Source: Micromonospora tulbaghiae (GTDB lineage: Bacteria; Actinomycetota; Actinomycetes; Mycobacteriales; Micromonosporaceae). From it: a DNA stretch of 64,000 bases. The stretch is from assembly GCF_900091605.1 (NCBI RefSeq), contig NZ_FMCQ01000008.1, positions 186,001 to 250,000 on the forward strand, in the 5' to 3' direction. The notes beneath the pieces are model-generated. The model saw only the letters and a list, made by a program, of their open reading frames with translations. It was not told the DNA's origin and ran no database searches. This document shows positions 1 to 64,000 of the stretch, piece by piece. The position numbers were made by a program, and so were the translations under genes. The number at the start of each line of letters is the position of its first letter. Position 1 is the first letter of the stretch.

Positions 1-1221
1 GTGCACACCGGTGCAGGCGACCTCGCCGCAGGCGTACAGGCCGGGGATGGAGGTGCGGCCGCGCAGGTCGGTCCGGACGCCGCCGGAGGCGTAGTGCGCG
101 GCGGGCGCGACCGGGATCAGGTCGGTCGCCGGGTCCACGCCGATGGCCAGGCAGGACGCCACGATGGTGGGGAACCGCCGGGCCAGGAAGTCGCCGCCCA
201 GGTGCCGGGCGTCCAGGTACACGTGGTCCGCGCCGGACGCCAGCAGCACCCGGTGGATGCCCTTGGCGACCACGTCCCGGGGAGCCAGCTCGGCCAGTTC
301 GTGCTGACCGACCATGAACCGCTTGCCGTCGCCATCGACCAGGTGCGCGCCCTCGCCGCGCAGCGCCTCGGAGACCAGCGGCTGCTGCGCCAGCCCCGCG
401 CCCGGACCGCCGGCCGGCACGATCAGCGCGGTCGGGTGGAACTGCACGAACTCCACGTCGGTGACGGCCGCGCCCGCGCGCAACGCCAGCGCCACTCCGT
501 CCCCGGTGGAGACCGCCGGGTTGGTGGTGGCGGCGAAGATCTGCCCCATCCCGCCGGTGGCCAGCACCACCGCGCGGGCGAGGATCGCGCCGACGCCGTC
601 CTCGCTGCCCTCACCGAGAACGTGCAGCGTGATGCCGCAGGCCGGGCCGAGCCCGCCCGGTCCGTCGCCGGGAGCGCGCAGCAGGTCCAGCACCAGGGCG
701 TGCTCGACCAGCCGGATCCACGGGTCGCGGCGCACCGCGTCGTGCAGCGCCCGCTGCACCTCCGCGCCGGTGGCGTCGCCGCCGGCGTGCACGATCCGGT
801 CGGCCCGGTGGCCGCCCTCCCGGGTCAGCATCAGTGACCCGTCCGGGTTGCGGTCGAACTCCGCCCCGATCCGCATCAGCTCACGCAGCCGGGTCGGCCC
901 CTCGGCCACGAGCGCGCGGACCGCCGCCGGGTCGCAGAGGCCGACCCCGGCCACCTCCGTGTCGTACGCGTGCGCATCCGGGGTGTCCGCCGGATCCAGC
1001 ACGGCGGCGATCCCGCCCTGCGCCCAGCGGGTGGAGCCCTCGTCCATGTCGACCTTGGTGACCACCGTGACGTGCAGGCCGGCCTCGCGCAGGTGCAGCG
1101 CGGCGGTCAACCCGGCCACGCCGGAGCCGACCACGATCACGTCTGTCGTCTCCACCCAGCCGGGGGCGGGCGCGGCGAGCAGCCGGGGCAGCGCCGGCAG
1201 GTCGACGGTCGGTAGGTCCAT
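1..1221 (-). CDS. nadB: L-aspartate oxidase, 3' end outside window
   Basis: Flavoenzyme that oxidises L-aspartate to iminoaspartate, the first step of de novo NAD synthesis (NadA then makes quinolinate). 407 codons are visible and the C-terminus is lost at the window edge. An N-terminal FAD-binding motif VVGSGVAGLTAAL lies near residue 30, followed by RWAQGGIAA and the HPTAL...EALRGEGA block typical of NadB. ATG is chosen because the FAD motif follows at the usual distance. Transcribed away from panC-panD, as the next step of a cofactor gene group; nadC and coaX would be expected just beyond the left edge (inference). Confidence 0.95.
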   Translation of the reverse strand, partial: MDLPTVDLPALPRLLAAPAPGWVETTDVIVVGSGVAGLTAALHLREAGLHVTVVTKVDMDEGSTRWAQGGIAAVLDPADTPDAHAYDTEVAGVGLCDPAAVRALVAEGPTRLRELMRIGAEFDRNPDGSLMLTREGGHRADRIVHAGGDATGAEVQRALHDAVRRDPWIRLVEHALVLDLLRAPGDGPGGLGPACGITLHVLGEGSEDGVGAILARAVVLATGGMGQIFAATTNPAVSTGDGVALALRAGAAVTDVEFVQFHPTALIVPAGGPGAGLAQQPLVSEALRGEGAHLVDGDGKRFMVGQHELAELAPRDVVAKGIHRVLLASGADHVYLDARHLGGDFLARRFPTIVASCLAIGVDPATDLIPVAPAAHYASGGVRTDLRGRTSIPGLYACGEVACTGVH

Positions 1222-1282
1222 GAGCACAGTCAACCCGAAGCGAACTCGGCCCGGGCGCGGGGGGCGTGACGAGTGCGCCCGG

Positions 1283-2176
1283 CTACCTCTTCCGGCGCGG
1301 GAGGGCGGCCGGTCCGGCGCCCTTCAGGGAGGTGGTCACCGTACGGTCGCTGAGCCACAGGTAGCAGCGCACGCCCCGGTCGCCGACCGCCCAGCGACCG
1401 GCAGCGGGCGGCCGGACCACCACGTCGCTGCGGTAGCGCAGGAACGCGTCGGCGGGTACACCGGCGTAGCGGGCGATCACGCCGAAGCAGCCGTCGTAGA
1501 GCGGAACCCAGTCCTCCGGCTTCTTCGGGTACGGGCGGTCCGGCGCGGCCCACACGCCGACGAACTCGGCGTCGTGCGCCACCGTGCAGTCGACCGGGGT
1601 GAGCCGCTGCACGCGGCCCGCGTCCCGGCCGGTGCGCTGGCAGCCGAGCCGGAGCGGGGACGGCGGCTTGAGCGCGTCGCGCAGGCTGCCCGTACGGGTG
1701 ACCACGGTGGCCGCAGCCTCGACCGTTGTCAGCTCGGTCAGGTCGCACCGGTACCAGCGGGAGCCGGCCGTCCACCCGGCACCTGTCGGCACCGCCACTG
1801 CCAGCCGGAGCCGCCCGGCACGCCAGTCGTCACCCACGTACCCGGCGGCCCGCTTGTCGCAGTCGGCGAACGCGGTACGCAGCTCGGGTGAGGTGAGCGG
1901 CGGAGGGGTGGGCCGGTCGGCGGTGAACGCCCCGACGTGCACGGTCTCCACCCGGTGCGGCAGCTCGCAGCCGACCGGCGCGTACGCGGCCAGGCCGACG
2001 CTCGCTGTGAAGTCGGCGACCTGGCAGACCCCCGCGGCCGGGGTGAACGGCCCGGGTGCGGCCATCGCGGCCCAGTCGTCGGTGAGGTCGCCGTCCAGCC
2101 CGCCGGCGCCGGCGCAGCCGGTCAGGGCGGCGCTCGCGACCATCGCGGCGACCAGGAAGCTCATCGCACGGCGCAT
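1283..2176 (-). CDS. Septum-formation-type lipoprotein
   Basis: 297-residue predicted exported lipoprotein. The N-terminus MRRAM is followed by a hydrophobic stretch and a lipobox ending ALTGC (Cys about residue 20). The mature part holds two similar halves, each with spaced Cys residues and a 'V.C..PH...V' or 'V.C..AH.AEFVG' pattern; this resembles the actinobacterial septum-formation (Septum_form) domain duplicated in tandem. ATG is chosen because GGGGGAGG lies 6 nt upstream and the signal peptide starts directly. It sits between panD and nadB but is probably not part of the metabolic pathway. The exact role is unknown; the family link is by pattern only. Confidence 0.75.
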   Translation of the reverse strand: MRRAMSFLVAAMVASAALTGCAGAGGLDGDLTDDWAAMAAPGPFTPAAGVCQVADFTASVGLAAYAPVGCELPHRVETVHVGAFTADRPTPPPLTSPELRTAFADCDKRAAGYVGDDWRAGRLRLAVAVPTGAGWTAGSRWYRCDLTELTTVEAAATVVTRTGSLRDALKPPSPLRLGCQRTGRDAGRVQRLTPVDCTVAHDAEFVGVWAAPDRPYPKKPEDWVPLYDGCFGVIARYAGVPADAFLRYRSDVVVRPPAAGRWAVGDRGVRCYLWLSDRTVTTSLKGAGPAALPRRKR

Positions 2177-2275
2177 CGCGGCCTCCCCCAGCCGACGACC
2201 GTCGATCCCCGACGGTCCGCCCAGGGTAGCCGAAAATGACCTTCCGGTGACAGACCGCGTTCCCCACCCGTCTGC

Positions 2276-2352
2276 CCGTCGATCTTGCACTAACCGCCCC
2301 GGCAAAGCACCCAAAAAGGGCGACAGAAGGGCCGCAACTGCAAGATCAACGG
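2276..2352. repeat. Palindromic intergenic element, TGCAAGATC family
   Basis: Inverted repeat: CCGTCGATCTTGCA (2276-2289) and TGCAAGATCAACGG (2339-2352) match in 13 of 14 positions around a 49-nt centre. It fills most of the space between panD's stop and the lipoprotein start. Similar TGCAAGATC-ended elements recur between genes in Micromonosporaceae (from memory). It could also act as a transcription terminator for panD. There is no coding potential. Confidence 0.6.
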
Positions 2353-2371
2353 CCCGAGGCGGGGAGAGGCG

Positions 2372-2797
2372 TCAGCGGGCGGCGGCTAGGGGATTGGGGA
2401 TGGGGGCGCCTGCGGTGCCGGGGGCGGTCGTGGTCGGGTCCGTCGAGAGGTCGACGATCTTGTTGTCGGCGTCCACGTGCACCACGTTCGGGCGGTACGT
2501 GCGGGCCTCGGCGTCGTCCATCTGCCCGTACGAGATCAGGATGACCAGGTCACCGGGGTGCACCAGGTGCGCGGCGGCGCCGTTGATGCCGATCACGCCG
2601 CTGCCCCGCCGGCCCGGGATCACGTACGTCTCCAGCCGGGCGCCGTTGGTGATGTCCACGATCGCGACCTGCTCACCGGGGAGCAGGTCCGCCGCGTCGA
2701 GCAGATCCTCGTCCACCGTCACCGAGCCGACGTAGTGCAGGTCGGCCTGGGTCACGGTGGCGCGGTGGATCTTCGACTTGAGCATGGTCCGGAACAT
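2372..2797 (-). CDS. panD: Aspartate 1-decarboxylase (pyruvoyl-dependent)
   Basis: Makes beta-alanine from aspartate for pantothenate synthesis. 141 residues, normal for the family. The proenzyme self-cleaves between Gly24 and Ser25 in the visible motif YVGSVTVDE, generating the pyruvoyl group on Ser25. The conserved [15 protein letters not shown] region and ISYGQM follow. The start MFRTMLKSK is preferred over an in-frame ATG six codons upstream because a GGAAAGG ribosome site lies between the two. The gene is 30 bp downstream of panC, whose product joins beta-alanine to pantoate. Confidence 0.96.
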
Positions 2798-2827
2798 CGG
2801 GGTGCCTTTCCGCATTCGTGGTGGGGT

Positions 2828-3670
2828 TCAGGTACGCGGCGCGAGGTGGATGGCCGTGTTGTCGATCAGGCGGGTGGCGCCGACCCAGGCCGCGATCAGC
2901 AGCCGGGCCGGACCGGTGACCGGGCCGGGTTCCAGCTCGGTGTCGGTGAGCACCAGGTAGTCCAGGCGGGCGTCCGGCGCGTCGAAGGCCCGGTGCGCGG
3001 CGGCGAGCACCGCACCCGCGTCCTCGCCCCGCTCGGCCGCCGCCGCGCCGGCCCGCAACGCGGCGGACAGGCTCAGCGCGGTCTGCCGCTCGGGCGCCGA
3101 CAGGTACCGGTTGCGGCTGGACATGGCCAGCCCGTCCGGCTCCCGGACGGTCGGCACGCCGACGATCTCGGTCGGCACGTCGAGGTCGCGGACCATCCGG
3201 CGGACCAGGGTGAGCTGCTGGTAGTCCTTCTCGCCGAAGAAGGCCAGGTCGGGGCGGGTGAGCTGGAGCAGCTTCATGACCACGGTGAGCACGCCGTGGA
3301 AGAAGCCGGGACGGCTCAGGCCCTCCAGGTCCTCGCCGAGCGGACCCGGGTCGAGCCGCACGGTGGGCCGGCCCTCCGGGTACATCTCGGTCGCCGAGGG
3401 CGCGAACACCACGTCCACCCCGGCGCGGCGGCAGATCTCCAGGTCGGAGTCGAGCGTGCGCGGGTAGCGGTCGAAGTCCTCGTTCGGGCCGAACTGCAGC
3501 GGGTTCACGAAGATCGTGACGATGACGTGGCCGGCGCGCTCGCGGGCGGCCCGCAGCAGCGCCTCGTGCCCGGCGTGCAGCGCGCCCATGGTCATCACCA
3601 CGCCGACCGGGCCGGCCATCGCCTCACGGGCCGCCGCCAGTTCCTTGCGCGTGTGCAGCACCTCGGCCAT
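2828..3670 (-). CDS. panC: Pantothenate synthetase
   Basis: ATP-dependent ligation of pantoate and beta-alanine to pantothenate. 280 residues, typical length. The nucleotidyltransferase HIGH-type signature is TMGALHAGH (about residues 27-35). [19 protein letters not shown], the substrate loop [10 protein letters not shown] and the KMSKS-equivalent MSSRN are all present. Its ATG shares one base with the stop of the upstream DUF2520 gene (TGATG), implying translational coupling, and panD follows. Confidence 0.97.
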
Positions 3671-4599
3671 CAGGCCGCCACCTCGATTCGGTCGAGCACG
3701 TTCCGCAGCGCGGCCGCGTCCGCCGGGCGAAGGCGGCCGACCGCGACGGCGCGGTCCGCCGTCCGTCGTGCCAACGCCAGATACGCGGGTACGGATTCCG
3801 GCGCGGTCCGCGCCAGCCGGTCCAGATGCCGGCGTACGGTGCCCGCGTCGCCCCGCGACACCGGGCCGGTCAGCGCGTCGTCGCCCAGCCGCAGCACGTT
3901 CTCCAGCGCGGCCCGCAGCAGCGGGGCGAGCACCTTCTCCGGCCGTTCCACCCCGGCGTCGCGCAGCCGGTCGGCCGCCTCGTTGACGAGCGTCACCAGG
4001 TGGTTCGCGCCGTGTGCCAGCGCCGCGTGGTAGAGCGGCCGGTCGTTCTCACCGACCCACTCCGGTACGCCGCCCAGGTCGGCCACCAGCCGGGCCGCGA
4101 ACGGGCGCAGCTCGGCCGGGGCGGTCACCCCGTAGGAGATGCCGGGCAGGCGGGACAGGTCGTCCGGCGTACCGGTGAAGGTCATCGCGGGGTGCAGCGC
4201 GAGCGGCCGGGCGCCCGCCTCGACGGCCGGGGCCAGCGCGGCGAGCCCGTGCGCGCCGGAGGTGTGCGCCACCACCTGGCCGGGACGCAGCGCGCCGCTC
4301 GCGGCCAGGTCCGCGACCACGCCCGCGAGCGCGTCGTCCGGGACCGCGACGATCAGCAGGTCGGTGGCGGCACGCGCCACCTCGGACGCGGTGCGGTGCG
4401 GGGTCTGCGGCAGCAGCAGCGCCAGCCGGGCCCCCGTCGCGCCCGAGGCGCCGGACGCGGCGACCACCCGGTGACCGGCGGCGGCGAGGGCCGCGCCCAG
4501 CACGGCGCCGACCCGGCCGGCGCCGAGGACGCCGACGGCGAGGGTACGCGGGAAGACGAGCGGGGCAGCGGTGGCCCGGGGGCGCAGCGGTGCGCTCAT
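3670..4599 (-). CDS. Rossmann-like and DUF2520 domain protein
   Basis: 309 residues. The N-terminal half is an NAD(P)-binding Rossmann fold ([22 protein letters not shown], about residues 22-43) with VAVPDDAL and VAHTSGAHG. The C-terminal half carries the DUF2520 helical region (LHPAMTFTG, then [15 protein letters not shown]). It looks like a ketopantoate reductase/6PGDH-type dehydrogenase. Its position immediately upstream of and coupled to panC, as in Mycobacterium, makes a role in pantoate supply attractive but unproven. ATG is chosen directly before the conserved N-terminus. Confidence 0.85.
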
Positions 4600-4671
4600 G
4601 GCAGCGATCCAGTCCTCGAAGGGGGTACCGGTCGATGGCAAGTATGCGCCCGGGTGACAGACCCGAAACAA

Positions 4672-4689
4672 GAAGGTGTGAAAACCTTC
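4672..4689. promoter_or_regulatory. Short palindrome in divergent intergenic region
   Basis: GAAGGT and ACCTTC flank a 6-nt centre between the divergent DUF2520 and MidA-like genes. It could be an operator or a small hairpin; nothing else supports either reading. For the plus-strand gene, TAGGGT at 4750-4755 is a plausible -10 only 7 nt before the GTG start, suggesting a leaderless transcript. Confidence 0.3.
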
Positions 4690-4762
4690 ACCGACCGCCC
4701 GAAGCGGCCGCTCCGGTGGCGGGCAAACCGCCCTTTCGGGTACGTCCCGTAGGGTCGGCACG

Positions 4763-5866
4763 GTGACCTCCCCGCTGCGCTGGCACGACGCGATGGAGCG
4801 GGCGCTGTACGGGCCGGACGGCTTCTTCGTCTCCGGCGCCGGGCCCGCCGCGCACTTCCGCACGAGCGTGCACGCCTCGCCCGTCTTCGCCGCCTGCCTG
4901 GCGCGGCAACTCGAGATGGTGGACGCGGCGCTGGGGCACCCGGCCCGGCTGGACGTGGTGGACGTGGGCGCCGGCCGGGGCGAACTGCTCCGGGCGCTGC
5001 TGGCACAGGCAGCACCCGAGCTGGCCGCCCGGATCCACCTGGTAGCCGTGGAACGGTCGGCCCGCCCACCGGACCTGCCGCCGGAGATCGACTGGCGGGC
5101 CGACATCCCCGACGGCATCACCGGTCTGCTCCTGGCCACCGAATGGCTGGACAACGTCCCCGTGGACGTGGCGGTCCACACCCCCGCGGGCTGGCGCCTC
5201 CTCCTGGTGGACCCGGCAACCGGCCAGGAGACAGTCGGACCGCCCCCGTCCCCCACCGACACCACCTGGCTGACCCACTGGTGGCCCCCCAACCCCACCC
5301 CCGCTCCTACCAAGGTGATCAAGGAGTTTGTGGCGGCGGAGGGCTCGGATCAGGACACAAACTCCTTTATCAACGCCGTCGGCGAGGGTAAGGGCGGGGT
5401 TGGTGGGCGGGCGGAGATCGGGTGGTCGCGGGACTTGGCCTGGGCGGAGGCTGTGGGGCGGGTGGCGCGAGGGCTGGCGCTCGCGGTGGACTACGGGCAT
5501 CTGCGGGAGTCCCGGCCCGTCGACGGGACGCTCACCGGGTACCGGGGTGGGCGGCAGGTGCCACCGGTGCCGGACGGGTCCTGCGACGTGACGGCGCACG
5601 TCGCCATGGACTCGGTCGCCTCCGCCGGTGAGCGGGTCGCGCGGTGCGCGTACTCCCTGGTCTCTCAGCGGGAGGCGCTGCGGGCGCTCGGGGCCGACGG
5701 CGGGCGACCGCCGCTGAGCCTGGCCTCCCGCGACCCGGCCGGCTACCTGCGGGCGCTGGCCACGGCGTCGGCGGCGGCCGAGCTGACCGACCCGGCCGGG
5801 CTCGGCGGGCACCTGTGGCTGCGGCAGCCGGTCGGCGTCGCGCTCGACGCGGTCGTGGCACGATGA
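4763..5866 (+). CDS. MidA/NDUFAF7-like SAM-dependent methyltransferase (DUF185)
   Basis: 367-residue methyltransferase of the DUF185/MidA class. The SAM-binding loop is [15 protein letters not shown] (about residues 65-79) and the family-typical acidic loop is [12 protein letters not shown]. In mitochondria the family member NDUFAF7 methylates an arginine of complex I subunit NDUFS2. Here the very next, overlapping gene encodes an NDUFS2/NuoD homologue, which supports the same substrate (inference). Residues about 184-204 are encoded by a 61-bp palindromic repeat and are probably a non-essential loop insertion. The GTG start is set by homology and a -10-like TAGGGT just upstream. Confidence 0.85.
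5314..5374. repeat. REP-like palindrome inside the MidA-like gene
   Basis: 61-bp element: left arm GGTGATCAAGGAGTTTGTG (5314-5332), 23-nt centre, right arm CACAAACTCCTTTATCAAC (5356-5374), matching at 17 of 19 positions. The same arms with the same 23-nt spacing occur at 35507-35567 in an intergenic region, so this is a dispersed element and not a chance hairpin. Here it lies inside a coding sequence and keeps the frame open. Confidence 0.85.
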
Positions 5867-7032
5867 CGGGCATGACCACGGACGCCGCCGACCTCCGCGA
5901 GCTCACAGTCGGTACCGGCGCCGGCGGTGAACAGCTCGGCACCGACATGGTGCTCAACATCGGGCCGCAGCACCCCTCGACGCACGGCGTGCTGCGGTTG
6001 CGCCTGGTGCTCGACGGGGAACGGGTGGTCGCCGCCGAGCCGATCGTCGGCTACATGCACCGGGGGGCGGAGAAGCTCTTCGAGGTACGCGACTACCGGC
6101 AGATCATCGTGCTGGCGAACCGCCACGACTGGCTGTCGGCGTTCTCCAACGAGCTGGGCGTGGTGCTCGCCGTCGAGCGGCTGATGGGCATGGAGGTGCC
6201 GGAACGCGCCACCTGGCTGCGGATGGCGCTGGCCGAGCTGAACCGGGTGCTCAACCACCTGATGTTCCTCGGCTCGTACCCGCTGGAGATCGGCGCGATC
6301 ACGCCGATGTTCTACGCGTTCCGGGAACGGGAGACCATCCAGGCGGTGATGGAGGAGGTCTCCGGCGGCCGGATCCACTACATGTTCAACCGGGTCGGCG
6401 GCCTGAAGGAGGAGGTGCCGTCCGGCTGGACCGGGCGCGCCCGCACCGCCATCGCCGAGGTACGCCGCCGGATGCCCGACCTCGACAACCTGATCCGGCG
6501 CAACGAGATCTTCCTGGCCCGTACCGTCGGGGTCGGTGTGCTGTCCGCCGCCGACGCCGCCGCGTTCGGCGCCTCCGGGCCGGTCGCCCGCGCCTCCGGG
6601 CTCGACCTCGACCTGCGCCGCGACGAGCCGTACCTGGCCTACGACCAGCTCGACGTGCCCGTGGTGACGAAGACCGCCGGTGACTGTCACGCCCGCTTCG
6701 AGGTGCTGCTCGACCAGGTGTACGCCTCGCTCGACCTCGCCGAGCAGTGCCTGGACCGGGTGGACCGGATCAGCGGGCCGGTGAACACCCGCCTGCCCAA
6801 GGTGCTGAAGGCGCCCGAGGGGCACACGTACGCCTGGACCGAGAACCCGCTCGGCATCAACGGCTACTACCTGGTGTCCCGGGGCGAGAAGACCCCGTGG
6901 CGGCTCAAGTTGCGCACCGCCTCGTACGCGAACGTGCAGGCGCTGTCGTCGCTGCTGCCCGGCTGTCTGGTGCCGGACCTGATCGCCATCCTCGGCTCGA
7001 TGTTCTTCGTGGTGGGCGACATCGACAAGTGA
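5863..7032 (+). CDS. Stand-alone NuoD/NDUFS2-like 49-kDa subunit
   Basis: 389 residues, homologous to the 49-kDa (NuoD/Nqo4) subunit of NADH dehydrogenase, which holds part of the quinone site beside cluster N2. Visible family blocks are [46 protein letters not shown] and the C-terminal [19 protein letters not shown]. The Arg in 'HRG' aligns with the arginine methylated in mammalian NDUFS2. The usual neighbours nuoC and nuoE are absent: this is an isolated copy. The ATG overlaps the stop of the methyltransferase gene (ATGA); a second ATG lies three codons in. It could be an alternative complex I subunit or belong to a related membrane hydrogenase-like complex. Confidence 0.9.
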
Positions 7033-7042
7033 TCGTGGGCGG

Positions 7043-8944
7043 TCAGCGCCAGCGGTCGGCGTCGTCCCGGTGCGGCCGGCCGTGCCCACCGTGCTCCGGG
7101 CTGCGCCACTCCGGCTCCGCCGGCCGCCGTTCCGGCTCGGGCCGACGCCACTGCTCCGGCTCGGGCTGACGCTGCTCCGGCTCGGGCCGGCGCCATTCGG
7201 GAGGCGGCTGGCGCCACTCCGGCTGGCCGCTGCGCTGCGTCGGCGGCCGCCACTCGTCCGGCACCGGCACCCCACCGGCCGGCAGCGCCGGGTGGCTCTC
7301 CCCGGACCAGCGGGCGTCCGGTCCGTCCGGCCCGCTCGCGTCCGGTCCGCCGCCGCGTACCGAGGCCCACCGGTCCTCGACGCGGTACTCCGTGCCACCA
7401 CCGTCGGCGTGCACGGCGGCGCGCCGCTCCCCGAGCCGGATCTCCCGGCCCGCACCGTCGTCGCGGACCGCGGCCCACCGGTTACCGGCACGCATCTCGG
7501 ACCACTGGTCGCCGTCGGCACTCGCCCGCCCGGCCGGGGCGTCCGCCGCTGCCGCCGGCCAGGTGCCCGCCGCCCGGCCGGCCCGGTCGTCCTCGCCGCC
7601 GGACCAGGGCCGCTGCTCCTCCGCCGCCGTCCGGCCCTGGCCGCCCGACCAGCCGCCCCCGGAGGTACGCCCCGACCAGCCCTGTTCACCAGCGGTACGC
7701 CCGGACCAGCCCTGTTCACCGGCGGCGGCCCGGCCGACACCCGCCCACGGATGTTCGGCACCAGGACGCCCGGGGTCAGCCCACGGGTGCCCGTCGTCGC
7801 CGGATCCGGCACCCCGACCACCGTCGTCCGACCCGGCGCGGCGGCCTGACCGGCCGTCCGGGTCGCGGTGTTCCGCGCGCCAGTGGTCGGCCGCGTCCGC
7901 GCCCCGGGGCCTGTCCTCGTCCGACCAGCCGCCGGGGAACCCGCCGTACCGGCTTCCGGCCGGCTCACCACCGCCGACGATCGTGTGTCGGGTGGTGACG
8001 TGCACCGTCTCGGTGTGGTGGACCACGCCGACAGGGCGGGTCTCCGGCCGGGCGACCGGCTCGGAGACCCGCGCCGCGCCGTACACCCCGCTCGCCGGCT
8101 GGTCGGGACGCACTGAGGCCCGCGCCGGCTCGGCGTCGTGCCGACCGGCCCGTGCCGGTTCGGAGTCGTAGCGGCCGGCCCAGGGCTGTTCGGTCTCATA
8201 GCGGCCCGCCCGGGACGGCTCGGCGTCATAGCGGCCCGCCGGGGACGGCTCGGCGTCATAGCCGCCCGCCCGGGGCTGTTCGGTCTCATAGCGGCCCGCC
8301 GGGGACGGCTCGGTCTCGTAGCGGCCCGTCCGGGGCGGGTCGGCGTCGTGGTGGCCGGTCCGAGGCCGGTCCGCGTCGTAGTCGGTTCCGTAGCGGCCGC
8401 CGGAGTACGCCCGCCGGGCCGGTTCGTCGTCGTCCCGGCCGGCCGGGTACGCCCGGTCGACATCGGGCGTGCCGGTGACCGGCACCCGGGCCGCACCGCT
8501 CGGGCGCGCCGACGCGGCCACGGAGGGAGACGCGGGGGCGGAGGCGGACACGGGCCCGGAGGCCAGTCCGGCGGCGGCTGCGTCGAGCCGGTGCCGTACC
8601 GCGCCGGCCACCTCCTCGGCCCGTCGTGCCTGGTCGAGCGCCTGGTTGCCGCGCTGGGCGGCGGCCACGATCTCGGCCCGCAGCTCCCGCCGGAGCTGCG
8701 CCAACTCCTCGCGCAGTTCCTCGGCGGCCGCGCCGCCGGAGCCGCTCTCCGGTCGCAGCGCGATGGACAGACCGATGAGCACGACCGCGAGGATCGCCAG
8801 GACGGCGCCGAACCGGATCGAGCCGTTGCCGTCGGCGATCAGCAGGATGAGCGCAGCCAGGGGCGCCAGCCCCACACCGACCCAGAACAGGACGGTGAGC
8901 AGGGTGGGCGTGCTCTTGTCGGCGGGCGCGACCGAGGCGGGCAT
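7043..8944 (-). CDS. Two-TM membrane protein with coiled coil and repeat-rich tail
   Basis: 633 residues, no recognised enzymatic domain. Two hydrophobic helices lie near residues 13-35 and 43-62, then a charged, probably coiled-coil stretch rich in Glu/Arg/Leu (EELREELAQLRRELRAEI). A long disordered tail follows, containing eight consecutive 10-residue repeats of the type 'xxAGRYxxEP' (residues about 194-275). Later come three 18-residue repeats around 'RWAAVRDDG/RRAAVHADG/RWASVRGG' and a Pro-Glu-Arg C-terminus. The start MPASVAPADK is placed just before the first helix; no ribosome site is evident and an in-frame ATG 17 codons upstream is possible. It converges on the nuoD-like gene with 10 bp between stops. 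Confidence 0.7.
   Translation of the reverse strand: MPASVAPADKSTPTLLTVLFWVGVGLAPLAALILLIADGNGSIRFGAVLAILAVVLIGLSIALRPESGSGGAAAEELREELAQLRRELRAEIVAAAQRGNQALDQARRAEEVAGAVRHRLDAAAAGLASGPVSASAPASPSVAASARPSGAARVPVTGTPDVDRAYPAGRDDDEPARRAYSGGRYGTDYDADRPRTGHHDADPPRTGRYETEPSPAGRYETEQPRAGGYDAEPSPAGRYDAEPSRAGRYETEQPWAGRYDSEPARAGRHDAEPARASVRPDQPASGVYGAARVSEPVARPETRPVGVVHHTETVHVTTRHTIVGGGEPAGSRYGGFPGGWSDEDRPRGADAADHWRAEHRDPDGRSGRRAGSDDGGRGAGSGDDGHPWADPGRPGAEHPWAGVGRAAAGEQGWSGRTAGEQGWSGRTSGGGWSGGQGRTAAEEQRPWSGGEDDRAGRAAGTWPAAAADAPAGRASADGDQWSEMRAGNRWAAVRDDGAGREIRLGERRAAVHADGGGTEYRVEDRWASVRGGGPDASGPDGPDARWSGESHPALPAGGVPVPDEWRPPTQRSGQPEWRQPPPEWRRPEPEQRQPEPEQWRRPEPERRPAEPEWRSPEHGGHGRPHRDDADRWR
8120..8365. 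repeat. 30-bp tandem repeat coding for decapeptides
   Basis: About eight direct copies of a 30-bp unit within the preceding minus-strand gene. Each encodes variants of PxAGRYDxEP or PxAGRYETEQ. The period is exactly ten codons with no frameshift, and DNA identity between adjacent copies is high, so copy number may vary between strains. Confidence 0.8.
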
Positions 8945-9068
8945 GGCTGAGCAGAGTACCGAGAGTTCCACCAGAGGGGAACGGGTCGGCACCATTCGAT
9001 GAGCGGCCCGTCGAACAGGGCAGCCGTGCCGCCGGCCGGCACGCGTGGCGCCGGCCGGCGGTGGTGCG

Positions 9069-10073
9069 TCAGCTCGTGGCCAGCGCGGCGTCGGAGGAGA
9101 AGACCAGGCCGACGCTCGCCGAACCGGTCTTCAGCGCGTTCTTGGTCTGCGGGCCGCCCGCGTCCAGCGAGCTGAACGAGCCGGCCTTGAAGTCGTAGAC
9201 CTCGACCAGACCGGCCTGGCACTTCGGCCGCTGCGGGCACTCGGGCGGCCCCGCCAGCACGGTGGCCTGGCCGGAACACTTGGCGGCCAGCTCAGAGAGC
9301 GTGGACACGCCGTACTTGTCGGCGAACGCCTTGGTCACCGCGAACGCGTTCTGGTCCTGCGCCTGGGAGGGCTGGCCGAAGACCAGGCCGGCCTTGTCAC
9401 CCTCGGTCTTCAGCGCCGCGACCGTCTTGTCCAGCTCCGGCGAGGAGACGGGCTGGGCGTCCTTGCCGTTGGCCTTGGTGTTGAGGAACTCCGCCATGGT
9501 GGCGGCGTACTCCGGGACGACCTGGATCTGCCCCTTCTCCAGGGCCGGCTCGTAGAGCTCCCGGTTGCCGATGGTCTGCACCTTGACCTGGTAGCCGGCG
9601 GCGGTGAGCGCGATCTTGTAGAGCTCGGCGATGGTCTGGCTCTCGCTGAAGTTGCCGGCGCCCACGGTGATCTGACCGCCCGGGCCCTTCTCGATCCCGT
9701 CGGTCACGCCGTTGGCGGAGGCGAACTCCTGCGCCGCGACCTGGGGCGTCTTGCGGTCGACGTCGACCGCCCGGTTGAGCTGGATCAGCTTGGGGGTGTC
9801 GAGCTTCGCGGAGACCTTGTCCAGCGCGGCGACGAGCTGCGGCGTGGCCGCCTTCGCGTTGATCGCGGGGATGACGTTGTCGGTGTTCTGGAGCTTCTTG
9901 TCGTCGGTGAGGACGACGAGCTGGTCGCCCGCCACCGGGGCGCAGCCCGCCCCCGAGGCACCCTGCTCGGGCGCGTCGGTGCCGGACGAGCCGGCGTCGC
10001 CGCAGCCGGTGAGGAGAACAGCCGCGGTGAGTGCGCCGAGCGCCCCCGCGGCCAGTGTCGTACGCGCGCGCAT
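9069..10073 (-). CDS. Compatible-solute ABC transporter binding lipoprotein, circularly permuted
   Basis: 334 residues, OpuAC/ProX-type substrate-binding lipoprotein (lipobox LLTGC, Cys24) for glycine betaine, choline or a similar osmolyte. Order is unusual. Residues about 50-126 (LVVLTDDKKLQNTDNVIPAIN...LNRAVDVDRK) match the part that normally closes the family's C-terminus. The normal N-terminal lobe (ITVGAGNFSESQ...GNRELYEPALEKGQIQVVPEY) begins only at about 134. The protein ends at VGLVFSSDAALATS, where the normal protein would continue into the moved segment. ATG with GGAAGG upstream; 153 bp downstream of the permease. Confidence 0.88.
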   Translation of the reverse strand: MRARTTLAAGALGALTAAVLLTGCGDAGSSGTDAPEQGASGAGCAPVAGDQLVVLTDDKKLQNTDNVIPAINAKAATPQLVAALDKVSAKLDTPKLIQLNRAVDVDRKTPQVAAQEFASANGVTDGIEKGPGGQITVGAGNFSESQTIAELYKIALTAAGYQVKVQTIGNRELYEPALEKGQIQVVPEYAATMAEFLNTKANGKDAQPVSSPELDKTVAALKTEGDKAGLVFGQPSQAQDQNAFAVTKAFADKYGVSTLSELAAKCSGQATVLAGPPECPQRPKCQAGLVEVYDFKAGSFSSLDAGGPQTKNALKTGSASVGLVFSSDAALATS

Positions 10074-10226
10074 CAGTGCCCGCCTTCCGTGTCCCGGCGC
10101 GACCCCCTCGGGCCGGCCGCGTGTCCGACGGGCGATCCGGACGGCCACCCGCGACTCCAGCCAATATCTTCCGGACCCGACCGACAAACTCGGAGCGGTT
10201 TTCGTCACCCGATCGTCACCGACGGC

Positions 10227-10949
10227 TCAGCCGCCGGTCGTCGCCGCCGTCGCGCGGCGGTTCGCCCGCCGGCGTACCCGGCGCAGCGGGCGCGGCGTCA
10301 CCACCCGCTCCACCACCGCGAGCAATCCCTCGACGAGCAGCGCCAACCCGGCCACCAGCACCCCGCCGGCGATGATCTGACCGCCCCCGGCGGCGATGTC
10401 GAGCCCGAACCCGGCCCGGATGATCTGGCCCAGCCCGCCGCCGTTGACGAACGAGGCGAGCGCGGCGGTGGCCACCACCTGCACCGCAGCGGTACGGAAG
10501 CCGGCCGCCAGATAGGGCACCGCGAGCGGCAGCTCCACCCGGCGCAGCACCTGCCCGCCGGACAGGCCCATCCCCCGGGCCGCGTCCCGGGCCTCCGGAT
10601 CGGCCTGCCGCACCCCGGTGTACGCGTTCGCCAGCAGCGGCGGGACCGCGAAGACCGCGAGCGCCACCACCACGGCCGGCCGGCCGAAACCGAGGAACGT
10701 CAACGGCAGGATGGTCAGCAGGGCCAGCGTCGGGATCGCCAGCGTGACGTTGGAGACCAGCAGGACCAGCCCGCCGCCCCGGCCGCTGTGCCCGAGCCAG
10801 AGCCCGATCGGCCAGGCCACCAGGCACCCGAGCAGCACCGCCAAGGCGGACATGCTGAGGTGCTCGCCGAGGCGGTCCAGCACGCCGCCGGGGTTGGTCC
10901 AGTTCAGCGGGTCGTTCAGCCAGACCACTGCCTGCTCGACGGGATTCAC
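10227..10949 (-). CDS. ABC transporter permease (OpuC/ProW type), second copy
   Basis: 240-residue inner-membrane permease with about five or six helices and the binding-protein-dependent transport loop 'EARDAARGMGLSGGQVLRRVELPLAVP', which contacts the ATPase. Starts at GTG, preceded by GGGAGG, and overlaps the stop of the other permease gene as GTGA, so the two permeases are translationally coupled and likely form a heterodimer. The downstream binding protein completes the operon. Confidence 0.9.
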   Translation of the reverse strand: MNPVEQAVVWLNDPLNWTNPGGVLDRLGEHLSMSALAVLLGCLVAWPIGLWLGHSGRGGGLVLLVSNVTLAIPTLALLTILPLTFLGFGRPAVVVALAVFAVPPLLANAYTGVRQADPEARDAARGMGLSGGQVLRRVELPLAVPYLAAGFRTAAVQVVATAALASFVNGGGLGQIIRAGFGLDIAAGGGQIIAGGVLVAGLALLVEGLLAVVERVVTPRPLRRVRRRANRRATAATTGG

Positions 10950-11635
10950 CGGGCGGACCTCCCGCGCAGCCAGGGAGTGAGCAGGCGTCCCACGCCTGCG
11001 AGCACCAGGTCGAGCACCAGCGCCAGCAGCACGCACAGCACCGTGCCGGTCATGATCTGCGCCTTGTAGAAGTTGTTCTGGAAGCCCGCGAAGATGAGCT
11101 GGCCGAGGCCGCCCCGGCCGACCACCACCCCGACGGTGACGAGCGCGACAGTGGACACGGTCGCGAGCCGTACGCCGGTGAGGATGCCGGGCAGCGCCAA
11201 CGGCAGCTCGATCCGCAACAGCCGGCCCCACCTGCCGTACCCCATGCCCTCGGCGGCCTCGCGCACCTCCGGCGGCACCTGGGTCAGCCCGGCCAGCGCG
11301 TTTCGCACGATGACCAGCAACGCGTACAGCGCGACCACGGTGAGCACGGTGATCGCGCCGATGCCCAGGTACGGCGCGAGGAACGCGAACAACGCCAGCG
11401 ACGGGACGGTGTACAGCACCCCGGTCACCGCCAGGATGGGAGCCGACAGCGACCGGAACCAGTACGCGAGCACCGCGAGCGGCAGCGCCACCAGCGCGGC
11501 GATCACCACGGCCCGGGCGGTCAGCCAGGTGTGCTCCCGCAGCGCGGCGAGGATCGTGTCAGAGTTGTCCCGCACGTACTGCCAGGAGAACCACGGATTA
11601 CCCGGGTCGGCCCGGTAGCTCAGGTGGAGGGACAC
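10946..11635 (-). CDS. ABC transporter permease (OpuC/ProW type), first copy
   Basis: 229-residue membrane permease with the coupling loop 'EVREAAEGMGYGRWGRLLRIELPLALPGI' and a C-terminal GGLGQLIFAGF block as in ProW/OpuCB. It pairs with the downstream permease. The GTG start at 11635 is only 2 bp from the divergent GTG start of the ATPase gene, so any promoter for one lies in or over the other. No good ribosome site precedes it, so the start is less certain than the gene. Confidence 0.88.
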   Translation of the reverse strand: MSLHLSYRADPGNPWFSWQYVRDNSDTILAALREHTWLTARAVVIAALVALPLAVLAYWFRSLSAPILAVTGVLYTVPSLALFAFLAPYLGIGAITVLTVVALYALLVIVRNALAGLTQVPPEVREAAEGMGYGRWGRLLRIELPLALPGILTGVRLATVSTVALVTVGVVVGRGGLGQLIFAGFQNNFYKAQIMTGTVLCVLLALVLDLVLAGVGRLLTPWLRGRSAR

Positions 11636-11637
11636 AC

Positions 11638-12630
11638 GTGGACGGTACCCCGGGAGGCACCGCCGGAGGCGGCGCGGCGTCGATCACGCTGGAGCGCATC
11701 CGCAAGCGCTACCCGGACGGCACCGAGGCGGTACGCGAGCTGAGCCTGGAGGTCGCCGCCGGTGAACTGGTGGTGCTGATCGGCCCGTCCGGCTGCGGGA
11801 AGTCGACGGTGCTGCGGATGATCAACCGGCTGATCGAGCCCACCGACGGGCGGATCCTGCTCGGCGACGACGACGTCACCCGGGTCGATCCGGTGGCGTT
11901 GCGCCGCCGCATCGGCTACGTCATCCAGAACGTCGGTCTCTTCCCGCACCAGACCGTCGCCGCGAACGTGGCGACCGTGCCGGGGCTGCTGGGCTGGCCG
12001 AAGCAGCGGACCCGGGACCGGGTCGGCGAGCTGCTGGAACTCGTCGGTCTCGACCCGGCGCAGTTCGGCCGGCGGTACCCGCACGAGCTCTCCGGCGGGC
12101 AGCGGCAACGGGTCGGCGTGGCCCGCGCGCTCGCCGCCGATCCGGTGGTGCTGCTGATGGACGAGCCGTTCTCGGCCGTGGACCCGATCGTCCGGACCCG
12201 CCTCCAGGAGGAGTTCCTGCGCCTGCAGGCCGAGGTACGCAAGACGATCGTGCTGGTCACCCACGACCTCGACGAGGCGGTCCGGCTGGGCGACCGGATC
12301 GCGGTGCTGTCCGAGGGCGGCCGGCTGGAGCAGTACGACACACCCGCCGCCCTGCTCGGTGCGCCCGCCTCGGACTTCGTCCGCGAGTTCGTCGGCGCCG
12401 ACCGGGGCATCCGGCGGCTCGCCGTCACCCCGGTGACCCGCGCGGTGCTCGACCCGCTCCCGGCCGACGGCGGCACCGGCCTGCCCAACGTGGCGCTCGG
12501 CGACTCGGCGTACGACGCGCTCGGTGCGCTGCTCACCGCCGGCGCGGAACACGCCGTGGTCACCGAGGAGGGGCGGGCGGTGGGGCTGCTCGCCCGGAGC
12601 CGGGTGCTGACGCTGGGCGCCGTGGACTGA
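11638..12630 (+). CDS. Glycine betaine/choline-type ABC transporter ATPase
   Basis: 330 residues. Walker A GPSGCGKST (about residues 52-60), Q-loop region VIQNVGLFPH, signature LSGGQRQRVG, Walker B VVLLMDEPFSAVD and the switch His in LVTHDLDEA are all intact. A C-terminal CBS-like regulatory region (PLPADGGTGLPNVAL...AVVTEEGRAVGLLARS) is typical of OpuCA/ProV proteins that sense ionic strength. GTG start with GGAGGG 6 nt upstream. It energises the two divergent permeases. Confidence 0.93.
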   Translation: MDGTPGGTAGGGAASITLERIRKRYPDGTEAVRELSLEVAAGELVVLIGPSGCGKSTVLRMINRLIEPTDGRILLGDDDVTRVDPVALRRRIGYVIQNVGLFPHQTVAANVATVPGLLGWPKQRTRDRVGELLELVGLDPAQFGRRYPHELSGGQRQRVGVARALAADPVVLLMDEPFSAVDPIVRTRLQEEFLRLQAEVRKTIVLVTHDLDEAVRLGDRIAVLSEGGRLEQYDTPAALLGAPASDFVREFVGADRGIRRLAVTPVTRAVLDPLPADGGTGLPNVALGDSAYDALGALLTAGAEHAVVTEEGRAVGLLARSRVLTLGAVD

Positions 12631-12632
12631 GC

Positions 12633-13124
12633 TCAGGCCCGGCCGCCGAGGCTGGCCAGTCCGACGATCCAGCCCGCGAAGAAGCCGTACGTGACGCCGG
12701 TGCTAGCCGCCTGGAACGCGGCGAACAGCGAGCCGTGCGGGCCGAGGAGCGTGGCGAGCAGGGCACTGAGCCCGCCCGCGAGCGCGTACGCGCCCCAGCC
12801 GGAGAGGAACTGGCTGCCCGAGGACGTGACCCGGTCGGTCTGCGGGCCGGGCAGCAGGTACAGCAGCGCCGCGGCCAGCACGATCAGCAGGATCGCCCGC
12901 AGGTTGGTGGCGAACACGCCCTCGTCGGCGTGCCACCGCCAGGACGGCCAGGCGAGCAGCCGCAGGAACCAGCCACCGGCCCCGGTCGGGTCGGTGCCGC
13001 GCTGCGCCCAGTCCACGTACATCGGGCTGCCGCCGACGGCGACGAGCAGGAACGCGGCGAGCGTGCCGGTGCCGGCGGCCGAGCCGTACCGGGAGACGGT
13101 GCGGGGGCGGTTGCTCAGAGCCAT
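12633..13124 (-). CDS. Four-helix membrane protein of unknown function
   Basis: 163 residues with about four hydrophobic segments (AAGTGTLAAFLLVAVGG, LRAILLIVLAAALLYLLPG, GWGAYALAGGLSALLATLLG, YGFFAGWIVGLASLGG) and a Trp-rich extracytoplasmic loop. No family recognised. It converges on the ABC ATPase gene with 2 bp between stops. The start MALSNRP is chosen because upstream in-frame sequence is Arg-rich and non-hydrophobic with no clear ribosome site. Confidence 0.6.
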   Translation of the reverse strand: MALSNRPRTVSRYGSAAGTGTLAAFLLVAVGGSPMYVDWAQRGTDPTGAGGWFLRLLAWPSWRWHADEGVFATNLRAILLIVLAAALLYLLPGPQTDRVTSSGSQFLSGWGAYALAGGLSALLATLLGPHGSLFAAFQAASTGVTYGFFAGWIVGLASLGGRA

Positions 13125-13207
13125 GCGGCGGTCAGTTCCCGTCCGGTCCCGCCGGGCAAACCTGCGTAACCGGTCGGCCGTCGTCGGCCGGCGGGCCGTC
13201 ATCGACC

Positions 13208-13510
13208 TCAGTGCTTCATCAGGTAGTCGATGAAGGCGGCGCGCAGCAGCGGCGCGGACTCCTCGTAGCCGTGCCCGGTCAGCTCACGCCAGAGCGCGTT
13301 CGCCTCGTCGATGGTCGGGCCGACCGAGTTCGGCGCGCCGTCCAGCGCGGCGGCCTCGTCCGCGTTCGGCAGGTGCCGCAGGACCGACCAGAAGAACCCC
13401 ACGTCGCGGCGCTCGCGCGCCAGGTGGAACGCCTGCTCACGCAGTTCCTCGGTGGAGAGCTTGTCGAGCTCGTCGAAGGTACGGCCGCCGGGGGCGGGAG
13501 TATCGGTCAT
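13208..13510 (-). CDS. Small acidic protein of unknown function
   Basis: 100 residues, soluble, no transmembrane segment. Sequence features: MTDTPAPGGRTFDELDKLSTEELREQAF, an ARERRDVGFFWSVLRHLPNA helix and a C-terminal 'AAFIDYLMKH'. It looks helical and is likely a small conserved actinobacterial protein. Third-position GC supports coding. Not assignable to a function from sequence or context. Confidence 0.6.
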   Translation of the reverse strand: MTDTPAPGGRTFDELDKLSTEELREQAFHLARERRDVGFFWSVLRHLPNADEAAALDGAPNSVGPTIDEANALWRELTGHGYEESAPLLRAAFIDYLMKH

Positions 13511-13569
13511 GCCGCCGAGCCTAACCGGAGAGATCAGTCCGGGCGCGCCGGACGCACGGCGGCCGCCGG

Positions 13570-14796
13570 TCAGCGGTCGTCGGCGTCCCAGCGCCGGGGC
13601 TCGTTGTCCCAGCGCGGTGCCTCCCACGCCTCCACCGGGGTGTCGTGCTGGCGTACCGGCAGCACCGACGGCCAGGCGTCGGCCGGCTCGGGCGCCGGGG
13701 TCATCGTCCAACCGCCGCTCAACGCGCCGTCCCGGGCCGGGCGGACCGGGCCGGTCCCGACCGTCGCCGCCGGGCGCGGCCGGCCGAACGTCTCGACCAG
13801 CCGGGTGACGAGCAGGCCCACGCCGAGCACGGCACCGCCGAGCGCCCACCGGCTGACCGTCCAGCCGTGCGGGACGGTCCAGGCGAGGAACACCACCACC
13901 AGGCAGACCGCGAACAGGGTGCCGAAGATGCCGCCGCGCCGCCCGTACGCGCTGGTGCCGGCGAGCATCACCGTGCCCACCGCCAGCACGGTCCAGTCCA
14001 GTCCGGTGCCGGGCGCGACCTGGCCGTCCCCGTTCGCCGCGATCAGCACGCCGCCCAGCATCGCCAGCACGGTGGACCCGACGAGCGCCAGCGCGGTCAC
14101 CGTGGCGGCCGCCACGCCGCGCCGCCGGGCCGGGTCGGCGACCGGGCGGAACCGGCCGATCAGCCGGCGTACGGGTTTCATCGCGGCGAACAGGCCACCG
14201 AGGACGGCCACCGCGGCGAAGCCGACGAAGAAGTAGAGCGCGCTGCGACGAGGGTCGTAGTCACCCTGCACCGCCACCGGGCCGGTGCGCCGTTCCAGGT
14301 AGACGATCACGCCGGCCGCCCCGGCCAGGCTCGCCGCCCACCCGGGCACATGCAGCACCACCACGGCCAGGGCTAGCGCCAGCCCGGCCGCCGCCGCCAC
14401 CGCAAGCGCCGGCAGCAGCGCCTCCCGCATGCCCCGGTCGCCCTGCTCGGCGAAGTGCAGCGCGGCGGCCAGCGCGACCGGGCCGACCGCCAGGTTCACC
14501 GCGCCGGCCCGCAGGCTCAGGCCGGCGGCGAGCGTGAGCAGACCGAGCGCTGCGACGTCGACGAGCAGCGTCTTCAGCGCGCCGCCGCGCAGCGCGTCCG
14601 CGTCCTCCCGCCAGAGCAGCCAGGCCATCGCCACCAGTCCGGCGAGCAGCACGAACTCCCAGAGCACGTGCACCGCGATCCGGTCCCGGCCGGGTTCGCC
14701 GTGCGCCGGGTCGTCGAAGACGTTCTCCAGTACGGCAGCGGGCACCCCGGACGACGTCTCCGGCGGCGCTGTCCGGCCCGCATCGTCGTACGCCAT
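13570..14796 (-). CDS. BPD_transp_2-like (branched-chain/sugar permease family) orphan membrane protein
   Basis: 408 residues with about nine helices. The segments 'AAGLSLRAGAVNLAVGPVALAAAL' and 'LAVGTVMLAGTSAYGRRGGIFGTLFA' match the twin signature of ribose/branched-chain-type ABC permeases. No ATPase or binding-protein gene is adjacent, so it is an orphan or a repurposed fold. The C-terminal 60 residues are soluble, with repeated Trp-Asp (RWDNEPRRWDADDR). ATG is preceded by GGGGAGG. It occupies the position of a conserved membrane gene in the Mycobacterium folK-panC region. Confidence 0.75.
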   Translation of the reverse strand: MAYDDAGRTAPPETSSGVPAAVLENVFDDPAHGEPGRDRIAVHVLWEFVLLAGLVAMAWLLWREDADALRGGALKTLLVDVAALGLLTLAAGLSLRAGAVNLAVGPVALAAALHFAEQGDRGMREALLPALAVAAAAGLALALAVVVLHVPGWAASLAGAAGVIVYLERRTGPVAVQGDYDPRRSALYFFVGFAAVAVLGGLFAAMKPVRRLIGRFRPVADPARRRGVAAATVTALALVGSTVLAMLGGVLIAANGDGQVAPGTGLDWTVLAVGTVMLAGTSAYGRRGGIFGTLFAVCLVVVFLAWTVPHGWTVSRWALGGAVLGVGLLVTRLVETFGRPRPAATVGTGPVRPARDGALSGGWTMTPAPEPADAWPSVLPVRQHDTPVEAWEAPRWDNEPRRWDADDR

Positions 14797-14909
14797 TGGC
14801 TCGCGCCTCCCCAGGTGGCCGCGTCCGGCCCACGGGCGGGCGGACCGGTGGCGGCCGTCGCTCTCCGGTCGCCAGGGACGGTACCTCCGGGGCGGGGTGG
14901 GGGGAACCC

Positions 14910-15440
14910 TCAGAGACGCCCGCGGGGCGTCTCCCGGTCGCCCGGCTCGCGGTCCTCGTCGTCCTCCTGCTCCGGCACCCGGCAGGAGCGTTCCAGCCAG
15001 AGCGCGGCCGCGACCAGCGCCAGCGCGGCGATCAGGCCGCCGAGCGCGGCGGGGCGATCGTTCGTGGCCGCGTTGGTCTGTTCCACGAAGAGCCAGCCGG
15101 TCAGGCCGGCGTAGAAGCCGGCGAAGATGGCCCCGGCCAGCGCGGACGCCTTTGCCAGCACCACGAACCGGGCGACCAGCAGTGGGTTCACCGGCTCCCG
15201 GCCGGGTCGCCGCTCGATCCGGCCCCGGGTGTTCACCGCCGCGTAGCCCTCCAGCACGGCCAGCCCGGCCAGCGTGATCACCGGCAGCCAGGGCAGGTCA
15301 GACCCGAGGTCTCCGTAGAAGCTGCTGATCAGCAGCCAGGCCACCGCGGCGGCGGCCAGACCGGCCACCACCAGCGTGGAGGTCCGGGTCGGACCCATCC
15401 GGAAGCGGTCGGGCCCCTGCGGGGAGCGGTCGGTGCTCAC
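14910..15440 (-). CDS. DUF3180 membrane protein
   Basis: 176 residues with about four helices, e.g. TSTLVVAGLAAAAVAWLLISS and LPWLPVITLAGLAVLEGYAA, then a charged C-terminus (PEQEDDEDREPGDRE). DUF3180 proteins are found directly downstream of folK across actinobacteria, exactly as here (43 bp after folK). Function unknown. GTG start with a strong GAGGAGG 8 nt upstream. Confidence 0.82.
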   Translation of the reverse strand: MSTDRSPQGPDRFRMGPTRTSTLVVAGLAAAAVAWLLISSFYGDLGSDLPWLPVITLAGLAVLEGYAAVNTRGRIERRPGREPVNPLLVARFVVLAKASALAGAIFAGFYAGLTGWLFVEQTNAATNDRPAALGGLIAALALVAAALWLERSCRVPEQEDDEDREPGDRETPRGRL

Positions 15441-15483
15441 CGCACCTCCTCAGCTCGCCACTGCCGGGCCACGCTCCACCGGG

Positions 15484-16011
15484 TCATGTGTCCGACTCTA
15501 GCGTCAGATCGGGTCGCGGGCTCAGTTCCAGGGCGTCCCCGGCCAGCGGCTCGGCGTTGAGCAGGTCGGTCAGCCAGCCGTGCCCGGGCAGCCGGCCGTG
15601 CGGCTCGATGTCGATCCACGGGCGCAGCACGAAGGCGCGCAGGCGGGCCCGGGGGTGCGGCACTGTCAGCTCGGGATCGTCGCGGAGCACCGGCTCACCG
15701 GCGTCGTCCCAGACCGCGATCACGTCCACGTCCAGCGTGCGGGGCCCGTACCGCCGTTGCGGGTCGCGGGCGCGCCCGGCCGCCGCCTCCGCGGCCCGGG
15801 CGCGGGCCAGCCAGTCCTCGGGCGTCGCCGCCGGGTCCGCGGCCATCACCACCGCGTTCAGGTACGCGGGCTGGTCGGCGTCCCCCCACGGTGGAGTCTC
15901 GTAGACGCCGGAGACCAGCAGCACGCTGTCGCCGAGCGCGGCCACCGCGCCGCGCAGGTGGCCGAGGCGGTCGCCGAGGTTGCTGCCGATCGACAGCACG
16001 GCCCGGGTCAT
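15484..16011 (-). CDS. folK: HPPK, 6-hydroxymethyl-7,8-dihydropterin pyrophosphokinase
   Basis: 175 residues. Transfers pyrophosphate from ATP to 6-hydroxymethyldihydropterin. N-terminal SIGSNLGDR, VYETPPWGDADQPAYLNAVV, and the catalytic/Mg2+ loop YGPRTLDVDVI followed by PHPRARLRAFVLRPW are all standard HPPK blocks. Its ATG overlaps folB's stop by ATGA, so folP-folB-folK are translated as a coupled set. Confidence 0.96.
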   Translation of the reverse strand: MTRAVLSIGSNLGDRLGHLRGAVAALGDSVLLVSGVYETPPWGDADQPAYLNAVVMAADPAATPEDWLARARAAEAAAGRARDPQRRYGPRTLDVDVIAVWDDAGEPVLRDDPELTVPHPRARLRAFVLRPWIDIEPHGRLPGHGWLTDLLNAEPLAGDALELSPRPDLTLESDT

Positions 16012-16367
16012 CGGGTACGCCGCATCGTGACGGCCACGTCCCGGAACGCGTGCGGGATCGGGGCCTCCGGCTTGTGCACGGTCACCGTCGCGGCGGCCAC
16101 CAGCGGCTCGGCCAGGCAGACCGCGAGCAGCCGGTCGGCGAGCGTCTCGATCAGGTTCACCGGCTCGCCGGTGATCACGGCGACCAGGCGTTCGGCCAGT
16201 TCGCCGTAGTGCACGGTGTCGCTCACCTCGTCCGAGCGCGCGGCCGGGCCCAGGTCCAGTTCGAGCACCGCGTCGACCACGAACTCCTGCCCCTGTGCGC
16301 GCTCGAAGTCGTAGACGCCGTGGCGGCCGTGCGCGCGCAGGCCAGTCAGCTCGATCCGGTCGGTCAT
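16008..16367 (-). CDS. folB: Dihydroneopterin aldolase
   Basis: 119 residues. Converts dihydroneopterin to 6-hydroxymethyldihydropterin plus glycolaldehyde. Family signs are the N-terminal DRIELTGLRAHGRHGVYDFER, VHYGELAERL, NLIETLADRL and the catalytic-region VTVHKPEAPIP. Start and stop overlap folP and folK by ATGA. Confidence 0.96.
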   Translation of the reverse strand: MTDRIELTGLRAHGRHGVYDFERAQGQEFVVDAVLELDLGPAARSDEVSDTVHYGELAERLVAVITGEPVNLIETLADRLLAVCLAEPLVAAATVTVHKPEAPIPHAFRDVAVTMRRTR

Positions 16368-17332
16368 CGGTCGCCTCCGCTCAGGCCGGTGGCCGCTTCC
16401 GCCGGCCGGGTGCCGCCGGTGGCCGCCTCCGCCTGCCGCCCGCCGGTGGCCGCCTCCGTCGGCGACGCGCTCGCAGGCCGGGTGCCGGTCGCGGTGGCGA
16501 GCCGGGGGCTGCCGGTGGCACGCCAGACGGCGAGCGCGTCGGCGGTGGCGCGGACGTCGTGCACGCGTACCCCCCAGGCGCCGGCCGCGACGGCGAGCAC
16601 GCTCGTCGCGACGGTCGCGGCCTCCCGGCCGGCGGTGGGCCGGGGCTCGCCGGCCGGGTCGGCGAGCAGCCGGCCGAGGTAGGACTTGCGGCTGGCCCCG
16701 AACAGCACCGGAAAGCCCAGGTCGACCAGCTCGGGCAGGCGGGCGCTCAGCGCCCAGTTGTGGGCGGCGGTCTTCGCGAAGCCCAGGCCCGGGTCGACGA
16801 TGATCCGGTCGGCGGCCACCCCGGCGGCGAGCGCGGCGTCGACGCGCCGGCTCAGCTCGTCCCGGACCTCGGCCACCACGTCGGTGTACGTGGCCAGCTC
16901 GCGCATCCCGCGGGAGTGCCCCCGCCAGTGCATGAGCACCCAGGGGCAGCCGGCGTCGCGGACCACCCGGGCCATGTCCGGGTCGGCGAGGCCGCCGGAG
17001 ACGTCGTTGACCACGTACGCGCCGGCGGCGAGGACCGCCTCGGCGACCCGGGCGCGGCTGGTGTCGATACTGACCCGGATGCCGGCGGCGCTCAGCTCGC
17101 GGACCACCGGCAGCACCCGGGCGGTCTCCGTCTCCGCGTCGACCCGGTCGGCGCCGGGCCGGGTGGACTCGCCGCCCACGTCGATCAGGTCGGCGCCGTC
17201 GGAGCGTAGTCGCACCCCGTGTGCGACGGCCGTGTCCAGATCGGCGTATCTGCCGCCGTCGGAGAAGGAGTCGGGCGTGACGTTGAGGACGCCCATCACC
17301 ACCGGGGTCTCCGCCCGTACCAGATCGGTCAC
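16364..17332 (-). CDS. folP: Dihydropteroate synthase with repetitive C-terminal tail
   Basis: 322 residues. Condenses 6-hydroxymethyldihydropterin pyrophosphate with p-aminobenzoate; the sulfonamide target. Signatures: MGVLNVTPDSFSDGG, VGGESTRPGA, DTSRARVAEA, VNDVSGG, LMHWRG, DPGLGFAKT, GASRKSYLG and HDVRA. The GTG at 17332 is chosen because it places MGVLNVT about 13 residues from the N-terminus, as in relatives; ATGs further upstream (17410, 17434) have no clear ribosome site. The last 40 or so residues carry an Ala/Thr/Gly repeat (TEAATGG, AEAATGG, AEAATG) beyond the usual end. Confidence 0.94.
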   Translation of the reverse strand: MTDLVRAETPVVMGVLNVTPDSFSDGGRYADLDTAVAHGVRLRSDGADLIDVGGESTRPGADRVDAETETARVLPVVRELSAAGIRVSIDTSRARVAEAVLAAGAYVVNDVSGGLADPDMARVVRDAGCPWVLMHWRGHSRGMRELATYTDVVAEVRDELSRRVDAALAAGVAADRIIVDPGLGFAKTAAHNWALSARLPELVDLGFPVLFGASRKSYLGRLLADPAGEPRPTAGREAATVATSVLAVAAGAWGVRVHDVRATADALAVWRATGSPRLATATGTRPASASPTEAATGGRQAEAATGGTRPAEAATGLSGGDR

Positions 17333-17464
17333 GGACCCGACAGTACCGTTCGCCGGCAGGGCTTCCGGCCACCGGGCGAGCGCCCGACGCGGCACCCCTG
17401 ACGTGCGCATTGGAACAGGTGTACGATCGGTCATCCGGGCCGTCCGAGGTCGACTCTTCACGGC

Positions 17465-17493
17465 TTGTCGCAAAGGTGGCCGGGCCGTACGCT
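17465..17493 (+). promoter_or_regulatory. Candidate sigma-70-type promoter
   Basis: TTGTCG (17465-17470), 17-bp spacer, TACGCT (17488-17493). Spacing is ideal for a primary-sigma promoter and it points toward the plus-strand operon, leaving an untranslated leader of about 190 nt. Confidence 0.5.
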
Positions 17494-17561
17494 TTGGAAT
17501 TGCCCAGCATCGAGATGGCGAAGCCTGGAGGGAGGGCCGAAGCGGGAAGAATCCCCCCAAA

Positions 17562-17584
17562 ACTCACCACTCTGCGTGGTGGGT
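17562..17584. promoter_or_regulatory. Hairpin in the leader of the T4SS-like operon
   Basis: ACTCACCAC (17562-17570), loop TCTGC, GTGGTGGGT (17576-17584): a 9-bp stem with one mismatch, about 105 nt before the first GTG. It could be an attenuator, a terminator reading either way or an operator. Confidence 0.4.
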
Positions 17585-17690
17585 GACGGACTCAGCGTTG
17601 ACGGCGCTGTCTCTGACGAGCACCATCCCGCCAGGCTTGCCTACTTGCACCAACGCGGCGCTGCCGGCCGCGACCTTGGGGAGGTTTCCA

Positions 17691-18005
17691 GTGATCGCCA
17701 TCGAGCTCATGGCAACGGCGTCCAGTGCCGTGGACCACGCGCTCCACACCCTGGCGTCGACTCCACTCGCCGAGCCGGCCCCGAAGGGCATCGACACCGA
17801 CAACGTCGTCACCTTCTTCGCCAGCAAGATCGCGCCGATCCTGCTCGCGGTCCTCGGAGTGATCTTCATCGGCCGGGCCAGCCGGGGTGAGATCTCCAAG
17901 GTGCTGACCAGCTCGGCCATCGCCATCATCGGCCTGGCCTTCATCGCCGGAGCGGCCACACTCTTCTTCGTCGGCGACTACCTGATCAACCTGATCTTCG
18001 AGTAG
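17691..18005 (+). CDS. Small two-helix membrane protein, VirB2/TrbC-like size
   Basis: 104 residues: a short N-terminal region, then two hydrophobic helices (APILLAVLGVIFIGRAS and SSAIAIIGLAFIAGAATLFFVGDYLI) separated by a short basic loop. That layout, and its place at the head of an operon with a VirB4-like ATPase, resemble pilin-like VirB2/TrbC subunits of type IV secretion systems; no sequence motif proves it. GTG is chosen because GGGGAGG lies 6 nt upstream; an ATG six codons in is possible. The next gene is 14 bp away. Confidence 0.7.
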   Translation: MIAIELMATASSAVDHALHTLASTPLAEPAPKGIDTDNVVTFFASKIAPILLAVLGVIFIGRASRGEISKVLTSSAIAIIGLAFIAGAATLFFVGDYLINLIFE

Positions 18006-18019
18006 GGCGTTGGGCGACG

Positions 18020-18382
18020 ATGCGGCTGCGCACCGACGACGACATCTACCGGGCACGCCTCGTCTACCTGGGGCCGCCCGGGTACACCCTTCCCGTCCAC
18101 CTGCCGTACGCCCAGTACGGCCTGTTCATGCTGCTCGTACCCCTCTACATGTTCATCCACTGGTTGTTCACGCTCCAGGTCGAGCTGTTCCCCGCCTGGG
18201 AGATCTCGCTGGCGATCGTGACGACCTCGTTCATCTTCCGGTACGTCGACCCGGACCGGCCCGCGCGCATGGTCATCCGGACCGCGCTGACCGACTGGCG
18301 ACGCACCCGGGAACCGGCCACCGAGCAGCGGGATCCGCGGCTCGTCGCGAGCCGGATCAGGATCCGGGAGGAACTGGCATGA
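18020..18382 (+). CDS. VirB3/PrgI-like membrane protein
   Basis: 120 residues. Cytoplasmic N-terminus, two hydrophobic segments (YGLFMLLVPLYMFIHWLFTLQV and ISLAIVTTSFIFRYV), then a basic C-terminal tail ending VASRIRIREELA. Small proteins of this shape precede VirB4 ATPases in conjugation operons (VirB3, PrgI), and here only an 18-codon frame separates it from the ATPase. Assignment is by size, topology and context. Confidence 0.65.
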   Translation: MRLRTDDDIYRARLVYLGPPGYTLPVHLPYAQYGLFMLLVPLYMFIHWLFTLQVELFPAWEISLAIVTTSFIFRYVDPDRPARMVIRTALTDWRRTREPATEQRDPRLVASRIRIREELA

Positions 18383-18435
18383 CCGGGCGTACGACAACCG
18401 TGCAGACGAACGACGCGGGTGAGGCGGTCGCATGA
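18379..18435 (+). CDS. 18-codon minicistron linking two operon genes
   Basis: Frame encoding MTGRTTTVQTNDAGEAVA. Its ATG overlaps the previous gene's TGA (ATGA at 18379-18382) and its own TGA overlaps the ATG of the VirB4-like gene (ATGA at 18432-18435). A ribosome site GGGAGGA lies 7-8 nt before it and GGTGAGG lies before the downstream start. It either serves as a translational relay or makes a real micropeptide. Sequence alone cannot show the peptide is functional. Confidence 0.5.
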   Translation: MTGRTTTVQTNDAGEAVA

Positions 18436-21400
18436 GTCGCTCTTCCACGCCGGGTTCCCCGGCCGGGCGCCCGGCCGGGCCCACCGGTAACGGTGCGCGA
18501 TCGTTCGACTACCCGCCGGACGAGGATCTGGACGAGGTCGTCCTGGACAGCGCGCTCGTCACCAGCCCCGGGCACAGCCGCGTCGGCGTCTTCCAGCCGC
18601 CGCGACCGCTCACCCCGCGCGAGCCGGTACGCCCCGACGGCGACATCGACTCCCCCTTCCTCGACCTGTTCGGCGGCGCGCAGCCCCGGCGGCGACCGGC
18701 CGCGCCCACGCCGCCCGCACCGGTCGAGCCGGTGGTGGCCCCGCCCCGCCGCGGCGTCGGCCGCGAGCCCCTGCCGATCCCGCACCAGCCCGCCGTGCCG
18801 GTCGCGCCGGTGCCCCGGCCCGAACCGGAACCACCGGCCCGCGAGCAGACCCCTGGGGTACGCGTGGTCGGGCGCCCCCGGCCCGAGCCCACACACGCCG
18901 CACCGCTGCCGATCGAGCCGTCCCTGCCCGACCCGCCGGCCGCGATCGCCCCGCCGCCGCCGTCGCGTAGCCGGGTGCCGCAGCAGGCCGGTGACCGGCT
19001 GCCCGCTCTCCGGCCCCCGGCCGAGCCCGAGCCGGCGCTCCCGCCGCCCCCGCAGATCCACGCCCCCGCGCCCGCGCCTGCTCCCGCCGACTACCGGGAG
19101 CCGGATCTCGCTGCGGCCGACCCGCTCGCGGCCGGCGCGGCGCCGTCGCGGGAGGTCGGCCGTCCCGCGCACCGCGAGGTGGCGCCGCCCCGGCAGCGCA
19201 CGCCGGACCGCCGGAACCGGCCGACCAAGCCGGTCCGGGTCCGCGCCCCGAAGATCAAGTTCGGCGACCGGGATCCGTCGGTCGAGCTGGCCATCACCGA
19301 GATCGCCGGCCACCTCACCTTCACCCCGAACACCGTCACCGCCTGGTACTGGCTGCCCGAGGTGCGGTGGGCGTTCCGGCCGGACGCCGAACGCGAGGCG
19401 CTTCTCTCGGCGATCTCCGAGCAGTACGCCGGACTCGCCGGGTTCCGGCTGCACCTGCGTCGCACCACCCGGCCCTTCCCGGCCGACGAGTGGGCCCGCA
19501 CCATCGACGCGCACACCGCCGCCCCGCTGCCCGACGTACCGGGCACCACCGGATGGGCCGACCACCTGGTCGCCGCCCAGCGGCACCTGATGGCGGTCAA
19601 CCACGCCGAGGGCCAGACCTACCTCGGTGTCACGTTCGCCCGCCGGTCACTCGGCGACTCACTCACCGAACGACTGCTCCGCACATTCGGCCGGGGCACC
19701 GCCGACGGCGAGCGGCGCCGGCTGAGCCGTACCGTCGAGCAGTTCGACGAGGTCCTCGGCGCGTTCGGCATGCGCGGGCGCCGGGTCACCGCGCCCGAGC
19801 TGGAGTGGCTGCTCTACCGCTCGGTGGCGCTGTGCATGGCGCCGCCCGGCGTCCTGTCCCCGATCACCAACGGCCGGTGGGAACGCGGCGATCTGCTGGC
19901 CCTCACCGAGCAGGTCGAGCGCTACCGCACCCCGTACGGCTCCACGGTGAAGCTGGTCAACCGGATGACCGGCGAGGAACGGCACGTCGCCGTGCTCGCG
20001 GTCGGCCGGATGGAGCCGCTGGAGATCCCCGAACGGCACGAGCCCTGGCTGCACTTCCACGAGCGGCTGCCGTGGCCGATGGAGCTGTCCACCCGGGTCG
20101 ACATCCTCGGCCCCAACGACTCCTTCCGGAACCTCGAACACCGGCTCCGGATGATCCGCTCCCAGCAGCTCGACTACGCCGAGCACGGCATCGACGCGCC
20201 CCCGGAGCTGGAACGACTGGCCAAGCGCGCGCTGGTGATCGGTGACGAGATGACCACCGGCCTGCCCGTCGACTCGGCCCGGGCACACGGCTGGCACCGG
20301 ATCGCGGTCGGCGGCCGTACCCGGGAGGAGTGCATGGAGCGGGCCCGGCGGCTCATCCAGCTCTACTCCCGGGAGCTGCGGATCTCGCTGCAGCATCCGA
20401 AGAACCAGGACTGGCTGGCCCGCGAGTTCATCCCCGGCGAGCCGATCGCCAACACCGGCTACGTCCGGCGGATGCCCGTCAACCTGCTCGCCGCCGCGCT
20501 GCCCCAGGCCGCGTCCACGGTCGGCGACCGGCGCGGCGACCTGATCGGGCGTACCGCCGGCACCTGCCGCCGGCCGGTCTTCCTCGACCTGCACTTCCCG
20601 ATGGAGGTACGCGAGCGCTCCGGCCTCGCCGTCTTCGTCGCCGAGCCGGGCGGTGGCAAGTCGACGCTGCTCGGCGCGCTCGGCTACCTGGCCGCCCGCC
20701 GCGGCGTGCAGGTGACGCTGCTCGACCCGTCCGGCCCGCTGGCCCGGCTCTGCGCCATGCCCGAGCTGGCCCCGTACTCCCGGGTGCTCAACCTGACCGG
20801 CTCCGAGCAGGGCACGCTGGCGCCGTACTCGCTGATCCCGACGCCGCTGCGCAGCGAGTTCGGCGCCGGGGCGCCAGGCGACCGCGAGTTCGAGATCGCC
20901 GTCTCCAACGCCCGAGCCGAGCGCCGGATGCTGGTGCAGGACATCTGCATGATGCTGGTGCCGCCGCAGGTGGCCCGGGAGGCGTCCACCGCCACGCTGT
21001 TCCGGCACGCGGTACGCCAGGTGCCCGCCGAGGAGACCTCCACGCTCGACGACGTGGTCACCTGCCTTCAGGGGCTCGACGACGACGCCGGCCGCGAGCT
21101 GGCCCACCTGCTGCTCGACACCGCCGAGATGCCGCTGGCCATGCTCTTCTTCGGCCGGCCGCCGGAAGGGCTGCTCGGCGCCGACGCCGCGCTCACCGTC
21201 ATCACCATGGCCGGCCTGCGGCTCCCCGACCTCAAGATCGAGCGGGAGTACTGGTCGGCCGAGGAGGCGCTCGCGCTGCCGATGCTGCACACCGCGCACC
21301 GGCTCGCCGTACGCCGCTGCTACGGCGGGTCGATGTCCTCCCGCAAGCTGGTCGGCCTCGACGAGGCACACTTCATGGAGGGCTGGCGGTCCGGGCGGTC

Positions 21401-21815
21401 GTTCCTGGTCCGGCTCGCCCGCGACTCCCGCAAGTGGAACCTCGCAGCGCTCGTCGCCTCGCAGAACCCGAAGGACATCCTCGGCCTCGACGTGCAGAAC
21501 CTCGTCTCCACCGTCTTCGTCGGCCGGATCGCCGAGGACAGCGAGATCGCCTCCGAGGCGCTGCGCCTGCTGCGGGTGCCTGTCGACGACGGGTACGAAG
21601 CGACACTCGCCTCGCTCTCCCAGGCCGACAGCGGATCGGCCAACCGGCTCGGCTTCCGCGAGTTCGTCATGCGCGACGTCGATGGGCGCGTGCAGAAGGT
21701 CCGAGTCGACGTGTCGTACGTCGACGGGCTGCTGGAGCACCTGGACACCACCCCCGCTGCGGTCGCCCAGGCCGCCGGGATACTGCCGACCGTCCTGGCT
21801 GACCTGGAGGCGTGA
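18432..21815 (+). CDS. VirB4/TraC-like secretion ATPase with proline-rich N-terminal extension
   Basis: 1127 residues. The first 270 or so are disordered and Pro/Arg rich. A conserved domain starts near residue 275 (KIKFGDRDPSVELAITEIAGHLTF). The ATPase part has Walker A 'EPGGGKSTLLGAL' at about 737-748 and Walker B 'KLVGLDEAHFMEGW' at about 970-985, followed by 'ALVASQNPKDILGLDVQNLVSTVFVGR', which matches the VirB4/TraC/HerA motif pattern. Energy source for a membrane-bound type IV secretion-like apparatus. Operon members on both sides are small or polytopic membrane proteins. No relaxase or obvious VirD4 coupling protein is in the window. Confidence 0.85.
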   Translation: MSRSSTPGSPAGRPAGPTGNGARSFDYPPDEDLDEVVLDSALVTSPGHSRVGVFQPPRPLTPREPVRPDGDIDSPFLDLFGGAQPRRRPAAPTPPAPVEPVVAPPRRGVGREPLPIPHQPAVPVAPVPRPEPEPPAREQTPGVRVVGRPRPEPTHAAPLPIEPSLPDPPAAIAPPPPSRSRVPQQAGDRLPALRPPAEPEPALPPPPQIHAPAPAPAPADYREPDLAAADPLAAGAAPSREVGRPAHREVAPPRQRTPDRRNRPTKPVRVRAPKIKFGDRDPSVELAITEIAGHLTFTPNTVTAWYWLPEVRWAFRPDAEREALLSAISEQYAGLAGFRLHLRRTTRPFPADEWARTIDAHTAAPLPDVPGTTGWADHLVAAQRHLMAVNHAEGQTYLGVTFARRSLGDSLTERLLRTFGRGTADGERRRLSRTVEQFDEVLGAFGMRGRRVTAPELEWLLYRSVALCMAPPGVLSPITNGRWERGDLLALTEQVERYRTPYGSTVKLVNRMTGEERHVAVLAVGRMEPLEIPERHEPWLHFHERLPWPMELSTRVDILGPNDSFRNLEHRLRMIRSQQLDYAEHGIDAPPELERLAKRALVIGDEMTTGLPVDSARAHGWHRIAVGGRTREECMERARRLIQLYSRELRISLQHPKNQDWLAREFIPGEPIANTGYVRRMPVNLLAAALPQAASTVGDRRGDLIGRTAGTCRRPVFLDLHFPMEVRERSGLAVFVAEPGGGKSTLLGALGYLAARRGVQVTLLDPSGPLARLCAMPELAPYSRVLNLTGSEQGTLAPYSLIPTPLRSEFGAGAPGDREFEIAVSNARAERRMLVQDICMMLVPPQVAREASTATLFRHAVRQVPAEETSTLDDVVTCLQGLDDDAGRELAHLLLDTAEMPLAMLFFGRPPEGLLGADAALTVITMAGLRLPDLKIEREYWSAEEALALPMLHTAHRLAVRRCYGGSMSSRKLVGLDEAHFMEGWRSGRSFLVRLARDSRKWNLAALVASQNPKDILGLDVQNLVSTVFVGRIAEDSEIASEALRLLRVPVDDGYEATLASLSQADSGSANRLGFREFVMRDVDGRVQKVRVDVSYVDGLLEHLDTTPAAVAQAAGILPTVLADLEA

Positions 21816-21816
21816 C

Positions 21817-23913
21817 ATGGCAAGGGCCTGTGTCGGAGTCCCCGGTCGAGCCGAGGCGGAGCCCAGGCGGCGTCCGGCAAGGCGGCGTTTCTTCCGGATA
21901 CCGGTGTCGTATCCGGACGGAACTCCAACGCGGCCGGTCGTCGCCTGGGCCCGCCGCAGGCCGGCCAGGGACTCCGACACAGGCCCGCGGGCCCGGGCAC
22001 GGATCGCGGCGCTCCTCCTCGCGCTCGGCGTACTCGCCGGGGCCACGATCTCCTGGCCGGTGATCGGGGCGGCCACACCCGCGTACGCGGCCGCGCCGGT
22101 CACCCAGGCGCGCGCCGAGCTGTGCAGCACCAAGGAGTGGCAGGCCGACTTCCGGTCCTGCGTCGGCAAGCTCAAGGAGGTGAGCGAGGACCAGGTCGAG
22201 TGCCGTAATGCCCCGGTGCCCGCCGCGCCGGACTCGGGCCTGGCCGGCTGGTTCGCGTCCCGGCCCGACTCGGCGAAGGAGCCCGGCCCGAAGGGCCTCT
22301 ACAGCGACTACGGGTACGCCGGATACAGCTACAACACGTACGACGTGGACGGCGGCTGCGCCTCCTCGGTGCTGCACCCGGACTACCGATTCACCACGAT
22401 GGTCGCCAACGGCGAGTTCATGTTCGCCAACGCGGTGATCGGCGCCTCGAACGCGCTGCGTGAGCGCGCCTGGGATCCGCGGACGATGTGGAGCTGGGCC
22501 GACCCGCTTGTGGAGCAGGCCACCAAGGCCGTCTACCAGAAGGTGTTCAGCGTCTTCGGCATCATCACCGTCTGCGTGGTCGGCCTCTACCTGCTCTGGC
22601 GGTCCCGCCAGTCGGACATGAGCAACGCGATGACCACCGCGGGCTGGGCGCTGCTGGTGATGGTGGCGGTGACCGCGCTGGCCGCCTGGCCGGTCAAGTC
22701 CGCGAACATCGCCGACAACACGCTGATCACCACGCTGGGCGTGGTGCACGACGCGGTCGGTCCCTCCTCCAAGACCGTTCCGCCGGACAAGTGCGCGCTG
22801 CCGAACCCGAGCGCCTGTGTCGACAAGCGGCCACCCGCCGTGCGCGCGAGCGACACGGCGACCGAGACGATGCTCTACCGGAACTGGCTGCGCGGTGTGC
22901 TCGGTTCGGCCGACAGCGAGACCGCCAAGAAGTACGGCGAGGCGCTCTACGACGCCAAGTCCCTGACCTGGGGCGAGGCGGAGGCTATCCGGACTAAGCC
23001 GGCCACTCGCGACGTGGTCATCAAGGCCAAGCAACAGCAGTGGGCCAAGGTCGCCGAGCAGATCAAGACCGAGGACCCGGAGGCGTACGAGTATCTCCAG
23101 GGCACCCGGGACATGGACCGGATCGGCGCCGGGTTCATCGCGGTGCTGGCATCGGTGCTGTTCGCCATGTTCGACCTCACCGCGTCGCTGCTGGTGCTGC
23201 TCGGCTTCCTGATCTTCCGCTGGGCGGTGATCGCCGCGCCGATCCTCGGCACGGTCGGCCTGATGCGCCCGGCCAGCGCCGGCCTCCGGCGGCTGGCGAA
23301 CGCGGTGGTCGCCGCGGTCTTCAACATCGCCATCTTCGGCACCGGCGCGGCCATCTACCTCTTCGCCGTCGACCTGATCATGAACACCGCCACGCTGCCC
23401 GGCTGGCTCCAGGTGGTGCTGGTCTGGCTCTGCGGGGTGGTCGGCTGGTTGCTGCTGCGCCCGTACCGCCGGATCACCCAGCTCGGCGGCAAGGACAGCA
23501 GCGAGGCGGTCAGCTCGGCCGGCTCCTGGCACCGGCGGTTCTTCCGGGACATGCGGATCGCGGCCCGGCTGGACGTGGCGGAACCCGGCGGCACCAACGA
23601 GCCGGCGATCGGCAAGCGCCGTACCGTCACGGCCGACCAGCGCAGCCTCCGGCCGGAGGCCCGGCACGAGGATCCGGCACACAGCGCCAGACCCGCTGAA
23701 CGGGAGCGGCCGGACGGGCGGGAACGGCCGGAGGAGGCACCCGCCAGCGGACGACCGGCGACCACACCCCGGCCCCGGCGCGCGCCGTCGACCTGGACCG
23801 AGCCGGACGTGCCGGAGGAGTCGCCCTCCTACGCCGTCTACCGGCCGGACTCGGCGGGCCGCGGCACCTCCCCGGCCCGGCCGGCGCCGCGCATCCGCTC
23901 CGAGGCCCGGTGA
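21817..23913 (+). CDS. Polytopic VirB6/TrbL-like membrane protein
   Basis: 698 residues. Residues 3-57 are Arg-rich and encoded by a 163-bp palindrome. A signal-peptide-like segment follows (63-88, with AYA near 89-91), then an extracytoplasmic Cys-containing domain. Helices lie near 245-262, 273-292, 437-478 (two), 490-518 and 530-548, with a charged cytoplasmic tail to 698. The topology and position after a VirB4-like ATPase fit VirB6/TrbL channel proteins. ATG with GGAGG upstream lies 1 bp after the previous stop. Confidence 0.72.
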   Translation: MARACVGVPGRAEAEPRRRPARRRFFRIPVSYPDGTPTRPVVAWARRRPARDSDTGPRARARIAALLLALGVLAGATISWPVIGAATPAYAAAPVTQARAELCSTKEWQADFRSCVGKLKEVSEDQVECRNAPVPAAPDSGLAGWFASRPDSAKEPGPKGLYSDYGYAGYSYNTYDVDGGCASSVLHPDYRFTTMVANGEFMFANAVIGASNALRERAWDPRTMWSWADPLVEQATKAVYQKVFSVFGIITVCVVGLYLLWRSRQSDMSNAMTTAGWALLVMVAVTALAAWPVKSANIADNTLITTLGVVHDAVGPSSKTVPPDKCALPNPSACVDKRPPAVRASDTATETMLYRNWLRGVLGSADSETAKKYGEALYDAKSLTWGEAEAIRTKPATRDVVIKAKQQQWAKVAEQIKTEDPEAYEYLQGTRDMDRIGAGFIAVLASVLFAMFDLTASLLVLLGFLIFRWAVIAAPILGTVGLMRPASAGLRRLANAVVAAVFNIAIFGTGAAIYLFAVDLIMNTATLPGWLQVVLVWLCGVVGWLLLRPYRRITQLGGKDSSEAVSSAGSWHRRFFRDMRIAARLDVAEPGGTNEPAIGKRRTVTADQRSLRPEARHEDPAHSARPAERERPDGRERPEEAPASGRPATTPRPRRAPSTWTEPDVPEESPSYAVYRPDSAGRGTSPARPAPRIRSEAR
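21824..21986. repeat. 163-bp imperfect palindrome inside a coding sequence
   Basis: Outer arms GGGCCTGTGTCGGAGTCCC (21824-21842) and its exact complement (21968-21986) match 19 of 19. The centre is a second perfect palindrome, TCCGGATAC (21893-21901) and GTATCCGGA (21909-21917), around the same axis (21905). Intermediate sequence is partly symmetric too. It looks like a MITE or REP-like insertion at the beginning of the VirB6-like gene. Confidence 0.85.
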
Positions 23914-24470
23914 GTCCGGTGCGACGCGCGCTGGAATTCCTCTTCACCCGGATCCTCCGGTCCCGGATCGGCGTCGCCCTCGTGATCGCCGTGCTGGTCT
24001 TCGGGGTGATCGGCGCGGCCCGCCTGGTCGCCGGGCCGGGCGACCCGGGCCTCGGCCTGACCAGTCGACCCACCCAGCCGATCAGCACTTCGGACCCGGA
24101 GGCCGGTGACGACGGCGTGCTGGCCAGCCCGCCGGCCGCGGTCGCTCCGAAGACCCGGCCGGGCGAGGACACGCCGGAGCAGGTCGCCGGGCGGTTCACC
24201 ACCGCGTGGCTGAGCGGTCCGGGCAGCAGCGGCGACGCCTGGCAGGCCCGCCTGCGGCCACTCTCCACCCCGGCGCTGGCCGAGAAGATGACCGGTGCCG
24301 ACCCGGAGACCGTTCCCGCACGGAGGACGACGGGCGCTCCGACGCTCCGGCCCCGCACCGAGTCCTTCGTGGAGGCGTTGGTCCCGCTGGACAACGGCAC
24401 GCTCCGGCTCGAACTCGTCGCACCGGACGGGCCCTGGCTGGTGGACGCGATCGACTGGGAGCGGTCGTGA
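23910..24470 (+). CDS. VirB8/TcpC-like bitopic protein
   Basis: 186 residues: one N-terminal helix (IGVALVIAVLVFGVIGAARLVAG, about residues 19-41), a Pro-rich linker and an extracytoplasmic domain beginning 'TPEQVAGRFTTAWLSG' and ending 'LRLELVAPDGPWLVDAIDWE'. That resembles the NTF2-like periplasmic domain of VirB8/TcpC conjugation proteins. GTG start overlaps the previous stop as GTGA, and the next gene overlaps likewise. Family assignment is moderate. Confidence 0.68.
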   Translation: MSPVRRALEFLFTRILRSRIGVALVIAVLVFGVIGAARLVAGPGDPGLGLTSRPTQPISTSDPEAGDDGVLASPPAAVAPKTRPGEDTPEQVAGRFTTAWLSGPGSSGDAWQARLRPLSTPALAEKMTGADPETVPARRTTGAPTLRPRTESFVEALVPLDNGTLRLELVAPDGPWLVDAIDWERS

Positions 24471-25642
24471 CCGCCGGCCCGGCCGTCGCCGGACAGGTCC
24501 GCCGGAAGCTACGCCTGGGCGTGGTCGCCACCGCCGTCGCGAGCGTGCTCGCCCTGCTCTGCTGCGTCGGCGGCGCCGGCGCCTTCCTCCTCACCGAACT
24601 GGGCGGCGACGAGGACGACCCGAAGCTCGCGGCCCTGAACTGTGACCCGGCCTACCAGGTGAACCTGACCGGCGACATGCCGCGCTTCGCCGAGTACGGC
24701 GAGCGCCAGCTGCGCAACGCCGCGGTCATCATCAAGGTCGGCCAGGACATGAAGCTCCCCGCTCGCGGCTGGGTGATCGCGCTGGCCACCGCGATGCAGG
24801 AATCAGCGCTGCGCAACCTCGCGAACAGCACCGTCCCGGCGTCGCTCGCGCTGCCGCACGAGGGAGTGGGCGCCGACCACGACTCGCTCGGCCTGTTCCA
24901 GCAGCGGCCCGGGTGGGGCAGCGTCGAGCAGCGGATGACGCCCTCGTACACGGCCCGGAAGTTCTACCAGAAGATGGTGCAGGTGCCGAACTGGCAGCAG
25001 CGCCCGCTCACAGTCGTGGCCCAGCGGGTCCAGGTGAGCGCCTATCCCGACGCCTACGCCAAGCACGAGGAACTGGCCGGACGCATCGTCGACGCGCTCG
25101 CCGGCGGCGCCGCCCGGACCGTGGAGATCGCCGGGAAGGCCGTGTGCGACGCGGCGGCCGGAGACCGGATCGCCGCCTCCGGCTGGACCGCGCCGCTGCC
25201 CGGCGGCGTGGTCTCCGGCTTCCGCACCACCGCCCGTCCCAGCCACCACGGCGTGGACCTGGCCGCCTCGAAGGGCACGCCGATCCACGCCGCCTCGGCG
25301 GGCCGGGTGCTGGTGGCCCGCTGCGACCCCGACCGCTCCGGGCGGAAGGACTGCGACCGGGACGGCTGGCCGAACAAGGGTGGCTGCGGATGGTTCGTGG
25401 ACATCCTGCACGCCGGAGGGTTCATCACCCGTTACTGCCACATGGTCGAGCGACCGAGGGTGGTGCCGGGTCAGTCGGTCGCGGCGGGTGAGGTCATCGG
25501 GCTCTCCGGCAGCAGCGGCAACTCGTCCGGCCCGCACCTGCACTTCGAGGTGCACAAGAACGGCGACCGGTCCAGCAACGGCGCGGACAACCCGGTGCCC
25601 TTCATGCGCAAGCGGGGCGCGCCCCTCGGCGAGACCGAGTGA
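24467..25642 (+). CDS. Bifunctional cell-wall hydrolase: transglycosylase-like plus M23 endopeptidase
   Basis: 391 residues. N-terminal membrane anchor (residues about 17-42), then a lysozyme/transglycosylase-like part (WVIALATAMQESALRNL about 100-116, GLFQQRPGWG). The C-terminal M23 metallopeptidase domain has the Zn ligands HHGVD (about 258-262) and HLHFEVH (about 358-364). It would open peptidoglycan for an envelope-spanning machine, the role of VirB1/CwlT-type proteins in type IV systems. Starts at GTG overlapping the previous stop (GTGA). Confidence 0.88.
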   Translation: MTAGPAVAGQVRRKLRLGVVATAVASVLALLCCVGGAGAFLLTELGGDEDDPKLAALNCDPAYQVNLTGDMPRFAEYGERQLRNAAVIIKVGQDMKLPARGWVIALATAMQESALRNLANSTVPASLALPHEGVGADHDSLGLFQQRPGWGSVEQRMTPSYTARKFYQKMVQVPNWQQRPLTVVAQRVQVSAYPDAYAKHEELAGRIVDALAGGAARTVEIAGKAVCDAAAGDRIAASGWTAPLPGGVVSGFRTTARPSHHGVDLAASKGTPIHAASAGRVLVARCDPDRSGRKDCDRDGWPNKGGCGWFVDILHAGGFITRYCHMVERPRVVPGQSVAAGEVIGLSGSSGNSSGPHLHFEVHKNGDRSSNGADNPVPFMRKRGAPLGETE

Positions 25643-25652
25643 GGCCGGGCGG

Positions 25653-26252
25653 ATGAGCAATCCCCTGCCCGACCCGTTCGCCGACCGGCCGGACTGGGCG
25701 CCGCTGCCGCCCCGGCCGGTGGAGACCGTCCCCGCCACCGGCGGGACCGAGCTGCGTGGCCGCCGGGTGCTGGTCGGCCTGCCCGGTCTCGGCTGGCGCG
25801 GCGACCTGCGGGCCGACGAGCGCGTGGTGCAGGGCAGCCGCACCTACGTGCCGGTGATCCCGGAACACGAGTGGTACCGGGCCGAGGCCGAGCAGGTGGA
25901 GGTGTTCGCCCCGCTGGTGCCTGTGGAACGGGTCTGGGTGGAGACCATCGGCGAGCGGCGTCCGGCGACCGGGGCGACCGCCCCGGGACTCCGGCTGGTC
26001 TCGCTGGACGTGCCCGAACGCCGGCCGCCCACGCCGGTGTTCGAGGCCGACGCGGTGACCGGGCGGCGCGTGGTGCACGTGGACAACGGTGTGGAACGGC
26101 GCGACCTGCGTGCCGTCACCGAGACCTACTCCGGCGCGGACGGCGACATCTGCGTGCGGGTGGCCCCGGAGCTGGAGTGGTACCGGTGGGCGTGGCGTGG
26201 CCAGGCACCGACCACGTTGGAGGTGCCGGTGCACCTGCTCTGGCTCGAGTAG
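25653..26252 (+). CDS. Protein with an internal duplication, unknown function
   Basis: 199 residues, no signal or helix. Two halves are clearly related: residues 36-97 (GRRVLVG...RGDLRADE...VIPEHEWYRAEAEQVEVFAPLVPVERVWVE) and 137-199 (GRRVVHV...RRDLRAVTE...VAPELEWYRWAWRGQ...LEVPVHLLWLE). Shared anchors are GRRV, RDLRA, P-E-x-E-W-Y-R and the final V-W/L-W. Probably a tandem beta-rich domain. Last gene of the secretion-like operon, 10 bp after the hydrolase. Confidence 0.68.
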   Translation: MSNPLPDPFADRPDWAPLPPRPVETVPATGGTELRGRRVLVGLPGLGWRGDLRADERVVQGSRTYVPVIPEHEWYRAEAEQVEVFAPLVPVERVWVETIGERRPATGATAPGLRLVSLDVPERRPPTPVFEADAVTGRRVVHVDNGVERRDLRAVTETYSGADGDICVRVAPELEWYRWAWRGQAPTTLEVPVHLLWLE

Positions 26253-26257
26253 CCGCG

Positions 26258-26815
26258 TCAAGCGGCGCGTTGTGCCGAGCAGACGCCCCAGCCGTCTTGG
26301 TCCTTCGTCTCAAAAACCCAAGTCTGGCGATCACCCTGGCGAATCCCGTCCACCACCGCTGAGAACACCAGGTCTACCCGCACCTGAGCCTTCTCACCCG
26401 CCTGCTCGACGCTGAGGTTCTCCCAGCTCACGGAAATCGTCGTGTTAAACCGTTGCTCCCGTGCGACAAGGTCATCGCGAAGTGATCGCAGATCGTCAAG
26501 GTCGACGTCGTTACGGCACTCGAACCCCGCGGCCTTGACGTCATTGCGTTCGTCGACGGAGTACTGGATGTAACTAGCGACGACAACCTCAGGAGAGCCA
26601 CGGTCCGGGGCGGTTGCGCGGTCGTACAGCACGAACCCCACCACCCCGCCGACAGTGCACAGCACCGCCAGCACCCCCGCGACCACAGTGAGCACTGTGC
26701 GCACCGGGCGCTTGGGGCGTACCGGTGCGGGAGCGGGCGCGGGGGGCGCCAACTGCTCCGGCGGGGTCCGCTGCGCCGGTACTCGGGACACCTGGGAACC
26801 GGCGGGGGGCTGCAC
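26258..26815 (-). CDS. Single-pass membrane protein with extracytoplasmic NTF2-like domain
   Basis: 185 residues. Pro-rich N-terminus, one helix (TVLTVVAGVLAVLCTVGGVVGFVLYD), then about 115 residues exposed outside. GC content is lower than its neighbours, a possible sign of acquisition. GTG at 26815 is preferred over a GTG three codons upstream, because AGGAGG ends 8 nt before 26815 but abuts the other. It ends 5 bp from the secretion-like operon's last stop, convergent. Resembles small Rv0361-type membrane proteins; function unknown. Confidence 0.65.
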   Translation of the reverse strand: MQPPAGSQVSRVPAQRTPPEQLAPPAPAPAPVRPKRPVRTVLTVVAGVLAVLCTVGGVVGFVLYDRATAPDRGSPEVVVASYIQYSVDERNDVKAAGFECRNDVDLDDLRSLRDDLVAREQRFNTTISVSWENLSVEQAGEKAQVRVDLVFSAVVDGIRQGDRQTWVFETKDQDGWGVCSAQRAA

Positions 26816-27007
26816 TGATTCCACCTCCTGAGGCTATCGGCTGCGCCTCGCGTACCCAATGCCTGGAACTGGCGGATCGTGGCGAACCGCCGGGCGGACG
26901 CCGCCCGGCGGCGGGGTGAGGCTGCTCACCGCCGACCAGCTCACCGCGCCGACCGACATCCCGGTGGACGGCCGCCGCCTGGGTTACCGTCACACCTCGG
27001 GGAGGAC

Positions 27008-29611
27008 ATGTCGGCCTCGGAAAGAGAGGTGGACGCGGTGGCGACTCCGAAGGCGCGCGCCGGCCGGGCCGCCGCGCTGCACCGCCGGGCCGAGGCCGCC
27101 GCGACGGCGGCGGCGGGCATCCTCGACGAGATCCGGCCCGCGCCGGCCGACCATCATCGGCAGTACGAGCTGGCCGAGCGCCTGCGGGCGGCGGCCGATC
27201 TGGCGGCGCCCGGTTGGGCCGGCGGGCCGCTGGAATCACTGAGCGCGACGACGCCTCCCGGTGACGGTCTGCCGCCGCTGGTCCGGGTGGGCACCGCAGC
27301 GCCGCTCGACGACGCCCGCTTCCCCGCGCTGGTGCCGTTGCTCGGCAGCGGCCACCTGAGCCTCGACGCCGACGCCTCGGACGCCCGGGTGGCCGGGCTG
27401 CTCCGCGCGCTGCTGCTGCGCGTCTTCGCTGCCACTCCGGCGGGCGCGCTGCTGGCGCGTGCGGTCGACGGCGGTTCCGGCGAGACCTTCGCCGGGTACG
27501 CGCCGCTCTCCGACGCCGGTCTGCTGCCCCCGCCCGCCACCGACCTCGCCGGGATGCGCGCCGTACTGGCCGAGGCGGAGCAGTGGGTGGCCGCCGGGAC
27601 GGCCCGGCAGCGCGGGCACGACCGGACGCTGCTGCTCTTGGTCGCGGCGCTGCCCGACGGTACGACCACCGCCGACCTGGACCGGCTCGCCGGACTGGCG
27701 GAGGGCGGGCCGCGCGCCGGGCTGCATCTGGTGCTCGCCGGCTGGCCGGACGGCAGTCCGCTGCCGCGCGCCACAGCGGTCACGGTCCGCACCGCGTACG
27801 CGCTTGTCGGTGACCCGCCGGGCGCCGGCTTCAGCAGTCCCGGCGCCGAGCCGCCGGGCGGGCTGAACTCGCCCGTGTTCCTCGACGACGATCCGCCCGC
27901 CGACCTGGTCGCCGCTGTGTGCGCGCGGCTGGCCCGGCAGATCGAGGACGGCTCCCGCCTCTCCCTGCGTGACCTGCTGCCGACGGACGGTTTCTGGACG
28001 GCCGGCTCGGCCGACGGGCTCAGCACCACTGTCGGTGACGCCGCCGGACGCCCGGTCAGCCTCGGCTTCACCGAGCTGACCCCCCACTGGCTGGTCAGCG
28101 GCCGGGGCCAGGCGGGCCGGTCCGCGTTCCTGACCGACGCGTTATTCGGCCTCGCCGCCCGGTACGGCCCGGACGAGCTGGCGCTCTACCTCGCCGACCT
28201 GGCCGACGGCGAGTCCTTCGTGGAGTTCCTCCAGACCGAGCGGGACCGCTCCTGGGTGCCGCAGGTGCGTGCCGCCGGCATGGCGGCCGACCGGGAGTAC
28301 GTGGCCGACCTGTTCGGCGAGCTGGAGGCGGAGCTGCGCCGCCGCGAGGAGGCGTCCCGGCGGGCCGGCGGGCAGCGGTACGCCGAGCTGCGGCAGCACC
28401 AGCCGCTGCCCCGGATCGTCTGCGTGGTCGACAACTTCCCGCTGGCGCTGCGTGAGCGGGACCGCCTCGCCGCCGACCTGCTGGCCCGGCTGGACGCGCT
28501 CGCCCGCGCCGGCCGGTCGTACGGGATCCACCTGGTGCTGGCCGGCGAGGGAGACCTGGGCATCGGCGGCCCGCGCGACCCGCTGCTCGGCCAGTTCCCG
28601 GTGCGGGTGGCTCTGCCCGGCGGCTCGGCGGTGCTGGAGCCGGCGAACGACTCGGCGGCCGGGCTGCCGGTGGGCAGCGCGGTGGTGAACACGGCCGGCG
28701 GTCTGGGCGGTCCTCGCGGCGCGACCCGGGGACACGAGCGGATGATCCGCTTCCCTGATCCGTACGAGGATCCCGAGGTCCTGACCGGCCTGCGGCGACG
28801 GCTCTGGGAGGCGCGGGGCGACTCGGCGACGCCTCCGGTGGTATTCGCCGGGTACGCCCGCCCGCTGCTCGCCAACGATCCGCGGCACCGGGCCGCGCTC
28901 GCCGGCCGGGCACACGCGCCCGCCGCGCTGCTGGGCCGGGCGGTGGACGTACGGCGGTCCACCGTGACGGTGCCGCTGGGGCCGGGCGCGGGGCGGAATC
29001 TGGCCGTCCTGGGGCGGGACGAGGAGGCCGAGCGCCTGCTGGTCACGGCGGTACGCAGCGCGGCGGCGGCGCAACCGGGCTCGGCCCGGTTCGTGCTGGC
29101 GCCGCTGGCGAACGGGTCGGCCGAGCCGGCCGGAGGGCTCGCCGCCGAGTTGGCCGGACGCCACCGGGTGGAGACCGTCGACGCGGCCGGGCTGCGCACC
29201 GCCATGGAGTCGGACGAGCCGGGCTACCTGGTGGTCTTCGGGCTGGACGTGCCGGACGCCGCCGAGCTTCCGCCCGACCTGCTGCGGACGCTGCTGCTGG
29301 AGGGGCCGCCGACCGGCCGGCACCTGCTCGGCTGGTGGCGGACACCGGCTCCGCTGGCCGGGCTGCTCGGCCCGGAGGGCGAGGTGGACAAGCTCACCGC
29401 CGTGGCGGTCACCGACGTACCGGGCGGCCGGCTGGAGCAGCTCTTCGACCGCCCGGTCTGGTGGCGGCCCCGGCCGGGTCGCGCGATGCTCTGGGACGGC
29501 CCGGACGAGCAGGGCACCGTCTTCGTGCCGTACGGCACGGCCGAGGTGGCGACGGCGCGGGTCGAGCCGGGCCCGCAGGTGACGGACCGCGCCGGGGAGG
29601 GGGCCGCATGA
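27008..29611 (+). CDS. FtsK/SpoIIIE-like protein with degenerate ATPase motifs
   Basis: 867 residues. Shape and motif positions match an FtsK/SpoIIIE translocase domain in the middle, e.g. 'LTPHWLVSGRGQAGRSAFLTDALFG'. The P-loop is GRGQAGRS (about 364-371), with Arg in place of the invariant Lys. The Walker B position reads IVCVVDNFPLAL, with Asn in place of Glu. ATP hydrolysis is therefore doubtful; a structural or scaffold role is more likely. A rare TTA leucine codon lies at 28142-28144. ATG with GGGGAGG; coupled to the next gene. Confidence 0.75.
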   Translation: MSASEREVDAVATPKARAGRAAALHRRAEAAATAAAGILDEIRPAPADHHRQYELAERLRAAADLAAPGWAGGPLESLSATTPPGDGLPPLVRVGTAAPLDDARFPALVPLLGSGHLSLDADASDARVAGLLRALLLRVFAATPAGALLARAVDGGSGETFAGYAPLSDAGLLPPPATDLAGMRAVLAEAEQWVAAGTARQRGHDRTLLLLVAALPDGTTTADLDRLAGLAEGGPRAGLHLVLAGWPDGSPLPRATAVTVRTAYALVGDPPGAGFSSPGAEPPGGLNSPVFLDDDPPADLVAAVCARLARQIEDGSRLSLRDLLPTDGFWTAGSADGLSTTVGDAAGRPVSLGFTELTPHWLVSGRGQAGRSAFLTDALFGLAARYGPDELALYLADLADGESFVEFLQTERDRSWVPQVRAAGMAADREYVADLFGELEAELRRREEASRRAGGQRYAELRQHQPLPRIVCVVDNFPLALRERDRLAADLLARLDALARAGRSYGIHLVLAGEGDLGIGGPRDPLLGQFPVRVALPGGSAVLEPANDSAAGLPVGSAVVNTAGGLGGPRGATRGHERMIRFPDPYEDPEVLTGLRRRLWEARGDSATPPVVFAGYARPLLANDPRHRAALAGRAHAPAALLGRAVDVRRSTVTVPLGPGAGRNLAVLGRDEEAERLLVTAVRSAAAAQPGSARFVLAPLANGSAEPAGGLAAELAGRHRVETVDAAGLRTAMESDEPGYLVVFGLDVPDAAELPPDLLRTLLLEGPPTGRHLLGWWRTPAPLAGLLGPEGEVDKLTAVAVTDVPGGRLEQLFDRPVWWRPRPGRAMLWDGPDEQGTVFVPYGTAEVATARVEPGPQVTDRAGEGAA

Positions 29612-30309
29612 GTGAGACCGGCACGGCCGTACCGGGGCCCCGCTCGGGTGGGCCGACCACTGTGGCGGACCCCGCCGAGTCGGCCTGGGCGGAGTACGTC
29701 GCGGCCGCGCGGGCGCTCGACGGCGTACGCCGGGCGGCGGCCACCGCGGCTGGGGAGCAGGCACGGTCGGTGGCCGCGGCCCGTGAGGAGCTGACCGCGG
29801 TACGCGAACGGCTGGCGCCGCAGCAGTCCCGGCTGCGTGAGCTGGGCGTACCGTCGATGTCGCTGGTCCCGACGCCACCGGAGGTGACCGAGGCGGCCCG
29901 GTCGATGGCGGGCGGGCCGTCGTCGGTGCTGGCGGCGCTGCGCGCGGCCGGGGACTGGGCGGACGCCGCGGACGACACGCTGAGCGCCCGTGGCCTGCCG
30001 CGGCTGGCCCGGTGGCCGGCCCGTCCCCGCAACCTGCTGGTGTACGGGCCGCTGGCGCTCGTGGTGCCGCTCCTCCAGCTGGTGCTGTACGCGGTCGCCG
30101 GTCCGGGGCCGGTGACGGTGCTGGCGCTGCTCGTGGGGCTGCCGCTGCCGGCTGTCGCGTTCATGCTGGGCTGGCTCGCGGTGGGGCGGGTCTTCCGCCC
30201 GCGGCCCACCGACCGGGTGGACCGGACGCCCCGCTTCGGCGCCCTGGTCTGCCTGGTCCCGGCGGTGCTCACCGCCGCCGGCCTGCTGCTGGCCATGCTG
30301 CCCGACTGA
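29608..30309 (+). CDS. Coiled-coil and three-helix membrane protein
   Basis: 233 residues. The N-terminal half is helical and Ala/Arg/Glu rich, probably coiled coil (residues about 28-75). The C-terminal half has hydrophobic segments LLVYGPLALVVPLLQLVLYAVAG, TVLALLVGLPLPAVAFMLGWLAV and LVCLVPAVLTAAGLLLAML. Its ATG overlaps the stop of the FtsK-like gene (ATGA), so the products are probably partners, e.g. a membrane anchor for the FtsK-like protein. Confidence 0.65.
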   Translation: MSETGTAVPGPRSGGPTTVADPAESAWAEYVAAARALDGVRRAAATAAGEQARSVAAAREELTAVRERLAPQQSRLRELGVPSMSLVPTPPEVTEAARSMAGGPSSVLAALRAAGDWADAADDTLSARGLPRLARWPARPRNLLVYGPLALVVPLLQLVLYAVAGPGPVTVLALLVGLPLPAVAFMLGWLAVGRVFRPRPTDRVDRTPRFGALVCLVPAVLTAAGLLLAMLPD

Positions 30310-30349
30310 CGACGGCCGCGCCCTCCCGGGTGGGAGTACGCGGCCGTCG
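30310..30349. terminator. Bidirectional terminator-type hairpin
   Basis: Perfect 11-bp stem CGACGGCCGCG (30310-30320) and CGCGGCCGTCG (30339-30349) with a GC-rich partly self-paired loop, between the convergent membrane-protein and folE genes. Confidence 0.75.
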
Positions 30350-30363
30350 GTGTCGGTCGAGGG

Positions 30364-30981
30364 TCAGCGGGCCATGATCAGTGCCATCGCCTCGGCCCGC
30401 GACTTCGCGTCGTTCTGGAGGCCGCCGCGAACGGCGGACGTGATGGTCTTCGCGCCCGACTTCTGGATGCCGCGCATCGCCATGCACATGTGCTCGCACT
30501 CCAGCACCACGATCACGCCGCGCGGGGCGAGGCTGGACATCAGCAGGTCGGCGATCTGCGAGGTGAGCCGCTCCTGCACCTGCGGCCGGCGGGCGAACAC
30601 CTCGACCAGCCGGGCCAGCTTCGACAGGCCGGTGATCCGGCCGTCCGGGCCGGGGATGTAGCCGATGTGCGCGCTGCCCCGGAACGGCAGCAGGTGGTGC
30701 TCACAGAGGCTCATCACGTCGATGTCCCGGACGAGCACCAACTCCTCGTGGTTGGCCTCGAACGTGGTGCGGAGCACCTGCGCCGGGTCGACCCGCAGGC
30801 CGGCGAAGAGTTCGGCGTAAGCGCGGGCCACCCGGGCCGGCGTCTGCTGGAGGCCGTCGCGGTCCGGGTCCTCGCCGACCGCGATGAGGATCTCGCGGAC
30901 CGCCTTCTCGATCCGGGCGAGGTCGACGCTGTCCTCCACCGGGCCACCGGTCAGCTTGCCGCTGATCAGACGCGCGGCCAC
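30364..30981 (-). CDS. folE: GTP cyclohydrolase I
   Basis: 205 residues. Converts GTP to dihydroneopterin triphosphate, first step of folate synthesis. Zn ligands are in [10 protein letters not shown] and [11 protein letters not shown], and [14 protein letters not shown] and TSAVRG are conserved. The GTG start has no visible ribosome site. The same frame stays open upstream to the ftsH stop without ATG/GTG/TTG, so the exact N-terminus is uncertain. Downstream of ftsH as in Mycobacterium, but separated from folP by the 13-kb plus-strand block. Confidence 0.95.
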
Positions 30982-31067
30982 GTAGTCGAGCGCGTCGTCC
31001 CCGTCGGGCTCGGTTGCGGAGACGGCCGACTCCCTGTGCGGGGAGCCGGCCGTCGTCGGATCGCTGT

Positions 31068-33080
31068 TCAGTGCGTACCGTCCGAGTTGTTGCTGGAACC
31101 ACCGATCGAGGCGGCGGCGTCGGCGCGGGACTGCGCCGCCAGTGCCTCCTTCTCGGCCGGCGTGAGCACCGGCGGCTCGGTGGAGGGCTGACGCTTGCCG
31201 AAGCCGTGGTACGGCGCCATCGGCGGGCGCTTGACGACGCGCGCGCAGATCCGGGCCATGTCGGCGGTGGAGAGCGTCTCCTTCTCCATCAGCTCCAGGA
31301 CCATGTTGTCCAGGACGTCCCGGTACTCCACCAGGATCTCCCAGGCCTCGTCGTGGGCCAACTCGATCAGCGCGCGCATCTCGCCGTCGATCTCGGCGGC
31401 CACCACGTCGGAGTAGTCCCGCTCGTGGCCCATGTTGCGGCCGAGGAACGGCTCGTCGCCGCTGGTGCCGTACTTGATCGCACCGAGCTTGGAGCTCATG
31501 CCGTACTGCGTGATCATCGCGCGGGCCAGCTGCGTGGCCTTCTCGATGTCGTTGCCGGCGCCGGTGGTCGGCTCGTGGAAGACGAGTTCCTCGGCCGCCC
31601 GGCCACCCAGCGCGTACGCCAGGGTGTCGATCATCTCGGCCCGGGTCTGGGTGTACTTGTCCTCCGTCGGGAGGACGAGCGTGTGACCCAGCGAGCGACC
31701 CCGGGACAGGATGGTCACCTTGTGCACCGGCGCGGCGTGCGGCAGCGCCCAGGCGACCAGCGCGTGCCCACCCTCGTGGTACGCGGTGATCTTCTTCTCC
31801 TGGTCGCTCATCACCCGGGTCCGGCGCTGCGGGCCGGCGATCACCCGGTCGATCGACTCCTCCAGGGAGTCGTTGGTGATCGCCCGCTGCTCCTTACGAG
31901 CGGTGAGCAGCGCGGCCTCGTTGATCACGTTGGCCAGGTCGGCGCCGCTGAAGCCCGGGGTACGCCGGGCGACCGCGTCGAGGTCGACGTCGGGCGTGAA
32001 CGGCTTGCCCTTGGCGTGCACCCGCAGGATGGCCTTGCGGCCCTCCATGTCGGGGGCGTCGACCGGGATCTGCCTGTCGAACCGGCCCGGGCGCAGCAGC
32101 GCCGGGTCGAGGATGTCCGGCCGGTTGGTGGCGGCGATCAGGATGACGCCGCCCTTGGTGTCGAAGCCGTCCATCTCGACCAGCAGCTGGTTGAGCGTCT
32201 GCTCCCGCTCGTCGTGACCGCCGCCCATGCCGGCGCCACGGTGTCGGCCGACCGCGTCGATCTCGTCGACGAAGACGATCGCCGGTGCGTTCGACTTGGC
32301 CTGCTCGAACAGGTCACGGACGCGGCTGGCGCCGACACCGACGAACATCTCCACGAAGTCGGAGCCGGAGATGGAGTAGAAGGGCACCCCGGCCTCGCCG
32401 GCGACCGCGCGGGCCAGCAGCGTCTTACCGGTACCGGGCGGGCCGAACAGCAGCACGCCCTTCGGGATCTTGGCGCCCAGGGCCTGGTATTTCGCCGGGT
32501 TCTGCAGGAAGTCCTTGATCTCGTGCAGTTCCTCGACCGCCTCGTCCGCACCCGCGACGTCCGCGAAGGTGGTCTTCGGCGTGTCCTTGGTGATCATCTT
32601 CGCCTTGGACTTGCCGAAGTTGAGCACCCGGGAGCCGCCGCCCTGCATCTGCGACATGAAGAACAGCAGCAGGAGCACGAGCAGCGCGATGGGAAGCAGG
32701 TTGACCAGCAGACTGACCCAGATGCTGTCCGACGACACCTTGGTGTCGACCGGGCCGGTGATGCGGTCCGCCGCCTCGGCCTCGCGTACCTGGTTCCAGA
32801 CCTGGCCGCCGACCTCGTACGGGAACTGCGCCTCGATCTTGTCAGTGGTGGTGTCGCCGTCGAACTTGGCCTTGTCCTTCAGGTCGAGCTGGAGCGTCTG
32901 CTCCTTGTCCTGGAAGACGACCTTCTCGATGCCACCCTTGTTGAGCTGGTCGAGCGCGACGGACGTGTCCACGCGGTGGTAGCTGGGACCAGCGGTGAAC
33001 AGTTGACTGAGCACAACGGCGCCGAGGATGACCAGGATGATCCAGACCACCGGTCGGCGGAAGAAACGCGTACGTTCCAT
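31068..33080 (-). CDS. ftsH: ATP-dependent zinc metalloprotease FtsH
   Basis: 670 residues. Membrane-anchored AAA+ protease that degrades misfolded or regulatory membrane proteins. An N-terminal helix ([18 protein letters not shown]), a periplasmic domain and a second helix ([21 protein letters not shown]) precede the AAA module: Walker [10 protein letters not shown], Walker [10 protein letters not shown] and [23 protein letters not shown]. The protease site is HEGGH. Start [10 protein letters not shown] is homology-based; an AGGAGG lies too far upstream to serve it. First gene of ftsH-folE. Confidence 0.97.
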
Positions 33081-33237
33081 GCTGTAGTCGGGTGCCGAGG
33101 CGCCCGCATCCTCCTGATCGACGTCCTGACCGTCTGAATGGTGTCGCCGCCTTGAGCGGCGGCCGGGGCCGCCGTGCGGGCCGGCCCGACCCCCGGGGCA
33201 CGCAAACTGCCGCACCACGGTCATTCGACGGTACACC

Positions 33238-33320
33238 GTGCGCGCGAGGAGTGAGCTTGCGAGCCCCGCAGTCGCGCACATTCGAAACCTCGGTGCGCGC
33301 GACGAGTGAGCTTGCGAGCC
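33238..33320. repeat. Pair of 28-bp direct repeats, GAGTGAGCTTGCGAGCC type
   Basis: Copies at 33238-33265 and 33293-33320 differ at one base of 28 and are 55 bp apart. Core GAGTGAGCTTGCGAGCC. Similar sequences are dispersed in Micromonosporaceae intergenic DNA (from memory, not checked). Confidence 0.8.
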
Positions 33321-33419
33321 CGGCACTTACGCGTAGGGCGAACCGGGGTTTGAGCCGGCGCGGCGGGGAGCTCCCACCCGGCCCGCCCACACCGCACGGT
33401 CACGCGGTTCGAGGGGCCG

Positions 33420-33442
33420 GGCGTGGAGGGTGCCTCCACGCC
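33420..33442. terminator. Hairpin downstream of hpt
   Basis: GGCGTGGAGG (33420-33429), loop GTG, CCTCCACGCC (33433-33442): a perfect 10-bp stem about 70 nt after the hpt stop. No U-tract, as usual for actinobacterial terminators. Confidence 0.6.
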
Positions 33443-33513
33443 ACCGGTCCCTACCGTAGACCGGAAGACTGAGAGCCCGCTGAATGTCAGCTGATGAAGG
33501 ACTCGGCGAATCC

Positions 33514-34089
33514 TCAGGCCCGCGCGTACACCTCGGGCTTGAGCACCCCGACGTAGGGCACCTCGCGGTACCGCTCGCCGAAGTCGAGCCCGTAGCCCAC
33601 GACGAACTCGGTCGGGATGTCGAACCCGACGTACTTGACCGGGACCTGCACCTTGACCGCGTCCGGCTTGCGGAAGAGCGCGACCACCTCGACGCTCGCC
33701 GCGGAGCGCGACTCCAGGTAGCGCAGCAGCCAGGACAGCGTCAGGCCGGAGTCGACGATGTCCTCGACCACCACCACGTGCCGGCCGGCGATGTCCCGGT
33801 CCAGGTCCTTGAGGATGCGGACCACGCCGGACGAGGTGGTGCCCTGGCCGTAGGACGAGACGGCCATGAACTCCAGCTCGGCGGGCGGACCCTGGCGGCC
33901 CAGCGCGCGGGCGAAGTCGGCCATGAACATGACCGCTCCCTTGAGCACACACACGAGCAGCAGGCCGTCCTCGACGTGGGCGTAGTCCGCCGAGACCTGC
34001 TTGGCCAGCTCCGCGGTCTTGTCGCGGATCTGCGCCTCCGAGATGATCACGTGGTCGATGTCGGCGTCGTACCAGGAGCCGTCAGCCAT
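33514..34089 (-). CDS. hpt: Hypoxanthine phosphoribosyltransferase
   Basis: 191 residues. Purine salvage: transfers the PRPP phosphoribosyl group to hypoxanthine or guanine. The PRPP-binding loop is VVVVEDIVDSGLTLSWL; LLLVCVLKGAVMFMADFAR and the base-binding end FVVGYGLDFGERYREVPYVGVL are conserved. The ATG is preceded by TAGGAG at short distance. Downstream of tilS in the conserved tilS-hpt-ftsH order, though here a regulator region intervenes. Confidence 0.96.
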   Translation of the reverse strand: MADGSWYDADIDHVIISEAQIRDKTAELAKQVSADYAHVEDGLLLVCVLKGAVMFMADFARALGRQGPPAELEFMAVSSYGQGTTSSGVVRILKDLDRDIAGRHVVVVEDIVDSGLTLSWLLRYLESRSAASVEVVALFRKPDAVKVQVPVKYVGFDIPTEFVVGYGLDFGERYREVPYVGVLKPEVYARA

Positions 34090-34188
34090 GCTCCTAGCCT
34101 GCCGTACGCCCCGGCGCCGCCGTCGGCGGGGCCGCCCCTTTTGGCGCGGTCCCGCCGGGGATTTTCGGCGCGAACTGAATAAATCACC

Positions 34189-34326
34189 TCAGCAGGTACG
34201 GGAGCGCCAGCGCTGTCCGTCATCGCTCGGCTTCCAGTCGGCCGAGTCGCGGGTGTCGGTGGTGAACCCGAAGGCGCTGGCGCCGACGAGAAGGAGCAGG
34301 AAGAGCAGGAACAGCAGAACGGTCAT
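34189..34326 (-). CDS. 45-residue membrane protein
   Basis: MTVLLFLLFLLLLVGASAFG is a near-pure hydrophobic N-terminal helix, followed by a polar tail (FTTDTRDSADWKPSDDGQRW...). It could be a small membrane protein or a secreted/anchored peptide. The frame is short but hydrophobic from its first codon and is bounded by noncoding DNA. Divergent from the regulator gene with an inverted repeat between them, suggesting joint control. Confidence 0.6.
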   Translation of the reverse strand: MTVLLFLLFLLLLVGASAFGFTTDTRDSADWKPSDDGQRWRSRTC

Positions 34327-34414
34327 GGCGGCGCTCGCTTTCGTGTGGTTGAGACTGTTTTCGCCGCCGGTGCGCACCGGACACCATTGATTCTGTGCGC
34401 CACCGACCGATCCG

Positions 34415-34460
34415 GACAGTGGCAGGAATGTCATTGGGCATCGATTTACTGCCACCTGTC
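34415..34460. promoter_or_regulatory. Inverted repeat operator upstream of the GlxA/AdpA-like regulator
   Basis: GACAGTGGCAG (34415-34425) and CTGCCACCTGTC (34449-34460) are inverted copies with one extra base in the right arm, 23 nt apart. The left arm continues as TGGCAGGAAT, one mismatch from the Streptomyces AdpA consensus TGGCSNGWWY. It lies 17 nt before the regulator's ATG, so autoregulation is likely (inference). Confidence 0.5.
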
Positions 34461-34476
34461 GGGTTACCCTCGTCAC

Positions 34477-35436
34477 ATGCTTCGCTCGGTCGCCGTCATC
34501 GCCATGGACCAGGTCGCCGCGTTCGAACTCGGCGTGCTCGCCGAGGTCTTCGGCACCGACCGCACCGCCGACGGCTTCCCCGGGTACCGGTTCGACGTCT
34601 GCACCGCCGACGGCGGTGCGGTCCGTAGCCGCTCCGGGTTCCTGCTCACCCCCACCGCCGACCTGGGCCCGGTCGAGGACGCCGACCTGGTGGCGATACC
34701 CGCGCACGCCGACGGCACCCCGGCGCCGGAGCCGGTGCTCGCCGCGCTGCGCCGCGCCGCCGACCGTGGCGCCTGGCTGCTCAGCGTCTGCGCCGGCGCG
34801 TTCGTCCTCGGCGAGGCGGGCGTGCTCGACGGGCGCGACTGCACCACCCACTGGCGGTACACCGACGAACTCCAGCAGCGCTTCCCGGCCGCCCGGGTCC
34901 AGTGCGACTCGCTCTACGTCCAGGACGACCGGCTGCTCACCAGCGCCGGCACCGCCGCCGGCATCGACGCCTGCCTGCATCTGGTACGCCAGGAGCACGG
35001 CTCCGCGGTGGCGACCCGGCTGGCCCGCCGGATGGTGGTCCCGCCGCACCGCGACGGCGGCCAGTCGCAGTACGTCGAGGCACCGATCCCCAAGGCGCCG
35101 GAGGCACCCACCCTGGAACCGGTGCTGGAATGGCTGATGGGGCACCTGCGCCGTTCGGTGACGGTGGACGAGTTGGCGGCCCGCGCCGGGATGGCCCCGC
35201 GCACGTTCGCCCGCCGGTTCCGCGCCGAGACGGGCACCACCCCGCACGACTGGGTGACCAACCAGCGGGTGCTGCTGGCCCGGCACCTGCTGGAGGACAC
35301 CTCACTGAGCGTGGAGAGCGTCGCCGAGCAGGCCGGCTTCGGTGACTCGGCGGCCCTGCGGCACCACTTCACCCGCCGGGTGGGCACCACCCCGCTGGCC
35401 TACCGCACCACCTTCCGAGACCGCCAAACCACCTGA
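34477..35436 (+). CDS. GlxA/FtrA/AdpA-like AraC-family regulator
   Basis: 319 residues. The N-terminal DJ-1/PfpI-type domain (VAVIAMDQVAAFELGVLAEVF; SVCAGAFVLGEAGVLDG with the elbow Cys) is followed by a C-terminal AraC helix-turn-helix pair (VTVDELAARAGMAPRTFARRFRAETGTTPHDWV and VESVAEQAGFGDSAALRHHFTRRVGTTPLAYR). Same architecture as AdpA, the morphological regulator of Streptomyces, but shorter. ATG chosen at the start of the conserved domain. Neighbour of a divergent 45-residue membrane protein. Confidence 0.9.
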   Translation: MLRSVAVIAMDQVAAFELGVLAEVFGTDRTADGFPGYRFDVCTADGGAVRSRSGFLLTPTADLGPVEDADLVAIPAHADGTPAPEPVLAALRRAADRGAWLLSVCAGAFVLGEAGVLDGRDCTTHWRYTDELQQRFPAARVQCDSLYVQDDRLLTSAGTAAGIDACLHLVRQEHGSAVATRLARRMVVPPHRDGGQSQYVEAPIPKAPEAPTLEPVLEWLMGHLRRSVTVDELAARAGMAPRTFARRFRAETGTTPHDWVTNQRVLLARHLLEDTSLSVESVAEQAGFGDSAALRHHFTRRVGTTPLAYRTTFRDRQTT

Positions 35437-35506
35437 CACCCCACCCCCGGCTGCCGCCCCCGCCCCCGCCCGCCCCCGGGCAGGCACCACCTCGCCCTCA
35501 AGCGGC

Positions 35507-35567
35507 GGTGATCAAGGAGTTTGGGGTCTGGGGAGGGCCGGAACGTGACCCAAAGTCCTTGATCACC
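35507..35567. repeat. REP-like palindrome, second copy
   Basis: Arms GGTGATCAAGGAGTTTGGG (35507-35525) and CCCAAAGTCCTTGATCACC (35549-35567), 18 of 19 paired, 23-nt centre. Same arms, same size as 5314-5374. Located between the converging regulator and tilS genes, where it could also terminate transcription. Confidence 0.85.
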
Positions 35568-35597
35568 GGGCGAGGGCGGGGGGCAGCCCGCGCCGAG

Positions 35598-36695
35598 CTA
35601 GGGCAGGAGGTGGCCGGCGTGGCGGCGTACCTGGTGACCGCCGGGTAGGTACACCGGGCCCTGTCCGCGCCACGCCGTGACCAGGGCGTCCAGTGCCGCC
35701 ACGTGCCTGTGGGACAGCGCGGCCGGCGCGGCGCCCAGCTCGCGGGCCCAGGTGTGCAGCACCCGGGTACGGACGGCGGCAGGCAACTCGCCGAGCCCGG
35801 CGACGGACAGCCCGCCGTCAGCAATCCGGACCTCCGCGAGCGCGGCGTCGGCGAGCGCGTCGAGCGCGGCGTTGTCGGCCGCGAGCAGCCCGGCGGTGCG
35901 GGCGAGGTTCGCCACCACCCCCGGCCCCAGCGCGTCGACGAGTGCCGGCAGCGCGTCGGCCCGGACCCGCGCCCGGGCGTACGCGGGATCGGCGTTGTGC
36001 GGGTCCGCCCACGGATCGAGTCCGAGCGCGGCGCAGGCAGCCCGGGTGTCGGCGCGCGGAACGTCGAGCAGCGGCCGCAACAGGGGCACCCCGTCGACGT
36101 CGCGCCGCTCCGGCATCCCGGACAGCCCGCGCGGTCCGGCGCCCCGGGCCAGCGCCAGCAGGACGGTCTCGGCCTGGTCGTCGCGCGTGTGCCCGAGCAG
36201 CACCCCGGCTGCGTCGTACCGGTTGGCGGCGGCAATCAGCGCCTCGTACCGGGCCTCGCGGGCGGCCGCCTCCGGGCCACCGGGCCGGCCGTCCACCCGT
36301 ACCGGAAGCACCTCGACCGGGTCGAGCCCTTGGGCGCGGGCCCAGCCGGCGACCGCCTCGGCCCGTCCGGCGGACCCGGCCTGCAGGCCGTGGTCGACGG
36401 TCACCAGGCCGGCCGGGCGTCCGAGCCGGGGGGCCACGAACGCGGTGGCGGCGGCGAGCGCGAGCGAGTCGGCCCCGCCGGAGCAGCCCACCAGCACCGG
36501 GCCGGTGCCCGGCAGGCCGGTCAGCACCCGGCGGACGGCGAGCCGGACGGCGGCGACGGCGGGATCGGGCGACGGAGAGCGGCGCGACCGGGTGCCGGAA
36601 TCAGCCCAGCCGCCGGAACCGGCCGGGCCGACCGGAGCTGCCGAGCCAGCCGAACCAGCCGAGCCGGGCGGATCAGCCGACGGGCGGGGTGGCAC
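35598..36695 (-). CDS. tilS: tRNA(Ile)-lysidine synthetase
   Basis: 365 residues. Uses ATP and lysine to modify C34 of tRNA-Ile(CAU). The P-loop-like motif is VLVGCSGGADSLALAAAT; GRRDDQ-type LLGHTRDDQAETVLL and ARGAGPRGLSGM follow. The first 45 or so residues are a Gly/Ser/Pro linker absent from most relatives. The GTG start overlaps the end of the zincin gene by 23 bp; a later start is possible. Confidence 0.9.
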   Translation of the reverse strand: MPPRPSADPPGSAGSAGSAAPVGPAGSGGWADSGTRSRRSPSPDPAVAAVRLAVRRVLTGLPGTGPVLVGCSGGADSLALAAATAFVAPRLGRPAGLVTVDHGLQAGSAGRAEAVAGWARAQGLDPVEVLPVRVDGRPGGPEAAAREARYEALIAAANRYDAAGVLLGHTRDDQAETVLLALARGAGPRGLSGMPERRDVDGVPLLRPLLDVPRADTRAACAALGLDPWADPHNADPAYARARVRADALPALVDALGPGVVANLARTAGLLAADNAALDALADAALAEVRIADGGLSVAGLGELPAAVRTRVLHTWARELGAAPAALSHRHVAALDALVTAWRGQGPVYLPGGHQVRRHAGHLLP

Positions 36696-37740
36696 CGGCG
36701 GGCCCGTGTACGCGGGACACCCAGGCGTCCGGGTCGCCCAGCTCGTCCAGGCGGGGCAGCGTCAGCGGGGACGAGAAGATCTTGTTGAAGCCCGCCATCC
36801 CCACCCGGTCGACCACGCCGTGCACGAACTTGCGGCCCTCGGCGTACTGGCGCATCTTGACCTCGATGCCGAGCAGCCGCCGGATCGCCTTCTCCAGCGG
36901 GTTGCCGGACTCGCGGCGCCGGTTGAACGCCGCCCGGATCGATTCGACGCTGGGGATGACCTGCGGGCCCACGCCGTCCATCACAAACTCGGCGTGGCCC
37001 TCCAGCAGCGTCATCAGCGCGGTCAGCCGGTCCAGCACCGCACGCTGGGCCGGGGTCTGCACGATGTCCAGCACGCTGGCCCGGCTCTCCGGGTCCTTCA
37101 CCGCGTCGGAGAGCGTGGCCACGCCGCGGCGCAGCCGCTCCAGCAGGTGCTCGCCGCCCTGGGAGGCGTCCACGAACGCCTGCACCTCGCCGAGGAAGTA
37201 CGCGCGCATCCACGGCACGGCGGTGAACTGGGTGCGGTGGGTGACCTCGTGCAGGCACACCCAGAGCCGGAAGTCGCGCGAGTCGGCGCCGAGCTTCCGT
37301 TCGACCTCGAGGATGTTCGGCGCCACCAGCAGCAGTTGGCCGGGGTCGCCGGCGAAGACCTCGTACTGGCCGAGCACGCGGCCGGAGAGGTACGCCAGCA
37401 CGGTGCCGGCCTGCACACCGGTCACCCGGGAGCCGATCGCCTCGGTGAGGGCACCGGGCCGCTTGTCGCCGGAGAGGCGCTCGACAAGCGGCGAGACCAC
37501 CTCACGCAGGCCGGCGATGTTGGCCGCCGCCCAGTCCCGGCGGTCGACCACGCGTACCGGCGGGTGTGCGACCTGCGCCCGCAGGCCGGTGTAGTCGGCG
37601 ACGTGACCGGCTGCCTCGTCGGTCAGCCGGCGCAGGTCGCCGACCACGTCGGTGGCCTCGGCGTACGACACCCGGGGGCCCGACTTGCTCAGCGCCCCCG
37701 CGGTAGCGGCGGCCAGATCCCAGTCCACGAACTGCGCCAT
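36673..37740 (-). CDS. Zincin-like metalloprotease-family protein
   Basis: 355 residues, homologous to the protein encoded between tilS and the PBP4-type gene in Mycobacterium (Rv3626c-type, zincin_2/F420-biosynthesis-associated). The metal motif HEVTH lies in LWVCLHEVTHRTQF and a likely third ligand in EGHAEFVMDGVG. Natural substrate unknown. Start MAQFVDWDLA by homology, after a GGTGGG stretch. Confidence 0.9.
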   Translation of the reverse strand: MAQFVDWDLAAATAGALSKSGPRVSYAEATDVVGDLRRLTDEAAGHVADYTGLRAQVAHPPVRVVDRRDWAAANIAGLREVVSPLVERLSGDKRPGALTEAIGSRVTGVQAGTVLAYLSGRVLGQYEVFAGDPGQLLLVAPNILEVERKLGADSRDFRLWVCLHEVTHRTQFTAVPWMRAYFLGEVQAFVDASQGGEHLLERLRRGVATLSDAVKDPESRASVLDIVQTPAQRAVLDRLTALMTLLEGHAEFVMDGVGPQVIPSVESIRAAFNRRRESGNPLEKAIRRLLGIEVKMRQYAEGRKFVHGVVDRVGMAGFNKIFSSPLTLPRLDELGDPDAWVSRVHGPAGATPPVG

Positions 37741-37806
37741 GAACCCACCGTACCCGCGCCGGAACACCCCCACCCGGGCTCGCGCCCGCCGATCGACGCC
37801 CGTCGG

Positions 37807-39573
37807 TCAGCGGCAGCCGCACCCGGCGAGCGCGGAGGTGATCCGGTCCAGGGCCGCCCGGGTCTCGTCCAGCGAGCCCTGGGTCCGGTCGGTGAGCACG
37901 GCGAAGGTGAGCAGCCGGCCGTCGGCTGTGGTCACCGTGCCGGCGATCGCGTTGACGCCGCTCAACGTGCCGGTCTTGGCCCGGACGACGCCCGCGCCGG
38001 CGCTTGTCGCCGCCGCCCGGTAGCGCTCGTCGAGCGTGCCGGACCAGCCGCCGACCGGCAGGCCGCCGAAGATCGCCGCGAGTTCGGGGTGGCTGCCGTT
38101 GCCGGCGAGCGTGATCAGGTCGGTGAGCAGCGAAGGGCTGATCCGGTTGGTGCGGGACAGCCCGCTGCCGTCGGCCAGGCTGATCTCGCCGGCGGGCAGG
38201 CCCAGTTCGCCGAGCACCTGGTCGGTGGCGGCCGCGCCGCCGACGAACGAGCCGGGCTTGCCCTTGGCGAGCGCCACCTGGCGGGCCATCGCCTCGGCGA
38301 TCACGTTGTCGCTGTCGCTGATCATGATGTCGACCAGCCGGATCATCGGCAGGGACTCGACAGTGCCGAGTTCGGCGCCGGGGGCCGTACCCGTGGCGCC
38401 GGACGCGGCCGGCGCGGTGCCCCGGCTCACCTGGGCGGCACCGCCGGTCAGGCCGAGCAGCTTGGCGAACTGCCGGCCGGCGGTCAGGTCGGGCTGCGGC
38501 ACCCGCTCGGCGGCGTGATTGGTCTGCTCGGCGGTGCGCCGCGCCTCCGCCGCGTTCTTCCGGGCGCCGTCGGTCATCAACGCGGTGATCGCCGCGCCGA
38601 AGCCGCCGGTGGGGATGTCGGCATCCCAGCCGGGCTCGAAGACCGGGCCGCTGAACAGCGACGAGTCGACGATCACCTTGGTCGGGGCGGTGCCGCCGAG
38701 CGCGTCGCGCACCTGGGCGGCGAGGTCGTCCAGCCGGGCCGCGCCGGGGTAGAAGCCGTTCTTGTCCACGGCGAGCGTGGGGTCGCCGCCGCCGACCAGG
38801 ACCACCTCGCCCGGGTTCGCACCGGCCACCGCGCGGGTCGGGATCCGGTAGGCCGGGCCGCGCGCCGCGAGCACCGCCACGCCGGTCGCCAGCTTGGTCA
38901 CCGAGGCGGGCACGGTGGGGGTGTCCTGGCCGCTGCCGTAGAGCGCCTGGCCCGTGCTCACGTCGGCCACCGACACATGCACCCGGTCGCCGAGCGCGGC
39001 GGCCCGGACCAGCGGGTCCAGGGCGGAGCGGATGCCGGCCCCGGTGGGCAGCGGGGCGTTGCCGTCCGGCCCGGCAAGCACGGCCTGCGGGGAGGGCTCG
39101 GGCGGCGCGGCGACCGCCGTACCCGTGCTGTCGTCGTCGCCCAGCCACCCGGCGACCGGGCCGGGGCGCAGCACCGCGAGCCCGGCCACCGCCAGGGCCA
39201 GCACGAGCACGGAGGCGAGCGCCGCGACGAGCCGCATGCGACGTCGCGGCCGAGCCGGGGGCGGCCCGGAGGGTACGGGCGGCGCGGCGCCGGCCGGCGG
39301 GACCGGCGGGCTGACCGGGATCGGATCCGGCGCGCCGGGCCGGTTCAGCGCAGCCGTCGGCTCGTGCGGCGGCCCGACGCGGGCCGAGCCGCTCGCCGGG
39401 CCGGAGCCGTGGTGCGGCGGGCCGACGCGGGCGGACCCGGTGGCCGGAGCCGGACGATGAGGGACGTTCGCCCCCGGGACGGACACCCGCCCGGTGGCCC
39501 CGCCGGGGCCGGAACCGGCGGACCCGCGCCCGTCAACCCTCTCGGGGCGGTAGTGTGAATCTTCCCTCCCCAC
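37807..39573 (-). CDS. dacB: D-alanyl-D-alanine carboxypeptidase, PBP4/DacB type
   Basis: 588 residues. Trims peptidoglycan pentapeptides outside the membrane. A disordered Pro/Gly N-terminus contains two copies of SARVGPPH, then a membrane helix (LVAALASVLVLALAVAGLAVL). The catalytic domain has the three penicillin-binding motifs: SxxK (SVTK, about 224-227), SxN (SDSDN region) and KTG (KTGTLSG). GTG at 39573 with GGAGGAGGGG directly upstream. Confidence 0.93.
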   Translation of the reverse strand: MGREDSHYRPERVDGRGSAGSGPGGATGRVSVPGANVPHRPAPATGSARVGPPHHGSGPASGSARVGPPHEPTAALNRPGAPDPIPVSPPVPPAGAAPPVPSGPPPARPRRRMRLVAALASVLVLALAVAGLAVLRPGPVAGWLGDDDSTGTAVAAPPEPSPQAVLAGPDGNAPLPTGAGIRSALDPLVRAAALGDRVHVSVADVSTGQALYGSGQDTPTVPASVTKLATGVAVLAARGPAYRIPTRAVAGANPGEVVLVGGGDPTLAVDKNGFYPGAARLDDLAAQVRDALGGTAPTKVIVDSSLFSGPVFEPGWDADIPTGGFGAAITALMTDGARKNAAEARRTAEQTNHAAERVPQPDLTAGRQFAKLLGLTGGAAQVSRGTAPAASGATGTAPGAELGTVESLPMIRLVDIMISDSDNVIAEAMARQVALAKGKPGSFVGGAAATDQVLGELGLPAGEISLADGSGLSRTNRISPSLLTDLITLAGNGSHPELAAIFGGLPVGGWSGTLDERYRAAATSAGAGVVRAKTGTLSGVNAIAGTVTTADGRLLTFAVLTDRTQGSLDETRAALDRITSALAGCGCR

Positions 39574-39727
39574 GGCCCCCTCCTCCCCGCTCGAAATCGC
39601 CTTGGGCGACACTACTTCGGTCCGAACACTATGCGGCGGCCGGAGCCGACGGGGGGCGTTCACCCCGCGCCGGGGGTGAGCCGCTGGTTTCCGTTAGCCA
39701 GCGTGGGCAAACGAGGGAGCGTGGAAG

Positions 39728-40234
39728 ATGGATTTCGACGTCACGGTTGAGATCCCGAAGGGTCACCGCAACAAGTACGAGGTAGACCACGCGACCGGCC
39801 GCATCCGGCTGGACCGCACCCTCTTCACCTCCACGCAGTACCCGGCCGACTACGGGTTCATCGAGGGCACCCTGGGCGAGGACGGCGACCCGCTGGACGC
39901 GCTGGTGCTGGTGCCGGAGCCGACGTTCCCGGGCTGCCTGATCCGCTGCCGCACCATCGGCATGTTCCGGATGACGGACGAGAAGGGCGGCGACGACAAG
40001 GTCCTCTGCGTTCCCTACGAGGACCCCCGTCAGGAGCACCTGCGCGACATCCACCACCTGGGCGAGTTCGACCGGCTGGAGATCCAGCACTTCTTCGAGG
40101 TCTACAAGGACCTGGAGCCGGGCAAGTCGGTCGAGGGCGCGACCTGGGTCGGCCGGGTCGAGGCCGAGGCGGAGATCGTCGCCTCGTACCGGCGCGCCAA
40201 GGAGGCCGAGGAGCGCGGCGAGACGCTGCACTGA
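39728..40234 (+). CDS. ppa: Inorganic pyrophosphatase
   Basis: 168 residues, soluble family I enzyme. Motifs [25 protein letters not shown] and the metal-binding [11 protein letters not shown] are intact, followed by CVPYEDPR and [13 protein letters not shown]. Drives biosynthetic reactions by hydrolysing pyrophosphate. GGGAG and GGAAG precede the ATG. Confidence 0.98.
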
Positions 40235-40250
40235 CGCTCACGCCTGCCGC

Positions 40251-40281
40251 AGGCCCGGGTCGTGCTTCGCGACCCGGGCCT
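40251..40281. terminator. Strong hairpin between convergent ppa and eccD
   Basis: AGGCCCGGGTCG (40251-40262), 7-nt loop, CGACCCGGGCCT (40270-40281): perfect 12-bp stem, usable in both directions. Confidence 0.85.
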
Positions 40282-40289
40282 CCGCGTGT

Positions 40290-41672
40290 TCATGCGAGCA
40301 GGTCGCGGGCCCGTTCGTAGAGGCCGAGCACCGCGCAGGCCACCGGCACGACCGCGACCACGAGCGCGGTGTCGGTCAGGTCGGCCAGCCGGCCGAGGTA
40401 CGGGGAGACCGGGCGCCGGGCGTACGTGGCGCCGGCGGTGACCGCCGTCAGGGCCAGGGCCAGCCCGCCCACCGTCAGCGCGAGCCGGCCACCCGGACCG
40501 GCCCGGTCGGCCAGCACCACGCCGAGCAGCGCGAACCCGGCCAGCCCGGCGACGACCGCGGGCACCCGGTGCCGTACCGCCACGAACAGGCGGGAGCGCA
40601 GCAGCAGCACCCCGCAGGCGACGGCGGCGAGCAGCAGTCCGGCGGGCCGGCCGACGGAGACGAGCACCGCGACCGCGCCGACGGCCAGCACCGCGTGGCC
40701 GAGCAGCATCCCGGTGAGCACCTCCTCGGCGCGGGCGACAGCCGCGTGCACCCGGCCGCGGTCCGGCAGGTCCCGGGTGCCGGCCGGGCTGGGCAGGGTG
40801 AGCGGCGGCAGCGGCAGCTTGCCGACCCGGATCGCCAGCAGCGGCAGCCCGCCGAGCGCGAACACCAGCACGGCGAGCAGGACGGCGGCGGTGCCGTCCG
40901 GGTCGAGCAGCAGCCCGCCGAGCGCTGCTGCCACGCCTGCCACGCCGACCGTCACTCCGGCCACGAAGACGCGGGACCGGCTGGCCACGCCGAGCAGGCC
41001 GAGCACCGCCGCCAGCAGCAGCGCCACCGAGCCGACGAGCAGTTCGGGGGCACCCACCCAGCGCAGGCCGGGGATCGGGCCGACCGGATCGCCGGAGGCG
41101 ACAGCCAGCGCCCCGGTCACGGCGGCCCAGGGCAGCGCGTACCCGCCGAGCGTTGCGCCGACCGGGCCGTCCCCGTACGCCCGGGACGCCGCGGTGGCGG
41201 TGAGCACCAGGATCAGGGCGACCGCCGCGGCGACCGGCCAGCCGCGCGCGCCCGGCCCGGCGGCGGCCACGGCGACCAGCCCGACGGCCAGGGGTACGGC
41301 GGCGCCGGCCAGCGCGGCGGCCCGGGTGGCGTGGCCGGACCAGGCGGCGCCCCGGCGCCGGGCGCCGTCCACGATCGCCTCGACCACGTCGTCGTACTCC
41401 AGCTCGGGCCACTGGGCGCGGGCCGGCACGAGGTGCAGCACCTCGCCGTCGCGGACGCCCTGCGGCAGCAGCGCCTGGGCGGTGACGAGCACCGCGCCGT
41501 CGGTCCGGCGCAGCACCCATCCGCCGTGCCGTTCCCCGTCGTCGGCCAGTCCCTCACCGGCGTGCCGGAGCACCTCGGGCAGCAGCTCGGCCAGGGGCAC
41601 CTGTTCCGGCAGGGCCACGTCGACCCGCCGCCTGGGCGCGCTGATGGTGACCCGGGCGAGCCCGCTTGTCAT
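40290..41672 (-). CDS. eccD: Type VII secretion membrane channel protein EccD
   Basis: 460 residues. An N-terminal ubiquitin-like (YukD) domain of about 85 residues (RVTISAPRRRVDVALPEQVPLAELLPEVLRHAG) is followed by about eleven helices. EccD forms the inner-membrane pore of ESX systems. Divergent from eccC, 105 bp apart; GGAG upstream of ATG. Confidence 0.92.
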   Translation of the reverse strand: MTSGLARVTISAPRRRVDVALPEQVPLAELLPEVLRHAGEGLADDGERHGGWVLRRTDGAVLVTAQALLPQGVRDGEVLHLVPARAQWPELEYDDVVEAIVDGARRRGAAWSGHATRAAALAGAAVPLAVGLVAVAAAGPGARGWPVAAAVALILVLTATAASRAYGDGPVGATLGGYALPWAAVTGALAVASGDPVGPIPGLRWVGAPELLVGSVALLLAAVLGLLGVASRSRVFVAGVTVGVAGVAAALGGLLLDPDGTAAVLLAVLVFALGGLPLLAIRVGKLPLPPLTLPSPAGTRDLPDRGRVHAAVARAEEVLTGMLLGHAVLAVGAVAVLVSVGRPAGLLLAAVACGVLLLRSRLFVAVRHRVPAVVAGLAGFALLGVVLADRAGPGGRLALTVGGLALALTAVTAGATYARRPVSPYLGRLADLTDTALVVAVVPVACAVLGLYERARDLLA

Positions 41673-41777
41673 CGAGGTATCTCCATATCGAGCGGGAACA
41701 GTGGGCTGACGGACGAGAGGACTTTACCTACGATGAGCCAGGCTCGGGTTACCCAGAGCCACTTTCGGGAGGGTTGA

Positions 41778-44700
41778 GTGTCCACTGTCGTCATCAAGCG
41801 GCCGCCACGCCGCCCGGCCCCGGAGATCCCGGTCGGTGAGCTGCCCGTCGAGGCGCCGCCGGAGATCCCCGCGGCGGCCGGTGGGCGCTGGCAGCAGGCG
41901 CTGATGGTGTTGCCGATGCTCGGCGGGACGGTGGCCATGGCGATGATGTTCGGCCGCGGCGGCGGGGCGTACTCGTACGTGGTGGGCGGCATGTTCGGCC
42001 TCTCCTCGCTGGCGATGCTGGTGACCACCTGGGGCAGCGCCGGGCCGAAGAAGTCCGAGCTGATGGCCGCCCGCCGGGAGTACCTGCGGCACCTGGCCAC
42101 GCTGCGCCGCCGGGTGCGGGAGACCGCCGGGGCCCAGCGGGCCGGGTTGTCCTACCGCCATCCCGAGCCGGGGCGGCTCTGGTCGACTGTCGACAGCCAC
42201 CGGGTCTGGGAACGCCGGCCGGGTGACCCGGACTTCGCCGTGGTGCGGGTCGGTGTGGGGCCGCAGACGCTGGCCACCCCGCTGGTCCCGCCGGTCACCC
42301 GCCCGCTGGAGGAGCTGGAACCGATGACGGCCGGGGCGCTGCGGCGCTTCCTGGACGCGTACTCGGTGGTGCCGGACCTGCCGGTGGCGTTGTCGCTGCG
42401 CAGTTTCGCCCGGGTCTTCGTGCGCGGCCCGGCCGGCCCGGTACGCGGTGCCGGCTCGCCCGCCACGCAGGCGCTGGCCCGGGCGGTGCTCACCCAGCTC
42501 GCCGTCTTCCACGCGCCGGACGAGCTGCTGATCGCGGTCTGCGCCGGGCCGGAACGCCGGACGGTCTGGGAGTGGGTGAAGTGGCTGCCGCACGCCCACC
42601 ATCCGGCGCGCACCGACGCGCTGGGCCCGGTGCGGCTGGTCACCAGTTCCGCCGCCGACCTGGAACGGCTGCTCGACGACGTGCTCGGCGCCCGGTCCCG
42701 GTTCAGCCCGCACGGCACGGCGACCGACGGGCCGCATGTCGTGGTGGTGCTCGACGGCGGTGATCTGACCGGCGCGACCGACCTGGCCGGTGACGGCGGC
42801 GTCGACGCGGTCACCGTGCTCGACCTGGACACCCCGCCGCCCCGGCTGCTCGACCGGTACGCGCTCCTGCTCGACCTGGTCGACGGCCGGCTGCACTCGC
42901 ACTCCGCGGAGGGGCACGCCGAGGTGGGCGCCGCCGACGCGCTGGCGCCCGCCGACGCCGAGGCGGTGGCCCGGCGGCTCGCGCCCCTACGGCTCGCCGG
43001 CACGGTACGCGGACCGGACGCGCCGCCCGGCGCCGAGCTGGGCCTGCCCGAGCTGCTCGGGCTGGGCGACCCGGAGAGCTTCACCGCCGAGCAGGGCTGG
43101 GCACCCCGGGCCGCGCGGGACCGGCTGCGGGTGCCGATCGGGGTGGGCGCCGACGGCGGGGCGATCGACCTCGACCTGAAGGAGTCGGCGCAGGACGGCA
43201 TGGGCCCGCACGGCCTGCTGATCGGCGCGACCGGCTCGGGCAAGTCGGAGCTGCTGCGCACGCTGGTGCTCGGGCTGGCCGCCACACACAGCTCGGAGCA
43301 GCTCAACTTCGTGCTCGTCGACTTCAAGGGCGGCGCCACGTTCGCGCCGTTCGAGCGGCTGCCGCACACCGCAGCCGTGATCACCAACCTGGCCGACGCG
43401 CTGCCGCTGGTGGACCGCATGGTCGACGCGATCAACGGGGAGCTGATGCGCCGGCAGGAGCTGCTGCGCCGGGCCGGCAACTTCGCGAGCGTGCGCGACT
43501 ACGAGCGGGCCCGGGCGGCCGGCTCGCCGCTGGCCCCGCTGCCGTCGCTGCTGCTGATCTGCGACGAGTTCTCCGAGCTGCTGTCGGCCAAGCCCGACTT
43601 CATCGACCTGTTCGTGCAGATCGGGCGGCTGGGCCGGTCGCTCGGCGTGCACCTGCTGCTCGCCAGCCAGCGCCTTGAGGAGGGGCGGCTGCGCGGGCTG
43701 GACACGCACCTGTCGTACCGGATCGGGTTGCGGACGTTCTCGGCGCTGGAGTCCCGGACGGTGCTGGGCGTGCCGGACGCGTACGAGTTGCCGCGCAGCC
43801 CGGGGCACGGTTACCTGCGCTCGGGCACCGACCCGCTGGTCCGGTTCAGGACCGCGTACGTCTCCGGCGCGGTCCGCCGCCGCGGCGGTGCGGTGGGCGC
43901 GTCCGGCACCGGTGAGGCACGCGTGCTCACGTTCTCCACCCACCTGGTCCCGGTGCCCGAGCCGCCCGAGCCCGTCGCGCCGCCCGCCGAGGACGACGGC
44001 GGCGAGACGCTCCTCGACCTGCTCGTGGACCGGCTGGCCGGGCAGGGCCCGCCGGCGCACCAGGTGTGGCTGCCGCCGCTGGACGCCTCGCCCGCCCTGG
44101 ACGAGCTGCTCGGCCCGGTCGGCGCCGACCCGGTACGCGGGCTCACCGTGGCGAATCCGGAGCTGCACGGGGCGCTCCAGGTGCCGGTGGCCGTGGTGGA
44201 CAAGCCGTTCGAGCAGCGGCGTGACCTGCTCTGGCTGGCGCTGGACGGCGCGGCCGGGCACGTCGCGGTGGTCGGCACCACCCGCAGCGGCCGGTCCAGT
44301 CTCTTGCGCACGCTGGTCTGCGCGCTCGCGCTCACCCACACCCCGGCCGAGGTGCAGGTCTACTGCCTCGACTTCGGGAGCGGGACGCTCGGCACGCTGC
44401 GCGACCTGCCGCACGTGGGCGGCGTCAGCGGACGGACCGACGGCACCGCCGTACGCCGTACCGTCGGCGAGGTCGCCGGGCTGCTGGCCGAGCGGGAACG
44501 GCGTTTCGCCGAGGCCGGTGTGGAGTCGATGGCCGCGTGGCGACGGCGGCGGGCGGCGGGCGCACCGGACCCGTTCGGGGACGTCTTCCTGGTGGTGGAC
44601 GGCTGGAACACGTTGCGCGGCGAGTACGAGGACCTGGAACCTCTGGTCACCGAACTCGCCACCCGGGGCCTGGCGTACGGGGTGCACGTGGTGGCGAGCG

Positions 44701-45716
44701 CCCTGCGCTGGTCGGACTTCCGGCCGGCGATCCGCGACCTGTTCGGCTCCCGGCTGGAGTTGCGCCTCGGCGACCCGGCCGACTCGGTGGTGGTCAAGCG
44801 GGCGCTGGCGGCCACCGTGCCGGAGGAGCGTCCGGGACGCGGCATCACGGCGGGCGGACTGCACTTCCTCACCGCCGAACCCCGTGTGGAGGCGCTCGGC
44901 GCGGAGACCGCCGATCTGGTGAAGGCGGTCGCCGGCGCGTGGACCGGTCCGTCCGCGCCCCGGGTGCGGTTGCTTCCGCCGGTGCTGCCGTACGCCGAGC
45001 TGGACCAGAACGCGACGAGCGGGCTGGCGTTCCCGATCGGCGTGGCCGAGGCGGACCTGTCCCAGGTGGTGCTGGACTTCGCCACCGAGCCGAACTTCGT
45101 GGTCTTCGGCGACGCCGAGTGCGGCAAGTCGTCGTTCCTGCGCGCGCTGGCCACCTCGATCGTCAACCGGTTCACCCCGGAGCAGGCCCGGGTGATGCTT
45201 GTGGACTACCGGCGCAGCCTGATGGGCGTGATCGAGACCCCGCACCTGATCGGGTACGGCACCGCCGCGCCGCACACCGCCGAGCTGATCGAGTCGGCGG
45301 CCGGCTATCTCCACGGGCGGCAGCCGGGCCCGGAGGTGACCCCGGCGCAGCTGCGCAGCCGGTCGTGGTGGAAGGGGCCGGAGCTGTTCGTGCTCGTGGA
45401 CGACTACGACCTGGTGGCCGGCGGGCCGACGAACCCGTTGCGGGCGCTGGAGGAACACCTGCCGCACGCGCGGGACGTGGGGCTGCACCTGGTGCTGGCG
45501 CGGCGTACCGGCGGCGCCGGGCGGACCGCGTACGAGCCGATCGTGCAGCGGCTGCGCGAGCTGTCCACGGCCGGGCTGGTGATGTCGGGCGGGCCGGAGG
45601 AGGGTGCGCTCGTCGGTCAGGTCAAGGCGGGGCCGCTGCCCCCGGGGCGGGCGCGTCTGGTCACCCGCCGGGAGGGGGTGCGCCTGGTGCAACTGGCGCA
45701 TCTCCCGCCCGGGTGA
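41778..45716 (+). CDS. eccC: Type VII secretion ATPase EccC (EccCa-EccCb fused)
   Basis: 1312 residues. Two N-terminal helices, DUF region, then three FtsK/SpoIIIE ATPase domains. P-loops: GATGSGKSE (about 483-491, intact), GTTRSGRSS (about 832-840, Arg for Lys) and GDAECGKSS (about 1111-1119, intact). Recognises and drives export of WXG100 substrates. GTG start after GGGAGGG. Confidence 0.96.
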   Translation: MSTVVIKRPPRRPAPEIPVGELPVEAPPEIPAAAGGRWQQALMVLPMLGGTVAMAMMFGRGGGAYSYVVGGMFGLSSLAMLVTTWGSAGPKKSELMAARREYLRHLATLRRRVRETAGAQRAGLSYRHPEPGRLWSTVDSHRVWERRPGDPDFAVVRVGVGPQTLATPLVPPVTRPLEELEPMTAGALRRFLDAYSVVPDLPVALSLRSFARVFVRGPAGPVRGAGSPATQALARAVLTQLAVFHAPDELLIAVCAGPERRTVWEWVKWLPHAHHPARTDALGPVRLVTSSAADLERLLDDVLGARSRFSPHGTATDGPHVVVVLDGGDLTGATDLAGDGGVDAVTVLDLDTPPPRLLDRYALLLDLVDGRLHSHSAEGHAEVGAADALAPADAEAVARRLAPLRLAGTVRGPDAPPGAELGLPELLGLGDPESFTAEQGWAPRAARDRLRVPIGVGADGGAIDLDLKESAQDGMGPHGLLIGATGSGKSELLRTLVLGLAATHSSEQLNFVLVDFKGGATFAPFERLPHTAAVITNLADALPLVDRMVDAINGELMRRQELLRRAGNFASVRDYERARAAGSPLAPLPSLLLICDEFSELLSAKPDFIDLFVQIGRLGRSLGVHLLLASQRLEEGRLRGLDTHLSYRIGLRTFSALESRTVLGVPDAYELPRSPGHGYLRSGTDPLVRFRTAYVSGAVRRRGGAVGASGTGEARVLTFSTHLVPVPEPPEPVAPPAEDDGGETLLDLLVDRLAGQGPPAHQVWLPPLDASPALDELLGPVGADPVRGLTVANPELHGALQVPVAVVDKPFEQRRDLLWLALDGAAGHVAVVGTTRSGRSSLLRTLVCALALTHTPAEVQVYCLDFGSGTLGTLRDLPHVGGVSGRTDGTAVRRTVGEVAGLLAERERRFAEAGVESMAAWRRRRAAGAPDPFGDVFLVVDGWNTLRGEYEDLEPLVTELATRGLAYGVHVVASALRWSDFRPAIRDLFGSRLELRLGDPADSVVVKRALAATVPEERPGRGITAGGLHFLTAEPRVEALGAETADLVKAVAGAWTGPSAPRVRLLPPVLPYAELDQNATSGLAFPIGVAEADLSQVVLDFATEPNFVVFGDAECGKSSFLRALATSIVNRFTPEQARVMLVDYRRSLMGVIETPHLIGYGTAAPHTAELIESAAGYLHGRQPGPEVTPAQLRSRSWWKGPELFVLVDDYDLVAGGPTNPLRALEEHLPHARDVGLHLVLARRTGGAGRTAYEPIVQRLRELSTAGLVMSGGPEEGALVGQVKAGPLPPGRARLVTRREGVRLVQLAHLPPG

Positions 45717-45765
45717 TCCGCCTTGCGGAGTTGCCCCGTGACGGTCGGGACAACCGGTAATCTCC

Positions 45766-47118
45766 GTGCAGCATGTGTCTGACGCGACCGAACGGCTGGG
45801 GAATGTGACAGGGGATCGGCAGGGACCACCCGGTGGGCCGCCCCGGCGTCTCGCCGGACGCGCGTTGCTCGCCGCCGTGTCGGCGCTGGTCGCCGTGGCC
45901 GGTCCGCTGACGCCGCCGGCCCATGCCGCACCCGCCGCCCCGGCCACAGTGGCGCGGCCGTGGGTGAGCCCCGACCGCCTGCTGCGCACCGACCAGGTGC
46001 GCGACGAGCAGTGGCAGCTGGAGGAGTTGCGGGCGAAGACCGCCTGGCGCACCTCGACCGGGCGTGGCGTGGTGGTCGCGGTGATCGACTCCGGTGTGGA
46101 CGGCGCCCACGCCGACCTGGCCGGCCAGGTGCTGCCCGGCCTGGACCTGGTGACGCCGGACGGCTCGGACGGCCCGGACCCGGTGGGGCACGGCACCACT
46201 GTCGCCGGGCTGATCGCCGGGCGGGCCGACGACGACCGGGGCGTGGTGGGGCTGGCGCCGGACGCCAAGATCCTTCCGGTCCGGGTCCTCGACGCCGAGA
46301 ACCGCTACGACGACGCGCTGGTCATCGCCAAGGCGGTGCGCTGGGCCGTCGACAACGGTGCCCAGGTGGTCAACCTGTCGCTCGGCGGCAGCAGCGACAA
46401 CCCGGCCCTGGCCGCGGCGCTGGACTACGCGTTCGCCCGGGACGTGGTGGTGGTCGCCTGCACCGGCAACCTGGCCACCTCGACGACCACCGAGGTCTGG
46501 TACCCGGCCCGGGAGCCGGGTGTGCTCGCGGTCGCCGGGCTGGAGCGGACCAGCGAGAACCTCTGGTCCGGCTCGATCACGGGTCACGAGACGGTGCTCA
46601 GCGCCCCGGCCACCGGGCTCTACGGCGCCCGGCCGGAGGGCTACTGGCGGGTGCAGGGGACGAGCTTCGCCGCACCGCTCGTCGCCGCGACCGCTGCCCT
46701 GGTCCGCGCGCGTTATCCGAAGATGTCGGCCGGGGACGTGGTCAACCGGCTGATCGCCACCGCCCGGGATCTCGGCCCGACCGGCCGGGACGACCGGTTC
46801 GGCTACGGCCTGGTCGACCCGGTGGCCGCGCTCACCGCCGACGTGCCGTCGGTGGGTCACAACCCGCTCGACGACAACGCCTCCCCCGGCGTGGTGGGCT
46901 TCGGTCCGGCGCCCGGCGACGGGCGGGACTCCCGGGCCGCCGCGGCGGGCCGGGGTGGCGACCCGCTCGGGCGTACGGCGGAGGCCTGGAACGCCCGGCC
47001 GGCGGGCCAGACGGACGTCTCCGCGCCGGAGCGGCTCTGGACCGGACTGGCCCTGTTCGTCGCGCTCGTCACCGGCACCGCGTTGATGGTTCGCCGGTTC
47101 CGGCAGACCCGTCGCTGA
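45766..47118 (+). CDS. mycP: Mycosin, subtilisin-like type VII serine protease
   Basis: 450 residues. Signal peptide near residues 28-55, subtilase catalytic triad: Asp108 (VIDSGVD), His142 (GHGTTVAGL) and Ser300 (GTSFAAP). One C-terminal helix (LWTGLALFVALVTGTALMV) anchors it. Part of the ESX membrane complex, possibly processing substrates. GTG is the longest choice; a GTG at 45805 with GGGGA upstream is a plausible alternative. Confidence 0.93.
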   Translation: MQHVSDATERLGNVTGDRQGPPGGPPRRLAGRALLAAVSALVAVAGPLTPPAHAAPAAPATVARPWVSPDRLLRTDQVRDEQWQLEELRAKTAWRTSTGRGVVVAVIDSGVDGAHADLAGQVLPGLDLVTPDGSDGPDPVGHGTTVAGLIAGRADDDRGVVGLAPDAKILPVRVLDAENRYDDALVIAKAVRWAVDNGAQVVNLSLGGSSDNPALAAALDYAFARDVVVVACTGNLATSTTTEVWYPAREPGVLAVAGLERTSENLWSGSITGHETVLSAPATGLYGARPEGYWRVQGTSFAAPLVAATAALVRARYPKMSAGDVVNRLIATARDLGPTGRDDRFGYGLVDPVAALTADVPSVGHNPLDDNASPGVVGFGPAPGDGRDSRAAAAGRGGDPLGRTAEAWNARPAGQTDVSAPERLWTGLALFVALVTGTALMVRRFRQTRR

Positions 47119-47158
47119 ACCGGTCTGATCCCGCCCCTGGGTGGGTAGGGGAAGCCCC

Positions 47159-47950
47159 ATGGAGACCACCGGGGCGACGGTCACGCACCGGTCGTGGCGG
47201 AGTCGCCGCCTCGACCCCGAGCACTCGCTGGGCCTGCGGCTCAGCCTGACCGTGCTCGCGGCGTTCCTGGTGCTGGTGCCGTTCGCCCTGCTCGCGCTGC
47301 TGGTGCTCGGCGCCTGGCCGCCGCTGCTGCGGCTGGACGCCTCGATCACCGACGCGTTCCACGGGTACGCGCAGGACCATCCCGCCTGGGCCGCTGTGAT
47401 GACGGTCTGGACGCACGTGTTCGGGCCCGGCCCGCTGCGGGTGGCCGCGGTCGTGGTGGTGGTGTGGCTGGTCCGGCGCGGCGCGCCCCGGCTCGCGGTC
47501 TGGGTGGCGGTCACCATGGTCGCCGGCGGGCTGCTCGGCGCGCTGCTCAAGCTGCTCGTCGGCCGGGACCGGCCGGATCTGCTGGATCCGGTGGCCCGCG
47601 CCGCCGGCTACTCCTTCCCGTCCGGTCACGCGCTCAACGCGACGCTGGCGGCGGGCGTGCTGCTGCTGGTGTTCCTGCCGTTCGTGCGGGACAGCCGCCG
47701 GGGCCGGGCCGCGCTGTGGACCGCCGCCCTGCTGGTCACTGTGGTGACCGGGCTCAGCCGGATCGCGCTCGGCGTGCACTGGACCAGCGACGTGGTGGGC
47801 GGCTGGGTGCTCGGGGTGGCGGTGGTGGCCGCGACCTCGGCCGCGTTCGCCACCTGGCGCAGCGGATCCGGGCGGCCGTCCGCCCACCCGCTCCGGGAGG
47901 GGGTCGAGCCGGAGCTGGCCGACCAGCGGCCGGAGGGCGGCCGGGCGTAG
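47159..47950 (+). CDS. PAP2-family phosphatase, canonical
   Basis: 263 residues with about six helices. The three phosphatase motifs are complete: KLLVGRDRP, SFPSGHALN and SRIALGVHWTSD. Likely dephosphorylates undecaprenyl-PP or phosphatidate-like lipids at the membrane. ATG preceded by GGGGAAG. Directly after mycP. Confidence 0.88.
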   Translation: METTGATVTHRSWRSRRLDPEHSLGLRLSLTVLAAFLVLVPFALLALLVLGAWPPLLRLDASITDAFHGYAQDHPAWAAVMTVWTHVFGPGPLRVAAVVVVVWLVRRGAPRLAVWVAVTMVAGGLLGALLKLLVGRDRPDLLDPVARAAGYSFPSGHALNATLAAGVLLLVFLPFVRDSRRGRAALWTAALLVTVVTGLSRIALGVHWTSDVVGGWVLGVAVVAATSAAFATWRSGSGRPSAHPLREGVEPELADQRPEGGRA

Positions 47951-47980
47951 CCGGACCTCCGCCGGGGTACAGGCGAGCTC

Positions 47981-48706
47981 ATGTCCGATGTCGTGATCCG
48001 AGTCACCCGGCGTGTCCTGCTGCCGCTGGCTCTGCTCTTCGCACTGATGGTGGGCCTGGGCCTGCTGGTGACCCGGGTGCTGGCCCACACCTGGCCGTTC
48101 ACCGTGGAGGACACGGTCAACCGGGAGCTGGCCGGCGACCGGACGACGGGTTGGAACGACGTCTCACTGGTGTTCAGCACGCTCGCCAGCACCCAGATGA
48201 TCGTGGTGGTGACGGTACTGGCGGCGCTGGTGCTGCGGCTGGTGCTGCACCGCTGGCGGGAACCGCTGTTTCTATGCGCGGCGGTGACAGCGCAGGCGCT
48301 GATCTTCCTGTCCACCACCATGGCCATCGACCGGAACCGTCCGGCCGTCGCGCACATGGACGCCTCCCCGCCCACGTCCAGCTTCCCGTCCGGGCACACC
48401 TCGGCGGCGACCGCGCTCTACGTCGGTCTCGCGGTGCTGCTGGCGCTGCGGGCACGCAGCACCCCGGCCAAGGTCGGCTGGTGGACGCTGCTGGTGCTGG
48501 TGCCGATCGGCGTGGCGCTCACCCGGATGTACCGGGGCATGCACCACCCCAGCGACGTGGTCGCCTCGTTCCTCAACGGCGGCGCCTGCGTGGCGATCAT
48601 GGCGCGGGCGGTACTCGACCGCACGCTCACCTGGGGTCGCGCCCGGCTGCCGCTGTCCCGCTCCGGGGACGAGGCGGCACCGGCGCGAGCACCGGCGGGT
48701 GGCTGA
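47981..48706 (+). CDS. PAP2-family phosphatase, variant
   Basis: 241 residues, about six helices. SFPSGHTSA is intact and TRMYRGMHHPSD fits motif 3 with Thr for Ser. The motif 1 region (AIDRNRP) keeps RP but lacks the expected Lys. May have altered activity or substrate. Tandem with the canonical PAP2 gene, 30 bp apart. Confidence 0.82.
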   Translation: MSDVVIRVTRRVLLPLALLFALMVGLGLLVTRVLAHTWPFTVEDTVNRELAGDRTTGWNDVSLVFSTLASTQMIVVVTVLAALVLRLVLHRWREPLFLCAAVTAQALIFLSTTMAIDRNRPAVAHMDASPPTSSFPSGHTSAATALYVGLAVLLALRARSTPAKVGWWTLLVLVPIGVALTRMYRGMHHPSDVVASFLNGGACVAIMARAVLDRTLTWGRARLPLSRSGDEAAPARAPAGG

Positions 48707-48721
48707 GCGCCGCCGGCCGGC

Positions 48722-49900
48722 TCAGGTGCAGTCGCCGGTGGCCACTCCCCGGGTACGCTCCGCGCCCGCGAGCGCCACCGGTCGCGCCTCGGCGGCGGTC
48801 ACCGCGAAGCCGGTGTTCGGGTCGTCCGCCGCCGCCGCGAAGATCACGCCGAGCACCAGGCCGTTCGAGGAGACCAGCGGGCCGCCGGAGTTGCCGCTGC
48901 GCACCAGCGCCCGGATCGTGTAGATCTCCCGGTTGACGTCGCCGGTCGAGTAGATGTCCGGGCCGGTGATCCGGTCGACGTCCCGGATCCGGGCCGGGCG
49001 GGCGTCGTACGGGCCGTCGAGCGGGAACCCGAGCACGATCGCGTCCGCGCCGGTCGCGGCCGGACCGGCGGCGAAGCGCAGCGACGGTCCGGGCAGCCCG
49101 GGTACGTAGAGCACCGCGAGATCCCGGTCCGGGTCGTAGACCACCACCTCGCCGTCGTACCGCTCGCCGCGCAGTTCCACGGCCACCGAGCGGGTGCCGG
49201 CCACCACGTGCGCGTTGGTCATCACCCGGTCGTCGGCGTACACGAAGCCGGAGCCCTCGATGCGCCGCGAGCAGCTCGGCGCGGAGCCGAGCACCTTCAC
49301 CACCGACCGCCTGCTGTTCTGCACCACCTGGGAGTTGGCCAGCGCCGGGTCGGGCGGCGCGACCTGCCGGGCCCGGGTCGGCGCGAGGTCGCCGAACACG
49401 TCCGGGAAGCCGTTTGTGTCGACCGTGTCGCGCAGTGCCGTGGACAGGTCCTGCGCCCTGTCCGGCAGCACCTGGTCGACGACGGTGAGCAGCGCGCTGT
49501 TGCGCACCGAGGAGGCCAGCCACGGCACCGAGGAGGAGCCGAGCGGCACGGCGACCAGCCACGCCACGAGCATCACCGCGACGACCGAGATGAACGCGCC
49601 GCCGACGTCGTCGATCTTCCGCCCGGCCGGCCCGGTGATGGCGGCCCGGAGATTGGAGCCGAGCCAGCCGGCCAGCGCCTGCCCCAGCACCGCGAGCCCG
49701 AAGATCGCCACCAGGGAGATCAGCACGCGCGTGCCGCTCGTCGTGAACTGCTGCGCGATCAGCGGCCCGACCTGGAGGCCGAGCAGCGCGCCCAGGAAGA
49801 AGCCGGAGAACGACAGGGCCCCGATGACGAAGCCCTGACGGTATCCGCTGATCGCGAACACGAGCATGAGCAGAAGAAGGACGAGATCCACGGCGGACAC
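48722..49900 (-). CDS. MarP-like membrane serine protease
   Basis: 392 residues. Four N-terminal helices (CvpA-like, residues about 1-125), then a trypsin-like domain with His231 (TNAHVVAG), Asp260 (DRDLAVL) and Ser338 (SGNSGG). Cys210 and Cys391 match the redox-sensing disulfide of mycobacterial MarP, which is needed for acid and oxidative stress resistance. GTG start; the next GTG three codons in is possible. Confidence 0.93.
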   Translation of the reverse strand: MSAVDLVLLLLMLVFAISGYRQGFVIGALSFSGFFLGALLGLQVGPLIAQQFTTSGTRVLISLVAIFGLAVLGQALAGWLGSNLRAAITGPAGRKIDDVGGAFISVVAVMLVAWLVAVPLGSSSVPWLASSVRNSALLTVVDQVLPDRAQDLSTALRDTVDTNGFPDVFGDLAPTRARQVAPPDPALANSQVVQNSRRSVVKVLGSAPSCSRRIEGSGFVYADDRVMTNAHVVAGTRSVAVELRGERYDGEVVVYDPDRDLAVLYVPGLPGPSLRFAAGPAATGADAIVLGFPLDGPYDARPARIRDVDRITGPDIYSTGDVNREIYTIRALVRSGNSGGPLVSSNGLVLGVIFAAAADDPNTGFAVTAAEARPVALAGAERTRGVATGDCT

Positions 49901-49976
49901 GCCCCAAGGGTACGGGCACCGGGCCCGCGGTCGGCTCAGCGCTCGCGGAACGTGACCCGGGGATGCGTACGGGTGA

Positions 49977-50669
49977 TCACCGCACCGGGCTCTCGTCGGC
50001 CGCCTCGGTGCCCGCCGACGGAGCGGGCGTGGCGTCCACCGGCGGCAGGTCCACCACGCGCGAGTGCGGCCAGGGCCGGGACCAGCCGCCCATCTCCAGC
50101 AGCCGGTCGATCACGCCCGCGGTGAAGCCCCAGACGAGCATGCCACGTGCGGAGAAGGCGGGACCGATCCAGCCGCTCGGGTGGCGTACCCGCATGCGGT
50201 TGTCCGGGTCGACCAGCTCGCTGACCGGCAGCCGGGCCACGTGCGCGACCTCGGCCGGCTCGCGCGGGTGCACCGGGTGCGGGTCGTGCCACCAGGCGAG
50301 CACCGGGGTGACCACGAAGTCGCTGACCGGGATCCAGAGCCGGGGCAGCTCGGCCAGCACCGTCACGCTGCCCGGGTCGAGGCCGACCTCCTCGTTCGCC
50401 TCGCGCAGCGCGGTGGCGCGGGCGTCCGCGTCCTCCGGGTCGGCCGCCCCGCCCGGGAAGGCCGGCTGCCCGGCGTGGTTGCGCAGCGTCGCGGCGCGCT
50501 GGAGGACGAGCACGTCCGGCCCGGCGCCGGGCTCCTCGCCGAGCAGCACCAGCACGGCGCTCTCCCGGCCGCCGCTCTCCGGCGTGACGATGCGGGTGAA
50601 GTCCTCCGCCCGCGCGGTGCCGAGCCGGCCCAGCAGCGGGTCGAACCACCCGGGTGGCCGTCGGGTCAT
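49977..50669 (-). CDS. Nudix hydrolase, CoA-pyrophosphatase type
   Basis: 230 residues. The full Nudix box is GGAADPEDADARATALREANEEVG; upstream LRNHAGQPAFPGG matches CoA-diphosphatase (NudL) members. Linked to CoA metabolism possibly. The ATG overlaps the TlpA-like gene's stop (ATGA), forming a coupled nth-tlpA-nudix set. Confidence 0.9.
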   Translation of the reverse strand: MTRRPPGWFDPLLGRLGTARAEDFTRIVTPESGGRESAVLVLLGEEPGAGPDVLVLQRAATLRNHAGQPAFPGGAADPEDADARATALREANEEVGLDPGSVTVLAELPRLWIPVSDFVVTPVLAWWHDPHPVHPREPAEVAHVARLPVSELVDPDNRMRVRHPSGWIGPAFSARGMLVWGFTAGVIDRLLEMGGWSRPWPHSRVVDLPPVDATPAPSAGTEAADESPVR

Positions 50670-51268
50670 ACCCGCACCCCGAGGTGGCGCTGGAGCAGCG
50701 CGGCGAGGCGGGCGTCGTCGAGCGCGCCGGTCGCGTCGGTGTGCCGGATCCGCCCGTCGGCGTCGACCAGCACCGTCAGCGGGAACGCGTTGCGTTCGAG
50801 CGCACGCTGGAACGCGTCGCCCTGGTCGAGCAGCATCGGGAAGTCGACGCCGTAGTCCTCGCCGATGGACTGCGCTCCGCCGCGGCTGTCCCGGCTGTTC
50901 ACGCCGATCACCTGGAACCGGCCGTCGGCCCGCTCGCTGAGCCGCTGGAAGGCGGGCAGTTCCTTGCGGCACGGCGGGCACCAGGACGCCCACACGTTGA
51001 TCACCGCCGGACCCTTGACGTCGCGCAGACTTACCGGCGTGCCGCCGGTGAAGCAGTTGAGCGTCAAGTCGGGTAGCTGGTCCCCGGCCTTGCCGGCCGG
51101 CGCCGGGGACGCCGAGGCGGGCGCGACCGTCAGCGGGGTGCAGTCGGCGAACGGCGAGGGACGCTCGGCCCGGGTCGCCGGCGCGGGGCGTTCCGGCTGC
51201 TCGGCCGTGGCGGTGCAGCCCGCCGCCGCCAGCAGCAGCGGGGCGAGCAGGAACGCGAGCCGGCGCAT
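50666..51268 (-). CDS. TlpA/ResA-like thioredoxin lipoprotein
   Basis: About 200 residues. Lipoprotein signal ending LLLAAAGC, a Pro/Ala linker, then a thioredoxin fold with WASWCPPCRKELPAF. Extracytoplasmic thiol-disulfide exchange, e.g. cytochrome maturation or protein repair. ATG (or GTG one codon before) overlaps nth's stop. Confidence 0.9.
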   Translation of the reverse strand: MRRLAFLLAPLLLAAAGCTATAEQPERPAPATRAERPSPFADCTPLTVAPASASPAPAGKAGDQLPDLTLNCFTGGTPVSLRDVKGPAVINVWASWCPPCRKELPAFQRLSERADGRFQVIGVNSRDSRGGAQSIGEDYGVDFPMLLDQGDAFQRALERNAFPLTVLVDADGRIRHTDATGALDDARLAALLQRHLGVRV

Positions 51269-52047
51269 CACGGCACGTCCGCCGCGGCCGCCTGCTGCGG
51301 CACCAGGTCGGGATCGAGGCCGACGGCCACCGCCAGGTCACGGGCGCGGGGCCCCTTGAGCAGCTTGGCCGCGGCGGCCGGCTCGGTCGGCCCGGTGCCG
51401 TACGCGGGGCACAGCTTCGCCAGCGTGCACGCGCCGCAGGCGGGCTTGCGGGCGTGGCAGACCCGGCGGCCGTGGAAGATCACCCGGTGCGACAGCATCG
51501 TCCAGTCGCGCTTGGGGTAGAGCGCGCCGATCGCGTGCTCGATCTTGACCGGGTCGGTCTCGGTGGTGAGCTGCCACCGCTGCACCAGCCGCTGGAAGTG
51601 GGTGTCGACGGTGATGCCGGGGACGCCGAAGGCGTTGCCGAGGATGACGTTGGCGGTCTTGCGGCCGATCCCCGGCAGGGTCACCAGGTCGGCCAGCCGG
51701 CCGGGCACCTCGCCGTCGTACCGCTCGCAGAGCGCCCGCCCGAGGTTGATCAGGGAGCTGGTCTTGTTGCGGTAGAACCCGGTGGGCCGGATCATCTCCT
51801 CCAGCTCGGCGCGGTCCGCCCCGGCGTAGTCGGCGGCGGTGCGGTAGCGGGCGAACAGCTTCGGCGTGACCTCGTTGACCTTCTTGTCGGTGCACTGGGC
51901 GGACAGGATCGTCGCCACTGCGAGCTCCAGCGCGTTGGAGTGGTCGAGTTCACAGTGCGCGTCGGGGTGCGTCTCGGTCAGCACGCGGCCGATGCGCCGG
52001 GCGCGGCGCGTACGGCCGAGGTCGGTCTCGGGGGAGCGCGTGGTCAC
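51268..52047 (-). CDS. nth: Endonuclease III
   Basis: 259 residues. Base-excision repair glycosylase/AP lyase for oxidised pyrimidines. The HhH motif with catalytic Lys is [10 protein letters not shown], the catalytic Asp is in TVDTHFQR, and the iron-sulfur cluster is [17 protein letters not shown]. Start by homology. Confidence 0.96.
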
Positions 52048-52106
52048 GTCGGCCAGCCTACGTCGCGGGGCCGACGCTCCGGCGGCTCGGCGCGGCCGGG
52101 GTGCGC

Positions 52107-53348
52107 TCAGCCACCCGCCGGTGCGGTGATCTTGCCGGTCCCGTCGAGCTTCGCGCCGGTGTCCGGGAAGTCCGCCCGGTTCAGCTCGCGGACCAGTCCG
52201 AGGCCGCGGTTCTGCCGGTCGACCGACGGACGGCCCACGCCGTTCATCACCGTGGAGGTGAACGTGCCGCCGGCGAACTTCCCCTCGGCGGTGAGCGACA
52301 CCTTGAGCACGCCGCCCCAGCCGAGCCGGCCCGAGCTGTTCAGCGACTTGCCGCCACCGGCGAAGTTGCCGAGGCTGTACGCGATCAGCCGCCCCTTGTA
52401 GAACTCCATCCCGCGCAGCACGTGCGGGCCGTGCCCGATGACCAGGTCGGCGCCGGCGTCGATGACGGTCCGGGAGAAGCGGACCGGGTCACCGCGGTTC
52501 TCGCCGAAGAACATCTCGGTACCCGGCTTCACCCGGGTCTTGTCGGCACCCTCGGCGCCCATGTGTACCTGCACCACCACGATCTGGGCGGACTCCTTGG
52601 CCATCTCGACCACCTGCTTGGCGGCGTTCAGGTCGACCAGGCTGTTGGACCAGGGGTAGGACGAGAAGCCCACCACGGCGACCTTGATGCCCTTGACGTC
52701 CACCACGGTGATCTCGCCCGGCGCACCGGTGTGCTTGAGCCCGTGCGCCTCCAGCGCCGACTGGGTGTTCTCGTAGCCCTGGCGGCCGTAGTCGTAGCCG
52801 TGGTTGTTGGCCTGGTTGAGCAGCTGGAACCCGGCCGACCGCAGGTGCGCGGCGTAACCGGGCGGCGCGCGGAACTGGTAGCAGTTCTTCGGCTCCGGGC
52901 CGCACTTGCCGGCGCCGGTGTCGTCGGTGAGCGGCTCCTCCAGGTTGCCCATCACCAGGTCGCCCTTGAGCGCCGACTTGACGTCGTCGAAGAAGCCCTT
53001 GCCGCCGTTGGGCGGCAGCCGGTCCGGCGCGTTGCCCATGATCACGTCACCGGTCGCGGTGAGCGAGATCGACGGTTCCTTCGACGCGTCCGGCGCCGCC
53101 GGCTGGTCACCTGTCTGGGGCCCGGCCGAGCCGGTCGATCCGCCGCCCTGTCCCGCCTGCCACCTGGGGTCGCCGCCGGACCCGCCGGTGTCCCCGCCGC
53201 AGCCGGCGACGAACAGGACCGCGACGAGCGCGGCGAACGCGGCCAGGCGCCGACCGGGCACCGCGCGACGCGGGCCGGGAACGGCAGCGGGCGGTCCGGC
53301 GACGGCGGCGCGGAGGGTACGGGGCACAGAACGGGCGGGAGCGTACAT
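52107..53348 (-). CDS. CapA-family lipoprotein (PgsA/poly-gamma-glutamate-type phosphoesterase fold)
   Basis: 413 residues. Lipobox LFVAGC, Gly/Ser linker, then the CapA domain: [35 protein letters not shown] and [27 protein letters not shown]. Members are metallophosphoesterase-like surface proteins. Substrate unknown. ATG in front of an Arg-rich n-region. Confidence 0.85.
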
Positions 53349-53433
53349 CGTCGGCGACGCTACCGTCCCCGGGACGCCGCGACGAGGGCCGATCGGTCGG
53401 AAAACCCGGCGCGCCGGATATGACCCGTCCATG

Positions 53434-54129
53434 TCAGCCCGCCCGCCGGTCGGACCAGGGCACGACGGTCCCGGCGCCGCCGGAGCGGACGGCGGCGTGC
53501 ACGGCCCGGGCCAGCGGCGCGCCCCAGGCCGACCGGGGACCGCCGTACGGGGCCGGATCCCCGTCGGCCGGGCAGAGCACCGTCACCGCGTCGGTGGGGG
53601 TGCCGGTGGCCGGCAGTCCCAGTTCCCAGATCGCCTGCGCCTTCGCCTCGGTGGCGGTGGCCACGGCGTTGACCAGGGCGGCGTCGCCGAGCCGCACCGG
53701 CACGTACGCGACGATGTTGACAGTGCCGACGTGCTGCGCGGGCCGGGCCGGTTCGCTCGCGGCGGGCGGCGCCGGCTCGGGCGCGGCGGCCCACACCGGC
53801 GTGCCCAGGCCCACCGTCGCCCAGACCCGGACGCCGCCGTCGGTGCGGCGGACCACCTCGGTCACGTCCACGCCGGTCAGCAGACCGACCCCGGGGCCGT
53901 CCAGTTCGAGGCCGTGCGCCAGCTCGGCCAGGTGCGCGGCGGGGTCGTCCCGGTCGTACGACATCGGCACCGTCGCGTTCAGCACCCACCCGCGGACGCC
54001 GATCCCCCCGCCCAGCGGCGCGGAGCCGACCGCCAGCAGCGGCGCCTCGGCCCGCCAGGCCAGCATCGGGATGTCCCACCCGGATTCGGACCGGCTGGTC
54101 AGGAACGGCTCACACAGCACGCCGGTCAC
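53434..54129 (-). CDS. cbiZ: Adenosylcobinamide amidohydrolase-like protein
   Basis: 231 residues. CbiZ family, from 'IGVRGWVLNATVPMSYDRDDP' and 'GTVNIVAYVPVRLGDAALVNAVATATEAKAQAIWELG' with 'GTPTDAVTVLCP'. In corrinoid salvage the enzyme removes the aminopropanol-type side chain. No other cobalamin gene or riboswitch is nearby. A GTG nine bases downstream could be the true start. Confidence 0.82.
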   Translation of the reverse strand: MTGVLCEPFLTSRSESGWDIPMLAWRAEAPLLAVGSAPLGGGIGVRGWVLNATVPMSYDRDDPAAHLAELAHGLELDGPGVGLLTGVDVTEVVRRTDGGVRVWATVGLGTPVWAAAPEPAPPAASEPARPAQHVGTVNIVAYVPVRLGDAALVNAVATATEAKAQAIWELGLPATGTPTDAVTVLCPADGDPAPYGGPRSAWGAPLARAVHAAVRSGGAGTVVPWSDRRAG

Positions 54130-54230
54130 CCTACGATCACAGGAGGGAACGGGTGGCGCCGGGCCGGGCCGGAAGCGGGATCTTAGCTGCTCACCGGGTC
54201 GGGCGGGTTACGCCCAACGATCAAGATTCC

Positions 54231-54244
54231 AGGGGTGCACCTCT
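54231..54244. promoter_or_regulatory. Palindrome upstream of the Crp-type gene
   Basis: AGGGGTGCACCTCT (12 of 14 symmetric) lies about 20 nt before a -10-like TAGACT (54265-54270). Possible operator. It does not match the Crp consensus TGTGA-N6-TCACA. Confidence 0.3.
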
Positions 54245-54339
54245 GATTCCTACTCATGTGCGCCTAGACTGGCGGCGCGCGAGGGATCAGCGGACGGCGG
54301 ACCCGGCCGACGGACGGCACGCGCAGGCGGAGGTGCGCG

Positions 54340-55017
54340 ATGGACGAGGTACTGGCCCGCAGCGGGATCTTCCAGGGTGTCGACCCGGAGGCTGCCGAGG
54401 CGCTCGCCAAGGAGATGGAGACGATCGAGGTCCGCAAGGGCGAAATCGTCTTCAACGAGGGCGAACCCGGCGACAGTCTCTACATCCTTCTGTCCGGCAA
54501 GATCAAGGTGGGTCGCCGCGCGGCGGACGGCCGGCAGAACCTGATCGCCGTGATGGGCCCGTCGGACATGGTCGGCGAGCTGTCGCTCTTCGACCCCGGT
54601 CCGCGTACGGCGACCGCCACGGCGGTCACCGACACCCGGCTGGTCCGGCTGCGCAAGCAGGCGCTGCGGCCGTGGCTGAACAACCGGCCCGAGATCGCCG
54701 AGCAGTTGCTGCGGGTGCTGGCCCGCCGGCTGCGCCGGACCAACGACTCGCTCGCCGACCTGATCTTCACGGACGTGCCCGGCCGGGTCGCCAAGAACCT
54801 GCTCCAGATGGCCGGCCGCTTCGGCACCCGCGACGGCGGCGTGCTGCGCGTGACGCACGACCTCACCCAGGAGGAGATCGCCCAGCTCGTCGGCGCCTCC
54901 CGGGAGACCGTCAACAAGGCGCTGGCCGACTTCGCCTCGCGCGGCTGGCTGCGGCTGGACGGCAAGAGCATCATCATCCTCGACCCGGAGCGACTGGCCC
55001 GCCGCGCGCGGGTCTGA
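54340..55017 (+). CDS. crp: Crp/Fnr-family transcription regulator
   Basis: 225 residues. Cyclic-nucleotide domain with the phosphate-binding cassette [17 protein letters not shown], then a winged-helix domain with recognition helix '[25 protein letters not shown]'. Ortholog of the actinobacterial cAMP receptor protein that controls germination or carbon response genes in relatives. Position after nth and CapA-type genes fits. Confidence 0.94.
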
Positions 55018-55034
55018 CCTCCGTACCGGCTTCC

Positions 55035-55067
55035 CCGGCCCGGCCCGCCTCCGCGGGACCGGGCCGG
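55035..55067. terminator. GC-rich hairpin after crp
   Basis: Arms CCGGCCCGGCCCGC (55035-55048) and GCGGGACCGGGCCGG (55053-55067) pair with one bulge around a 4-nt loop. Confidence 0.7.
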
Positions 55068-55130
55068 CGCCGTCTCTGCCCGCCGCAGAATCGCTTGGTC
55101 CTGCCGGGCCGGTGTCGTCAGGCTGGGACG

Positions 55131-55874
55131 ATGCCTGATCGTGTCGCGGTGCTCTCCGACATCCACGGTGTGCTGCCCGCGCTGGAAGCAGTCCTGGCCG
55201 AGCCGGACGTGGCCGCCGCCGACCTGATCGTCCTCACCGGTGACCTGGCCGCCGGTCCGCAGCCGGTCGAGGTGCTGGACCGGTTGGCGGCGCTCGGTGA
55301 CCGGGCCTGCTGGGTCGGCGGGAACGCCGACCGGGAGCTGGTGCAGGCGCGGGCCGGCAAGTCCTCCTCGATCGAGGTCTCGGACTGGGCCGCCGGGCAG
55401 CTCCGCGACGACCAGGTGGCCCGGCTGGCCGCGCTGCCGCCGTCCGTCACGCTGCCGGTCACCGGTCTGGGCGAGGTGCTGTTCTGCCACGCGACCCCAC
55501 GCGACGACGAGGAGGTCGTGCTCGTCGACTCGCGGCTCGACCGCTGGGCCGAGGTCTTCGCCGGCCTGCCGGCCGAGGTCGGCACGGTGGTCTGCGGGCA
55601 CACGCACATGCCGTTCACCCGGCTGGTCGACCGCCGCCTGGTGGTCAACCCGGGCAGTGTCGGCATGCCGTACGGGGGCGCGGGCGCCTGGTGGGCGCTG
55701 CTCGGCCCCGGTGTGCAGTTGCGCCGGACCCGCTTCGACGTGGACGCCGCCTGCGCCCGGGTCGCCGCCGAATCCACGTTTCCGGACGCCGCGGCCTGGG
55801 CCGACGAGTACGTCCGCTCCCGCCACTCCGACGTCGACGCCCTCACGGTCTTCGCTCCCCGGGACGGCCGCTGA
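55131..55874 (+). CDS. Calcineurin-type metallophosphoesterase
   Basis: 247 residues. Motifs: VLSDIHGVLPALEAVL, LTGDLAAGP, GGNADREL, FCHATP and CGHTHMPF...VNPGSVGMP. Likely phosphodiesterase or phosphatase of the YfcE-like group; substrate not deducible. ATG start directly after crp's terminator. Confidence 0.9.
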   Translation: MPDRVAVLSDIHGVLPALEAVLAEPDVAAADLIVLTGDLAAGPQPVEVLDRLAALGDRACWVGGNADRELVQARAGKSSSIEVSDWAAGQLRDDQVARLAALPPSVTLPVTGLGEVLFCHATPRDDEEVVLVDSRLDRWAEVFAGLPAEVGTVVCGHTHMPFTRLVDRRLVVNPGSVGMPYGGAGAWWALLGPGVQLRRTRFDVDAACARVAAESTFPDAAAWADEYVRSRHSDVDALTVFAPRDGR

Positions 55875-55949
55875 CCCGAGTGCTCGGGGGGCGACCGTCC
55901 AGCCTGGAGCGGGGCATCGCGATCCGCGACGCTGGGATAGCGTGAAGTA

Positions 55950-56414
55950 GTGACGGACCGGCGGTATCGGATCCTCCTCGTCTCCAGCAGCGGCGGCGTC
56001 CTGCTCGACCTGCTCGCGCTCCGCCCGTGGTGGGAGCGACACAACCCGGTGTGGGTGGCGGTCCGCGCCCCCGACACGGAGGTGGCGCTGACCGGGCAGC
56101 GGGTGCACTGGCAGCCCGAGCTGTCGACGCGCACCCGGTGGCGGGTGCTGCCGGCGGCCTGGCGGGCCCTGCGGCTGCTGCGCCGGGAGCGACCCGACGT
56201 GGTGGTCTCGGCCGGCACCGGCGTGGCCGTCGGCGTCTTCCTCGCCGCCCGCCTGCTCGGGGTGCCGTCGCTGTGGCTGGAGACGTTCAACATGACCGGG
56301 CCCGCCGGAGCCGCCGCCCGGCTCTGCTCCCGCCTCGCCGCCGCCGTGCTGGTGCAGCGACCCGCCCTGCTGGCGTCCCGGCCCCGCGCGGTCCTCATCG
56401 GAGAGCTCTACTAG
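55950..56414 (+). CDS. Alg14-like glycosyltransferase membrane half
   Basis: 154 residues. N-terminal 'ILLVSSSGGVLLDLLALRPWW' and 'RPDVVVSAGTGVAVGVFLAARLLGVPSLWLETFN' match Alg14/EpsF-type proteins, which recruit the Alg13-like catalytic half to the membrane. Contains no second nucleotide-binding domain. The adjacent gene, 2 bp after this stop, supplies the Alg13-like half. Acceptor is probably a polyprenyl phosphate or lipid (inference). Confidence 0.8.
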   Translation: MTDRRYRILLVSSSGGVLLDLLALRPWWERHNPVWVAVRAPDTEVALTGQRVHWQPELSTRTRWRVLPAAWRALRLLRRERPDVVVSAGTGVAVGVFLAARLLGVPSLWLETFNMTGPAGAAARLCSRLAAAVLVQRPALLASRPRAVLIGELY

Positions 56415-56416
56415 CC

Positions 56417-56911
56417 ATGGCCCGCCTCCTGGTCACCGTCGGCATGGGTCCGTGGCCGTTCGACCGCCTGATCGAGGGTGTCGCGCCGCTGTGTGCCGCG
56501 CACGAGGTGTTCGTCCAGACCGGCACGTCGGCGGTGACCCCGCCGTGTCCGCACGCCCCGTTCCTGCCCCTGGACGACCTGCGGAGGCGGCTGACCGACG
56601 CCGACGTGGTCATCACCCACGCCGGGAACACGGTGCGGCTGGTCCAGCGGCTCGGCCGGGTGCCGGTCGCGGTGGCCCGGGAGGCGGCACGGGGCGAGAT
56701 GGGCAACGACCACCAAGTCGACTACCTGCGCGAGGAGGAACGCTCCGGCCGGGTGGTCGCGGTGTGGGACGTGGCCGAGCTGCCGGCCGTGGTGGCCGCG
56801 CACCCGCAGCGGCAACACCGGTTGCTCGCGGACCGCCCGTTGCCCGGCCCGGTCGACGGCGAACGCCTGGCCGCCACTCTGGACGCGCTCTGCGCCCGGC
56901 TGGTCCGATGA
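56417..56911 (+). CDS. Alg13-like glycosyltransferase catalytic half
   Basis: 164 residues. GT28-like C-terminal half: 'RLLVTVGMGPWPFDRLIEGV', 'VFVQTGTSA', 'ADVVITHAGNTVRLVQRLGRVPVAVAREAARGEMGNDHQVDYLRE' containing the nucleotide-sugar site. Together with the Alg14-like protein it forms one split glycosyltransferase. Overlaps the next gene by ATGA. Confidence 0.85.
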   Translation: MARLLVTVGMGPWPFDRLIEGVAPLCAAHEVFVQTGTSAVTPPCPHAPFLPLDDLRRRLTDADVVITHAGNTVRLVQRLGRVPVAVAREAARGEMGNDHQVDYLREEERSGRVVAVWDVAELPAVVAAHPQRQHRLLADRPLPGPVDGERLAATLDALCARLVR

Positions 56912-57696
56912 ACCGGGCCGACGGGGCGACACGCCAGGCGGGTGTGCAGCCCTTCGCCACCCACCCGCTACGTCGGTACGCGTTCGCCTGGGCCGCACTG
57001 TCCGGCCGCACCGGCCGGCACCTCGACCTGGGCTGCGGCACCGGAGACTTCCTCGCCGTGCTGCACGAACACGGCACCGTGACGTGCGAGGGCGCCGACC
57101 CGCACCCGGGTTACCTCGCCGAGCTGGCGGCCCGCCACCCGGATCTGCCGCTGCGCCGGCTCGGGGTCGGCGAGCCGCTGCCGTTCGCCGACCGCCACTT
57201 CGACTCGGTGAGCCTGCTCGACGTGCTGGAACACGTGCCCGACGAGATCGCGCTGCTGACCGAGACGCACCGGGTGCTCGCCCCCGGTGGGCTGCTGGTG
57301 CTCACCGTGCCCCGGCGGCACGTCTTCACCTTCCTCGATCCGGACAATGCCAAGTTCGACTGCCCGCGGCTGCACCGCCGGATCTACTCGTGGCGGTTCG
57401 GGTCGCAGGTGTGGCACAACCGGTTCGCCGACCTCTCCGACAACCTGCGCGGCGACATGTCGGTCGGCCGGGACCGGCACACCAACTACCGCACCGCAGA
57501 ACTGCTCCGGCTGCTGCGCACGGCGGGCTTCACCCCGACCACTGTGACCGGCGCCAACCTCTTCTGGCGGTGGTTGCAGATCCCGGCGCTGCTCACCGGC
57601 GGCCCGGTGCGCCGCCTGCTGGAGCGCGGCATCCACCTCGACGGTCGACTGTTCCGCTCGGCCAACCTCTTCGTCCTCGCCCGGAGACTGCCGTGA
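56908..57696 (+). CDS. Class I SAM-dependent methyltransferase
   Basis: 262 residues. SAM-binding 'HLDLGCGTGDFLAVLHEHG', motif VSLLDVLEHVPDEIALL and 'VLAPGGLLVLTVP'. UbiE/type 11 class. Substrate unknown; the cluster suggests a glycosylated lipid or small molecule. Starts by ATGA overlap with the Alg13-like gene. Confidence 0.88.
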   Translation: MNRADGATRQAGVQPFATHPLRRYAFAWAALSGRTGRHLDLGCGTGDFLAVLHEHGTVTCEGADPHPGYLAELAARHPDLPLRRLGVGEPLPFADRHFDSVSLLDVLEHVPDEIALLTETHRVLAPGGLLVLTVPRRHVFTFLDPDNAKFDCPRLHRRIYSWRFGSQVWHNRFADLSDNLRGDMSVGRDRHTNYRTAELLRLLRTAGFTPTTVTGANLFWRWLQIPALLTGGPVRRLLERGIHLDGRLFRSANLFVLARRLP

Positions 57697-58766
57697 CTGT
57701 CGCCGACACCGCCCGCCTCGCCTGGTTCTTCGGCCGGCTCGCCGTCAAGGAACGGATCGCGCCCCGGCTGCACGTACGGCCGCTGGTCGCCGAGCTGTTC
57801 CTCACCGACAACTGCAACCTGCGCTGCACGAGCTGCGGCTGCTGGACCACGAACACCAAGGGTGAACTCTCCACCGACGAGTGGCGCGACGTCCTGCGTC
57901 AGCTGGTCGCGCTGCGTATCCACAAGGTGAACTTCACCGGCGGCGAGCCGCTGATCCGGCCGGACGCGCTGACCCTGATGTCGTACGCCCGCGAGGTGGG
58001 GGTGCGCCACCTGCATCTGAACACCAACGGCATCCGCCTCACCCCGCCCGTTCTGGACGAGGTGCTCGCCGCGGGCGTACGCAGCTTCAACGTCTCCGTC
58101 GACGGCCCGACGGCGTTGGTGCACGACCGGATTCGCGGGCGACTCGGTGCCTTCGAGACGACGACCCGGCACCTGCGGAACCTGATCGCCGCCCGGGACC
58201 GGCTCGGTCTGAAGGTACGCATGAACTTCACCGTCATGCGGGACAACGTGGACAGCCTGCCCGGTATCGCGGCACTGGCCCAGGAGCTGGGTGTGACGCT
58301 CTATCTCAACCTGGTCACCGACCGGACGTTCCTGTTCCGCACCGACGCGGTCACCACCCAGACCGACGTGGCCGGCGACCGGCTCGACGCGGCGATGGCC
58401 CAGCTGGAGACGATGGCCCGGGCCGACCGGCGGTGGTTGCCGCGTTATTCGGAGCTGCGTTACCTGCGCGGGCACTTCGACGATCTCGTCCAGCGTGACC
58501 TGCCCTGCGCCGAGTCGCAGCTCAAGTTGATGGTGCACTCCCGGGGGGAGATCGGCGGCTGCTGGGCGCACGACCCGACCGCCTCGGTCCGGCAGCGCCC
58601 GATCGCCGAGATCATCGACGCGCCGGAATACCGTGCCGAGCACGCGCGGCTGTTCCGCAAGGAGTGCGTCGGCTGCGGCAGCAACTACAGCCTCAACCTG
58701 CGCTGGCGACCGGGCACCTACCTGGCCGACCGGCAGTGGCTGCGGGGGCGGCGCAGTCTTGTCTGA
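57693..58766 (+). CDS. Radical SAM enzyme
   Basis: 357 residues. The 4Fe-4S motif CNLRCTSC (Cys41, 45, 48) follows 'VAELFLTDN'; GGEPLIRPD is the SAM-binding GGE motif; 'HLHLNTNGIRL' and 'FNVSVDGPT' complete the barrel. C-terminal Cys residues (CAESQ..., GGCW, CVGCGSN) suggest an additional SPASM-like iron-sulfur region. GTG overlaps the previous stop (GTGA). Reaction not predictable. Confidence 0.9.
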   Translation: MTVADTARLAWFFGRLAVKERIAPRLHVRPLVAELFLTDNCNLRCTSCGCWTTNTKGELSTDEWRDVLRQLVALRIHKVNFTGGEPLIRPDALTLMSYAREVGVRHLHLNTNGIRLTPPVLDEVLAAGVRSFNVSVDGPTALVHDRIRGRLGAFETTTRHLRNLIAARDRLGLKVRMNFTVMRDNVDSLPGIAALAQELGVTLYLNLVTDRTFLFRTDAVTTQTDVAGDRLDAAMAQLETMARADRRWLPRYSELRYLRGHFDDLVQRDLPCAESQLKLMVHSRGEIGGCWAHDPTASVRQRPIAEIIDAPEYRAEHARLFRKECVGCGSNYSLNLRWRPGTYLADRQWLRGRRSLV

Positions 58767-58770
58767 GCCG

Positions 58771-59541
58771 ATGCGCCCGAGCCAGCCGCTGTACGACGCG
58801 CTGGCGTCCGGCTACGAGGAGCATTTCGCGGTGCCGCACCGGCGTGCCTACGACGACCTGGCGTGGGAGCGGGTCCGGGCGTTGTTGCCGCCGGGCGCCC
58901 CGGTGGTGGACGCCGGTTGCGGCGTGGGTCGGTGGGCGCGGCGGCTGCTCGACCTCGGCCATCCGGTGACCGGCGTCGAACAGGCGCCGGGCATGGTCGC
59001 CGAGCTGCGCCGTCATCCGCCCGGTTCCGGCTTCACACTGGTCGAGGGCTCGATGACGGAGGTGACGCTGCCGGCCACGGCCGGCGCGGTGCTGGCGATG
59101 GGTTCCCTGCAGTACACAGCCGATCCCGAGCGGGCGGTCCGGCACCTGGCCGGGTGGTTGCGCCCGGGCGGGGCGCTGGCCGTGCTGGTCGACTCGCTGG
59201 TGGGCCTGGTCCTCGAGCTGGTCGGTGCGGGCCGGGACGACGAGGCGGTGGACCGGCTGACCCGTCGGCGGGGTGTCTGGCTTGCCGAGGGGCACGCGGC
59301 CGACCTGCACCTGCTGGACCGGGCCCGGCTGGAGGCCGCGTTCCGCGCCGCCGGCCTGGTCGAGATCCGCAGCGCCGGGCTGCTGGTCAGCGCTGCCGCG
59401 GTGGGGCGGGCCGGGCTCGCCGGACGGCTGGCCGCCGACCGGGACGCGCTGCTGGCGCTGGAGCGACGGCTGGGGGACGATCCGGTCCTCGCCGACGCCG
59501 GTAAGCAACTGCTGGTGACCGGCCGCCGCGCTCCGGGTTGA
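58771..59541 (+). CDS. SAM-dependent methyltransferase
   Basis: 256 residues. 'VVDAGCGVGRWARRLLDLGHPVTGVEQAPGM' is the SAM site; 'AVLAMGSLQYTADPERAVRHLAGWLRPGGAL' follows. Not closely similar to the first methyltransferase of the cluster. The start is ATG 58771; a TTG four codons earlier overlaps the radical SAM stop. Ends just before the convergent fusion gene. Confidence 0.82.
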   Translation: MRPSQPLYDALASGYEEHFAVPHRRAYDDLAWERVRALLPPGAPVVDAGCGVGRWARRLLDLGHPVTGVEQAPGMVAELRRHPPGSGFTLVEGSMTEVTLPATAGAVLAMGSLQYTADPERAVRHLAGWLRPGGALAVLVDSLVGLVLELVGAGRDDEAVDRLTRRRGVWLAEGHAADLHLLDRARLEAAFRAAGLVEIRSAGLLVSAAAVGRAGLAGRLAADRDALLALERRLGDDPVLADAGKQLLVTGRRAPG

Positions 59542-59555
59542 CCGCCCGGCCCGGT

Positions 59556-61595
59556 TCAGTCCAGGCAGCGGCGGAGCGCCGCGACGACCCGTTCCGCCTG
59601 TTCCACAGTGATTTCCGAGGACATCGGCAGGGCCAGCGCCTCGGCGTCCAGCCGTTCGGTCACCGGTAGGCGCTCACCGCCGCCGAGTGGGCCAATGTGG
59701 ACGGCCGCGAAGTAGGGCTTGGTCTGTACGCCGAGGGCGGCCAGCTGCGTCGCCACTCGGTCGCGCCGGGCGAAGCGGGCCACCCAGTGCACCCAGCAGT
59801 GCCGGTCCCCGGGGCGGACCTGCTGGACCTCCACCGGCAGGGCGGACGCGGCGGCGGCGTAGACCTCGGCCACCTCGGCCCGGCACCGGACCAGCGTGTC
59901 CAGCTCCGCGAGCTGGTCGACCGCGACGACGGCGTGCAGCTCGTTCATCAGCTCGGAACGGGTCCAGCCGGCCGGTGCGGCGAGGACCGCCTCGGCGGCG
60001 TCGGCGGGCAGCACCAGCGCGCCGCCGGCGCCACCGGCCGACACGACCTTGGCGAAGCTCATCGAGTACGAGTGCGACAACGCCTGCTGTGCCACCGGCC
60101 GCCCCTGGTGCAGGCTGCCGAGGGCGGCGGCCGAGTCGGCCAGCAGGGCCACCCCGGCGGGGTCGCAGACCGCCCGCAGGGCCGGATAGTCGCACGGGTT
60201 GCCGAAGGTGTCGACGCAGAGCACCAGTCGTACGCCGCCCCGGGCGATCGCGGCGGCGACAGCCACGGGGTCGATCGTCCAGGTCGCGGCGTCCACGTCG
60301 ACGAAGCGCAGCGTGTATCCGAGTTGGACCAGGGTCTCGGCGGTCGCGGGGAACGTGTAGGACGGCAGCACCGCCACGTCGCCGGGGCGGGCCGGCCCGA
60401 CGGTGGCGGCCACCATGATCCGCAGGGCGGCGGTCCCCGAGGCGGTGACCAGCACCCGATGGTCGTCGTCGAGTTGCAACTCCTTGCCGAGGCGTTCCGT
60501 CAGCTCGCGCGTCCACCGGTTGCCGTGCTTGACCTCCCCGCTGACGAGCGCCTCCTGCTGGCGGGCGACGACCGTCTCGGGGTGGGCCGGCGGGGGTGGC
60601 ACGACGACCGGCAGCGGCGGCCGGAACAGGGGTGTCCGGTCGTCGTCGACCTCGGCCACCAGCTTCGCCAGGGCCGGGCGGAGCGGCTCGACCCGGTGGC
60701 CGGCGGCGGTCAGCTTGTCGGTGACCACCAGGCCGGAGCTGTCCGATGCCGGGCGCGGCATGGTGAGCAGCGGCGCCGACGAGCCGCACAGGTCCCGGAT
60801 CCAGGCCGCGAGGTCGGTCAGTGGCACCGGTTCCCCGCCCACGTTCCATACGCCGGGGCCGATCCCGCGCAGGAGGATCCGTGCGAGGGTGTCCGCGGGC
60901 AGGAAGCTGCGTACGGTGTCCGCGGTGACCGGCAGCGGCAGTCCCTGGCGGGCCCGACGGACCAGCCGGGTGGCCGCCCGGTGCTGGCCCGCGCCGAAGA
61001 CGTTCGCGAGCCGGAGCACGGTCAGCCGGTCGGGCGGGATCGCGTCCGCGACGAGTCGTTCCTGCGCGAGCTTCGCCATCGCGTACGTCCACCGGCGGGT
61101 GGGGTCGGCGTCGGTCATCGCCCGGGCCAGTGGGGCGGCCCGCCACGGCGGGCAGGGTTCCCGGGCCAGGTCGCGCACGCGGGCGCACCAGCGGTCGATT
61201 TCCTCGGCGGACCACGGCAGGTCGGGCGTGGTGTCCTCGGTGAGCGGGCCGGACGCGGCGCCGTAGACCTCGACGGAGGAGGTGAGCACCACCTGGCGCC
61301 CGGCCAGGCGGGGCAGCAGCCGGGCAGTGCTGACGGCGTTGTCCAGCGGGAGTGTCCAAGGGTGGCGGGGCCGGGGGTGGCTCGCGCCGAGCAGCACCAC
61401 GACGATGCCGGGCGGCAACTCGGGCGGGTCGGCGGTGAGCAGGTCGGCCCTGATCCAGTCGAGGCCGGCGGCGGTGTTCGCCTCGGCGGGCGCATGACGG
61501 TCCACCGTGGTGACGCGCGCGCCGGCGGCCAGCAGCGCCGCGGCGGTCGCCGTGCCCAGAAAGCCCGCCCCCCCGACGAGCACAAATTCATTCAT
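59556..61595 (-). CDS. NAD-dependent epimerase/dehydratase fused to DegT-family aminotransferase
   Basis: 679 residues in one frame. Residues about 1-320: SDR sugar-nucleotide epimerase/dehydratase with GGAGFLG near the N-terminus and the catalytic pair Y171-x3-K175 (YAMAK). Residues about 335-679: PLP-dependent DegT/DnrJ/EryC1/StrS aminotransferase with 'TASGTAALRI', 'DSAAALGS' and the Schiff-base Lys516 in SMSFAKVVSAGG. The two activities normally act in sequence to make amino-deoxy sugars. Transcribed toward the split glycosyltransferase cluster. Confidence 0.9.
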   Translation of the reverse strand: MNEFVLVGGAGFLGTATAAALLAAGARVTTVDRHAPAEANTAAGLDWIRADLLTADPPELPPGIVVVLLGASHPRPRHPWTLPLDNAVSTARLLPRLAGRQVVLTSSVEVYGAASGPLTEDTTPDLPWSAEEIDRWCARVRDLAREPCPPWRAAPLARAMTDADPTRRWTYAMAKLAQERLVADAIPPDRLTVLRLANVFGAGQHRAATRLVRRARQGLPLPVTADTVRSFLPADTLARILLRGIGPGVWNVGGEPVPLTDLAAWIRDLCGSSAPLLTMPRPASDSSGLVVTDKLTAAGHRVEPLRPALAKLVAEVDDDRTPLFRPPLPVVVPPPPAHPETVVARQQEALVSGEVKHGNRWTRELTERLGKELQLDDDHRVLVTASGTAALRIMVAATVGPARPGDVAVLPSYTFPATAETLVQLGYTLRFVDVDAATWTIDPVAVAAAIARGGVRLVLCVDTFGNPCDYPALRAVCDPAGVALLADSAAALGSLHQGRPVAQQALSHSYSMSFAKVVSAGGAGGALVLPADAAEAVLAAPAGWTRSELMNELHAVVAVDQLAELDTLVRCRAEVAEVYAAAASALPVEVQQVRPGDRHCWVHWVARFARRDRVATQLAALGVQTKPYFAAVHIGPLGGGERLPVTERLDAEALALPMSSEITVEQAERVVAALRRCLD

Positions 61596-61690
61596 GTTGT
61601 GCCTCCCCGTGATCCAGCACGATATCGCGGAAATCCGCAGCGCGGAGGTGTCGGATAGCGGTCCGGGGTCGACGTCGGCGACGCTCCGAA

Positions 61691-61729
61691 AAAGTCAGGC
61701 TTGACTGTTTGTTTTGGGCGGGGCAGGCT
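61691..61729 (+). promoter_or_regulatory. Promoter and possible self-operator of the TetR gene
   Basis: TTGACT (61701-61706), 17-bp spacer, CAGGCT (61724-61729) with the GTG start 6 nt beyond, i.e. possibly leaderless. AGTCA and TGACT (61693-61697 and 61702-61706) form an inverted repeat overlapping the -35, a plausible TetR site that could also cover the divergent fusion-gene promoter. Confidence 0.45.
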
Positions 61730-61735
61730 GTCTGC

Positions 61736-62347
61736 GTGTCGAGCCGAGTTCCGCAGCAGGAGCGCAGCCGCGCCACCCAGGCCCGGCTGCTGGAAGCAAC
61801 TGTCGAGTGCCTGGTGGAGCACGGCTGGTCCGGCACCACGACGACCGTGGTGGCCGCCCACGCCGGCGTCTCCCGGGGCGCCCAGCTGCACCACTACCCC
61901 ACCAAGACCGCGCTGGTGACCGCCGCCGTCACGCACCTGACCGAGCGCCGGGCGGCCGAGCTGCGCGCCGAGGCGGCGGCCCTGCCGTCCGGGCCGCAGC
62001 GGCTCGACGGGGTGGTCGACCTGCTCGCCGCCTCCTTCACCGGCCCGCTGTTCGTGGCCGCGCTGGAGCTGTGGGTGGCCGCCCGCACCGACGCCGAGCT
62101 GCGCGCCGCGCTGGTGCCGCTGGAGGCGCGGATCGGCCGCGAGATGTACCGGCTCACCGTCGAGCTGCTCGGCGTGGACGAGCGCAGACCGGGCGTACGC
62201 GAGTCGGTGCAGGCCACTCTCGACCTGCTGCGCGGTCTCGGCGTGGCCAACCTCCTCAGCGACGACTCGCCCCGTCGCGCCGCCCTGCTGCACACCTGGA
62301 AACGCCAGCTCGCCGCGCTGCTCACCCTCGAGAGCGAGCGGCGCTGA
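61736..62347 (+). CDS. TetR/AcrR-family regulator
   Basis: 203 residues. The N-terminal helix-turn-helix is 'RLLEATVECLVEHGWSGTTTTVVAAHAGVSRGAQLHHYPTKTALV'. The ligand domain has 'LELWVAARTDAELRAAL' and ends RRAALLHTWKRQLAALL. Divergent from the fusion gene, upstream of the two catabolic-type genes. GTG chosen for promoter distance and HTH position. Confidence 0.88.
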   Translation: MSSRVPQQERSRATQARLLEATVECLVEHGWSGTTTTVVAAHAGVSRGAQLHHYPTKTALVTAAVTHLTERRAAELRAEAAALPSGPQRLDGVVDLLAASFTGPLFVAALELWVAARTDAELRAALVPLEARIGREMYRLTVELLGVDERRPGVRESVQATLDLLRGLGVANLLSDDSPRRAALLHTWKRQLAALLTLESERR

Positions 62348-62379
62348 TCCCCTGACGTCCACCCCCGCCCGGAGGCATG

Positions 62380-63177
62380 ATGGTCGACCTGACAGCCCTG
62401 CTCGCGGACCTGGCCGCCGAGTCCGAACAGCTCGACGCGCTCGTCGCGGACCTGCCGCCGGAGGGATGGGAGCGGCCGACACCGGCACCGGGCTGGACCG
62501 TCGCGCACCAGGTCGCGCACCTGGCCTGGACCGACCACGTCGCCTATCTGGCGGCCACCGACGAGTCGGCGTTCTTCGCCTCGGTCATGTCAGCGCCGGA
62601 CCCGTCGCGCCTGGTGGAGGACGGCGCCGAGTCCTTCCTCGCGCCGGCGTCCGCGCTGCTGGCCCGCTGGCGCGCCGGCCGGTCGGCGCTCGCCGGGGCG
62701 CTCGCCACCGTGCCGGCCGGGCAGAAGATCCCCTGGTACGGCACCAGCATGTCGCCCACGTCGATGGCGACCGCCCGCCTGATGGAGACGTGGGCGCACG
62801 GCGAGGACGTGGCCGAGGCGCTCGGCGTCAGCCGTACCCCGACCGAGCGCCTGCGGCACGTCGCGCACCTCGGCTTCCGTACCCTCGGGCACGGCTTCGC
62901 GGCCCACGGCCGTGCGGTGCCCACGACGCCGGTGCGGGTGGAGCTGACCCCGCCCGCGGGCGGCGACGTGTGGGAATTCGGACCGGCCGACGCGGCCGAC
63001 CGGGTGACCGGCCCGGCGCTCGACTTCTGCCTGCTCGTCACGCAGCGCCGGCACCGCGCGGACCTGGGCCTGACCGCCACCGGACCGGTCGCCGACGAGT
63101 GGCTGGACGTGGCCCAGGCGTTCGCCGGCCCGCCCGGCGACAAGCGTGAGCCCGCGAGTCGGGGAGAGCAACAATGA
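62380..63177 (+). CDS. TIGR03084-type mycothiol/DinB-fold protein
   Basis: 265 residues. 'WERPTPAPGWTVAHQVAHLAWTDHVAYLA' is the DinB/maleylpyruvate isomerase N-domain with metal-binding His; 'ARLMETWAHGEDVAEAL' and 'HVAHLGFRTLGHGFAAHG' follow. In relatives such proteins accompany acyl-CoA/terpenoid degradation genes. ATG 62380 preferred over the adjacent ATG 62377 because GGAGG then lies at usable distance. Coupled to the AtuA-like gene by ATGA. Confidence 0.85.
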   Translation: MVDLTALLADLAAESEQLDALVADLPPEGWERPTPAPGWTVAHQVAHLAWTDHVAYLAATDESAFFASVMSAPDPSRLVEDGAESFLAPASALLARWRAGRSALAGALATVPAGQKIPWYGTSMSPTSMATARLMETWAHGEDVAEALGVSRTPTERLRHVAHLGFRTLGHGFAAHGRAVPTTPVRVELTPPAGGDVWEFGPADAADRVTGPALDFCLLVTQRRHRADLGLTATGPVADEWLDVAQAFAGPPGDKREPASRGEQQ

Positions 63178-64000
63178 GCGTGCTGCGGATCGGGAACGCG
63201 TCCGGCTTCTACGGCGACCGCTTCACCGCCTGGCGGGAGATGCTCGACGGCGGCGAGCTGGACGTACTGACCGGTGACTACCTGGCGGAGCTGACCATGC
63301 TCATCCTCGGCCGGGACCGGATGCGCGACCCGTCGCTCGGTTACGCCAAGACGTTCCTGCGCCAGGCGGAGGGCGTGCTCGGCACCGCGCTGGAGCGCGG
63401 CGTCACGCTGGTCACCAACGCGGGCGGCCTCAACCCGGCGGGGCTGGCCGACGCGATCCGGTCGCTCGGCGACCGGCTCGGCCTCCAGGTGCGGGTCGGG
63501 TACGTCGAGGGCGACGCGATCCAGCGGCCGGACGCGCTGACCGCGAACGCCTACCTGGGCGCATTCGGGATCGCGGCCTGCCTCGACGCGGGCGCGGACG
63601 TGGTGGTCACCGGGCGGGTCACCGACGCCTCGCTGGTGGTCGGCCCCGCAGTGGCCCGCTTCGGGTGGACCCGCGACGACCTCGACGCGCTGGCCGGCGC
63701 CACGGTGGCCGGGCACCTGATCGAGTGCGGCGCACAGGTCACCGGCGGCAACTTCAGCTTCTTCACCGAGCTGCCGGACGGCGGGCATCGCCCCGGCTTC
63801 CCGATCGCCGAGCTGCACCCGGACGGCTCGACGGTGCTCACCAAGCATCCCGGCACCGGCGGCGCGGTGACGGTCGAGACGGTCACCGCCCAGCTGCTGT
63901 ACGAGGTGGGCGGGCCGGACTACCTGGGGCCGGACGTGGTGACCCGGCTGGACACCGTGCGGCTGGAGCAGGAGGGACCGGACCGGGTACGCGTGTCCGG
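63174..64000 (+). CDS. AtuA-like acyclic terpene/acyl-CoA catabolism protein, 3' end outside window
   Basis: 275 codons visible. DUF1446/AtuA family: 'LRIGNASGFYGDRFTAWREML', 'LTGDYLAELTMLILGRD', 'LVTNAGGLNPAGLADAI', 'VTGRVTDASLVVGPAVARFGW' and 'ECGAQVTGGNF'. AtuA members work in citronellol/geraniol-type or leucine/isovalerate-type pathways. No carboxylase gene seen before the window ends. Confidence 0.88.
   Translation, partial: MSVLRIGNASGFYGDRFTAWREMLDGGELDVLTGDYLAELTMLILGRDRMRDPSLGYAKTFLRQAEGVLGTALERGVTLVTNAGGLNPAGLADAIRSLGDRLGLQVRVGYVEGDAIQRPDALTANAYLGAFGIAACLDAGADVVVTGRVTDASLVVGPAVARFGWTRDDLDALAGATVAGHLIECGAQVTGGNFSFFTELPDGGHRPGFPIAELHPDGSTVLTKHPGTGGAVTVETVTAQLLYEVGGPDYLGPDVVTRLDTVRLEQEGPDRVRVS

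Follow-up and report, generated by a model that had tools for sequence, protein, structure and literature searches.

A conjugation-derived type IV secretion system (T4SS) core has probably been kept at a fixed chromosomal site between folP and folE in Micromonospora tulbaghiae and its relatives, inherited vertically and turned to the service of the host, with the host task left open. That the first six genes of the block (A–F) are the core of a conjugation-derived T4SS is almost certain, and the block is very likely both vertically inherited and host-serving. If so, it would be a second actinobacterial host-adopted T4SS core, next to the cmd operon of Streptomyces; to our knowledge, there are few descriptions of Gram-positive hosts that have adopted a conjugation machine. 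A first-pass annotation of the same DNA had spoken of a reduced, domesticated T4SS, and this description is now supported by the match to a plasmid module, the VirB8-type predicted fold of one protein, the location, selection, congruent divergence and the absence of a relaxase or integrase match.

The locus was studied in a stretch of 64,000 nucleotides (the window; GCF_900091605.1, contig NZ_FMCQ01000008.1, positions 186,001–250,000 of the forward strand). Ten genes (A–J, Table 1) lie between folP and folE, and the upstream FolK, FolB and FolP and the downstream FolE, all identified with Pfam, are encoded on the minus strand. The 13-kb block thus does separate folP from folE as annotated, but it is not entirely on the plus strand because of H. 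Similarly, the T4SS-like operon had been extended over 17691–30309, of which the part up to 26252 stands as a T4SS-like unit of seven plus-strand genes (A–G, 17691–26252) and the part beyond does not, given an FtsK/EccC-like protein at I; whether H, I and J belong to the unit is uncertain. Linkage by ATGA/GTGA overlaps holds for D/E and E/F (4 bases each), and A–G are otherwise tightly packed. The GC content of the block is within the range of the remaining window, and a scan of positions 17200–18100 for a sigma-70 promoter and a terminator gave no match.

Table 1. The ten genes between folP and folE, in window coordinates
Gene	Product	Coordinates	Strand	Basis or note
A	104 aa, heads the module; two predicted TM segments	17691..18005	+	GTG start behind GGGGAGG
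B	120 aa, TcpE/VirB3 position	18020..18382	+	One TM segment (simple hydropathy scan)
C	VirB4-type ATPase, 1127 aa, long proline-rich N-terminal region	18432..21815	+	AAA_10
D	VirB6-like polytopic membrane protein, six predicted TM segments	21817..23913	+	Profile match
E	Predicted VirB8-like protein: N-terminal TM helix, linker, NTF2-like domain	23910..24470	+	Predicted fold
F	Membrane-anchored peptidoglycan hydrolase: lysozyme/transglycosylase-like part and M23 endopeptidase	24467..25642	+	Peptidase_M23, 1.7e-25
G	199 aa, soluble, internally duplicated, module-associated	25653..26252	+	Model, plasmid relatives
H	Fast-evolving, one TM segment	26258..26824	-	Rv0361_Cterm, 1.7e-4, below cut-off
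I	EccC/FtsK-like	27008..29611	+	FtsK_SpoIIIE, 1.8e-12; EccCa, 2.4e-16, below cut-off
J	233-aa membrane protein adjoining I	29608..30309	+	MIGRI family, 2e-3, below cut-off

Genes A–F match, gene for gene and in the same order, a module carried by eight plasmids (Streptomyces pSM17C, pRVR2 and the plasmids of NBC_01304 and NEAU-S7GS2, a Nonomuraea and a Pseudonocardia plasmid, and two Rhodococcus plasmids). In a 6 × 6 profile comparison with this module, built from ORF sets holding 62–81 rows out of a possible 81 (genes truncated at a contig end or with an odd length were excluded), the diagonal ranged from 97.9 to 100 per cent (A, 97.9; B, 98.8; D, 100), and the 30 off-diagonal cells did not exceed 7.0 per cent except D versus A (23.1 per cent). 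When the Micromonosporaceae and plasmid relatives were merged into a combined profile, each of A–F also had its positional equivalent as the best among 38 distant references. This likeness to more distant modules depends largely on the merged rows; once the profile is limited to Micromonosporaceae, A (2 per cent), B (7 per cent at most) and most of D (a match to one group only, 79 per cent) fade. The plasmid modules differ from the chromosomal block in being plasmid-borne, in having an FtsK- or VirD4-type protein with an intact Walker A motif nearby in seven of eight regions and ParA in six of eight, and in the shorter N-terminal region of their VirB4. Their hydrolases are annotated as NlpC/P60 or C40 in six cases and are M23-type in the two Rhodococcus plasmids, and the Nonomuraea module has one extra small annotated gene before VirB4.

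The putative motor protein C matches AAA_10 above cut-off (1.7e-23) and the conjugation ATPase model TcpF far below its cut-off (5e-21). Both nucleotide-binding motifs, GKS of Walker A and LDEAH of Walker B, are kept in 70/70 aligned rows, and the HMM search proposed in the first-pass annotation agrees with its call of a VirB4-like ATPase with intact motifs. The 40 best plasmid homologues are 30–37 per cent identical to C, with alignments starting at residue ~245–291, and a phmmer search against solved structures gave no match at E 0.01. In the VirB4 phylogeny, which took 14 of the 15 named chromosomal rows (L066 was left out) and carries a warning of long branches, the 14 chromosomal rows form one clade (support 100/99), with the eight plasmid rows next to it (99/97). 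A second AAA_10 protein in the genome scores 34.6 bits against a cut-off of 27.5 with the whole protein scanned, so C is not the sole VirB4-type protein of M. tulbaghiae.

Among the small membrane proteins, A has the size and the two TM segments expected of the pilin-size two-helix protein that had been proposed, but no match in Pfam or NCBIfam scans. Beyond actinobacterial plasmids its match reaches 53 per cent with the combined profile and 2 per cent with the Micromonosporaceae profile alone. A is a pilin candidate at most, with no match above 5 per cent to the T4SS_pilin protein of a second T4SS module in the genome (see below). For B, called VirB3/PrgI-like, neither PrgI nor TcpE was matched in Pfam; the best of the 38 references is a TcpE protein (64 per cent with plasmid relatives added, at most 7 per cent without). 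The call of D as a polytopic VirB6-like protein is sustained by its predicted topology and by its match to second-group Streptomyces plasmid VirB6 proteins (97 per cent combined, 79 per cent with the Micromonosporaceae profile alone), in addition to the plasmid-module match. D reaches the NF046089 mobilome membrane family at 8e-4, below the family cut-off, and Pfam TrbL was not matched.

By its predicted fold, E is VirB8-like with one such domain, in keeping with the VirB8/TcpC-like label given to it. The AlphaFold2 model has a pLDDT of 80.7; ranks 1–2 in Foldseek are the PrgL VirB8 domain at E 0.011, with none below 0.001, and structural comparison (VIA) gave Z 11.6 for TraM of pIP501, 9.9 for TcpC and 9.9 for VirB8 of B. 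suis, with other NTF2-like proteins at Z 9–9.7. A profile search of E against solved structures returned only fibronectin, at E 0.1. The second-group plasmids carry TcpC plus a separate gene at the position of E, and the idea that E is unrelated to VirB8, considered for this reason, was dropped after the fold comparison. In F, the GPHLHFE motif is present in 79/79 rows. The N-terminal part of F, which we take to be lysozyme-like, has no Pfam match but is common to the plasmid hydrolases (100 per cent) and to second-group M23 proteins (99.8 per cent with the combined profile).

Further afield, the block resembles the Tn916-type T4SS of Firmicutes, with matches of C to Orf16 (99.6 per cent) and of D to Orf15 (81.5 per cent, both with the combined profile) and a VirB8-fold protein in each. 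It differs in having no relaxase match in the window and in E, whose NTF2-like domain is single and whose sequence does not match TcpC; moreover, Orf14 and Orf17 reach only 5.5 and 10.9 per cent, and Orf15 falls to 0.8 per cent with the Micromonosporaceae profile alone.

As to function, B, D and E would be membrane channel proteins and A their small partner in the membrane, C would be the VirB4 motor, spending ATP on channel assembly or transport, and F would be a wall-cutting hydrolase that opens the wall. The core would have come between folP and folE, together with its soluble partner G, before the sampled Micromonosporaceae diverged, would have been inherited vertically ever since, and would now serve a host task and no longer plasmid transfer. 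By analogy, the best precedent is the cmdABCDEF operon of Streptomyces coelicolor (SCO4126–4131), which presumably sits at a different chromosomal place. Like the block, cmdABCDEF is chromosomal and encodes a VirB4-like ATPase and membrane proteins; the operon is reported to be conserved in several Streptomyces and related to the transfer genes of plasmid SLP2 (PMC2782261). Its deletion is reported to have disturbed chromosome segregation and led to defective sporulation, 6–8 per cent anucleate spores and overproduction of actinorhodin, with transfer of an SLP2-derived plasmid not significantly changed ('data not shown' in the paper; PMC2782261). An independent screen of mutants from mutagenesis likewise picked up cmdBCDEF (PMC6585502). 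From the SLP2 comparison in the paper, cmd apparently belongs with the second, more distant module group, whose Streptomyces plasmid VirB4 proteins are 23–28 per cent identical to C over a quarter to half of its length. We did not equate the block with cmd, which is known here by the published description only.

With cmd as the analogue, the likeliest task would be one in the development of hyphae, be it sporulation, the segregation of chromosomes or remodelling of the envelope, ahead of DNA uptake, and a role specifically in development has somewhat less than an even chance. A more elaborate scenario is rather doubtful: a plasmid conjugation machine, captured independently of Streptomyces cmd, would have become an organelle of the host, passed on vertically and supplied with additional components (G and perhaps I, a pseudo-ATPase in the Micromonospora–Salinispora branch), and would carry DNA or protein through the envelope of hyphae or spores in development. 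The fixed address, with no transfer genes recognised beside it, makes the cargo of such machines testable in laboratory strains of Salinispora or Micromonospora. The sole mention met in the literature consulted is a remark on M. lupini, which has a single virB4 amid genes described as unknown (PMC4182475).

The gene that follows the core, G, has no match in Pfam or NCBIfam. Its model (pLDDT 86) consists of two barrel-like repeats, and the best structural match has Z 6.7; a Tudor/SH3-like barrel was considered, but all Foldseek/VIA matches have Z <8 and no fold is claimed. Weak relatives occur in five plasmid records, of which four are from Streptomyces plasmids with a C homologue as well, and are found on the plasmids of three of the eight modules plus 891-h. 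Other T4SSs have been repurposed for protein export, and the core could likewise have been kept to secrete host proteins or peptides (e.g. wall or spore proteins, antagonistic factors) with G as substrate adaptor. G, a soluble protein, is indeed well conserved and accompanies the module, but no gene of the block was recognised as a substrate candidate and the relatives of G on transfer-type plasmids show that it is not confined to host-serving systems; we regard an exporter as unlikely.

I bears on whether the block still transfers DNA. The first-pass annotation had left this EccC/FtsK-like protein unnamed. It matches the window's own EccC at 97.4 per cent, Tn916 Orf21 at 72.6 per cent and plasmid FtsK/T4CP proteins at no more than 13.4 per cent, and one plasmid record only matches it. 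Its Walker A and B motifs are degenerate in M. tulbaghiae, where the protein lacks the Walker Lys and Glu, as they are in Micromonospora and Salinispora rows, and are intact in the Asanoa, Phytohabitans, Plantactinospora, Actinoplanes and Winogradskya rows. From these intact motifs and the match to the FtsK-type protein of Tn916, I may act as a coupling protein in those genera. A second, conventional T4SS module (L099) lies on contig C15 of the same genome and comprises, by Pfam, T4SS_pilin, TrbL_4, PrgI, a TrwB-like coupling protein and Replic_Relax. Its VirB4-type ATPase matches C (95 per cent) and its hydrolase matches F (100 per cent), but none of its seven proteins is matched above 5 per cent by A, B, D or E. 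With this module in the genome and Streptomyces cmd already known, the label 'orphan' given to the block needs care.

A block that still passes chromosomal DNA or mobilisable elements from one hypha to another, with a relaxase and coupling protein encoded elsewhere or with I where its motifs are intact, would be consistent with the retained Walker motifs of C, the coupling and Replic_Relax proteins of L099 and the plasmid location of the closest relatives found outside the family. We nevertheless consider it distinctly unlikely, as no relaxase was matched within the window, I resembles EccC and has lost intact motifs in Micromonospora and Salinispora, and the cmd operon is reported to have had no significant effect on transfer of the plasmid tested (PMC2782261).

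The retention of a host-serving core is consistent with its surroundings. Pfam revealed no relaxase, integrase or transposase among the 56 window ORFs scanned, the 64-kb window contains no tRNA, and no direct repeats of at least 22 bases flank the block (shorter att sites are below detection); it is thus no obvious mobile element, as had been noted earlier, and neither a relaxase nor an integrase was matched just outside it within the window. Relatives' loci were identified by their VirB4, with the best 80 of 257 retained, all from Micromonosporaceae; the sample therefore speaks for genomes that have this gene. In the comparison of the folP–folE interval across these relatives, C–H occur in order in 80/80 loci. 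The folK–folB–folP junction is present in 66 of the 68 loci with enough DNA, the run to folE in 61/70, and both junctions in 54 (all among the best 80 of 257); the loci at this address bear eight Micromonosporaceae genus names.

Median dN/dS values among these loci (Nei–Gojobori, rough at ~75 per cent GC) are 0.06–0.25 for A–G, 0.18 for I and 0.20 for J, and folK next door, at 0.38, does not fall below the block. In Mantel tests on best-match fragments from 54 of the 80 loci, divergence of all ten genes correlated with that of neighbouring genes (r = 0.60–0.91, above each of 500 permutations); the low value for C (0.598) is attributable to the fragments. Divergence that tracks the neighbouring genes, together with frames under purifying selection, argues for vertical inheritance and against an ICE that is recent or in decay. 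The remains of an ICE or plasmid decaying at a hot spot of insertion, a reading with which the lack of an integrase or relaxase match in the window and the other genes after H in some relatives would agree, is highly improbable in view of the intact, selected reading frames, the congruent divergence, the single location in loci with eight genus names (among the best 80 of 257) and the absence of flanking direct repeats of at least 22 bases.

The intactness of folP itself was poor (44/66), which we think reflects a start set too far upstream. H has a tblastn match in 80/80 loci (best 80 of 257 relatives) with a median dN/dS of 0.40, and in some relatives other genes follow it.

Genes A to G between folP and folE form a unit, and kinship to plasmid modules identifies its A–F part. 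A tblastn search with its VirB4 ATPase (C) matched 299 of 72,556 plasmid records, in each case over less than 80 per cent of C. The best 40 matches are on plasmids of Nonomuraea, Streptomyces, Pseudonocardia, and Rhodococcus, with 30–37 per cent identity over about three quarters of C. Eight of the best plasmid loci were read gene by gene, and all eight share one order: a small gene, a gene of 110–135 aa, VirB4, a large membrane protein, a short gene, and a wall hydrolase; the Nonomuraea plasmid differs in carrying one further small annotated gene ahead of VirB4. When profiles of A–F from Micromonosporaceae and from the plasmids were compared all against all, the positional pairs scored 97.9 (A), 98.8 (B), 100 (C), 100 (D), 98.9 (E), and 100 per cent (F), and the 30 remaining cells at most 7.0 per cent, except for D against A (23.1 per cent). 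The proposal in the first-pass annotation of a T4SS core in the chromosome is upheld, and the core is of conjugation type.

More distant references were 38 proteins of second-group Streptomyces plasmids (a more distant set of modules), Nocardiopsis, Bacillus subtilis and Paenibacillus plasmids, and a Tn916-like element. With profiles combining Micromonosporaceae and plasmid rows, the best match of each of A–F among these references was its positional equivalent (A 53, B 64, C 100, D 97, E 88.5, and F 99.8 per cent). With Micromonosporaceae rows alone, C (100 per cent), E (90 per cent), and F (99.6 per cent) retained their matches and D reached 79 per cent, whereas A (2 per cent) and B (7 per cent) no longer matched any of the 38. 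For this reason, the sequence relationship of C–F to conjugation proteins at large is firm, and that of A and B depends on the plasmid bridge.

Locations of the genes and other features discussed
Feature	Location	Strand	Remarks
Conserved stretch upstream of A	window 17462–17530		
A–G	window 17691–26252	+	one tight series
N-terminal addition in D	window 21817–21985		
H	window 26258–26824	-	opposed to A–G
I and J	window 27008–30309	+	after H
Direct repeats, upstream end of ftsH	window 33238–33332		
Type VII secretion genes	window 40290–47118		
Conventional T4SS module (L099)	contig C15 (G000), 40000–59900		T4SS_pilin, TrbL_4, PrgI, TraG-type ATPase, TrwB-like coupling protein, Replic_Relax, NlpC/P60 hydrolase

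The interval holds ten genes, described initially as a 13-kb plus-strand block; this is correct for A–G, I, and J, and not for H, a minus-strand gene. Pfam and NCBIfam bear out the earlier VirB4 and M23 calls, placing C among AAA_10/VirB4-type ATPases and F among M23 peptidases, and they class I as FtsK/SpoIIIE-EccC-like. Pfam gave no match for A, B, E, G, or H, and none above chance for the VirB6-like protein D. It confirmed the identity of FolK, FolB, FolP, FolE, and FtsH, and the remaining neighbours of the block resemble ordinary chromosomal genes. As was noted at first sight, no relaxase or integrase is visible: relaxases, integrases, and transposases have no Pfam match among the 56 window ORFs, the window contains no tRNA gene, and no direct repeats of at least 22 bases were found flanking the block.

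A second module exists in the same genome (6.49 Mb surveyed in 19 contigs, 99.98 per cent complete). AAA_10 matched twice, over the cut-off in the block and below it on contig C15; scanned whole, the C15 protein is also over the cut-off. Unlike the block, the C15 module has typical transfer parts, and its TrwB-like protein means that the cell does have a coupling protein.

In the Micromonosporaceae loci sampled, the block occupies a shared address. Among the genome contigs scanned, 257 relatives were confirmed and the best 80 (all Micromonosporaceae by title) were kept; since these loci were found through VirB4, the counts are conditional on its presence. The order C-D-E-F-G-H is kept in all 80 and A–G in 66, and in 12 of the other 14 a contig end lies upstream of C. 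The arrangement folK-folB-folP-A-B-C occurs in 66 of the 68 loci with enough upstream DNA; in the two others (L026 and L068), unrelated genes replace A, B, and the folate genes upstream of VirB4, by either rearrangement or assembly error. Downstream, 61 of the 70 loci with enough DNA run through I and J to folE, six have I and J without folE in the flank covered, and three (L006, L010, and L043) have other genes after H. The H–I junction takes insertions: those three carry a large minus-strand ORF (1259–1430 aa), accompanied in L006 by a TrmB-type regulator, and two Actinoplanes loci (L075 and L077) have ~2.4 kb of other DNA there.

Median dN/dS values against up to six near relatives are 0.06 (A), 0.08 (B), 0.15 (C), 0.18 (D), 0.25 (E), 0.18 (F), and 0.13 (G), then 0.40 (H), 0.18 (I), and 0.20 (J). 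The neighbours give 0.03 (folE), 0.09 (folB), 0.38 (folK), and 0.36 (folP, a value affected by its uncertain start). Over 54 loci, each of the ten genes diverges at the protein level in step with four neighbouring genes (distance correlations r = 0.60–0.91, each above all 500 permutations). In the VirB4 phylogeny, 14 chromosomal rows form one clade (support 100/99) beside eight plasmid rows, on long branches that leave the deeper joins unsure. These data are most simply read as a single capture from a plasmid lineage, predating the divergence of the sampled genera. Fast-evolving H, with one transmembrane segment, has a tblastn match in 80 of 80 loci and weakly resembles the mycobacterial Rv0361 family. 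D carries an N-terminal addition of ~50 residues missing in L001–L003 and the other near relatives compared, perhaps a small repeat insertion. The strongly conserved stretch upstream of A contains TTGTCG and TACGCT, 17 bases apart; a consensus scan calls no promoter in it.

The predicted model of E (pLDDT 80.7) begins with an N-terminal transmembrane helix, which a linker joins to a domain built from three helices and four strands. Foldseek ranked the VirB8 domain of PrgL first (E-value 1.1e-2, probability 0.99), with nothing below 0.001. VIA-align matched the model to TraM of pIP501 (Z 11.6, 96 residues, 2.5 Å), TcpC (9.9), Brucella suis VirB8 (9.9), CagV (9.9), and DotI (9.8). Because unrelated NTF2-like proteins also reach 9 to 9.7, this fold by itself is non-specific; predicted fold and gene position together make E, called VirB8/TcpC-like from the start, the likely VirB8 of the module.

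Mean column identity is higher in the soluble protein G (78 per cent, 58 rows) than in E (67 per cent, 60 rows). G contains the pattern GRRV...DLRA...EWYR...V..WVE twice, and its predicted model has two small barrels. The structural matches were Tudor/SH3-like with Z below 8, too weak for that assignment, which we set aside. At an E-value threshold of 0.01, five of the 72,556 plasmid records contain relatives of G (coverage 33–67 per cent, E-values 1e-6 to 3e-3). Four of the five records are plasmids of Streptomyces ranking among the eight best VirB4 matches, three of which were read as carrying the whole A–F module, and the fifth is a Thermobispora plasmid; on pRVR2, the relative and the hydrolase share a strand, the relative lying ~4 kb further downstream. 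On this evidence, G apparently accompanies the module.

I and J are not counted as core parts of the unit. The profile of I scored 97.4 per cent against the window's own EccC, 72.6 per cent against Tn916 Orf21, and at most 13.4 per cent against plasmid FtsK or VirD4 proteins. Of 62 aligned rows, eight retain both the Lys of Walker A and the Glu of Walker B (Asanoa, Phytohabitans, Plantactinospora, Winogradskya, and Actinoplanes); the other 54 all have Arg for Lys, and Asn (52), Ser (one), or Gly (one) for Glu. Read directly, the Lys is also intact in L074–L078 and is Val in L059. Because these residues are replaced in the Micromonospora–Salinispora branch and intact in other genera, the ATPase of I has degenerated in that branch while still under purifying selection (dN/dS 0.18), and may there be on its way to becoming a pseudo-ATPase.

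We consider the block to be probably the core of a conjugation-type T4SS that has settled in the chromosome and that the host keeps for some task of its own. Our confidence was lowered slightly by the loss of distant matches to A and B with the narrower profile and by a possible coupling role of I in other genera. The block is a new chromosomal variant of an already known machine type. Its nearest functional precedent, by analogy, is cmdABCDEF of Streptomyces coelicolor. According to PMC2782261, cmd expression is raised during aerial growth and sporulation, mutants other than cmdA have sporulation and segregation defects, CmdB is membrane-bound and needs its conserved lysines, and transfer of an SLP2-derived plasmid is not significantly affected (data not shown there). 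A developmental role is our best-supported guess for function, by analogy only. Other sources list cmdBCDEF among actinorhodin downmodulators (PMC6585502), treat actinobacterial ICEs (PMC3218068; PMC9513070), report a defective ICE near the chromosome middle in all strains studied (PMC9513070), which we guess to be cmd, and mention one virB4 gene amid unknown genes in Micromonospora lupini (PMC4182475). As M. lupini Lupac 08 is our locus L017, that gene is probably its C. The literature searched, mostly outside subscription journals and partly in excerpt, yielded no description of the locus as a T4SS operon.

Two further features lie elsewhere in the window. At the upstream end of ftsH are two 40-base direct repeats, 88 per cent alike and 55 bases apart, and ~10 kb from the block are type VII secretion genes encoding EccD, a 1312-aa EccC-type protein, and a subtilase.
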